Assembly: GCA_903879915.1 (NCBI GenBank)
Contig: CAIRNJ010000026.1
Span: 85,433 to 118,765, forward strand
Length of the DNA stretch: 33,333 nucleotides
Direction of reading: 5' to 3'
From: an uncultured Elusimicrobia bacterium
GTDB lineage: Bacteria > Elusimicrobiota > Elusimicrobia > Elusimicrobiales > UBA9959
Positions within the stretch are counted from its first letter, which is position 1. Each line of letters opens with the position of its first letter. The notes beneath the pieces are model-generated. The model saw nothing but the letters and a program-made list of their open reading frames with translations. It was not told the origin of the DNA and ran no database searches. A program made the position numbers and the translations under genes. Shown here one piece after another: positions 1 to 33,333 of the stretch.

Positions 1-383
1 GTCATGCCGTAGATGGCGTTGTTGATGAAGATCACCGTTATGTTCTCGGAGCGGATGGCGGCGTGCACGATCTCGGCCATGCCGATGGAGGCCAGGTCGC
101 CGTCGCCCTGGTAGGAGAACACGATAGTGCCGGGCTTGGCGCGCTTGATGCCGGTGGCTTCGGCCGGGCCGCGGCCGTGCGGGCCCTGGATCATGTCGCA
201 GTTGAAGTAGGTGTCGGCGAACACGGCGCAGCCCACGGGCGCCACGCCTATGGTGCGCTCCCGGATGCCTAGCTCGTCCATAACTTCGGCGACGAGACGG
301 TGCACTATGCCGTGGCCGCAGCCGGGGCAGTAATGCATTTTAACGTCCAGCAGGGATTCGGGTCTTTTATTTAACAGCTGCAT
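1..383 (-). CDS. 2-oxoacid:ferredoxin oxidoreductase beta (TPP) subunit, partial
   Basis: N-terminal 127 residues of the thiamine-pyrophosphate subunit of a 2-oxoacid:ferredoxin oxidoreductase; the rest lies beyond the left edge. This subunit decarboxylates a 2-oxoacid on TPP and passes electrons through a [4Fe-4S] cluster. Visible motifs are CPGCGH at residues 19-24 (cluster cysteines) and the TPP/Mg signature GDGDLASIG at 93-101, followed by NNAIYGM at 121-127. The chosen ATG (381-383) lies inside the end of the alpha-subunit gene, a 17-base overlap, and gives the usual short lead-in before CPGCGH. A G-rich stretch upstream could serve as ribosome binding site. The next ATG (codon 16) would leave almost no residues before the motif. 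The substrate (2-oxoglutarate, branched-chain oxoacid or pyruvate) cannot be read from this piece. A gamma subunit is expected just outside the window. Confidence 0.9.
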
Positions 384-1455
384 ATTCTTTGGCCCCCTTT
401 TTTACGATGGCATCCATCGTCTTATACACTTCGTCGGCGGTCATAACGGACGCGCCGGGCTTCGCGTGCAGGTGGACCTCGGAGCGGCCGTTGAGCGAAA
501 GCTGAACGTCCTCCACCATCTGGCCCAGGCTCATCTCCACCACCAGGAATTTCTTGATGCGCTTGGACAGTTCCACCAGGCGGGCCTTGGGGAAGGGCCA
601 CAGGGTTATCGGGCGGAACAGGCCCACTTTCAGGCCTTTTTCGCGCGCGAGCTTCATCGCGGCCACCGAGACGCGGGCCGAGGTGCCGTAAGCCACTATG
701 GCTATCTCGGCGTCGTCCATCATCTTCTCCTCGTACATGGTCTCGCTGGCCTCTATCTGTTTGTAGCGCTTCACGCGCTCGTTGACCATCACTTCCAGGT
801 AGCCCTCGCGCAGGTCGTAGGATTTGACTATGCGCTTGGCGCGGTCTTTGTTGGTGCCCAGCGCCCAGTCGGGCTCCACCAGGGTCTTGGGGTCGATCTC
901 GGGGTTAGTGAATTCTACGGGTTCCATCATCTGGCCGATGATGCCGTCGGCCAGCACCATCGAAGGGATGCGGTACTTGAACGATACCTCGTAGCATTTG
1001 TGCGGAAAATTGGCCATTTCGCTGACGCCGTTGGGCGCCATCACGAAAGAGCGGTAGTCGCCGTGGCCGCCGCCGCGGGTGGCCTGCCAGTAGTCGCCCT
1101 GGGCGCCGGCTATATTGCCGAGTCCCGGGCCGCCGCGCATCACGTTGCCTATGAAAATGGGCAGGTCGGCGCCGGCCGCGTAGGAGATGCCTTCCTGCTT
1201 CAGGCTCATGCCGGGGCTGGAAGAGGAGGTCATGCAGCGCACGCCGGTGGCGGCCGCGCCGTAGACCATGTTGATCGCCGAGACTTCGCTCTCGGACTGC
1301 ACGAACGCGCCGCCGGCCTGGGGCAGGCGCCACGACATATATTCGGGGATCTCGTTCTGCGGGGTTATGGGGTAGCCGGCGAAGAACCGGCAGCCGGCGC
1401 GTACCGCGCCTTCGGCCAGGGCTTCGTTGCCTTTCATCAGTTTCTTTTCAGCCAT
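367..1455 (-). CDS. vorB: 2-oxoacid:ferredoxin oxidoreductase alpha subunit (VorB/KorA type)
   Basis: A 362-residue alpha subunit of a 2-oxoacid:ferredoxin oxidoreductase, which oxidatively decarboxylates a 2-oxoacid to its acyl-CoA and reduces ferredoxin. The N-terminal pyrimidine-binding domain starts with [14 protein letters not shown] and the family signature [14 protein letters not shown]. It continues with [18 protein letters not shown] and the [13 protein letters not shown] and RGGPGLGN segments, all hallmarks of the VorB/KorA group. Length and domain order look complete. The start is supported by AGGAG about 6 bases before the ATG. The gene lies 11 bases downstream of the ferredoxin-subunit gene and overlaps the beta-subunit gene, so the three form one operon. 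Automatic annotation would call this 3-methyl-2-oxobutanoate dehydrogenase subunit VorB, but 2-oxoglutarate is equally possible. Beside a transaminase-type lysine pathway, the complex could use the oxoacids linked to that transamination (inference). Confidence 0.9.
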
Positions 1456-1466
1456 GGAGCTTCTCC

Positions 1467-1667
1467 TTATTTATAGACTTTCACGGCCAGGTCGGGGCAG
1501 ATGCGCGCGCAAGCCAGGCACGCTATGCAGCCTTCGGTGGCGTCCATGGCCGGGTAGTAGCCGGTCTTGGAGAATTTATCGGATTTCGCGATGCACTTCT
1601 TCGGGCAGACCTGTATGCACAGGTAGCAGCCTTTGCACTTGTCCACATCAACTTCCATCTTCGGCAT
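1467..1667 (-). CDS. 2x[4Fe-4S] ferredoxin-like delta subunit of the 2-oxoacid oxidoreductase
   Basis: A 66-residue bacterial-type ferredoxin with two complete CxxCxxCxxxC motifs: C11, C14, C17, C21 and C47, C50, C53, C57. It should carry two [4Fe-4S] clusters. As first gene of the operon, 11 bases before the alpha-subunit gene, it is most likely the delta (PorD/KorD-like) subunit that takes electrons from the catalytic subunits to free ferredoxin. A CGGAGG ribosome binding site lies 6 bases before the ATG. The gene is preceded by an extended -10 promoter at 1783-1791, so the oxidoreductase operon appears transcriptionally separate from the lysine operon. An independent small ferredoxin is the alternative, but the operon position favours a dedicated subunit. 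Confidence 0.9.
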   Translation of the reverse strand: MPKMEVDVDKCKGCYLCIQVCPKKCIAKSDKFSKTGYYPAMDATEGCIACLACARICPDLAVKVYK

Positions 1668-1782
1668 AGAACCTCCGGTTTTTATCCTGCGCGGCGGGCT
1701 GGCTCGGCGGGTGCTTGACTGCTCAGCGCTAAAGTCGTGTCGGGCTGCGGAAGTCGCGCGCGGTGCGTAATGCTCCTTAAAA

Positions 1783-1791
1783 AGTATAACA
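1783..1791 (-). promoter_or_regulatory. Extended -10 promoter of the oxidoreductase operon
   Basis: On the minus strand the sequence reads TGTTATACT, an extended -10 element (TG, one base, TATACT). No good -35 box is visible because the upstream side is occupied by the T-tract and stem of the yihY-like gene's terminator. Transcription would start about 105 bases before the ferredoxin-like ATG. Inferred from sequence only. Confidence 0.5.
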
Positions 1792-1817
1792 AAAAAAAGC
1801 GGGCATTTATACCCCGC
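1791..1817 (-). terminator. Rho-independent terminator after the yihY-like gene
   Basis: On the minus strand a GCGGG/CCCGC stem with a 9-base loop is followed directly by eight T residues, 23 bases after the yihY-like stop codon. It would end the long lysine operon. The T-tract abuts the -10 element of the next operon. Confidence 0.7.
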
Positions 1818-1839
1818 GGCCGTTCCCGCCCGGCGCCGC

Positions 1840-2715
1840 TTAAAGGCAGGCGGAATCGTGGCTGTTTGCGGGGGCCGCTGGCGCGGAGGCGGCGGCCTGC
1901 GCGGCGCACAGGCAGGCGCAGAAGATGAAGATGACCCCGGACAGGTAGATCCAGAGCATCAGCGCTATGATGGCGCCGAAGGCGCCGTATACGGCGTTGA
2001 GCGTGGTGGAATTCTTCAGGTAGAACATGAAAAGGTTCTGGGAGGCGTACAGCAGCATGGTGGCGCATAAAGCGGAGAACCAGACCTCAGAAAAAACGGT
2101 TCGCCGGCGCGGCGCGAGCATGTAGAAGATGCTCACGCTCAGGAAAAGGACGATCCAGGGGACGAAGATTATCCACAGGCTGTACGCCCATGGGAAGAAA
2201 TAGACGTGTTCCAGGAAGCCGCGCACCATTTTTCCCGCCAGCGGGACCGTGATGCCGATCAGGGCCGCGGCCAGCATTACCGTGAGCAGGCCGAGGTCTT
2301 TCAGCGGGCTGCGCCACCAGTTGTGCCCTTTCATCCCCCACGCTTTGTTGGAGGCTTCCGTGATGGTGGTGAAGAACTGCGCCGCCGCCCAGACCAGCAT
2401 CGCGAAGGCCAGCAGGCCGGCCTCTCCCCGGGCGCTGATTATGTTCGAGACGGAATCGAAGACGTAGGACTGCATGGGCCCGCTGAGCGGGACGTACTTC
2501 TCGACGCAGCCGATAACGATGGCCGCCGCCTCTTTGCGCTTAAAGAAGGTGGAGACTATCGTTACGATGAGCAGGATCAGCGGGAACATGGCGAAAAAAG
2601 CGCTGAAAGCGAAAGCGGCCGCGCGCTGCTCGCCGTCGATCTGCAGGAACTTCTCGGCGGCGAGACGCAGCGTCGGCCACGCCTTGCCGGTAAGTAGTTT
2701 TAGTCTTGTAGCCAT
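1840..2715 (-). CDS. yihY: YihY/BrkB (UPF0761) family inner-membrane protein
   Basis: A 291-residue polytopic membrane protein of the YihY/BrkB family, formerly mis-annotated as ribonuclease BN. The family signature is seen as AAAFAFSAFFAMFPLILLIV near residues 32-51, followed by about five more hydrophobic segments. Also typical are the W-rich stretch around ASNKAWGMKGHNWW and the AVYGAFGAIIALMLWIYLSG segment near the C-terminus. The molecular function of the family is not established; proposed roles include transport or envelope processes. The start is supported by AGGAAAG before the ATG. The gene follows the aminotransferase by 61 bases, separated by a strong hairpin, and is closed by an intrinsic terminator. 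It is therefore probably the last gene of the lysine operon, though a link to lysine metabolism is only positional. Confidence 0.88.
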   Translation of the reverse strand: MATRLKLLTGKAWPTLRLAAEKFLQIDGEQRAAAFAFSAFFAMFPLILLIVTIVSTFFKRKEAAAIVIGCVEKYVPLSGPMQSYVFDSVSNIISARGEAGLLAFAMLVWAAAQFFTTITEASNKAWGMKGHNWWRSPLKDLGLLTVMLAAALIGITVPLAGKMVRGFLEHVYFFPWAYSLWIIFVPWIVLFLSVSIFYMLAPRRRTVFSEVWFSALCATMLLYASQNLFMFYLKNSTTLNAVYGAFGAIIALMLWIYLSGVIFIFCACLCAAQAAASAPAAPANSHDSACL

Positions 2716-2742
2716 TCTTTCCTGTCCCCCGGTCCGGCCCGC

Positions 2743-2767
2743 GGCAGGCGGCGCAGCGCCGCCTGCC
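2743..2767 (-). repeat. Perfect 11-bp palindrome with 3-base loop
   Basis: GGCAGGCGGCG, loop CAG, CGCCGCCTGCC: a very stable GC hairpin between the aminotransferase and yihY-like genes. No T-tract follows on either strand, so it is not a canonical intrinsic terminator. In the operon mRNA it could block 3' exonucleases or mark a processing site. Confidence 0.7.
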
Positions 2768-2776
2768 CTTACGCGG

Positions 2777-4021
2777 TTAAGCGGCCTTTTTCGCCTCGGC
2801 CAGCGCCTCTGCTATCATATCCGCGGCGTAGTTAAGGTCAGTCGTGGAATGCCGGTAGCAGACGTAGCCGTGGTGATAGGGCTGCAGGAAGACCTTGCGG
2901 CGTATCAACTGCGTGTAGAAGCTCACGCGGGTCTTCTTGTAGGCGCCGGTCTCGTCCTTGTCGAAGGTGATATAGGGCATCCACGGCTCGCCGGTGAACG
3001 TGCACTGCACTCCGCTGGCTTTCACGTACCTGCGCACCTTTTTGCAGAAGGCATGCCCGCGCCGGGCGATCACGTCCAGTACGTTGTCCCGTTCCAGCAT
3101 CTCGATGGTCTTCAGCGAGGCGACCATCGCGAGGGTGTTGTTGAAATACGTGGAGCTGACGAAGGCCTTGCTGATGAGGACGTCCATAATGTCCTTGCGG
3201 CCGGCCACCATGCTTATCTCGTAGCCGTTGGCCATGGCCTTGCCGAACACGGACATGTGCGGCGTTACGCCGAACAATTTCTGCGCGCCGCCGAGGCTGA
3301 CGCGGAAGCCGGTGCGTATCTCGTCGAACACCAGCACCGCGCCGTACTGCTCGGCCATTTTCTTCACGCCTTCCAGGAAGCCGGGCTTGGGCATTTCCAC
3401 CTCGTGCGCGTTGGGGTGGCCCAGCGGGGTGATTATGATGCAGGCCACTTCGGAGCCGTGCGTTTTCATCAGGTCTTCGAGGCCCTGCAGGTCGTTGTAC
3501 TCGAACTCGAGGGTGTCCTCGAAGGTCTTGGGCAGCACGCCGCCTTTGTTCTCCACGCACCAGTCGTGCCAGCCGTGGTAGCCGCAGCGTATGGTCTTGG
3601 TCTTGCCGGTGAAGCTGCGGGCTATGCGGCCGGCGAGCGTGGTGGCGTCGGAGCCGGTTTTGGCGAATACTACTTTCTCGGCGGAGGGCACCAGCGAGAT
3701 CACTTTTCCCGCCAGCGTGTTCTGTATCTCCTGCACGATGGACATGCAGAAGCCTTTGTTCTTGATCTGATCGATGACGGCCTTGTCTATCTCTTTTTCG
3801 CGGTGGCCGATGATGATGGGGCCGTAGGCGCAGAGCATGTCTATGTACTCGTTGCCGTCGACATCGGTGACCTTGCCGCCCTTGGCGGAGTCGAAGAAGA
3901 TGGGGTACTCGCCGGGCACGAAGTTATAGGGGCGGCGTATGCCCATCATGCCGCCGGGGATCAGCTCCTGCGCTTCCTTGTAAAGCCTGTCCGAATTGTC
4001 GAGTTTAAGATGTTCAGCCAT
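2777..4021 (-). CDS. kat: Class III PLP aminotransferase, probable 3-aminobutyryl-CoA aminotransferase (Kat)
   Basis: A 414-residue fold-type I class III aminotransferase, closest in layout to glutamate-1-semialdehyde aminomutase. PLP residues are visible: D233 in VFDEIRTGFR and the Schiff-base lysine K261 in FGKAMANGY. The EPVAGN motif of true HemL is replaced by TPLGHP, which argues against a haem function. In lysine fermenters such as Cloacamonas acidaminovorans, an enzyme of this family (Kat, EC 2.6.1.111) transfers the amino group of 3-aminobutyryl-CoA to 2-oxoglutarate, giving acetoacetyl-CoA and glutamate, in place of the ammonia lyase Kal. Here all other pathway genes are present and kal is not seen, so Kat is the best assignment (inference from context and family). 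AAGGAG precedes the ATG. A 206-base gap rich in palindromes separates it from kamE. Another beta-amino-acid or GSA-like aminotransferase is the alternative. Confidence 0.72.
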   Translation of the reverse strand: MAEHLKLDNSDRLYKEAQELIPGGMMGIRRPYNFVPGEYPIFFDSAKGGKVTDVDGNEYIDMLCAYGPIIIGHREKEIDKAVIDQIKNKGFCMSIVQEIQNTLAGKVISLVPSAEKVVFAKTGSDATTLAGRIARSFTGKTKTIRCGYHGWHDWCVENKGGVLPKTFEDTLEFEYNDLQGLEDLMKTHGSEVACIIITPLGHPNAHEVEMPKPGFLEGVKKMAEQYGAVLVFDEIRTGFRVSLGGAQKLFGVTPHMSVFGKAMANGYEISMVAGRKDIMDVLISKAFVSSTYFNNTLAMVASLKTIEMLERDNVLDVIARRGHAFCKKVRRYVKASGVQCTFTGEPWMPYITFDKDETGAYKKTRVSFYTQLIRRKVFLQPYHHGYVCYRHSTTDLNYAADMIAEALAEAKKAA

Positions 4022-4070
4022 TTTGTTATGCTCCTTATCTAGCAGCGATCAATAAAATTCCACACTATCG

Positions 4071-4220
4071 CGGCGGCGGGCATGGGGGCCGGAACGCAAA
4101 CGCGGGGTCGGCCACACCGTAGCCGCCCCTCATCACTCGGGTCCGGCACTACGCAAGCCGGACCCTCCGCGAAGGTTTGCTTATCCGGCCCCCATGCCCG
4201 TCGCCGGGGTTCGGATAAGC
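4071..4220 (-). repeat. Complex intergenic palindrome between kamE and kat
   Basis: An outer stem pairs 4071-4093 with 4184-4206, 22 of 23 positions complementary including a perfect 17-bp core. Inside lie GCAAAC (4096-4101) pairing with GTTTGC (4175-4180), and a perfect 9-bp stem GGGTCCGGC (4139-4147)/GCCGGACCC (4157-4165) with a 9-base loop. A further 9-bp pair, GCTTATCCG (4179-4187) and CGGATAAGC (4212-4220), shares bases with the outer stem and so competes with it. No open frame here looks coding. It could be a REP/MITE-like element or an RNA structure tuning kat expression. Confidence 0.75.
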
Positions 4221-4227
4221 CAGGGGA

Positions 4228-4965
4228 TTACTTCGCGGCGGTCAAACGCTCCTGCAGCTTCTTCACCACGAAAGTGGCCACGTGTTCGGCGTAGGTGCCG
4301 GTGCCGAAGCCGGCGTCGTAGCCCAGCTCCTTGGCCAGCTTGTTGTTCACGCGAGGGCCGCCCATTATCAGCAGCATTTTGCCGCGCACTTTCTCCGCCT
4401 CGGCCAATTCTATAAATTCCGTGAGGTTCTTTATGTGCACGTCCTTCTGCGTTACGATCTGCGAAACGAGGACGGCGTCGGCCTTTACGTCGCGGGCGTA
4501 GGCCAGCAGCTTGCCGTTCGGGACCTGCGAGCCCAGGTTGAAGGCCTCTATCATGGGGTAGCGCTCCAGGCCGAAGTGGTGGTTGTAGCCTTTCATGTTC
4601 ATGATGGCGTCGATTCCCACGGTGTGCGCGTCGGTGCCGGTACAGGCGCCCACTATCACTATCTTGCGCTTGAACGTGGTCTTGATGAAGGCGTTCACTT
4701 CGTCCATGGACAGGTACTTGTCCACGGCCTCGGCGTATTCCACCTTGTCGTAATCTATGCCCACGTCGGTCTTGCCGTAGGCCACGAAAAAAGTGAACTC
4801 CTCGGAAAGCGCCGCGGCGTGCACCACGTCCACTTTCTTGAAGCCCAGCTTCTGCACGTAGAGCCTGGCCGCTTCCTTGGCCCTGCCGCAGTTCTTTACG
4901 GGCAGCGTGAAAGAAAGCTGCACCGCCCCGTCGTTGGATGTGTCGCCGTAAGGTTTTATGAACAT
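4228..4965 (-). CDS. kamE: Lysine 5,6-aminomutase beta subunit (cobalamin/PLP)
   Basis: A 245-residue small subunit of the adenosylcobalamin- and PLP-dependent lysine 5,6-aminomutase, which moves the terminal amino group of beta-lysine to give 3,5-diaminohexanoate. The base-off B12-binding motif DxHxxG is present as TDAHTVG, with cobalt ligand H114. Eleven residues on is K125, matching the spacing of the PLP-binding lysine (H133/K144) known in the Clostridium sticklandii beta subunit. The N-terminal dimerisation domain and the C-terminal Rossmann-like B12 domain (KIVIVGACTG from residue 101; MLLIMGGPRVNN near 208) are complete. Its ATG overlaps the kamD stop by 10 bases and is preceded by AGGAG, so the two subunits are translationally coupled. 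Ornithine 4,5-aminomutase is related, but the surrounding lysine genes decide the substrate. Confidence 0.95.
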   Translation of the reverse strand: MFIKPYGDTSNDGAVQLSFTLPVKNCGRAKEAARLYVQKLGFKKVDVVHAAALSEEFTFFVAYGKTDVGIDYDKVEYAEAVDKYLSMDEVNAFIKTTFKRKIVIVGACTGTDAHTVGIDAIMNMKGYNHHFGLERYPMIEAFNLGSQVPNGKLLAYARDVKADAVLVSQIVTQKDVHIKNLTEFIELAEAEKVRGKMLLIMGGPRVNNKLAKELGYDAGFGTGTYAEHVATFVVKKLQERLTAAK

Positions 4966-6542
4966 AAAGTCTCCTGTTTCCCCACCTTGAGCTTCTTTTT
5001 GAGGTAGGTCTCCACCGGGTTGAAGTAGTCCGCGGTCTTTTCGTAGACGCCGTCGAAGCCCTTGCCGCCGTCGCGCAGGCGCTTGATCTCGGCGAACGTG
5101 CCGGTCTCTATGGCGGTCATCAGGCCGCGCCGCTTCACGTCGGCCAGCATGTCTATGGTCTCGTCCAGCACCTGGCGGGCGCGGCGGGCCATGATGCCCT
5201 CTTTCTTGAACTCTATCTCGCCCATGAAGTCCGCCATCGTATTGTGCACGTACAGCGCGTTCTCTATGGCGAGGTGCCGGTCCTGCAGGTAGGGCGTGTG
5301 GATGGCCTCGGTCAGCATGCCCAGCAGCGCTATGCCCTGGTCGGTGGCCTTGCAGACGAAGTTGAACAGGGTGTTCATCGCGTAGCCCTTGAAGATGTCC
5401 CCGGTCATGAACTTCGTCGGCGGCATGTATTTGAGCGGGTGTTCGGGGAAGATCTCACGGGCCATCAGCGCCTGCGCGTATTCGTACAGGAAGCCGTTCT
5501 TCACCTGCGGGTCTATTTCGAAGGCGTGGCCCAGGCCCATCAGGCGATTGGGCATGCCGGCGCTGGCGGCGAACTTTTCGTTGATCAGCTGCGAGGCCAG
5601 CACGGTGTGCGCTTTCTCCACGGCGTCGGAGGTGGTGAGGTAATTGTCCTCGCCGGTGTTTATGATGATGTCCGCCGCGGTGTTGATCATGCGGCTGAAG
5701 AACTGGTCGGTGAAAGTGCGGTACATGTTGATGTCGCGGAACAGGATGCCGTACATGGAGTCGTTGAGCATCATGTCCAGGCGCTCCATCGCGCCCATCG
5801 CGGCTATCTCGGGCATGCACAGCCCGGAGCAGTAGTTCACCAGCCGGATGTAGCGGCCTTCACGGTCCACTATCTCGTCCAGCGCGGCGCGCATGATGCG
5901 GAAGTTCTCCTGCGTGGCGTAGGTGCCGCCGAAGCCCTCGGTGGTGGCGCCGTAGGGCACGTAGTCCAGCAGGCTCTGCGCGGTGGTGCGGATGACGGCG
6001 ATTATGTCCGCCCCCTCCAGCGCCGCCGACCGCGCCTGCTTGACGTCCTCGTAAATATTGCCGGTGGCCACGATCACGTAGATCAGCGGCGACTTCACCT
6101 TGTCCTTATATTGTTTCAGCCTGGCGTTGCGGTGCGCCACGTTGCCGGCTATGCGGGCGTCCAGGCTTTTCACCAGTTCGTCGGCTTTGTGCTGTATGCG
6201 CCGGGCGTCCGTGAATTCCAGCCCGGAGATGTCGAGCCCTTTGGCTATTTCCTCGTTGAGCGCGGCCGGGGTTTTATTGAGCTTAATGAGGGCGTTGAGG
6301 TAGAAGGCCGCCGCGCCGCCGGCCAGTTTCGCGCCGCACTGTCCGGCTATCAGGTTGGGTACCGGCACGCCGTCGGAGTTGGCGCCGTCCGCGCCCAGCA
6401 GGCGCAGCGTGGCCCGTTCTATGGTGACGGTGGTGTGTTTGTCTATAAATTCCTGCACGGGCGCCACGATGTCCGCCGCCAGCGCGCGCGCTTTGGCTAT
6501 TTTGGGGCCGGAAAGCCCGAGTTTGCTCTTTGCCTTTGTCAT
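4956..6542 (-). CDS. kamD: Lysine 5,6-aminomutase alpha subunit
   Basis: A 528-residue large subunit carrying the TIM-barrel substrate and cofactor-binding domain of lysine 5,6-aminomutase. Its N-terminus (KLGLSGPKIAKARALAADI), the VPVPNLI segment near residue 60 and the long barrel region match KamD throughout. That region includes VIVATGNIYEDVKQARSAALEGADIIAVIRTTAQSLLDYVPYGATTEGFGGTYATQENFRIM, with the GADIIAVIRTTAQSLLDYVP stretch especially typical. It acts in the cytoplasm with KamE. The ATG overlaps the stop of the upstream MutS-like gene (ATGA) behind a GGAGGAG ribosome binding site, and its end overlaps kamE. Length is about that of characterised KamD. No truncation or missing region is seen. 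Confidence 0.95.
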   Translation of the reverse strand: MTKAKSKLGLSGPKIAKARALAADIVAPVQEFIDKHTTVTIERATLRLLGADGANSDGVPVPNLIAGQCGAKLAGGAAAFYLNALIKLNKTPAALNEEIAKGLDISGLEFTDARRIQHKADELVKSLDARIAGNVAHRNARLKQYKDKVKSPLIYVIVATGNIYEDVKQARSAALEGADIIAVIRTTAQSLLDYVPYGATTEGFGGTYATQENFRIMRAALDEIVDREGRYIRLVNYCSGLCMPEIAAMGAMERLDMMLNDSMYGILFRDINMYRTFTDQFFSRMINTAADIIINTGEDNYLTTSDAVEKAHTVLASQLINEKFAASAGMPNRLMGLGHAFEIDPQVKNGFLYEYAQALMAREIFPEHPLKYMPPTKFMTGDIFKGYAMNTLFNFVCKATDQGIALLGMLTEAIHTPYLQDRHLAIENALYVHNTMADFMGEIEFKKEGIMARRARQVLDETIDMLADVKRRGLMTAIETGTFAEIKRLRDGGKGFDGVYEKTADYFNPVETYLKKKLKVGKQETLCS

Positions 6543-8134
6543 TTTTTCTCCTCCAGAAATTCCTGCGCCCGCTTTATCACGGGCCTGGCCACTCCCAGTA
6601 TCTCGGCTATCTTTATCGCGTCGCGCGCCTCCGCCCCGGCGCCGCCTTCCAGCAGCTCATAGCGCATGAAGCGGTTTATCATCTTCAGCTTTTCGTCCAG
6701 GCCCGCCGCCGGCTTGGCGCAGAAATATTCGTTGAAGGCCGCGGTGTCGAAGCCGCGCATTTTGAAGCTGGCCGCGCCTGCCCCGGCGCGCAGGCCCGAG
6801 AAATGCGTGGCCAGGAAGGCTACCGCGCCGTTCTTCGCGCCCAGGTCCTCGAGAATAGCGCTCAGCAGCGCCGCGGCCTCTTCCGAATTCGTGGTGCGCG
6901 CGAACTCGTCCATCAGTATCAGCAGGTTGCTGCTCTTGAGCCGCGCGTGCGTGGCCGCGAAATCGTTCATCTCCAGGCCGAACCCGCTCAGCCCCCCCGC
7001 GGTCTCCATTTCGCTCCCGCCTATGAACGCCGCTCCGTCGAACAGGCAGGTCTCGAAGGCGGCCGCAGGGGTAAAAAAGCCGCTCTGCGCGGCCAGCTGG
7101 AGGAACGCCAGCGTTTTGAGCGTGACGGTCTTGCCGCCCATATTGGAGCCGTAGATAACGTTGACGCGCCGCGTGAAGACCGCGGTCAGCGGGGTGTATT
7201 TGAGGCCGTCGGCCTGCAGCTTGCCCTCGAGCGGCAGGAAGCGCGCCTTGAGCAGCCGGATGGGCGCCGGGTATTTGCGGATGAGCGGGCGGGTGAGCTT
7301 CAGCTCGGCGGCCAGGCGGGCGCGCTCCGCCGCTACGTCTATTCTTTCCAGCGCCGCCGCGTAGCCCTCTATCAGGCGCTTTTCCGCCGCGACCGCGGCG
7401 GCCAGGCGCTTTACGACTCCGGCCTCCAGCTCCTGCTCACCGGCGCGCAGCCGGTCCCGTTCGGCGGCGGCTTCCATATATTCCGGGCCGTAAACGGGCT
7501 TTACCACCACATGGGCGCCGTCGAAGGGTTCGGCGAACAGGTCGGGCGAGGCGGCCAATCTGGCGGCGGCCTTCTCTTCTATGACCAGGAAATCCCGGTC
7601 TGAAAAATCGAGGCCCCAGCGTTCCCGCAGGTCCTTGAGCCTGCGCTCGCGCAGGCGCTTTATCCCGGCGTCGCAGGCCGCTATCCTGGCCCTTTCGGCC
7701 GCCAGTTCCGGGCAGTAAGCGTCGGCTATATGGAACGCTTCGCCGGAGCCGCCCTTATTGAGCAGGGCGAGCAGGTCGGCCGACTGCCACCGCGCGCCGA
7801 ATTTTGCCCGGAGTCCCGCGGGCAGCAGGCCGAAAATATCCCTGGCGTTCGCCAGGAACTTGCGGGCCAGGAACAGGCCAGGGGCGCTGCAAAGGGCCTG
7901 CTGGGCCAGGTCTACCCGGGGGATGCTGCGCAGGTGAAAACGCAGGCGGTCTCCCTTTTCCCTGCGCGAGGCCAGAAAAACGCCGGCGGCCGCGGCCAGG
8001 TCGTATTCCGCCTTGAGCGCGGCGGCGTCCGTGAAGAAGGGGCGGGTTTCCCTGTAGAGCCGGCCGTAGGGCGTGAGCGGCTTGAACAAGGCGTAAAAGG
8101 TTTCGAATTCGGCAAAAGCCCGTGTTTTATCCAT
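6539..8134 (-). CDS. kamC: MutS-like ATPase of the lysine cluster (KamC-like)
   Basis: A 531-residue protein with an unfamiliar, largely helical N-terminal half (residues 1-310, Ala/Arg/Glu-rich, probably including MutS-like lever helices around 220-285) and a C-terminal MutS-family ABC ATPase domain. The Walker A motif is GSNMGGKT (329-336), the signature-like region GGSEMETAGGLSGFG (372-386), Walker B LLILMDE (404-410) and the switch histidine ATH (442-444). The mismatch-recognition domain of MutS is absent, so DNA repair is unlikely. Genes of this type recur beside B12-dependent aminomutase genes in lysine and ornithine fermentation clusters, and the order kamA-B-C-D-E is kept here. Overlap with kamD (ATGA) suggests a physical or stoichiometric link. 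A role in reactivating or loading cofactor on KamDE is plausible but is inference. No clear ribosome binding site precedes the ATG. Confidence 0.75.
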   Translation of the reverse strand: MDKTRAFAEFETFYALFKPLTPYGRLYRETRPFFTDAAALKAEYDLAAAAGVFLASRREKGDRLRFHLRSIPRVDLAQQALCSAPGLFLARKFLANARDIFGLLPAGLRAKFGARWQSADLLALLNKGGSGEAFHIADAYCPELAAERARIAACDAGIKRLRERRLKDLRERWGLDFSDRDFLVIEEKAAARLAASPDLFAEPFDGAHVVVKPVYGPEYMEAAAERDRLRAGEQELEAGVVKRLAAAVAAEKRLIEGYAAALERIDVAAERARLAAELKLTRPLIRKYPAPIRLLKARFLPLEGKLQADGLKYTPLTAVFTRRVNVIYGSNMGGKTVTLKTLAFLQLAAQSGFFTPAAAFETCLFDGAAFIGGSEMETAGGLSGFGLEMNDFAATHARLKSSNLLILMDEFARTTNSEEAAALLSAILEDLGAKNGAVAFLATHFSGLRAGAGAASFKMRGFDTAAFNEYFCAKPAAGLDEKLKMINRFMRYELLEGGAGAEARDAIKIAEILGVARPVIKRAQEFLEEKK

Positions 8135-8179
8135 GGTAAGAACTGCGGCGCGGATCTTCTCCGCCTCCGGGCCTCTGCC

Positions 8180-9046
8180 TCAGGGCAGCAGCTGGTACGG
8201 ATTATAAACTATCCGTCCGGCCAGAGCGGGAGCGGCCAGCCTTTTCTCGAATTCCGGCCTGGAGATATTATACAAATTGACTATAAAGGCGGCTAAGTCC
8301 GGTTTGCGCAGGAAAAAAACCCTGAAGCGGTTATTGAGCGCCTGCCACTCTCCCCAGGAAAGGAAGACCTTGGTGGGGTCCTCCGCCACCAGCGTTCCAC
8401 CTTCCTCCGCCCTGCCCGGCAGCTTTTCCGCGGTGAGCGCCCCTTCCACGAAAAAAACCGGCTCTTTGGCCCTGGTCCCGGCTTTCCAGAGCGGCGCGCC
8501 CGCCGCCGCCCAGATCAGCTTCAGCGCGGCGGCCGCGGAATCCAGGTTCTCCGGTTCCACTTTCGCCACATAGACAAAAGCCGATCTGCCGCCTTCAGCC
8601 GCCTGCGTGATCCGGTCCACCGCGCCGTCAACGAAAATGGTGCCGGCGCCGCGGCGGCGCATGTCGCCGAGGATCTCGGACAGCTGGGAATTGTTCTCCG
8701 GGCCGGAGATCTCTACCCTGCCGGGGCGCAGCGCGCGCAGCAGCACGGGCCTGCCGATGGCGGTGCGGAAGGGGTAGACGTCGAGTATTTCGTAATGCAG
8801 GTCGCAATTCTTCAGGGCGTTCTCCGAGGTCAGGAACAGGTCGCCCCGCTGGGCGCGCACCTGGGGTTTGGGCGTGCCGAAGATGAGGTCTTCGCTCTCG
8901 CCGTCAATGCCCACGCTGAGCGCGCCCAGCGTCCCTTCCCCGCGCAGGCGGCTCATGGCGTAGTTGAGAAAGGTGGTCTTCCCGGCGTTCTTTCGCGAGC
9001 CGACGATGAAAACGGTCCTGTCTTTGAGTCCGCGGATAAAATCCAT
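8180..9046 (-). CDS. kamB: P-loop NTPase of the lysine cluster (KamB-like)
   Basis: A 288-residue protein with an N-terminal P-loop, GSRKNAGKTT (residues 16-25), resembling the GxxxxGKT loop of MobB/CooC-like NTPases that handle cofactors. The rest has no domain I can name. FVDGAVDR near residue 157 may be a Walker-B-like strand. The gene lies between kamA and the MutS-like gene, the place of kamB in known lysine-fermentation clusters. It may work with the MutS-like protein on aminomutase maturation or reactivation (inference). No Shine-Dalgarno sequence is visible before the ATG at 9046, and the 87-base upstream gap holds a G-rich hairpin, so its translation may be controlled differently from its neighbours. 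The gene symbol rests mainly on position. Confidence 0.65.
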   Translation of the reverse strand: MDFIRGLKDRTVFIVGSRKNAGKTTFLNYAMSRLRGEGTLGALSVGIDGESEDLIFGTPKPQVRAQRGDLFLTSENALKNCDLHYEILDVYPFRTAIGRPVLLRALRPGRVEISGPENNSQLSEILGDMRRRGAGTIFVDGAVDRITQAAEGGRSAFVYVAKVEPENLDSAAAALKLIWAAAGAPLWKAGTRAKEPVFFVEGALTAEKLPGRAEEGGTLVAEDPTKVFLSWGEWQALNNRFRVFFLRKPDLAAFIVNLYNISRPEFEKRLAAPALAGRIVYNPYQLLP

Positions 9047-9054
9047 AAATAAAA

Positions 9055-9121
9055 GGGGCGGGAGTCGGGGGGCGGGGTCAGGAACACATCCGTCTTTCCC
9101 TGACTCCCGACCATCGACTCC
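9055..9121. repeat. G-quadruplex motif within an intergenic hairpin
   Basis: The plus strand has four G-runs at 9055-9077: G4, C, G3, AGTC, G6, C, G4. This fits a canonical quadruplex with loops of 1, 4 and 1. The same stretch forms nested inverted repeats: GGAGTCG (9061-9067) with CGACTCC (9115-9121), GTCGGG (9064-9069) with CCCGAC (9106-9111), and GGTCAGG (9076-9082) with CCCTGAC (9098-9104, including a G-T or offset pair). It sits between kamA and kamB, and the G-rich strand is the template strand for this operon. Confidence 0.7.
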
Positions 9122-9133
9122 TGGTTCTGCCGC

Positions 9134-10402
9134 CTATTTCGTGTGTCTTCTGGTGCGCATCAGGTGCGCCGGTTCCAGCGTAAGCTTCTCGCCGTTGAGC
9201 AGCTTTGCCACGCCGTCAATGGGCTTGTACCTGTCGTCGGAGCAGTACTCGCAGCCGTCGCAGGACGAGACGTAGCCGGTCGGTTCCGTATAGGTGGTTA
9301 TAACGCCCTCGTAGTTGCGCAGCACCACGCGCCTGTCCGACATTGAGATCAGGTAGTTCGGCATTACCGGCGTTTTCCCCCCGCCGCCCGGCGCGTCCAC
9401 CACGAAAGTGGGCACGGCCATGCCGGTGGTGTGGCCGCGCAGGTTCTCCACTATCTCTATGCCTTTCGAGACCGTGGTGCGGAAATGGCTGATGCCGCGG
9501 GAAAGGTCGCACTGGTAGATGTAATAGGGCTTTACGCGGGCCATCAGCAGCTCGTGCACGAGCCGCTTCATGGTCTGGGGGCAGTCGTTGATGCCTTTGA
9601 GCAGCACGCTCTGGTTGCCCACCGGGATACCGGCGTCGGCGAGCTTGCGGCAGGCCTCGAACGCCTCCGCGGTCATTTCCTTGGGATGGTTGAAATGCGT
9701 GTTCACGTAGATCGGGTGGTATTTTTTCAGCATGCCCACCAGTTTGTCCGTGATGCGCATCGGCATCACCACTGGGGTGCGCGAGCCTATGCGTATGATC
9801 TCCACGTGGTCTATGGCGCGCAGCTTTTTGATTATGCCTTCCAGCATTTCGTCGGTGAGCACCAGCGGGTCGCCGCCGGAGATCAGCACGTCGCGCACCT
9901 CGCGGGTCTTGCGGATATATTCTATCGCGCGCTCCAGGTTGGCGCTGGACATATCGGAGTCTTCGAACCCGACGAGGCGGCGGCGGGTGCAGTGGCGGCA
10001 GTTCATCGAGCAGATATTGGTGACCAGCAGCAGCACGCGGTCAGGGTAGCGGTGCGTGAGCCCCGGCACCGGCGAGTCCACGTCCTCGTGCAGCGGGTCC
10101 GAGAGGTCAGAGGGGTCGTCCAGCAGCTCCTGCCCGCGCGGTATGGCCTGAAGCCGCACCGGGCAGGTCTTGTTCTTCTTGTCCATCAGCGCGGCGTAGT
10201 ACGGCGTGATGGCCATCGTGAATTTTTTCAGGCAGGCTTTCAGGTCGGTCTTTTCCTGCGCGCTGAGCACCGCCACCTTTTCCAGCGTCGGGATGTCCTT
10301 GATGACGTTCTTCAGCTGCCATTTGTAATCCAGCCAGTCGCTCTCGGGAACGTTCTTCCAAAGCGGTATCTTTTTATAGTCAACCCTGGTGTAAGTTCGC
10401 AT
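9134..10402 (-). CDS. kamA: Lysine 2,3-aminomutase (radical SAM, PLP)
   Basis: A 422-residue radical-SAM enzyme that converts L-lysine to L-beta-lysine, the first step of lysine fermentation. The radical-SAM cluster motif CSMNCRHC gives C131, C135 and C138. The PLP lysine is K343 in PGGGGKTP. The zinc-site cysteines typical of clostridial KamA are present as C274 and the C-terminal trio C381, C384 and C387. The substrate-binding aspartates correspond to D299 and D336. The open frame runs a further 152 codons upstream, but that part is an antisense shadow of the kdd gene. The ATG at 10400-10402 has AAGGAG at good spacing and starts the conserved N-terminus. It lies 17 bases after kdd copy 1. 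EF-P-type EpmB is much shorter, so this is the metabolic enzyme. Confidence 0.97.
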   Translation of the reverse strand: MRTYTRVDYKKIPLWKNVPESDWLDYKWQLKNVIKDIPTLEKVAVLSAQEKTDLKACLKKFTMAITPYYAALMDKKNKTCPVRLQAIPRGQELLDDPSDLSDPLHEDVDSPVPGLTHRYPDRVLLLVTNICSMNCRHCTRRRLVGFEDSDMSSANLERAIEYIRKTREVRDVLISGGDPLVLTDEMLEGIIKKLRAIDHVEIIRIGSRTPVVMPMRITDKLVGMLKKYHPIYVNTHFNHPKEMTAEAFEACRKLADAGIPVGNQSVLLKGINDCPQTMKRLVHELLMARVKPYYIYQCDLSRGISHFRTTVSKGIEIVENLRGHTTGMAVPTFVVDAPGGGGKTPVMPNYLISMSDRRVVLRNYEGVITTYTEPTGYVSSCDGCEYCSDDRYKPIDGVAKLLNGEKLTLEPAHLMRTRRHTK

Positions 10403-10419
10403 AGGAGGTCTCCTTAAGA

Positions 10420-11487
10420 TCACGCGTACATCTTTTCGTACGCCGCCCGGATCACCGGGGATTCCCGCAGGATATTGAGCGTCGTGTCCGCGTGGTGCCG
10501 GGTGTAGCCGTTGCCTACCAGCATCGTTATGTCCTTGCCCGCGCCCTCCGCGCCCAGCGCTGCCTTGGTGAACGAGGTGGCCATGCTGAAGAAATATACC
10601 ATGCCTTCGTGCCTGCACATCAGGATGGAGGCCATCTCCGTGTTGGGGATGTTGACGCAGTTTATGACCACGTCGGCCAGTTTTCCGCCGGTGGCCTTCA
10701 TCAGCTTGTCGTAGCAGTCCAGCGCGTCGGTGGCGTTGGCCTGTATGACGGCGTGGCAGAAGCCGAATTCCTTGACTTTCTCCACCGCTTCCTTCGAATA
10801 TTCCAGCCCGACCACGATCCCGGCCACCCCGGCTATCTTGCGGGCCTCGTAGGCGCACAGCAGGCCCGATTTGCCGCCCGCGCCGATTATCGCCACCACC
10901 TGGTTGGGCCGCACCAGCTTGGCCGTCTGCGCCGGGGCGCCGGCCACGTCGAGAATGGCCAGCGCCAGTTTCTCCGGCATGTCCGCGGGGATCTTCGCGT
11001 AGATGCCGCTCTCGAAAAGGATGGCTTTCGCCTTTACGTTCACCTGCTCCGTGCCTTTCTTTATGCCGATGACGCTCTCTATCTTGAGCGGCGTCAGTGA
11101 AAGGGAGACCAGGCTCGCTATTTTGTCGCCGGGCTTCAGGTCGGTCTTCCCCTCCAGCGCGGGGCCTATCTTCGCCACCCGGCCGATGAACATGCCGCCG
11201 GAGCCGGTTACGGGGTTCTGCATCTTTCCGCGTTCGCCGACTATGGCCAGTATGGAGGCTTTTATCTTTTCAAAGTCCCCGCCGGCCTCACCCTTGATCT
11301 GGGTGAAGCTGGCGGAGTCTATGTTCAGCGTGTCCACGTCGACGAGGATCTCGTTGTCGTAGAGGTAGTCCATGCAGTTGTCGATTTTCACGGCGGGCTG
11401 GGGCAGCCCCCCTTTCGGCAGCAGCACTCTGTGTGCACCGAAAGGGTTCCCGCCTTTCTTTATCGTGGGCGCTGTTTTATCCGGCAT
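10420..11487 (-). CDS. kdd: L-erythro-3,5-diaminohexanoate dehydrogenase, copy 1
   Basis: A 355-residue Kdd enzyme (EC 1.4.1.11) that oxidatively deaminates 3,5-diaminohexanoate to 3-keto-5-aminohexanoate, releasing ammonia and NAD(P)H. The fold is a medium-chain-dehydrogenase-like protein without zinc-alcohol-dehydrogenase ligands. Conserved family segments include NIDSASFTQ, KMQNPVTGSGGMF, KIASLVSLSLTPL and NILRES. The Rossmann motif is IIGAGGKSGLL (residues 200-210), followed by a second strand ending VVGLEYSKE, where the acidic residue suggests NAD. It is the downstream member of a tandem pair: the neighbouring copy has the same length and about 72 percent identity by hand count (255 of 355). 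A GGAG ribosome binding site precedes the ATG. The copies differ most at residues 221-250, around the cofactor-specificity loop. Confidence 0.93.
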   Translation of the reverse strand: MPDKTAPTIKKGGNPFGAHRVLLPKGGLPQPAVKIDNCMDYLYDNEILVDVDTLNIDSASFTQIKGEAGGDFEKIKASILAIVGERGKMQNPVTGSGGMFIGRVAKIGPALEGKTDLKPGDKIASLVSLSLTPLKIESVIGIKKGTEQVNVKAKAILFESGIYAKIPADMPEKLALAILDVAGAPAQTAKLVRPNQVVAIIGAGGKSGLLCAYEARKIAGVAGIVVGLEYSKEAVEKVKEFGFCHAVIQANATDALDCYDKLMKATGGKLADVVINCVNIPNTEMASILMCRHEGMVYFFSMATSFTKAALGAEGAGKDITMLVGNGYTRHHADTTLNILRESPVIRAAYEKMYA

Positions 11488-11512
11488 ATCGCTTCTCCAG
11501 TGTCAGCCGCTC

Positions 11513-12580
11513 TTACGCGTACAGCTTCGTGTAGATGTCGCGTATCTGCTTGGACTCGCGCAGGATGTTCAGCGTTATCTCGGCGTGGTCCTTGGCGTAG
11601 CCGTTGCCTATGATCATGTCCACGTCCTTGCCCACGCCTTCGGCGCCCAGCGCGGCCTTGGTGAACGAGGTGGCCATCGTGAAGAAGTAAACTATTCCGC
11701 CTTCGCGGCACATCAGGATGGACGCCATTTCCGTGTTCTGGATATTGACGCAGTTGATGATGACGTCGGCCAGCTTGCCGTCGGTCACCTTTTTGATGGC
11801 CTCGTAGCACTCGAGCGCGTTAGTGGCGTCGAGCTTGAAGTTCTCGTGGCAGAAGCCGTATTCCTTCATTTTGGCCAGGCCCGAATCAGAGCTGGTGATG
11901 CCGATGATCCTGCCGGTGATGCCGGCGCGGCGGCGGGCTTCGTAGCAGCAGAGCACGCCCGACTTGCCGGCGGCGCCAATGATCACTACCGTGTTGCCGG
12001 GCCGCACGAGCTTCGCGGTCTGGGCGGGAGCGCCGGCCACGTCGAGCACGGCCAGGGCCAGGGTCTCAGGCATGTCGGCGGGGAGCTTCGCGTAGATGCC
12101 GCTCTCGAAGAGGATGGCCTTCGCCACTACGCTCACCTGCTCGGTGCCTTTCTTTATGCCCAGGACCTTCTCTATCTTGAGCGGGGTCAGGGAAAGGGAG
12201 ACCAGGCTGGCTATCTTATCTCCTTCCTTGATGCTCACTTTGCCTTTCAGCGCGGGGCCGATCTTGAGCACACGGCCTCGGAACATGCCGCCGGAGCCGG
12301 TCACGGGGTTCTGCATCTTGCCTTTTTCCCCGACTATTTTCGTTATGGCGGCCTTTATTTTTTCTTCGTCGTTGTTGGCCTCTTTCTTCAGCTGCGTAAA
12401 GCTGGCGGAGTCGATGTTGAGGGTTTCCACCTCCACAAGGATCTCGTTGTCCCACATGTAGTCCATGTTATTGTCTATCCTGGTGGCCGGCTGCGTGAGC
12501 ACGCCTTTGGGCTCTATCACGCGGTGCGAGCCGAAGGGGTTCCCGTTCTTCTTTATCTCTATCTCGGTTTTTGTGGGCAT
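11513..12580 (-). CDS. kdd: L-erythro-3,5-diaminohexanoate dehydrogenase, copy 2
   Basis: The upstream member of a tandem kdd pair, also 355 residues and alignable without gaps to copy 1. It carries the same family blocks (TLNIDSASFTQ, GKMQNPVTGSGGMF, DKIASLVSLSLTPLKIE, MATSFTKAALGAEG). The glycine-rich loop is IIGAAGKSGVL and the second Rossmann strand reads RIIGITSSDSG, lacking the acidic residue of copy 1. This could shift preference toward NADP or broaden specificity (inference). AAGGAG precedes the ATG. The gene lies 10 bases downstream of kce and 25 bases upstream of copy 1. Both copies look intact, with no frameshift, so both are probably functional. Whether this one retains 3,5-diaminohexanoate as substrate cannot be decided from sequence. 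Confidence 0.92.
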   Translation of the reverse strand: MPTKTEIEIKKNGNPFGSHRVIEPKGVLTQPATRIDNNMDYMWDNEILVEVETLNIDSASFTQLKKEANNDEEKIKAAITKIVGEKGKMQNPVTGSGGMFRGRVLKIGPALKGKVSIKEGDKIASLVSLSLTPLKIEKVLGIKKGTEQVSVVAKAILFESGIYAKLPADMPETLALAVLDVAGAPAQTAKLVRPGNTVVIIGAAGKSGVLCCYEARRRAGITGRIIGITSSDSGLAKMKEYGFCHENFKLDATNALECYEAIKKVTDGKLADVIINCVNIQNTEMASILMCREGGIVYFFTMATSFTKAALGAEGVGKDVDMIIGNGYAKDHAEITLNILRESKQIRDIYTKLYA

Positions 12581-12590
12581 GTTGGTCTCC

Positions 12591-13406
12591 TTAGTTGATC
12601 TTGAACAGCTGTCTTACGTCGGAAGGTTTCGCTATCTCAAGGCCCGCCTCGTGCGAGATGCGCACCGCGCGCTCCACGAACTCGGCGTTGGACTTCGCCA
12701 GGCGGCCCTTGGAATAGTAAATGTTGTCTTCGAAGCCCACGCGGATGAACCCGCCGGAGGCTATGGCCCCGCAGATGCCGGGCAGGTGGCCGCGGCCGAT
12801 GCCCATCACCGTGAAGAAGCTTTCCGGGGGCATCTGGTCTATCATGTAGGACAGCGTCTTCACGCTCAGGGAGAGCGCCGCCGGCACGTTCATCACGAAG
12901 CCGTAATGGTAGGGCGGTTTTATCAGGCCTTCTTTTATCAGGAGGTGCGAGGACTGCACATGCGAGACATCGAAGCACTCCAGCGTGGGCCGCACGTTAT
13001 ATTTGTTCATCTCGGAGGCGAACTGCCGCATGATGGGCAGCGTGTTCACTATGTAGTCGTTGCCGAAATTCACCGTGCCGCAGTCCAGCGACGCCATGTC
13101 GGGCCTGAGCGAGACCGGGGCGATGCGCTCTTCGGGGGTCATGCCGACGGCGCCGCCGGTGGTGATCTCTATCACCACGTCGCATTTCCTGCGTATCAGG
13201 TCGATGGCCGCCTTGAAAACCTTCACGTCGGCCGTCGGGCTGCCGTCGTTGTTCCTGGCGTGCAGGTGCACTATGGACGCGCCGGCCAGGCACGCCTCGG
13301 CGGCGGCGTCGGCCAGTTCTTCGGGAGTGACGGGCAGCGCCGGGGCCTGGGCTTTAGTTGTCTCGGCGCCGGTCAGGGCGCAGGTGATCACCATTTTGTT
13401 CGCCAT
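12591..13406 (-). CDS. kce: 3-keto-5-aminohexanoate cleavage enzyme
   Basis: A 271-residue zinc enzyme of the BKACE (DUF849) family. Kce condenses 3-keto-5-aminohexanoate with acetyl-CoA and splits it to acetoacetate and 3-aminobutyryl-CoA. The metal ligands H47 and H49 stand in VHLHAR, and the conserved glutamate lies in the C-terminal GFEDNIYY motif. The barrel segments DVVIEITTGGA, PDMASLDCGTVNFG and TLECFDVSH are as expected. The open frame permits an upstream ATG at 13442, but that would overlap atoA. The ATG at 13406 has AAGGAG seven bases before it and starts the conserved MANKMVITCALTGAE. It lies 10 bases after atoA and 10 before kdd copy 2. Other BKACE substrates are known, but the neighbours make Kce nearly certain. 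Confidence 0.95.
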   Translation of the reverse strand: MANKMVITCALTGAETTKAQAPALPVTPEELADAAAEACLAGASIVHLHARNNDGSPTADVKVFKAAIDLIRRKCDVVIEITTGGAVGMTPEERIAPVSLRPDMASLDCGTVNFGNDYIVNTLPIMRQFASEMNKYNVRPTLECFDVSHVQSSHLLIKEGLIKPPYHYGFVMNVPAALSLSVKTLSYMIDQMPPESFFTVMGIGRGHLPGICGAIASGGFIRVGFEDNIYYSKGRLAKSNAEFVERAVRISHEAGLEIAKPSDVRQLFKIN

Positions 13407-13416
13407 AAAAAGCTCC

Positions 13417-14076
13417 TTAGAACCTTCCCAGTTTTCCCGCAATATGCAGCGGGGCTTCGGTGGCCTTTATTACTTCTTCCACCGTGGTGTCTTCGGCTAT
13501 CTCTTCCAGCACCAGGCCTTTCTTCGTAACGCGGATGAAAGCCATGTCCGTCACGATGAGGTCTACTTCCCCCTTGGCCGTGAGCGGCAGCGAGCATTTC
13601 TTGAGTATCTTCGGCGCGCCGTTCTTGCTGACGTGCTCCATCGCCACTATAACGTTCTTCGCGCCGGCCACCAGGTCCATGGCGCCGCCCATGCCCGGCA
13701 CCATCTTGCCGGGTATCATGTAATTGGCCAGGTTGCCTTCCATGTCCACCTCGAGGCCGCCCAGCACCGTGTAATCCACGTGGCCGCCGCGTATGATGGC
13801 GAAGGACATGGCGGAATCGAAGAACGCGCCGCCGGGCACGATGGTGACCGCCTGGCCGCCGGCGTTCACGATGCTCTGGTTCTCCCGGCCCTTCTGGGCG
13901 GCGGGGCCCAGGCCGGTAAAGCCGTTCTCCGACTGCAGCAGTATGGTGCGGCCTTCCGGGATATAGTTGGCCACCATGGTGGGCATGCCTATGCCGAGGT
14001 TGACCAGCGCGCCGTCGGGGAATTCCTGCGCGATGCGCTTTACCATCCTGACTCTTTTAAGTTCCTTGGGGTCCAT
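13417..14076 (-). CDS. atoA: Acetoacetate/butyrate CoA-transferase subunit B
   Basis: A 219-residue beta subunit of a family I CoA-transferase. The catalytic glutamate is E50 in the SENG motif (LLQSENGFTGLGP), which forms the glutamyl-CoA intermediate. LVNLGIGMPTMV and GGAMDLVAGAKNV are further family blocks. In lysine fermentation the enzyme moves CoA from butyryl-CoA to the acetoacetate made by Kce, releasing butyrate and acetoacetyl-CoA. Acetate or another acid could also serve. The gene follows the alpha-subunit gene by 22 bases. A ribosome binding site (AAGGAG) precedes the ATG. Succinyl-CoA:3-ketoacid transferase is the close alternative by sequence. The context favours the butyrate-acetoacetate enzyme. 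Confidence 0.93.
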   Translation of the reverse strand: MDPKELKRVRMVKRIAQEFPDGALVNLGIGMPTMVANYIPEGRTILLQSENGFTGLGPAAQKGRENQSIVNAGGQAVTIVPGGAFFDSAMSFAIIRGGHVDYTVLGGLEVDMEGNLANYMIPGKMVPGMGGAMDLVAGAKNVIVAMEHVSKNGAPKILKKCSLPLTAKGEVDLIVTDMAFIRVTKKGLVLEEIAEDTTVEEVIKATEAPLHIAGKLGRF

Positions 14077-14098
14077 ATAAATTCTCCTTGTAGGGGGC

Positions 14099-14779
14099 TC
14101 AGGCTTTAAGCTGCACGTTCGAGGCCGGCAGGGTGGACCGGACCAGCGCGGAGACGAAGATGCCGGGGATGGTCACCTTGTCGGGGTCCAGCTCGCCGGG
14201 CTCCACTATCTTTTCGGCTTCCAGTATCACGTGGTCGGCCGCCATGGCCATCACCACGGCCATGTTCTTGGTGGCGCCGGGCAGGAAGGCGTTGCCGTAC
14301 TTGTCGGCGATCTCGGCCTTTATGAAAGCGAAGTCCGCGCCCAGCGGCAGCTCCAGCAGGTAATCCTTGCCCTGCAGGCTGAGCTTCTGTTTTCCCTCTT
14401 CCACCGCCGTGCCGATGCCGGTCGGGGTCAGCACGCCTCCGAGCCCCGCGCCTTTGGCGCGTATCCGCTCGGCGAAGGTCCCCTGCGGTACCAGCGTGAC
14501 CTTGAGTTCCCCCGAGTTCATTTTCTGCCCGGAGAACGGGTTGGTGCCTATATGGGAGGCGGTCAGCGTGGCGGCGCGGTTCTGGCAGATGAGCCTGCCC
14601 ACTCCCACGTCGGGGTAGGCCGTGTCGCTGGTTATAAGGTTGAGGTTCTTTGCCCCCTTGTTTACCAGCGCGTCGATGAGGGTGAACGCGTTGCCGCAGC
14701 CCATGAAGCCCGCCACCATCAGCGTGGCGCCGTCCCCGATGCCTTCGACCGCCTTGTCCGTAGTAAGAATCGGTTTCAT
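14099..14779 (-). CDS. atoD: Acetoacetate/butyrate CoA-transferase subunit A
   Basis: A 226-residue alpha subunit of the same CoA-transferase, first gene of the long lysine operon. Family features include DGATLMVAGFMGCGNAFTLIDALV (CoA-binding glycine-rich region), NLNLITSDTA and the FSGQKMNSGELKVTLVPQGTFAERIRA block. The chosen ATG at 14779 has AAGGAG seven bases upstream and lies roughly 40 bases from a predicted transcription start. It works as a heteromer with the product of the next gene. The short leader leaves no room for a cobalamin or lysine riboswitch, although the operon encodes a B12-dependent enzyme of lysine metabolism. Confidence 0.93.
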   Translation of the reverse strand: MKPILTTDKAVEGIGDGATLMVAGFMGCGNAFTLIDALVNKGAKNLNLITSDTAYPDVGVGRLICQNRAATLTASHIGTNPFSGQKMNSGELKVTLVPQGTFAERIRAKGAGLGGVLTPTGIGTAVEEGKQKLSLQGKDYLLELPLGADFAFIKAEIADKYGNAFLPGATKNMAVVMAMAADHVILEAEKIVEPGELDPDKVTIPGIFVSALVRSTLPASNVQLKA

Positions 14780-14823
14780 GCCTTACTCCTTTGTCCGCTG
14801 TCCCGCCGCCGCAAATTTTCCAT

Positions 14824-14832
14824 ATTATAACA
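14824..14832 (-). promoter_or_regulatory. Extended -10 promoter of the lysine-fermentation operon
   Basis: On the minus strand TGTTATAAT is a perfect extended -10 element. It is embedded in an AT-rich tract (14815-14851) that is striking in this GC-rich window and could act as an UP-like element. No clear -35 box is at normal spacing; TTGCCC lies 22 bases upstream, too far. The AT tract is shared with the divergent mrp-type gene, whose own promoter probably also lies here. Confidence 0.65.
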
Positions 14833-14885
14833 AAATTTTTATATTATAAAAGGGCAAGACCGGCGCGGACCGGTCGAAGGACGTC

Positions 14886-15707
14886 ATGCACAAAGTACAC
14901 ATAGACCACCGGGCGTCGCTCGTCAGAGAGAATATGGCCCGGATAAAGCACAAGATCCTCGTCATGAGCAATAAAGGCGGGGTCGGCAAAAGCACCGTCG
15001 CCGTCAACTTCGCGGCCCTGCTCGCCGCCCGCGGGCTGAAGACCGGCCTGCTCGACATAGACCTGCACGGCCCCTCGGTCGCCCGCATGACCGGCCGGGA
15101 AAGCCGCTGCCATGACACCGACGGCCGGACCATAGACCCGATAGAAGTTATGCCCGGGCTGAAGATGATCTCCATGGGCTCGCTGCTCAGGGACGGCGAT
15201 ACCCCCGTGATCTGGCGCGGCCCGCTTAAGCTTACGGTGCTCAGGCAGTTCCTGTCCGACGTGAACTGGGGCGGCCTGGACGCGCTGGTGATAGATTCCC
15301 CCCCCGGCACCGGCGACGAACCGCTCACTATCTGCCAGCTGATCCCTGAAATGACCGGCGCCGTCGTAGTTACCACCGGGCAGTCCGTGGCGCTGCTGGA
15401 CGCCCGCAAGGCCGCGGCTTTCCTGAAGCGGCTGGGGATCCCCGTGCTGGGAGTGCTGGAGAACATGACCGTCTTCAGCTGTCCCCATTGCGCCAAAGAA
15501 ATAAGCCTGTTCAAGGCCGGCGGCGGACGGACGGCCGCGGCCGAACTGGGCATACCGTTTTTGGGCAGCGTGCCCTTCGACCCCGGCCTGGTGGACTGCG
15601 GCGACGCCGGCAGGATCTTCGCGCTGGAACACCCCGCCGCCCCGGCGGCAGCGGCGCTCCGGGAAGGCCTGGCCAGGGCCGTCGGCGCTATTTGGCGGAA
15701 TATATGA
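14886..15707 (+). CDS. mrp: Mrp/NBP35-family Fe-S cluster carrier ATPase
   Basis: A 273-residue MinD-superfamily ATPase that holds and delivers [4Fe-4S] clusters to apo-proteins. The deviant Walker A loop is SNKGGVGKST (residues 28-37). The family blocks DIDLHGPSVARM, GGLDALVIDSPPGTGDEPLTICQ and the cluster-binding CPHC motif (in VFSCPHCAKE) are all present. AAGGA precedes the ATG at good distance. It is divergent from the lysine operon and shares its AT-rich control region. With radical-SAM and ferredoxin-type enzymes next door, a housekeeping role in Fe-S assembly fits, although no direct link is shown. It converges with the acetyltransferase gene, 25 bases away, without a visible terminator. 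Confidence 0.92.
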   Translation: MHKVHIDHRASLVRENMARIKHKILVMSNKGGVGKSTVAVNFAALLAARGLKTGLLDIDLHGPSVARMTGRESRCHDTDGRTIDPIEVMPGLKMISMGSLLRDGDTPVIWRGPLKLTVLRQFLSDVNWGGLDALVIDSPPGTGDEPLTICQLIPEMTGAVVVTTGQSVALLDARKAAAFLKRLGIPVLGVLENMTVFSCPHCAKEISLFKAGGGRTAAAELGIPFLGSVPFDPGLVDCGDAGRIFALEHPAAPAAAALREGLARAVGAIWRNI

Positions 15708-15732
15708 GCAAGAGTGCTTCAGGCGGCGCGGT

Positions 15733-16212
15733 TCACGGCAGCAGGGGGCCTTGGGTCTTGCGCAGCAGCAGCTCGTCGGAGCCTTTGACCAGGAGATCCT
15801 TAAGCAGTCCGGCCTGCCGGTAGCCCAGGCGGCGGTAGAAGCGCCTGGCGCCCTTGTTGAAAGAAGAGACGCAAAGGAACACGTTCGGCGAGTCCCGGAA
15901 GATGCGCTCCTCCGCGCGCCGCATCAGCAGCCCGCCCAGCCCGCCCCCCCTGGCGCCCGGCGCCACGCACAGCGCCTGTATATAGCCCCTGAACGTTCCG
16001 TACATCGTGATAAGAACGAGCCCTTCCAGCGCGCTGCCGCGCAGGGCAACGTGCAGTTCCCGGTACGGGGTTTTTATGGTTTCGAGGCAGCCGGCGCGGC
16101 CTATGCCCAGCCGCAGCCAGGGGTCGGAGGCAGCCATCAGCCGGGCCGCGGCCAGCCTCAGGCGCCGGCTGCGGGTCCGGACGATCCTGAGCCTGCTGGG
16201 TCGGGGCTGCAT
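15733..16212 (-). CDS. GNAT-family N-acetyltransferase
   Basis: A 159-residue GNAT acetyltransferase. The acetyl-CoA-binding motif A is visible as IQALCVAPGARGGGLGGLLMRRAEERI, with a fully matching RGGGLG pyrophosphate loop. Motif B follows as NKGARRFYRRLGY. The N-terminus is basic (many Arg) and may be non-conserved. The acceptor substrate is unknown. Rim-like protein or small-molecule acetylation are both possible. The gene follows the TIGR03545-type gene by 4 bases and is probably the last gene of that operon. No obvious ribosome binding site is seen at the chosen ATG, so a start further inside the frame is possible. Confidence 0.82.
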   Translation of the reverse strand: MQPRPSRLRIVRTRSRRLRLAAARLMAASDPWLRLGIGRAGCLETIKTPYRELHVALRGSALEGLVLITMYGTFRGYIQALCVAPGARGGGLGGLLMRRAEERIFRDSPNVFLCVSSFNKGARRFYRRLGYRQAGLLKDLLVKGSDELLLRKTQGPLLP

Positions 16213-16216
16213 GGCG

Positions 16217-17977
16217 TTAGAATTTGAACTTCGGGAGTTTCAGCTTGCCCGGGGTAAGGCCTTTCAGCAGGCTGTCCCCGCCGCCGGTGACCTTGCCCTC
16301 GGCGTCCTTAAGCTTGCCGTCCAGCTCCGCTTTTTTAGCGGCGGCCAGGCCGTCGAGCTTTTCCCGGTAGGGCTTCAGGGCGCCGTCTATTTTCTTCTGC
16401 GCTTCGGCCTGCGCTTTTTTTATTTCGTCGCCCATGGCGCCGCTGAAGGCCTTGGACAGCGCGTCGGCGAGGTCGGTCTTGATCGAAAGTTTGGGGGCTG
16501 TGAGCGTGCCGGCGATCCCGCTCTCTATCTGCGCGGAGGAAAGCCTGGAGAAAGCGGATTCCACCGCCGACCTGAGCGGGGCGGCCTTTATTTTTTCCGT
16601 GCCGGGTTTGAAAGAAGCGCCGGTGAAGCGGGCCTCGGCCCGGCCGTCGAGCGCTGAGCCTTCCGTCTTTAATTTTACGTCGAGGTTGCCGGTGGCGCCG
16701 GTTATGTCCACCATGAAAGAGGACGGGGAACCCAGCCTTAACTGCTCTATCTTTATGCCCGCATAGGCCAGCGCGGTATCCGTTCGCAGCTCTTCACCGG
16801 CGGCGTCCACAGAGCAGCTGAAGTCCAGCCTGCGGCCGCCTTTGGCGCCTTTTATCAGGGCGGTGGTGGGCCGGCCGTAGACCCGCGGCTGGGTGGTCAG
16901 GCCTTCTATCACCCCGCTGTAGGCCAGCGGGTCGTCAGCGCCCAGTTCTCCGCTCAGCGCGAGCCTGCGCACCAGCACCGAAGGATAGCTTTTTTCTTTG
17001 GGGAAATGCACCACGCGGCCGCGGGGCGCCTCGTTCTTCAGCACGCCTTTGGAGTTCGCCGGCATGTATTTTTTAGCCGTGGCCATCCAGCCCATGGCCT
17101 GCTCGGTCTTTTCCGCTATCAGCGGGCCGGCCAGCATGCGGGCCAGGGACTGCGTATCCAGCGCGGGCAGCTTCATTTTGCCCATCACGGCCGCTATATC
17201 TTTCTTGCGGGCCTCGTCCAGGCCCTTGAACGCGTCCTTGAGCCTCGCCGCGGCGGTTTCCACTTCCTGCTTGTCGGCCTTGAACTGTTTGGAAAGCTTG
17301 TTCACTTCCTTGCCTATCTCCGCGTAATCCTTGGCCTGTTTCGCGAAATTGCTCTCGCCTTTGGCCTTCTCGTAGCGGACCTTGAGGGCGGCCAGGCCGT
17401 CCTCGTATTTCTTCAGGTCCAGGCGGGCCGCGATGTCCTTGTAATCTTTTTCGTAGGTCTGTTCCAGCTGTTTGGCCAGCTTCACCGATTCCAGATCGTC
17501 GGCGCTGATCTTGTAGTCGCTGACCAGGTCCGTCTTTATGTCGGCGGCCCGTTCCAGCGCGAAATCCTTGGATTCGTCCTTGAGCTGCTGCACCAGCGCC
17601 GACGGCGGCTCCTCCTTTACGAAAGGCAGTTTGCCCGAGGTCTTGCGGGGCGTGCCGAGGCGCAGGCCGGTGAGAGAGGCGTTCTCCACCAGCAGCTTCT
17701 TCTCCAGCAGCGGCGCGCCGGCGGCGGAGAAGGAAAGCTCCGAGAATTCCGCCAGGTTGCGGAATTCGTCCTTGGCGTCGGCCACCGCGAAGCCGGTGAC
17801 CTTCAGCGACGGGTGCAGGAAAGTGGTCCTGAGCCCGGCGATCTCCACTTTGGCCTTCGCGGCCTTTTCAAGGCCTTTTATCGCCCCCCACTTGAGCAGC
17901 GGGTCGAAGGCGAAAAAGAAGAACGCCCAGACGAGGATAAGCAGGGTAAGACGGGGAATGATGTATGACCAGCGCAT
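16217..17977 (-). CDS. TIGR03545-type membrane-anchored protein (AsmA-like)
   Basis: A 586-residue protein with one N-terminal transmembrane segment (about residues 7-27, LLILVWAFFFFAFDPLL) and a large extracytoplasmic part. Residues about 30-120 form an AsmA/DUF748-like repeat (VTGFAVAD...NASLTGLRLGTP). A charged Lys/Glu/Asp/Ala-rich segment of about 150-290 is probably coiled coil. A beta-rich C-terminal half follows, then a Gly/Lys-rich tail. This layout matches the TIGR03545 family of unknown function, typically encoded beside a TIGR03546 protein, as here. The stop of the partner and this ATG are one base apart, with AAGGAA upstream, so translation is coupled. A role in envelope assembly or lipid transfer is speculative. 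Confidence 0.75.
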   Translation of the reverse strand: MRWSYIIPRLTLLILVWAFFFFAFDPLLKWGAIKGLEKAAKAKVEIAGLRTTFLHPSLKVTGFAVADAKDEFRNLAEFSELSFSAAGAPLLEKKLLVENASLTGLRLGTPRKTSGKLPFVKEEPPSALVQQLKDESKDFALERAADIKTDLVSDYKISADDLESVKLAKQLEQTYEKDYKDIAARLDLKKYEDGLAALKVRYEKAKGESNFAKQAKDYAEIGKEVNKLSKQFKADKQEVETAAARLKDAFKGLDEARKKDIAAVMGKMKLPALDTQSLARMLAGPLIAEKTEQAMGWMATAKKYMPANSKGVLKNEAPRGRVVHFPKEKSYPSVLVRRLALSGELGADDPLAYSGVIEGLTTQPRVYGRPTTALIKGAKGGRRLDFSCSVDAAGEELRTDTALAYAGIKIEQLRLGSPSSFMVDITGATGNLDVKLKTEGSALDGRAEARFTGASFKPGTEKIKAAPLRSAVESAFSRLSSAQIESGIAGTLTAPKLSIKTDLADALSKAFSGAMGDEIKKAQAEAQKKIDGALKPYREKLDGLAAAKKAELDGKLKDAEGKVTGGGDSLLKGLTPGKLKLPKFKF

Positions 17978-17978
17978 T

Positions 17979-18488
17979 TCAAATTTCCTTGAAGTACCAG
18001 TCTAAAAGCCAGGACCCCTTGAGGCCTTTGACGAGCTTCGAGTTCATTACTTTCGCCTTGAACCGTTCGTTGTACACGGCGGCGCCTTTGCGCGCGGCGA
18101 AATAGACGGGCGCGAACAGCGCGAGGCCCAGGACCAGGCCGCCGAGCAGCACGGTGTTGTTGAACCCGGTCCAGGGCATTACGGGCATGTTGTAAAGCTT
18201 CGTCCAGAGCGGCGCCAGCGCGGGCGCCGAGAGCAGCGCGTAGCCCAGGGGGTCGGTAAGCCGGTCGAGCAGCGGGTTAAGCGGCATCGTCGCGCAGATC
18301 GCCAGCAGCGCTATGGGGAAATTCACGCGCAGCGCCATCACCAGCACCAGCAGCAGCTGCACGGTAAGCGTGGCCTTGGGCAGCAGGCCTATCAGAAAGC
18401 CCAGCGCGACGCCGGCCGCTATCTGCGGCGGTTCTGTTTCCGTGGTGAGGCCTTTTATGAACTGGCGTATAAGCCCTAAAGGATTCAT
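17979..18488 (-). CDS. TIGR03546/DUF2062-type membrane protein
   Basis: A 169-residue integral membrane protein with about three to four hydrophobic segments: AAGVALGFLIGLLP, LTVQLLLVLVMALRVNFPIALLAICAT and TVLLGGLVLGLALFAPVYFAA. The PPQIAAGVALGFLIGLLPK stretch and MPLNPLLDRLTDPLGYALL resemble DUF2062 proteins and the TIGR03546 family, whose function is unknown. The frame is open upstream to a TTG at 18524, but the ATG at 18488 is preferred. It begins the family sequence (MNPLGLIRQFIKG), and a promoter lies so close that the transcript would begin at or near this ATG. It leads the operon with the TIGR03545-type gene and the acetyltransferase. Confidence 0.75.
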   Translation of the reverse strand: MNPLGLIRQFIKGLTTETEPPQIAAGVALGFLIGLLPKATLTVQLLLVLVMALRVNFPIALLAICATMPLNPLLDRLTDPLGYALLSAPALAPLWTKLYNMPVMPWTGFNNTVLLGGLVLGLALFAPVYFAARKGAAVYNERFKAKVMNSKLVKGLKGSWLLDWYFKEI

Positions 18489-18494
18489 GTTTTT

Positions 18495-18524
18495 ACTATA
18501 GCTAAAATCCCGCGGGCAGTTCAA
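18495..18524 (-). promoter_or_regulatory. Promoter giving a probable leaderless transcript
   Basis: On the minus strand TTGAAC (18519-18524), an 18-base spacer and TATAGT (18495-18500). Only six bases separate the -10 box from the ATG at 18488, so the start of transcription would fall at about the A of the start codon. No Shine-Dalgarno sequence is present. Confidence 0.6.
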
Positions 18525-18559
18525 ATCGCGCGGCGCGCCCGGCCCGCTCCGCGGTTTCG

Positions 18560-18565
18560 TATAAT
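18560..18565 (+). promoter_or_regulatory. -10 element of mntP
   Basis: Perfect TATAAT with no clear -35 box. The ATG follows after nine bases, so the leader would be only a few bases long. There is no space for a manganese (yybP-ykoY) riboswitch between this promoter and the gene. GGAGA before the ATG would be wholly or partly missing from the transcript. Confidence 0.5.
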
Positions 18566-18574
18566 ATACGGAGA

Positions 18575-19153
18575 ATGAATATCTTCGAAGTGCTGTTCAT
18601 AGCTTTAGGCCTAGCGATGGACGCTTTCGCCGTAGCCGTGGCCAGCGGCGCCACTATGAAGCGCCTGCACCTGCCCGACGCGCTGAAGATGGGGCTGTTC
18701 TTCGGCGGTTTCCAGGCCGTCATGCCCGTTATCGGCTGGCTGGCCGGGCTCGGCCTGAAGGATTATATCGCCGGGCTGGACCATTGGATAGCCTTCGGCC
18801 TGCTGGCGATCGTGGGCGGCAAGATGCTTTACGAATCCTTTGAGCTGAAGGGGGCCGGGGATTGCGGCGCCGGCGCCAAGGCCTGCCCTTTCAATACCGG
18901 CACGCTTACCGTGCTGGCCATAGCCACCAGCATAGACGCCCTGGCGGTGGGGCTTACGTTCTCGGTCCTTAAGATCTCCATCGTAACGCCCGTGCTTGTG
19001 ATCGGGCTTGTGACCTTCGTGATGTCGGTCGCCGGCGTCAAGCTGGGGACCGCCGGCCGCCATTTCTTCGAGAATAAAATGGAAGCGGCCGGGGGCGTGA
19101 TCCTTATCCTCATCGGCCTCAAGATACTGCTGGGGCATCTCGGGTTCTTTTGA
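18575..19153 (+). CDS. mntP: MntP-type manganese exporter
   Basis: A 192-residue inner-membrane protein of the MntP (formerly DUF204/YebN) family, which exports Mn(II). Six hydrophobic segments are visible. The duplicated half-motifs carry the conserved acidic residues: LGLAMDAFAVAVASG near the N-terminus and ATSIDALAVGLTFS in the middle. The length is typical. It is divergent from the TIGR03546-type gene across an 86-base gap that holds both promoters. Regulation by a Mn riboswitch, common for this family, is not supported here because the leader is too short. Confidence 0.92.
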   Translation: MNIFEVLFIALGLAMDAFAVAVASGATMKRLHLPDALKMGLFFGGFQAVMPVIGWLAGLGLKDYIAGLDHWIAFGLLAIVGGKMLYESFELKGAGDCGAGAKACPFNTGTLTVLAIATSIDALAVGLTFSVLKISIVTPVLVIGLVTFVMSVAGVKLGTAGRHFFENKMEAAGGVILILIGLKILLGHLGFF

Positions 19154-19194
19154 CGGCTGCCGCGGGAACTCCAAGTATTGTAAAATAACAAAGC

Positions 19195-20625
19195 ATGACT
19201 TATGACGTAGCCATAGTCGGGGCGGGCATTACCGGCGCGGCCATAGCCCGGGAGCTTTCACGCTACAGGCTGAAGGTCCTGCTTCTTGAAAAAGAAGCTG
19301 AGCCCGCTTTCGGCGTGTCGAAATCCAACAGCGGCATCATCCACGCCGGCACGCAGAATCCCCCCACCTCGGTGAAAGCCTGGCTGTGCGTGGAAGGCAA
19401 CCGCCTGCTGCGCGGGGGGTTGGCCGCCGACCTTGGCCTGCATTTCGTGCAGTGCGGGCAGCTGATCGTGGTTTTCGACCTGAAGGACCTGCCGGAGCTG
19501 GAGAAGATAAAAAAAGAGGGCGCTGACCTCGGCATCAAAGGCCTGGAGCTGGTAGACCGCGCCTGGCTGGCCGGGCATGAGCCCAACCTGGGCCCGGAAG
19601 TGAAGGCCGCCCTGTACGTGCCCACCGCCGGCATCATAAGCCCTTACCGTTTCGTTTACGCGCTGGTGGAGAACGCGGTGAAGAACGGCGTCGAGCTGAA
19701 AACTTCCCGCCGGGTCACGGCCATACGCCGCCCCGCCGGCGGCGGGTTCGAGCTGGAGGCCGGAGGAGAAGTTTACCGGTCGCGCTTCCTGGTCAACGCC
19801 GCCGGGCTGTTCGCCGACGAAGTCTCGGCCCTGGCCGGCGCGCCGACCTTTAAAATAACCCCGCGCAAAGGCGAGGAATACCTGCTGGACAAGAAGCGCG
19901 AGCATATAGCGAACCATATAATTTTCCCCCTGCCCTCGAAGAACTCGAAAGGCATCCTGATAATAAAGACCTCCGACGGCAACCCGATGATAGGCCCCAC
20001 CGCGCACGACAGCGGGGATAAAACCGACCTCTCCACCACCGACGACGGCCTGGCGGAGGTGCTGGCCGGCGCCCGGCGCATGATGCCTTCTATCTCCAAA
20101 GGCGACATAATCGCCTACTTCGCCGGCCTGCGCCCCGTTTCCGGCAAGGATTTCATCATCCGCCACGAGGACGCGGCGCCCGGCCTGGTCAACGCGGCCG
20201 GCATCCAGTCGCCCGGCCTTACTTCCGCGCCGGCCATCGCCGTGATGGTGGCCGACCTGCTCCGCAAGCACGGGCTCGCGCTGGAGGCGAAGGCGGATTT
20301 CCACCGCACGCGCCCCCGCACCGTCCACCTTTTCCAGGTACCGCCGGAAGAGACCCGCCGCCTGGTGAAAAAAGATCCCGCCTACGGTGATATAGTCTGC
20401 CGCTGCGAGCTGGTTTCCGCCCAGGAGATACGCGACGCCGTGCGTCGCGGCGCCGCCACGCTGGACGGGATAAAATTCCGCACGCGCGCGCAGGCCGGCC
20501 GCTGCCACGGCGGCTTCTGCACCACGCGCATAATCAAGATCATGCAGGAAGAGCTCGGTTTTCCCGTTACCGCCATAACCAAGCGCGGCCCCGGTTCGGA
20601 ACTTATAAAGGATGAACGCAAATGA
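19195..20625 (+). CDS. GlpA-like FAD dehydrogenase with BFD-type [2Fe-2S] domain
   Basis: A 476-residue FAD-dependent dehydrogenase of the DAO family. The N-terminal Rossmann motif is VGAGITGAAIARELS. NSGIIHAGTQNPPTSVKAWLC and the substrate-domain ending GLRPVSGKDFIIRH/GIQSPGLTSAPAIA are typical of GlpA-like glycerol-3-phosphate dehydrogenases and the related LhgO 2-hydroxyglutarate oxidases. The C-terminal domain (from about residue 399) has C402, C404, C437 and C442, a BFD-type [2Fe-2S] site. This supports the anaerobic GlpA/Thermotoga-type form. The next genes encode the usual partners (an FAD/NAD(P) oxidoreductase and a DUF1667 protein). It probably oxidises glycerol-3-phosphate or another hydroxyacid, passing electrons to the partners. 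No glpK or glpF is in the window, so the substrate is open. There is no Shine-Dalgarno site, and TAAAAT lies eight bases before the ATG. Confidence 0.82.
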   Translation: MTYDVAIVGAGITGAAIARELSRYRLKVLLLEKEAEPAFGVSKSNSGIIHAGTQNPPTSVKAWLCVEGNRLLRGGLAADLGLHFVQCGQLIVVFDLKDLPELEKIKKEGADLGIKGLELVDRAWLAGHEPNLGPEVKAALYVPTAGIISPYRFVYALVENAVKNGVELKTSRRVTAIRRPAGGGFELEAGGEVYRSRFLVNAAGLFADEVSALAGAPTFKITPRKGEEYLLDKKREHIANHIIFPLPSKNSKGILIIKTSDGNPMIGPTAHDSGDKTDLSTTDDGLAEVLAGARRMMPSISKGDIIAYFAGLRPVSGKDFIIRHEDAAPGLVNAAGIQSPGLTSAPAIAVMVADLLRKHGLALEAKADFHRTRPRTVHLFQVPPEETRRLVKKDPAYGDIVCRCELVSAQEIRDAVRRGAATLDGIKFRTRAQAGRCHGGFCTTRIIKIMQEELGFPVTAITKRGPGSELIKDERK

Positions 20626-20855
20626 ACCTTATCTACATACGCCCCAGCGCTCCCAGGGCCCGCAAATTCATAAAGAATAAACTGCGCGGCGCCGAAGCCG
20701 CCTCGATCTATGACATAGAGGCCGGCGACTGCTGCCTGGCCCCGCTGCCCAGGAAGCGCAACGGCTACGTCCTTACTTTTTTGAACGACATGTCCCGCGA
20801 AATGCTGGCTTTCCTTTATCACAGCGGCATGTGCATACAGCGCAACCAGAACTGA
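20622..20855 (+). CDS. Unknown 77-residue protein inside the GlpA-like operon
   Basis: A small basic protein of 77 residues that I do not recognise. Its ATG overlaps the stop of the GlpA-like gene (ATGA), and its codon use (ATA isoleucines, C/G third positions) matches its neighbours, so it is likely real. No transmembrane segment or signal peptide is seen. Features are an Arg/Lys-rich N-terminal third, a CC pair at residues 37-38 in AGDCCLAPLPRK, and a Cys near the end (SGMCIQRNQ). A strand-turn-strand followed by a helix is plausible. Members of this oxidoreductase cluster elsewhere usually lack such a gene between the first two partners. It could be an assembly or regulatory subunit (inference). 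Confidence 0.65.
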   Translation: MNLIYIRPSAPRARKFIKNKLRGAEAASIYDIEAGDCCLAPLPRKRNGYVLTFLNDMSREMLAFLYHSGMCIQRNQN

Positions 20856-20883
20856 GCGACAGCCCGACGCACCAGAAAATAAC

Positions 20884-21858
20884 ATGCGCGAACGAGACCT
20901 TGTAATAGTGGGCGGCGGCCCCGCCGGGATGGCGGCGGCCCTGGCCGCGCGCGCCGCCGGCGTGCAGGATATCCTGCTGCTGGAGCGGGACCAGCACCTG
21001 GGCGGCATACTCAACCAGTGCATACACCCCGGGTTCGGCCTGCACCATTTCAAGGAGGAGCTGACCGGCCCGGAGTACGCCGACCGCTTCGTCCGCCTTC
21101 TTAAAGAGGAGCAGGGCATAGAGGTGAGTTTGCGCTCCTTCGTTGTAAAGCTCACTCCGGGCAGGGAAATTTCCTATTTCCGCCCCGGAGCCCTGGAAGA
21201 GGTCCGGGCCCGGGCCGTCATACTCGCCACCGGCTGCCGCGAGCGCACCCGGGAAATGATACAGATCCCCGGCTCGCGCCCGGCCGGCATCTATCCCGCC
21301 GGGCTGGCCCAGAAAATGGTCAATATGGAAGGCTGGATCCCCGGGCGGGAGGCCGTGATAGTGGGCTCCGGGGATATAGGCCTTATAATGGCGCGGCGCA
21401 TGGCGCTGGAAGGCGTAAAGGTCAAGGGCGTCGTAGAGATACAGAAGACCAGCCGCGGGCTGGTGCGCAACGTGGTGCAGTGCCTTGAGGACTTCGGTAT
21501 CCCGCTTTATTTCCGGCACCGGATCTCCCGGATACACGGCGCCGACAGGGTGGAGAAGGTGGACGTGGTGCGGGTCGACGATAATTTAAAGGACATCCCC
21601 GGTTCCGGTTTCGAGGTCCCCTGCGACACCGTGCTGGTGTCCGTGGGGCTGATCCCCGAGAACGAACTGCTGGAAATGGCCGGCGGCGAGATCGACCGCG
21701 CGGCGAACACGCCGGTCGCTGCCGGCGTCAACCTTACTTCCGTGCCGGGCGTGTTCGCCTGCGGCAACGCCTGTAAAGTATACGACCTGGTGGACTGGGT
21801 TACGCGCGACAGCGCCCTGGCCGGCAGAATGGCCGCGGAATACCTGGAGAAGAAATGA
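20884..21858 (+). CDS. FAD/NAD(P)-binding oxidoreductase partner of the GlpA-like enzyme
   Basis: A 324-residue two-dinucleotide-domain flavoprotein of the pyridine nucleotide-disulphide oxidoreductase superfamily. The FAD motif VGGGPAGMAAALAA is at the N-terminus and the NAD(P) motif VGSGDIGLIMARRMALEG in the middle. The C-terminal FAD-contact motif is seen as TSVPGVFACGNACKVYDLVDWVT. It lacks the redox-active CxxC of thioredoxin reductases. GGILNQCIHPGFGLHHFKEELTGPEYA marks the subfamily found beside GlpA-like dehydrogenases and DUF1667 proteins, for example in Thermotoga and clostridia. It probably passes electrons between the FAD/[2Fe-2S] dehydrogenase and NAD(P) or another carrier. Its stop overlaps the DUF1667 start (ATGA). 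Confidence 0.87.
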   Translation: MRERDLVIVGGGPAGMAAALAARAAGVQDILLLERDQHLGGILNQCIHPGFGLHHFKEELTGPEYADRFVRLLKEEQGIEVSLRSFVVKLTPGREISYFRPGALEEVRARAVILATGCRERTREMIQIPGSRPAGIYPAGLAQKMVNMEGWIPGREAVIVGSGDIGLIMARRMALEGVKVKGVVEIQKTSRGLVRNVVQCLEDFGIPLYFRHRISRIHGADRVEKVDVVRVDDNLKDIPGSGFEVPCDTVLVSVGLIPENELLEMAGGEIDRAANTPVAAGVNLTSVPGVFACGNACKVYDLVDWVTRDSALAGRMAAEYLEKK

Positions 21859-22217
21859 AACGTGTGATGACCTGCATAGAATGCCCGCAGGGCTGCCGCC
21901 TCGAGATAGAGGCCGACGGCCGGCGCGTTCTCAGCGTAGCCGGCCAGAAGTGCAAGCGGGGCGACAAATATGCCCGCCAGGAGATAGAGGCCCCGATGCG
22001 CACGCTGACCACTTCGGTGCTTACCGGCGGGCTGGAGCTTAAAATGCTGCCGGTGCGTACCTCGAAGCCCATCCCCAAGGAAAAACTATTCGAGACCATG
22101 GCCGCGGTAAAGCGCATCGTGGTCTCTTCCCCCGTGAAAGCCGGCGCCGTGGTGGCCACCGATTTCCTCGGGCTGGGCGTGGACCTTGTGGCCTGCCGGT
22201 CCATTGATAAGAAATGA
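21855..22217 (+). CDS. DUF1667 family protein
   Basis: A 120-residue DUF1667 protein. The N-terminus has the family cysteines MTCIECPQGCRLEIE (CxxCPxGC) followed by GQKCKRGDKYA, four cysteines well placed for an Fe-S cluster or metal. The MRTLTTSV and VRTSKPIPKEKLFE blocks are typical. It is translationally coupled to the oxidoreductase gene before it. In other bacteria it forms a conserved trio with a GlpA-like dehydrogenase and this oxidoreductase, and it is likely the electron-transfer third subunit. The exact role has not been shown, to my knowledge. Confidence 0.88.
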   Translation: MKRVMTCIECPQGCRLEIEADGRRVLSVAGQKCKRGDKYARQEIEAPMRTLTTSVLTGGLELKMLPVRTSKPIPKEKLFETMAAVKRIVVSSPVKAGAVVATDFLGLGVDLVACRSIDKK

Positions 22218-22233
22218 GCCAGGAGCGATAATT

Positions 22234-22761
22234 ATGAACTGGTACATCGAACTCGTGAAATCCGCCCCCATCCTGACGGCCATGGCGCAATTCGCCGTGC
22301 TGGGCACTTTCGGCGATATCGTGGCGCGCTGGCTGGGCGAACGGAGGGTCTTCATGCCGTTCGGGAGCCGCTCCGTGGCGCTTAAGATGCTGGAGTGGGC
22401 GGCGCTGGCCGTCTGCATAAAGTACGCCTTCGTCGGCTTCAACGGCTTCGTGGACGGGCTGGCCGCGCACGGGCTGCTGCCCGAGCTGGGGCTTTTCACC
22501 CGCGCTTTCGCCATCTCGGCCTTCATGAACCTGCAGTTCGGCCCTTTCCTGGTGCTGGCGCACCGCCTGCTGGACAACGCCATAGACGGCCGGCCCAACT
22601 GGGCCAACCTCGACAAAGGGCTGTTCACCCTGCTGTGGTTCTGGATACCGGCGCATACCGTTACTTTCATGCTGCCGCGGGAACTGCAGATAGGCCTGGC
22701 CGCGCTGTGGTCGGTGGCGCTGGGCGCGCTGCTGGGTTTTTACAACCGCCGCCCGGCATGA
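22234..22761 (+). CDS. Mpv17/PMP22-like membrane protein
   Basis: A 175-residue membrane protein with about four hydrophobic segments. The N-terminus, [19 protein letters not shown] followed by [12 protein letters not shown], matches the W..Y...L...P..T...GD...Q pattern of the eukaryotic Mpv17/PMP22 family. The C-terminus, with [17 protein letters not shown], then LW and YNRR, matches its W.P..F..P...R...W..Y ending. Eukaryotic members sit in mitochondrial or peroxisomal membranes and may form channels; bacterial members are little studied. The upstream in-frame start at 22186 is rejected because AGGAGCG precedes the ATG at 22234. It lies 16 bases after the DUF1667 gene and overlaps msrB (ATGA). 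Function is unknown; family assignment is from motif recall. Confidence 0.62.
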
Positions 22762-23291
22762 CGGGGCGCGCCGCCCTGCTGCTGACCGCTCTGGCCCTGG
22801 CCGGGTGCAAAGCCGGCCCGCAGGCGCCGCCGGCCGCGCGGCAGGACGAAGCTATGCAGGATAAAATAAACGAACTTACGCCCATGCAGCTCAAGGTCAC
22901 TAAAATGTGCGGCACCGAGCCGCCCTTCGACAACGAATACTGGAATAACCACCGCCCCGGGCTTTACGTGGACGTGCTGACGGGCGACGTCCTGTTCTCG
23001 TCGCTGGATAAATTCGATTCCGGCTCGGGCTGGCCCAGCTTCACCGCCCCGGCGAGCCCGGAGCTGGTGGAAGAAAGGAAGGACGACACCCTCGGCATGG
23101 CGCGCGTGGAGGTGCGGTCCAAAGCCAGCGATTCGCACCTCGGGCACGTGTTCCCCGACGGCCCCGGGCCCAAAGGGCTGCGCTACTGCATCAATTCCGC
23201 GGCCCTGCGGTTCATTCCGCTCGAGGAGCTGGAGCAAAAGGGCTACGCCCGCTATCTCCCGCTGTTCGGCGCCGGAAAACAAGGAAAATAG
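22758..23291 (+). CDS. msrB: Lipoprotein peptide-methionine (R)-S-oxide reductase
   Basis: A 177-residue MsrB, which reduces methionine-R-sulfoxide in proteins. A lipobox, LALAGC with C17, predicts a lipoprotein acting in the cell envelope. The catalytic cysteine is C144 in RYCINSA. The substrate-site blocks [18 protein letters not shown] and SDSHLGHVF are present. The two CxxC zinc pairs of zinc-type MsrB are missing: [13 protein letters not shown] replaces one. The usual recycling cysteine in the SGCGWPSF context is serine (S90). C51 just before GTEPPF is a possible substitute for disulfide recycling (inference). The open frame extends far upstream, but that part is a shadow of the Mpv17-like gene. 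The ATG overlaps the Mpv17-like stop. Confidence 0.93.
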
Positions 23292-23294
23292 CTT

Positions 23295-24338
23295 ATGACC
23301 GATCACCCTCCCCGCGCCGCCAACCCGACGCTGCTGCTGCTGCTCGCGGTTTTTCTTTTTATCTTCACGCTGATGATCTGGCCCTATCTCATCTGCCTGC
23401 TGATGGGCCTGATGCTGGCTATACTCACCAGGCCGCTTTATGACGCCCTGGCCCGTAAAAGCCCGGGGCCGCGCACCGCCGCCGCGGCCTCCATCCTCGC
23501 CATAATGCTGCTGATAATAGTGCCGCTGGTCCTTTTCGCGGCGCTGGGCGTAAAGCAGGGCATAGCCCTTTCCGCCTACCTCTCCGACGAGCGCGGGGCC
23601 ATGTTCCTGCGTTCGGCGGTGGACGCGGTAATGGGGTTCAAGCCGCTGTATTACGTGATAGAAAGCCCGGCCGAGCTGCAGGCGAAGGGCATCCTGTTCC
23701 TGCAGAGCGCCGGGGCGGCCTTAAGCAAGGTCATACTGGTGCAGGCGGCCGCGCTGCCCGACCTCGCCCTTAAACTGATCCTGTCGCTGCTGACCTGGTT
23801 CTTCATGCTCGTGGAGGGGCACGTTTTCCTGAACTGGGTGCTGGATAAGGCCCGGCTCGACCGCGCGCTGCGCACTCGGCTGGGGAACTCACTGAAGGAG
23901 ACGGTCGCGTCCACGGTCTGGGCCACCTCGGCCGCCGCGGCGGCGCAGGCGCTGGTGGTAATGCTGGGCTTTCTGTTCCTGGGCGTGCCGGGCGTCTTTC
24001 TGGCCGCCGGGGCCACGTTCATCTTCGCCTGGATCCCCATACTCGGCAGCCTGCCGGTCTGCCTGGCCGGGGCGGTCTACCTTTATTTCCAGGGCTCCGT
24101 TATCCAGATATTTTTCATGGGAGTGGTGGCGGTGGTAGCCGGTCTTATCGACAACGTGGTGCGGCCGATAGTGCTGAAGGGCCACGGCGATATGCACCCG
24201 CTGCTGGCGCTGGTGGCCATTTTCTCGGGTATCGGGATGTTCGGCATCCTGGGCGTGATCTTCGGCCCGATAGTGGCGGCCATGCTGGTCTCCATCCTTA
24301 ACGCCTGGGCGCCCTCGTCCGACGCCGCTAAAAGTTGA
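23295..24338 (+). CDS. AI-2E family (TqsA/PerM-like) membrane transporter
   Basis: A 347-residue polytopic membrane protein of the AI-2E exporter family (PF01594). The N-terminal paired helices (TLLLLLAVFLFIFTLMIWPYLICLLMGLMLAILTRPLYD), the central amphipathic region and the C-terminal signature are all present. That signature is seen in the PGVFLAAGATFIFAWIPILGS block and in LIDNVVRPIVLKG followed by GILGVIFGPIVAAM. Members include TqsA (AI-2 export) and transporters of other small molecules or Na+/H+, so the substrate is open. It starts three bases after the msrB stop and is probably the last gene of the operon. The -35 box of the next operon's promoter overlaps its stop codon. Confidence 0.9.
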   Translation: MTDHPPRAANPTLLLLLAVFLFIFTLMIWPYLICLLMGLMLAILTRPLYDALARKSPGPRTAAAASILAIMLLIIVPLVLFAALGVKQGIALSAYLSDERGAMFLRSAVDAVMGFKPLYYVIESPAELQAKGILFLQSAGAALSKVILVQAAALPDLALKLILSLLTWFFMLVEGHVFLNWVLDKARLDRALRTRLGNSLKETVASTVWATSAAAAAQALVVMLGFLFLGVPGVFLAAGATFIFAWIPILGSLPVCLAGAVYLYFQGSVIQIFFMGVVAVVAGLIDNVVRPIVLKGHGDMHPLLALVAIFSGIGMFGILGVIFGPIVAAMLVSILNAWAPSSDAAKS

Positions 24339-24364
24339 CAGTATGCGGCGTTTTGTCTTAAACT
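24335..24364 (+). promoter_or_regulatory. Promoter of the Ehr-type complex operon
   Basis: Consensus TTGACA (24335-24340), overlapping the stop of the AI-2E gene, with TTAAAC at 17 or TAAACT at 18 bases. The predicted leader is about 60 bases. No Shine-Dalgarno site is obvious before the first ATG at 24433. Confidence 0.6.
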
Positions 24365-24432
24365 AAAGATGCGGTAAATCTGGTTCGCCGCGCGTTTTTT
24401 GTTCTCATAAAATTTGATCGGGCCGCCTTTAA

Positions 24433-26397
24433 ATGCTTTTCCTTCTGCTTTCGCTTTCCCTCCTCTGCCTCAGCGCTCTACTGACGGTTTTCTGTAACGC
24501 CCGCCCTGAAAGAGCTAATTTTATCGGCGCCGCCGGCGCCGTGTCCGCTTCCGCGGTCGGCCTGTTCCCCGCCGTAAGAACGCTGCTGCATCCCGCCGCC
24601 GAAACGCTCAGTCTTCCCTGGCCGGTGCCCATGGCTTCCTTCAGCCTTACGCTGGACCCCCTGTCCGCTTTTTTCCTGGTGCCCGTCTTCATCCTTACGG
24701 CGGCGGCCGCCATCTACGGGGCCGGCTATTTCAGGCCCGAAGAAAAAAAAGCGCCGGGGCTGGCCTGGACGGCTTTCAACCTGCTTTCCGCCGCGATGGC
24801 CGTGGTGTTCCTGGCCGCCAACGCCGTACTGTTCCTGCTGGCCTGGGAAGTGATGGGGGTCTCGTCGTTCTTCCTGGTAATTTTTGATCATGAGAAAGCG
24901 CAGGCCCGCAAGGCCGCGTACATTTACCTGGTGGCCGGCGCGGCGGGCGCGCTGGCGCTGATGTTCGCGTTTTCCCTGCTGGGGGTGCAGGCAGGGGCTT
25001 TGGATTTCGCCGCGTTCAAAAGGCCGGAAGGGCCGCTGGCCGCCGCCGCTTTCCTTTCTTTCCTGCTGGGGTTCGGCCTTAAAGCCGGCGTTATCCCGCT
25101 GCATGTCTGGCTGCCGGAAGCCCACCCCGCCGCGCCCAGCCATGTTTCGGCCGTGATGAGCGGCGTCATGATAAAGACCGGGATCTACGGGCTGATACGC
25201 GCGCTGGGCCTGCTCAGCCCCTGGGCGCCCTGGTGGGGCTGGACGCTGATACTCATCGGCCTTGGTTCCTGCCTGCTGGGCGTGGTCTTCGCGCTGGCCC
25301 AGCACGACCTGAAGCGCCTGCTGGCTTATTCGAGCATAGAGAACATCGGCATTATAGTGCTGGCGCTGGGCCTGGGCGTGCTGGGCACGGCCATGGGCCT
25401 GTACCCGCTGGCGGCCCTGGCTTTCGGCGGGGCGCTGCTGCATGTGCTCAACCACGCGCTGTTCAAGGGCCTGCTTTTCATGGGCGCCGGCGCGGTGCTG
25501 CACGGCGCGGGCACGGCCGAGATGGAAGCTTTGGGCGGATTGTCCAAGCGTATGCCCCGCGCGGCCTTCCTTTTCGTGCTCGGCGCGGCTGCCGCCTGCG
25601 CCCTGCCGCCGTTCAACGGCTTCGCCGGCGAATTCCTTATTTACCTGGGCGCTTTCAGCGCGCTCAACGGCCCCGCCAACATAGTGCTGGCCGCGCTGCT
25701 GGCGCTGGCCGTGCTTTCGGCGGCCGGGGCGCTGGCGCTGGCGGTGTTCTCCAAAGCCGCGGGTGCGGTCTTTCTGGGCGAACCGCGCACGCAGGCCGCG
25801 GCCGGGGCCCATGACTGCGGCCCGCTGATGAACGCCGGCATGACGCTGCTGGCCGCCGCCTGCGTGGTTTCCGGCTTCGCCGCCCCTTTCCTTATATTGC
25901 CCGTCTCTACCGCCCTGGGCGCCGCGTTCGGCCTGCGCACCACGCTCGATTTCAGCGGCGCCGCCGCTACGCCCCTTATCTATCTTACCGCCGCGTTCCT
26001 GGCGCTGGCCGCCATAGTGTGGGTGCTGGCCGAAAAGCGCCGGTTCTTCCTGGGCGGCAGACAGCCCGCCGCCGGGCCCACCTGGGACTGCGGCTACGCG
26101 GCGCCGTCGGCGCGCATGCAGTACGGCGCGTCCTCCTTCTCCCAGCCGCTTACGGCTTTCTTCCAGCCGCTGCTCAGGAAAACCCTGAACATCCCCGTGA
26201 TAGCCGGCTATTTCCCGGGCAAGGCCTCGTTCTCCAGCGAAGCCCGCTCCGTGGTCTTTGATCACCTGTACGCCCCCGTCATAGTGCGCCTGCGGGGGCT
26301 GGCTTTCCGCTTCAGCTGGCTGCAGCACGGGCGCCTCCAGTTCTACATACTTTACATCGTGGCGGCCCTGATGGCCTTACTGCTATGGAAATTATAA
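24433..26397 (+). CDS. hyfB: HyfB-like proton-pumping subunit of the Ehr-type complex
   Basis: A 654-residue membrane protein of the NuoL/HyfB (Mrp antiporter-like) family with about 14-16 transmembrane segments. The functional acidic residue in LLAWEVMGVSSFFLV, the lysine in FGLKAGVIPLHVWLPEAH and the HNALFK-type motif (LNHALFKGLLFMGAG) are conserved, so ion pumping is expected. The C-terminus has the HyfB-type extension, with WDCGYAAPSARMQYGASSFSQPL. This extension replaces the long lateral helix of NuoL. It is the first gene of a six-subunit operon and overlaps the next gene by 13 bases. It corresponds to the first antiporter-like subunit of Ehr complexes. Confidence 0.9.
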   Translation: MLFLLLSLSLLCLSALLTVFCNARPERANFIGAAGAVSASAVGLFPAVRTLLHPAAETLSLPWPVPMASFSLTLDPLSAFFLVPVFILTAAAAIYGAGYFRPEEKKAPGLAWTAFNLLSAAMAVVFLAANAVLFLLAWEVMGVSSFFLVIFDHEKAQARKAAYIYLVAGAAGALALMFAFSLLGVQAGALDFAAFKRPEGPLAAAAFLSFLLGFGLKAGVIPLHVWLPEAHPAAPSHVSAVMSGVMIKTGIYGLIRALGLLSPWAPWWGWTLILIGLGSCLLGVVFALAQHDLKRLLAYSSIENIGIIVLALGLGVLGTAMGLYPLAALAFGGALLHVLNHALFKGLLFMGAGAVLHGAGTAEMEALGGLSKRMPRAAFLFVLGAAAACALPPFNGFAGEFLIYLGAFSALNGPANIVLAALLALAVLSAAGALALAVFSKAAGAVFLGEPRTQAAAGAHDCGPLMNAGMTLLAAACVVSGFAAPFLILPVSTALGAAFGLRTTLDFSGAAATPLIYLTAAFLALAAIVWVLAEKRRFFLGGRQPAAGPTWDCGYAAPSARMQYGASSFSQPLTAFFQPLLRKTLNIPVIAGYFPGKASFSSEARSVVFDHLYAPVIVRLRGLAFRFSWLQHGRLQFYILYIVAALMALLLWKL

Positions 26398-27302
26398 AAC
26401 CGCTCATCCAATACCTGGCGGTGATAATCCTTTCCCCCCTGCTGCTGGGGCTCATCAACCGCGTGAAAGCCAAGTTCGCCGGCCGCCGCGGCCAGCCGCT
26501 GCTGCAGCTGTATTTCGACCTGTACAAGCTCAGCTATAAAACCCCGGTCTACAGCCGCACCACTACCTGGCTGTTCAGGGCCGGGCCGGTGATAGGCCTG
26601 AGCGCCATCCTTTGCGCGCTGGCCGCGCTGCCTTTCGCCGGCCGGCCGGGCTTCCTGGCTTTCGACGGGGATTTTATATTCCTTATCTACCTGCTCGGCT
26701 TAGGCCGGTTCTTCACGGTGCTGGCCGCGCTGGATACAGGTTCCAGTTTCGAGGGCATGGGCGCCAGCCGCGAGGTGCAGTTCGCGGTTTTCTCCGAGCC
26801 CGCTTTCTTCCTGGCGCTGGCCGCGCTGTCCAAGGCCACCGGCAAGCTGTCCCTTTCGGGCATGTTCCTGGCGCTGGAGCCCGCCTCCTGGCAGGCCGCG
26901 GCGCCGGCGCTGCTGCTGCTCACCGCCGCCCTGTTCATAATCCTGCTGGCCGAGAATTCCCGCGTGCCGGTGGACGACCCCAACACCCACCTCGAGCTTA
27001 CCATGATCCACGAGGTGATGGTGCTGGACCACAGCGGGCCGGACCTGGCCTACATCCTTTACGGCGCGGCGCTCAAGCTCTGGTTCTTCGGGGCGCTGAT
27101 AGCCAGCGCCGTGCTGCCGCGCCATTCCGGCTCCTGGCTCTACGACGGGGCCGCGTTCCTGGGCATGATGGCGGTGATAGCGGCGGCCATAGGCACGGTG
27201 GAATCCGTGATGGCCCGCCTGCGCATGATAAAGGTGCAGTACCTGCTGATGGGCGCGCTGGTCTTCTCGATACTCGCTTTGCTGTTCCAGACGGGACGCT
27301 AA
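26385..27302 (+). CDS. hyfC: HyfC/NuoH-like membrane subunit
   Basis: A 305-residue NuoH/HyfC-type membrane subunit with about eight transmembrane segments, which connects the peripheral arm to the antiporter modules. The family loop LLAENSRVPVDDPNTHLELTMIHEVM is intact, with its conserved Arg, Asp and Glu residues, as is the N-terminal RRGQPLLQLYFDLYKL segment. FEGMGASREVQFAVFSEPA corresponds to the conserved cytoplasmic loop near the quinone-like cavity. The ATG lies inside the end of the hyfB-like gene. The HyfE-like gene follows six bases after the stop. Confidence 0.92.
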   Translation: MEIIKPLIQYLAVIILSPLLLGLINRVKAKFAGRRGQPLLQLYFDLYKLSYKTPVYSRTTTWLFRAGPVIGLSAILCALAALPFAGRPGFLAFDGDFIFLIYLLGLGRFFTVLAALDTGSSFEGMGASREVQFAVFSEPAFFLALAALSKATGKLSLSGMFLALEPASWQAAAPALLLLTAALFIILLAENSRVPVDDPNTHLELTMIHEVMVLDHSGPDLAYILYGAALKLWFFGALIASAVLPRHSGSWLYDGAAFLGMMAVIAAAIGTVESVMARLRMIKVQYLLMGALVFSILALLFQTGR

Positions 27303-27308
27303 GAACTT

Positions 27309-27980
27309 ATGAGCACTTTAGCCGAACTTACCATAGTTTTCATCATCCTGCTGAACCTGGCCCTTGCCGTGTCGGGCTCGATGTCGGTCTGCATCCGCCT
27401 GGCCGCCATCCAGGGCGTGGCGGCGGGGCTGCTGCCGCTGCTGGCCGGCGGCGGCGTGATGCGCGGCCGCGCCATGGCGTTCGCCGCTTTTATAATCCTG
27501 CTCAAGGGCGCGGTGTTCCCCTGGCTGATGTTCCGCGCCCGGGAAAAGACCGGGGCCCGCCGGGACGTGGACCCGCTGATCGGCTACCCGTCGTCGATAA
27601 TGCTCTGCCTGGGCGCTTTCGCCGCGTCCTCGTGGCTGGGCTCGCGCCTGCCGCTGCCCCATTCCGGCGTGGCGTTCATCGTGCCGGCGTCGCTGGCCAC
27701 CATCTTCACCGGCTTCCTGCTCATCACCACGCGCGCCAAGGCCATCACGCAGGTGCTGGGCTACCTGGTCATCGAGAACGGCATCTATATCTTCGGGCTG
27801 GCGCTGTTCGTGGAGCAGCCGCTGATGGTGGAGCTGGCCATCCTGCTGGACGTTTTCGTGGCGGTGTTCGTGATGGGCATAGCTATCTTCCACATCAGCC
27901 GGGAGTTCGACCACATCGATACGGACCAGATGGACGAGCTGACCGACTGGCATCAGTCGGAAGAGGGCGGCAACATATGA
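27309..27980 (+). CDS. hyfE: HyfE-like membrane subunit
   Basis: A 223-residue HyfE-type subunit, related to NuoK in its C-terminal half. It has about six to seven hydrophobic segments. The VLGYLVIENGIYIFGLAL stretch carries the buried glutamate typical of NuoK/HyfE, and the C-terminal VFVMGIAIFHISREFDHIDTDQM is a HyfE hallmark. Its stop overlaps the ATG of the next gene (ATGA), so translation is coupled. It probably helps form the proton path at the junction of the HyfC and antiporter subunits. Confidence 0.9.
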   Translation: MSTLAELTIVFIILLNLALAVSGSMSVCIRLAAIQGVAAGLLPLLAGGGVMRGRAMAFAAFIILLKGAVFPWLMFRAREKTGARRDVDPLIGYPSSIMLCLGAFAASSWLGSRLPLPHSGVAFIVPASLATIFTGFLLITTRAKAITQVLGYLVIENGIYIFGLALFVEQPLMVELAILLDVFVAVFVMGIAIFHISREFDHIDTDQMDELTDWHQSEEGGNI

Positions 27981-29467
27981 TAACGGCGCTGCTTACGCTG
28001 CCGCTGCTCGCCGGCCTGGCGTCCTTCATCATCAAGGGCGACCCCGCGCGCCGCAGGCTGCTGCTGGCCGCAGCGGCCGGGCACCTCGCGCTCACCGCCG
28101 CGCTGTTCGCGGCCAGGCTGAACCCCGCCCTGGGCATCCCCTGGGCCGCCGCCGGCGAGTGGTTCGGTTTCGACGAGCTGGGCCTGCTGTTCCTGGGCGT
28201 CACCTCGGTGCTGTTCCTCGGGGCCTCCGTTTACTCCGTGCGCTACCTGGCGCTGGAAAAGCGCGACCCAGGCGAGGACGCCGACGACGGGTTTATTTTT
28301 AACAACGCGCCCGAAGCCGTGTTCACGGGCTGCCTGCTGCTTTTCCTTTCGGCCATGACGGCGGTGACGGCCAGCCGCCACCTGGGCATACTCTGGGCGG
28401 CGGTGGAGGCCACCACGCTGCTCAGCGCCCCGCTGATCTATTTCCACCGGCACAAGCGTTCGCTGGAGGCCACCTGGAAATACCTGCTTATCTGCTCGGT
28501 GGGCATAGCGCTGGCCCTGATGGGCAACCTGTTCCTGGGCGCGGCCGGGCTGCGCACCGGCTTCGGCCTTAACCTGGACGCGCTGCTGGGCGGCGCGGCT
28601 CAGCTGGACCGTCCGCTGCTCAAAGCCGCGTTCCTGTTCCTGTTCGTCGGCTACGGCACCAAGATGGGCCTGGCCCCGTTCCATACCTGGCTGCCCGACG
28701 CGCACAGCGAAGCCCCCGCGGTGGTGTCCGCCCTGCTCAGCGGCGCGCTGCTCAACTGCGCTTTCCTGGGCATCCTGCGCGCCGTGCAGATCTGTGCCGG
28801 CGCCGGCCTGGCCGATTTCTCCGGCGGCATACTTGTTCTTTTCGGCCTGCTGTCGCTGATCACCGCGGGGCTGTTCATCCTGGGCCAGCGGGATTATAAG
28901 CGCATGCTCGCTTATTCCAGCATCGAGCACATGGGCATCCTGGCGCTGGGCGCGGGCCTGGGCGGCCGCGCGGTGTACGGCGCGCTGCTGGGCGCCGTGG
29001 GCCATTCGCTGGCCAAGGCCGGGCTTTTCTTCACGTCGGGCCTGATACTGGCGGCGTACAGGACCAAGCGCATCTCCGACGTAAAAGGCCTGCTCGGCCG
29101 CGCGCCACGCACGGCGGCGCTGTGGCTGGCCGGCTTTTTCCTTATAACCGGCACGCCCCCCTCCGGCATCTTCCTGGGAAAGTTCCTTATTCTGAAAGAG
29201 GCCGTGGCCTCCGGGAAATACCTGGTAGCCGGCGTGTACCTGCTTTTTCTGGGCATAGTTTTCGCCGGGATGGCGCGTATCTTTATAAACATGGCCTTCG
29301 GCGCCCATGTCCCGGGGCCGGATGAAAAACCGTTCTACGAATCGCGCGGCATGGTAGCGCCCGCCTGCGTCTTCTTCTGCTGCGTGCTGGCGCTGGGGCT
29401 GTACGTGCCCGCCTGGCTCGACACGCTGATCGGCGGCGCGCAGGTCCTTATAAGGAGGGGCCCGTGA
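27977..29467 (+). CDS. hyfF: HyfF-like (NuoN/NuoM-type) proton-pumping subunit
   Basis: A 496-residue antiporter-like subunit with about 14 transmembrane segments. Key residues are the glutamate in ILWAAVEATTLLSAPLIYF and the lysines in GYGTKMGLAPFHTWLPDAHSEAP and GHSLAKAGLFFTSG. The second antiporter-like protein of the operon, it would give the complex two pump modules. The open frame extends far upstream (to 26612), but that region is a shadow of the hyfC- and hyfE-like genes. The ATG at 27977 overlaps the hyfE-like stop and begins a clear membrane segment. The stop overlaps the GTG of the large-subunit gene. Confidence 0.92.
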   Translation: MITALLTLPLLAGLASFIIKGDPARRRLLLAAAAGHLALTAALFAARLNPALGIPWAAAGEWFGFDELGLLFLGVTSVLFLGASVYSVRYLALEKRDPGEDADDGFIFNNAPEAVFTGCLLLFLSAMTAVTASRHLGILWAAVEATTLLSAPLIYFHRHKRSLEATWKYLLICSVGIALALMGNLFLGAAGLRTGFGLNLDALLGGAAQLDRPLLKAAFLFLFVGYGTKMGLAPFHTWLPDAHSEAPAVVSALLSGALLNCAFLGILRAVQICAGAGLADFSGGILVLFGLLSLITAGLFILGQRDYKRMLAYSSIEHMGILALGAGLGGRAVYGALLGAVGHSLAKAGLFFTSGLILAAYRTKRISDVKGLLGRAPRTAALWLAGFFLITGTPPSGIFLGKFLILKEAVASGKYLVAGVYLLFLGIVFAGMARIFINMAFGAHVPGPDEKPFYESRGMVAPACVFFCCVLALGLYVPAWLDTLIGGAQVLIRRGP

Positions 29468-30909
29468 GCATCCCCTTGGTGCCCCTGGAGAATATCCCCT
29501 TCCTGCCCATGGAGGAGTTCACGAGGACAGTTACCGGCAAGCTCCGCTCCGGCGGGCGGGCGGCCGTCTTCTTCGCCATGCCCGAGGCCGGCGCTTTCCG
29601 GCTGGTGATGGCCATAGCTTTCGACCTGGAAGGGCGGCTTGAATTCCTTTCCACGGCCGCGGCCGGCTCGTTCCCCTCCCTCACCCCGGAGCTGCCGCAG
29701 CTGCATCTGTTCGAGCGCGAAATTTACGAACTGACCGGGCTTAAGCCCGAGGGGCATCCGTGGCTGAAGCCGGTGCGGTTCACCGGCGCGGCCGCCCGGC
29801 CCGGCGTGGCGGAGTTCTTCCGGGTGCACGGCAGCGAGGTGCATGAAGTGGCCGTGGGGCCAGTGCACGCCGGCGTGATCGAGCCGGGCCATTTCCGCTT
29901 CCAGTGCTACGGCGAGAAGGTTTTCCAGCTGGAAATAGCGCTAGGCTACCAGCACCGCGGCGTGGAGCGCCGCCTGGCCGCCGGGCCCGACGCGCGCGGC
30001 ATACATTACGCGGAAACGCTGGCCGGCGACACTACGGCTGGCCACGCCTGGGCTTACTGCGAAACCATCGAAACGCTGTGCGGCGCGGCCGTTCCTGCCA
30101 GGGCGCAGGTGCTGCGCGCCATAATGCTGGAGCTGGAGCGGCTGGCCAACCACACCGGCGACCTGGGCGCGCTCTCCGGCGACGTGGCCTACCTGCCTAC
30201 GGCCTCTTTCTGCGGCCGCCTGCGCGGCGATTTCCTGAATATGACCGCGCTGATCTGCGGCAACCGCTTCGGCCGGAACATGTTCAGGCCCGGCGGGGTG
30301 AACTTCGACCTGGACGCCGCGCTGGCTAAGGAGCTTAAGGCGCGCCTGGACGCCGCTTTCAGGGACGCCGAGAACGCCGTGGCGCTGCTGTGGGAGACCA
30401 ATTCGGTGGTGGACCGTTTCGACGCCACCGGGCTGCTGCTGGCCGACGCCGCGCGCGGGCTCGGGCTGGTGGGGCCGGTAGCGCGGGCCTGCGGCATTCC
30501 GCTGGATACCCGCAGGAATTTCCCCTTCGGGCCCTATCATGATTTTACGCTGTCCGCTTCGGGCAGGGGCGACGTGTACGCGCGCGCCTACGTGCGCTGG
30601 GCCGAGATGCAGAAATCGGCGCAGCTAGTTGACGCCTGGCTGGACGCGCTGCCCGGAGGTCCCGTGGCGGCGGAATGCGGGCCGCTCAGGCCCGGCAGCG
30701 CAGCCATGTCGCTCATCGAGGGCTGGCGCGGGCAGATCTGCCACGCGGCGGTCACCGACGACGCCGGGCGCTTCCGTTATTACAAGGTGGTGGACCCCTC
30801 CTTCCGCAACTGGGTGGGGCTGGCCATGGCGCTCAGGAACGGCGAGATCTCGGATTTCCCGCTGTGCAATAAAAGTTTCAACCTGTCGTACTGCGGGCAC
30901 GACCTGTAA
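29464..30909 (+). CDS. Hydrogenase-4-like large subunit lacking Ni ligands (EhrL-type)
   Basis: A 481-residue fusion of a NuoC-like N-terminal domain (EREIYELTGL followed by GHPWLKP near 84-103) with a NuoD/HycE-like large-subunit domain (GYQHRGVE at 161-168). In HycE-type enzymes the Ni-Fe centre is held by CxxC in ERxCGIC...H and CxxC in the C-terminal DPCxxC. Here the aligned positions are A187 and T190 in AETLAGDTTAGH and S446 and N449 in VDPSFRNW. All four cysteines are missing, so a NiFe centre is not expected. The C-terminal DFPLCNKSFNLSYCGHDL fits hydrogenase-related (Ehr) proteins. The catalytic reaction is unknown. The GTG start has a strong AAGGAGGGG site and overlaps the upstream stop. 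Confidence 0.88.
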   Translation: MSIPLVPLENIPFLPMEEFTRTVTGKLRSGGRAAVFFAMPEAGAFRLVMAIAFDLEGRLEFLSTAAAGSFPSLTPELPQLHLFEREIYELTGLKPEGHPWLKPVRFTGAAARPGVAEFFRVHGSEVHEVAVGPVHAGVIEPGHFRFQCYGEKVFQLEIALGYQHRGVERRLAAGPDARGIHYAETLAGDTTAGHAWAYCETIETLCGAAVPARAQVLRAIMLELERLANHTGDLGALSGDVAYLPTASFCGRLRGDFLNMTALICGNRFGRNMFRPGGVNFDLDAALAKELKARLDAAFRDAENAVALLWETNSVVDRFDATGLLLADAARGLGLVGPVARACGIPLDTRRNFPFGPYHDFTLSASGRGDVYARAYVRWAEMQKSAQLVDAWLDALPGGPVAAECGPLRPGSAAMSLIEGWRGQICHAAVTDDAGRFRYYKVVDPSFRNWVGLAMALRNGEISDFPLCNKSFNLSYCGHDL

Positions 30910-30913
30910 ACCT

Positions 30914-31648
30914 ATGTTCAAAGAAATTATAGCGCGGTTCAAACAGGGCTACCGGACCATGGAGTTCCCGGCGCCCGGCCTTGCTCTTCCCCCGCGCGGG
31001 CTGGGCCTGCCCCTGGTTAAGCAGCTCGACGAAAAAGCGGCCGCGGCCTGCCCTTACGCCGCGATTACGCCGGGAGCAGGCGGCGGGCTGGACCTGGGGC
31101 GCTGCGTTTTCTGCGGAGCCTGCGCGCAGGCCTTTCCGGAGGCCGTGGAGTTCACCAGGGAGTACAAGCTTTGCGCCAGCGCCCGGCAGGACCTGGTGGT
31201 GGGTGTTGGGGCCTTCAAGCGGGCCGCGCCCGTGGCGGCGGATATCCGAAGAATTTTAGGCCGTTCTTTTAAGTTGCGCCAGGTGAGCGCGGGCGGCTGC
31301 GGGGCCTGCGAGGCCGACTGTAACGTGTTGGGCACGCTGGCTTGGGACATGGGACGTTTCGGGGTGCAGTTCGTGGCTTCTCCGCGGCACGCCGACGGCA
31401 TACTGATTACCGGTCCTGTTACGAAGAACATGGAACTGGCCCTGCGCAAGACCTACGACGCGGTGCCGGGGCCGAAAGTTGTCATAGCCTGCGGCGCCTG
31501 CGCCATAGCCGGCGGGCCTTATGCCGGGCACGAGGAGTGCGTGGGCATTCCCAGGGATATTCCGGTGGACCTCTATATCCCCGGCTGCCCCCCCCATCCT
31601 TTGACCATCCTCGACGGCCTCCTGCGCCTCATCGGCCGGATCGATTAG
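30914..31648 (+). CDS. NuoB/HycG-like small subunit with fused [4Fe-4S] domain (EhrS-type)
   Basis: A 244-residue fusion. The N-terminal domain (about 1-115) has C46 (in ACPYAAI), C64, C67 and C70 (CVFCGAC), enough for one [4Fe-4S] cluster; the fourth Cys of a standard CxxCxxCxxxC is Phe (AFP). The C-terminal domain is NuoB-like with the N2-type cluster ligands C129 and C132 (GGCGAC), C193 (IACGAC) and C225 (PGCPPHP). Electrons would pass through two clusters to or from the large subunit. No HyfA/HycB-type polyferredoxin gene is in the operon, so a soluble ferredoxin is a likely partner (inference). The upstream part of the open frame is an antisense or shadow region. The ATG at 30914 lies four bases after the large-subunit stop. 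Confidence 0.87.
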   Translation: MFKEIIARFKQGYRTMEFPAPGLALPPRGLGLPLVKQLDEKAAAACPYAAITPGAGGGLDLGRCVFCGACAQAFPEAVEFTREYKLCASARQDLVVGVGAFKRAAPVAADIRRILGRSFKLRQVSAGGCGACEADCNVLGTLAWDMGRFGVQFVASPRHADGILITGPVTKNMELALRKTYDAVPGPKVVIACGACAIAGGPYAGHEECVGIPRDIPVDLYIPGCPPHPLTILDGLLRLIGRID

Positions 31649-31662
31649 AACAGTTTTTGTAT

Positions 31663-32016
31663 ATGGACAAAGCCCGGCAGCCAAACATAGCGATCCCGGA
31701 AGACAGGCATGAGTGGCCGCTGTGGCCTTTCATACTGTTGTTCCAGGCCCCGGCCATAGCCAATTTCTGGGGCGCCCATTTGATGACTCAATACCGCGCC
31801 GAAGGCGCCGGGATCATAGGCATGGTGATGTTCCTGGGCATTCCCCTAACGGTCCTGGCCGGCCTCATAGCCCTATACATTACTTTCAGGCAATGGCGGC
31901 GCTACTTCCGCCGCGTCAGGGAGGAAGGACCGGTAAGCGCCACCCCTTACATAGCGGTCTCCCTGCTGAATTTCCCGTTCTTCTACTGCTGCATATACCT
32001 GGCAACCATGCTCTGA
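31663..32016 (+). CDS. Small membrane protein, last gene of the Ehr-type operon
   Basis: A 117-residue protein that I do not recognise. Hydrophobic segments are at about 19-36 (WPLWPFILLFQAPAIANF), 50-74 (a long strongly hydrophobic helix) and 96-117 (YIAVSLLNFPFFYCCIYLATML), so two or three membrane passes are likely. A basic stretch, RQWRRYFRRVREE, lies between the second and third and should be cytoplasmic. It starts 14 bases after the small-subunit gene without a clear Shine-Dalgarno site, and codon use fits. It may be an accessory subunit of the complex. The part of the frame upstream of 31663 is a shadow. Confidence 0.7.
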   Translation: MDKARQPNIAIPEDRHEWPLWPFILLFQAPAIANFWGAHLMTQYRAEGAGIIGMVMFLGIPLTVLAGLIALYITFRQWRRYFRRVREEGPVSATPYIAVSLLNFPFFYCCIYLATML

Positions 32017-32182
32017 CCGCTACAGCCTGGCGTCACAAAATCTTTGGGAGTGCTTATTTCAGTCGTTGGCTAGGGCGGGTTCTATTAATTCGTGTAAGTC
32101 CCCTTTCGGGGCCGGCTGGCAGTCTTAACCCGGCGGGCCGCAGGCGTGTTCATATAACGCCGGCGGCCGCGCTCAGCGCGCC
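32017..32182. other. Convergent intergenic region with hairpins
   Basis: This 166-base gap separates the converging Ehr-type operon and the secreted-protein gene. It holds CCCC-TTTC-GGGG near 32100-32116 and GC-rich inverted repeats near 32160-32182 (GGCCGCGCTCAGCGCGCC). No T-tract follows either, so no canonical intrinsic terminator can be named. No tRNA or coding frame is supported. Confidence 0.5.
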
Positions 32183-33067
32183 TCACTGCATGTACTGAGA
32201 CGGATCGTTATAATACAACCCGTCGCCTATGGGGACGCCCGCGGGAGGACTGGCGTCCTGTACGGGGTCGCTCTTGCCTAAGCCGGACATTATGCGGGAC
32301 TCCACCTTGTGCGTAACCGGCTTAAGTACGCCTTCTTTGGCCTTATGGGCAAGATATTCTATCGTCACTTCCACGAATTCATTGCTCCTGGGGGAAAGCG
32401 CCCTGGCCACGCCTATCGCGTACTCCTGGCCGCCGTATCTAGCCATTACCCTGACTACCGTTTTGCCGGCAAGATCGCCGGCGCGCGCGCAGAGCGCCTT
32501 GGCCCCGGGCGCCTTGCACCAAGGCAGCATCCCGACAACGGTCTCGCCTGATTCCAGCGCCATGGCTACCACGCTGGGATTGCACTGGAAACTTTTCTGC
32601 GTCACCGACATGCCCCCCATCATGACGAAGCCGGGAGGGCCGGCCAGCACCAGGCCGGCATTGGTCAGCCCCCTGCCGATAGTAGTGCCGGTCATGCCGG
32701 AGCCTATCGCGTCTATAAAGCTGGCAACGCAGTAAAAACGGCAGCCGTTATCGCAGACCCAGGCGCTCATGGTGCCGCGCAGGTCGTATATATCCTTCCA
32801 GGTTATCTCCAGCTTGTCCCCGTGGCCGGATCTGAGCTTTTCCTTTACCAGGCCGGCCGCGAAATCGCGCACGACGGAATTTATGCCCTGCAGGCTGCGC
32901 GCCCCGCCCATATCCTTGTATATGGCCCCGGTATTGATGCCGGCGGCCGAGATCATCTGGCCCACGGCCTGGTCCATAGTACAAAAACTGCCGGGCTCCG
33001 AGGCCATGGCGGAAAGCGGAAGGCAGAAAGCCAGCGCCGCGTATAGGAACACATGTTTGCCGCTCAT
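32183..33067 (-). CDS. Secreted protein of unknown function
   Basis: A 294-residue protein that I cannot assign to a family. The N-terminus is a signal peptide (MSGKHVFLYAALAFCLPLSAMA with cleavage after AMA), so the mature protein is exported. Cysteines fall in SFCTMD, WVCDNGCRFYC, FQCNPS, PWCKAP and ALCARA, enough for several disulfides. A Gly/Ala/Met-rich stretch (SGMTGTTIGRGLTNAGLVLAGPPGFVMMGGMSV) may be a buried hydrophobic hairpin. The longer frame to 33178 is rejected: the ATG at 33067 has AAGGAGC just upstream and starts the signal peptide. It stands behind a near-consensus promoter, so expression may be strong. It converges with the Ehr operon. An envelope or secreted factor is likely; nothing more can be said. 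Confidence 0.75.
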   Translation of the reverse strand: MSGKHVFLYAALAFCLPLSAMASEPGSFCTMDQAVGQMISAAGINTGAIYKDMGGARSLQGINSVVRDFAAGLVKEKLRSGHGDKLEITWKDIYDLRGTMSAWVCDNGCRFYCVASFIDAIGSGMTGTTIGRGLTNAGLVLAGPPGFVMMGGMSVTQKSFQCNPSVVAMALESGETVVGMLPWCKAPGAKALCARAGDLAGKTVVRVMARYGGQEYAIGVARALSPRSNEFVEVTIEYLAHKAKEGVLKPVTHKVESRIMSGLGKSDPVQDASPPAGVPIGDGLYYNDPSQYMQ

Positions 33068-33094
33068 AAGCTCCTTTCGGAATATCGCAAATAA

Positions 33095-33123
33095 AGTATA
33101 CCAGCGAACCCTTGACATGTCAA
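33095..33123 (-). promoter_or_regulatory. Strong promoter with palindromic -35 region
   Basis: On the minus strand TTGACA (33118-33123), a 17-base spacer and TATACT (33095-33100), with TG one base upstream making an extended -10. The -35 box is half of a perfect 12-bp palindrome, TTGACATGTCAA (33112-33123), which could be an operator for a dimeric regulator. Confidence 0.75.
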
Positions 33124-33174
33124 CCCGGGCCACAAGGGAGAGGGTTCTGCGGCCTGGCAGAAAGCAGATCCCGT

Positions 33175-33333
33175 TCAATCCATGTCCGTTCGCCAGGTTA
33201 TTTTCAGGGCGTTCTCTTTCGCGTTGTAGTTGAAATGGAACATGTCCATGTCGCGGGGCAGGGTGCGGACGGTATAGTCTTTCATTTTTTCCCGGAACTT
33301 CGCCGAGCAGAGGTAATCCAGGCGGCCGTCCCC
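33175..33333 (-). CDS. C-terminal end of an unknown protein, partial
   Basis: The last 52 codons of a minus-strand gene whose start lies beyond the right edge, ending in TGA at 33175-33177. The fragment includes YLCSAKFREKMKDYTVRT and FHFNYNAKENALKITWRTD. The frame is open to the window edge, and the third positions look coding. No family can be recognised. The downstream side has a short inverted repeat (TTCTGC/GCAGAA) without a T-tract, then the promoter of the secreted-protein gene. Confidence 0.55.
   Translation of the reverse strand, partial: GDGRLDYLCSAKFREKMKDYTVRTLPRDMDMFHFNYNAKENALKITWRTDMD

Follow-up and report, generated by a model that had tools for sequence, protein, structure and literature searches.

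What complex is encoded by an operon whose large subunit resembles that of a group 4 [NiFe] hydrogenase in which the nickel ligands are missing? The locus lies in what we refer to as the window, a 33,333-nucleotide stretch of DNA from an uncultured Elusimicrobia bacterium, which forms the end of contig C26 in a genome of 3.4 Mb and whose closest named relative in our genome scan is RIFOXYA12_FULL_57_11, also of the Elusimicrobia (87% identity). The operon, which spans 24433-31648 on the plus strand, consists of six genes that overlap or directly adjoin one another and are, in turn, HyfB-, HyfC-, HyfE-, HyfF-, HycE/HyfG- and HycG/NuoB-like (Table 1), that is, the set of six syntenic Hyf/complex I-type membrane and peripheral genes expected of an Ehr (energy-converting hydrogenase-related) complex. 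Alignment of EhrB and EhrF with HyfB and HyfF reveals the glutamate and the lysines in the expected helices, in agreement with a preliminary description of this DNA in which the antiporter-like subunits were said to retain their key residues. The small hydrophobic protein encoded directly after EhrS may or may not belong to the complex.

Table 1. Features of the Ehr locus and its upstream neighborhood (positions in the window)
Feature	Position	Strand	Basis
DAO + BFD-[2Fe-2S] protein, type 2 glycerol-3-phosphate oxidase-like, possible partner	19195..20625	+	Domain matches; linkage only
FAD/NAD(P) pyridine-nucleotide-disulphide-type flavoprotein, DAO trio	20884..21858	+	Domain matches
DUF1667 protein, DAO trio	21855..22217	+	Domain match
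EhrB, HyfB-like antiporter subunit, 654 aa	24433..26397	+	NCBIfam hydrogenase 4 subunit B (E 1.7e-174, under curated cut-off); Pfam Proton_antipo_M; key Glu and Lys present vs HyfB
EhrC, HyfC/NuoH-like membrane subunit, 305 aa	26385..27302	+	Pfam NADHdh (1.1e-29); alignment with HyfC/HycD
EhrE, HyfE/NuoK-like membrane subunit, 223 aa	27309..27980	+	NCBIfam hydrogenase 4 membrane subunit (2.3e-15, under cut-off)
EhrF, HyfF-like antiporter subunit, 496 aa	27977..29467	+	NCBIfam hydrogenase 4 subunit F (1.2e-95, under cut-off); key residues present
EhrL, large subunit, NuoC-NuoD fusion type, 481 aa, Ni ligands absent	29464..30909	+	GTG start; HycE alignment, orthologs, fold
Codons 187-190 (A-G-D-T) replacing first CxxC	30022..30033	+	Alignment; G188 and D189 invariant in 81 aligned loci
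Codons 475-478 (S-Y-C-G) replacing second CxxC, C terminus NKSFNLSYxGxDL	30886..30897	+	Alignment
EhrS, N-terminal ferredoxin-like domain fused to NuoB-like N2 domain	30914..31648	+	Pfam Oxidored_q6; cysteine columns
Small hydrophobic protein, 117 aa, directly after EhrS	31663..32016	+	No Pfam match

The ehrL reading frame is intact over exactly the tabulated interval, and the best relative of solved structure is HycE of Escherichia coli (7z0s_E; phmmer E 4.5e-42). The residues at the ligand positions were read against HycE, MbhL, Nqo4 and a Ni-bearing paralog from the same genus. RVCGICGFAH of HycE faces TLAGDTTAGH in EhrL, and SLDPCYSCTDR faces SFNLSYCGHDL, which, together with the orthologs, confirms the earlier reading that none of the four Ni-binding cysteines is present and that A187 and T190 occupy the first CxxC. 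The second motif had been misplaced: S446 and N449, the residues then proposed, sit in a conserved segment (DPSFxNW, opposite AATYANW in HycE) that is cysteine-free in Ni enzymes too, and the ligand positions are instead taken by S475 and G478. C477, which adjoins a lost ligand position, varies between C, A, S and P across the phylum; we rejected the idea that it is a leftover Ni-binding or catalytic ligand, since other Ehr have A, S or P there and two Ehr subtypes differ at this position. EhrL stops where mature HycE ends, and thus displays neither the RxCGxC and DPCxxC ligands nor the cleaved C-terminal tail of group 4 [NiFe] hydrogenases. At the former active site, Ehr has a new polar motif that is strongly conserved.

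That a sequencing or frame error, or decay of the gene, conceals the cysteines is refuted by the orthologs. The preliminary description had named a frame or sequence error among the things that would refute its reading, and we found nothing in its favor; the same replacements are common to about 20 orthologs in the genus and to 81 aligned loci, and the reading frame is full-length. Moreover, dN/dS amounts to 0.07 for the comparison with the nearest relative and to 0.06-0.28 across all gene pairs tried, rough values with dS near saturation that are nevertheless well below 1, and EhrL is therefore under purifying selection.

Structure prediction and phylogeny, both proposed in the preliminary description, place EhrL close to HycE. 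An AlphaFold model of this subunit, built with 34 homologs (pLDDT 80, pTM 0.85), has HycE as its best match in the PDB (Z 40.2 over 464 residues), followed by complex I subunits (Z ~36-37). Confidence is low at residues 112-161 and 457-481, the pocket strands, and pocket geometry was not used; the acceptor site discussed below is consequently drawn from sequence alone. A maximum-likelihood tree built from 56 large subunits recovers Ehr as one clade (support 100/100) beside HycE/HyfG and apart from Mbh, Mbs, complex I and the Ni hydrogenases, although long branches meet at the Ehr-HycE/HyfG join, with a program warning and without an outgroup, and the exact join is uncertain. The Ni enzymes are paraphyletic in this tree, which fits separate losses of Ni in Ehr and in complex I/Mbs. 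Pyrococcus Mbs/Mbx is, like Ehr, derived from group 4, and is an ion-pumping oxidoreductase without a full Ni site; however, MbsL does not group with EhrL and its motifs (RICVPEPD, SLDNCPPDIDR) differ from those of Ehr.

The likeness to complex I raises the question of whether Ehr might be quinone-reactive, namely a minimal complex I-like ferredoxin:quinone oxidoreductase with a redesigned quinone pocket. Complex I itself lost the Ni ligands and gained a quinone site at the same place, the predicted EhrL fold matches its 49-kDa subunits (Z ~36), and the C-terminal end of EhrL equals that of Nqo4/NuoD. Furthermore, D139 of Thermus Nqo4, near the quinone, is retained as D240, which is invariant. 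In contrast, the two key quinone residues of Nqo4, H38 and Y87, face I139 and G188, each found in 81/81 aligned Ehr loci, and Ehr does not group with complex I in the tree. Overall, we consider a quinone-reactive enzyme unlikely.

The absence of Ni motifs, the six-gene operon, the HycE-like fold and the separate clade are each in keeping with Ehr as described in the literature (PMC4378227, PMC6349859, PMC12342949). It is thus well supported that EhrL is a real member of the Ehr family, widespread and little studied, rather than of a new kind of machine. The preliminary description, which had likened the complex to Ehr and predicted that it has no NiFe centre, is supported in this. The tree was built without published Ehr sequences, and the clade is linked to Ehr by its features: like published Ehr, it combines a group 4-like large subunit devoid of RxCGxC and DPCxxC with syntenic NuoH, HyfB, HyfE and antiporter genes. 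With HycE/HyfG of E. coli it shares the NuoC-NuoD fusion, the fold and a B, C, E, F, G-type gene order as in hyf, but in Ehr the Ni ligands and the cleaved tail are missing, the ferredoxin subunit is fused to the small subunit, and HyfA and HyfD are absent. The first of these papers described the six-gene complex without Ni motifs in Sulfobacillus as Ehr and assigned no function (PMC4378227), the second, on Margulisbacteria and Saganbacteria, proposed a formate dehydrogenase partner and redox-driven ion translocation and called for testing (PMC6349859), and the third found Ehr, again without an assigned function, in about half of Nitrospirales genomes and cites expression that does not rise with H2 (PMC12342949). 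None of the three demonstrates a redox reaction or ion pumping by Ehr, in line with the earlier remark that the redox partners of such complexes are not known.

Orthologs of EhrL occur in most genomes of the genus (71-99% identity in a full-length search, a few being more divergent), and the order's other family, with small genomes, has no gene for it. A genome scan retrieved at least 552 relatives in Elusimicrobia, Planctomycetes, Verrucomicrobia, Kiritimatiellae, Acidobacteria, Deltaproteobacteria, Spirochaetes, Omnitrophota and others, in which GD(T/S) and NKSF(N/D)LSYxGxD replace the two Ni motifs; since the scan was baited with C-terminal peptides, C-terminal conservation within it is biased. 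This bias does not affect a search by whole-protein similarity through 120 genomes drawn from the phylum. Here Ehr was found in 18, all lacking both CxxC pairs, with GD or GE at the first motif and a terminal NKSF(N/D)-x-SYxG(H/F/N)D(L/R). Ehr of the phylum is of two types, one whose EhrS carries a ferredoxin domain and one with a short EhrS that does not; loci L187-L194 represent this second subtype, and their operons have no EIIA neighbor. The genomes of Pontiella and Smithella yielded no large subunit of complex I type other than that of Ehr. Five loci (L045, L062, L098, L099 and L110) contain a second, tandem HyfB-like antiporter gene, which makes a seven-gene, three-antiporter Ehr, while a Methylococcaceae genome (G047, locus L133) encodes, besides a standard Ehr, a second, divergent Ehr-like large subunit ending in VCNKSVNGSYSGHDL.

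As for the small subunit, the preliminary description had it that the N2-type cluster residues are kept, and this is borne out by C129, C132, C196 and C225, which are present in 74/74 aligned EhrS. The same is true of C46, C64, C67 and C70, the ligands of the remaining ferredoxin-type [4Fe-4S], and this invariance suggests that electron transfer is under selection. While 60 of the 74 proteins have eight ferredoxin cysteines in addition to the four of N2, the four ligands of one [4Fe-4S] are all gone in every member of the window's type in the genus (~20); genome G011, of the same genus, keeps all eight, and one of the four is left at locus L038. The same cluster is partly or fully lost in Omnitrophota and others too, and this recurrence implies that it is dispensable. 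The electron wire of the window's lineage would thus have one cluster fewer than that of most Ehr.

The sequences directly show the content and order of the genes, the loss of the four Ni ligands, intact N2 ligands with at least one further [4Fe-4S], and intact proton-path residues. That both the FeS and the proton-path residues are intact speaks for ion transport driven by a redox reaction. Ehr is therefore probably a redox-driven H+ or Na+ pump with a non-Ni pocket, descended from a HycE/HyfG-type ancestor (formate hydrogenlyase or hydrogenase 4). Electrons would come from reduced ferredoxin or from a comparable soluble donor of low potential, and would pass via the ferredoxin-like [4Fe-4S] and then N2 to a small acceptor held where the NiFe centre used to be, in a pocket putatively lined by GPxHAGxIxPGHF, G-D/E-T/S and NKSFNLSYxGxD. 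This transfer would drive export of H+ or Na+ through EhrC, EhrB and EhrF, in the manner of Mbh, Mbs and complex I. The low confidence of the model at the pocket weighs against such a pump.

Elsewhere in the genome, contig C112 encodes a true group 4 NiFe large subunit (CGICSHSH ... DPCMSCTDR), and a NuoD-like gene lies on C26 (39392-40201). The hyp maturation genes, which the preliminary description had suggested looking for, are indeed there (hypD and hypE), but are uninformative on Ehr because the NiFe enzyme is present as well. HypD was not found in 5 of 10 named Ehr genomes at a threshold with which it is detected in four controls, E. coli among them; some of the genomes are draft metagenome bins and single absences are weak, but the five together lend support to Ni independence. 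A search of the window's genome did not find a full RnfC (the only RnfC_N match is a Complex1_51K/SLBB protein), which leaves room for another ferredoxin-oxidizing pump, and NQRA_N, sought as a sign of Nqr, was not found either. Genes for the fermentation of lysine lie at 4231-17977 of the window. They encode the beta and alpha subunits of lysine 5,6-aminomutase, accompanied by a MutS-like gene, as well as lysine 2,3-aminomutase, a zinc-type dehydrogenase (10423-11487) and one subunit of a CoA-transferase. In known fermenters this pathway generates reduced ferredoxin, and oxidation of ferredoxin by Ehr is thus plausible in this bacterium.

Among 80 Ehr loci, only two kinds of neighbor recur, an HTH-EIIA gene and the DAO trio, and none is a catalytic partner recurring across phyla. 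This counts against a redox pump, and on the same grounds we rejected formate dehydrogenase as a general partner (PMC6349859). The first neighbor, an HTH_17-PTS_EIIA_2 fusion whose EIIA domain keeps the phospho-histidine motif IAIPHxRN, flanks ehrB, sometimes with an extra antiporter gene in between, in 50 of the 62 loci whose upstream sequence extends for 6.1 kb or more; an example is L049:3235-3948, with similar genes beside Ehr in many phyla. In the phylum draw it accompanies 6/6 two-cluster operons with sufficient flank, that of G011 included, and 0/10 others. In three Elusimicrobia loci (L157, L184 and L185), the fusion gene has an antiporter gene on either side. Regulation of K+ transport is a known role of EIIA-Ntr proteins, and Ehr might accordingly be a PTS-controlled, Mrp-type cation transporter, redox-independent or redox-gated. 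This is improbable, since the FeS ligands of EhrS are invariant and would be needless in a non-redox transporter, and since the regulator is absent from beside the operon in both the window's lineage and the second Ehr subclade. A literature search, from which the 2020 Elusimicrobia genome paper was left out (10.1038/s41396-020-0716-1; it possibly lists the complex), found nothing relevant on an EIIA-Ehr link or on Ehr in Elusimicrobia.

Unlike most Ehr, published ones being compared by description, the window's lineage thus combines an EhrS missing one of two ferredoxin-type clusters, no HTH-EIIA neighbor and a linked DAO trio. The trio is upstream of Ehr, on one contig, in nine genomes of the genus including the window's (G000, G001, G003, G009, G010 and G012-G015, by DAO gene positions), downstream of it in G070 (locus L038), and recurs in four Elusimicrobia loci among the 80. 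This synteny, and the loss of one [4Fe-4S] in the same lineage, could mean that Ehr of the genus takes its electrons from the DAO/flavoprotein/DUF1667 enzyme rather than from ferredoxin. We doubt this strongly: the association concerns one lineage, in which joint occurrence may be a single event, other genes separate trio and operon in the window, and the trio's own flavoprotein is a likely electron acceptor. Moreover, the same cluster is degraded at L053 and L040, both without the trio, and is lost in G121, where no trio is seen in the flanks (~3.8 kb upstream, 8 kb downstream).

More speculatively, and with little confidence, Ehr may be a PTS-controlled class in which the HTH-EIIA sensor ties expression to phosphotransferase state in many phyla, the Elusimicrobia lineage having been rewired by loss of the sensor and of one FeS cluster and now serving a glycerol-3-phosphate-type flavoenzyme. 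The EIIA link and the FeS cluster loss are the parts of the Ehr finding worth following. Ehr is common in many phyla, and the pocket motif, the HTH-EIIA neighbor and the stepwise FeS loss offer concrete handles on acceptor, donor and regulation. Finally, in G011, SdhA/SdhB-like genes of the fumarate reductase type (L157:11752-14426) lie directly upstream of the Ehr operon.
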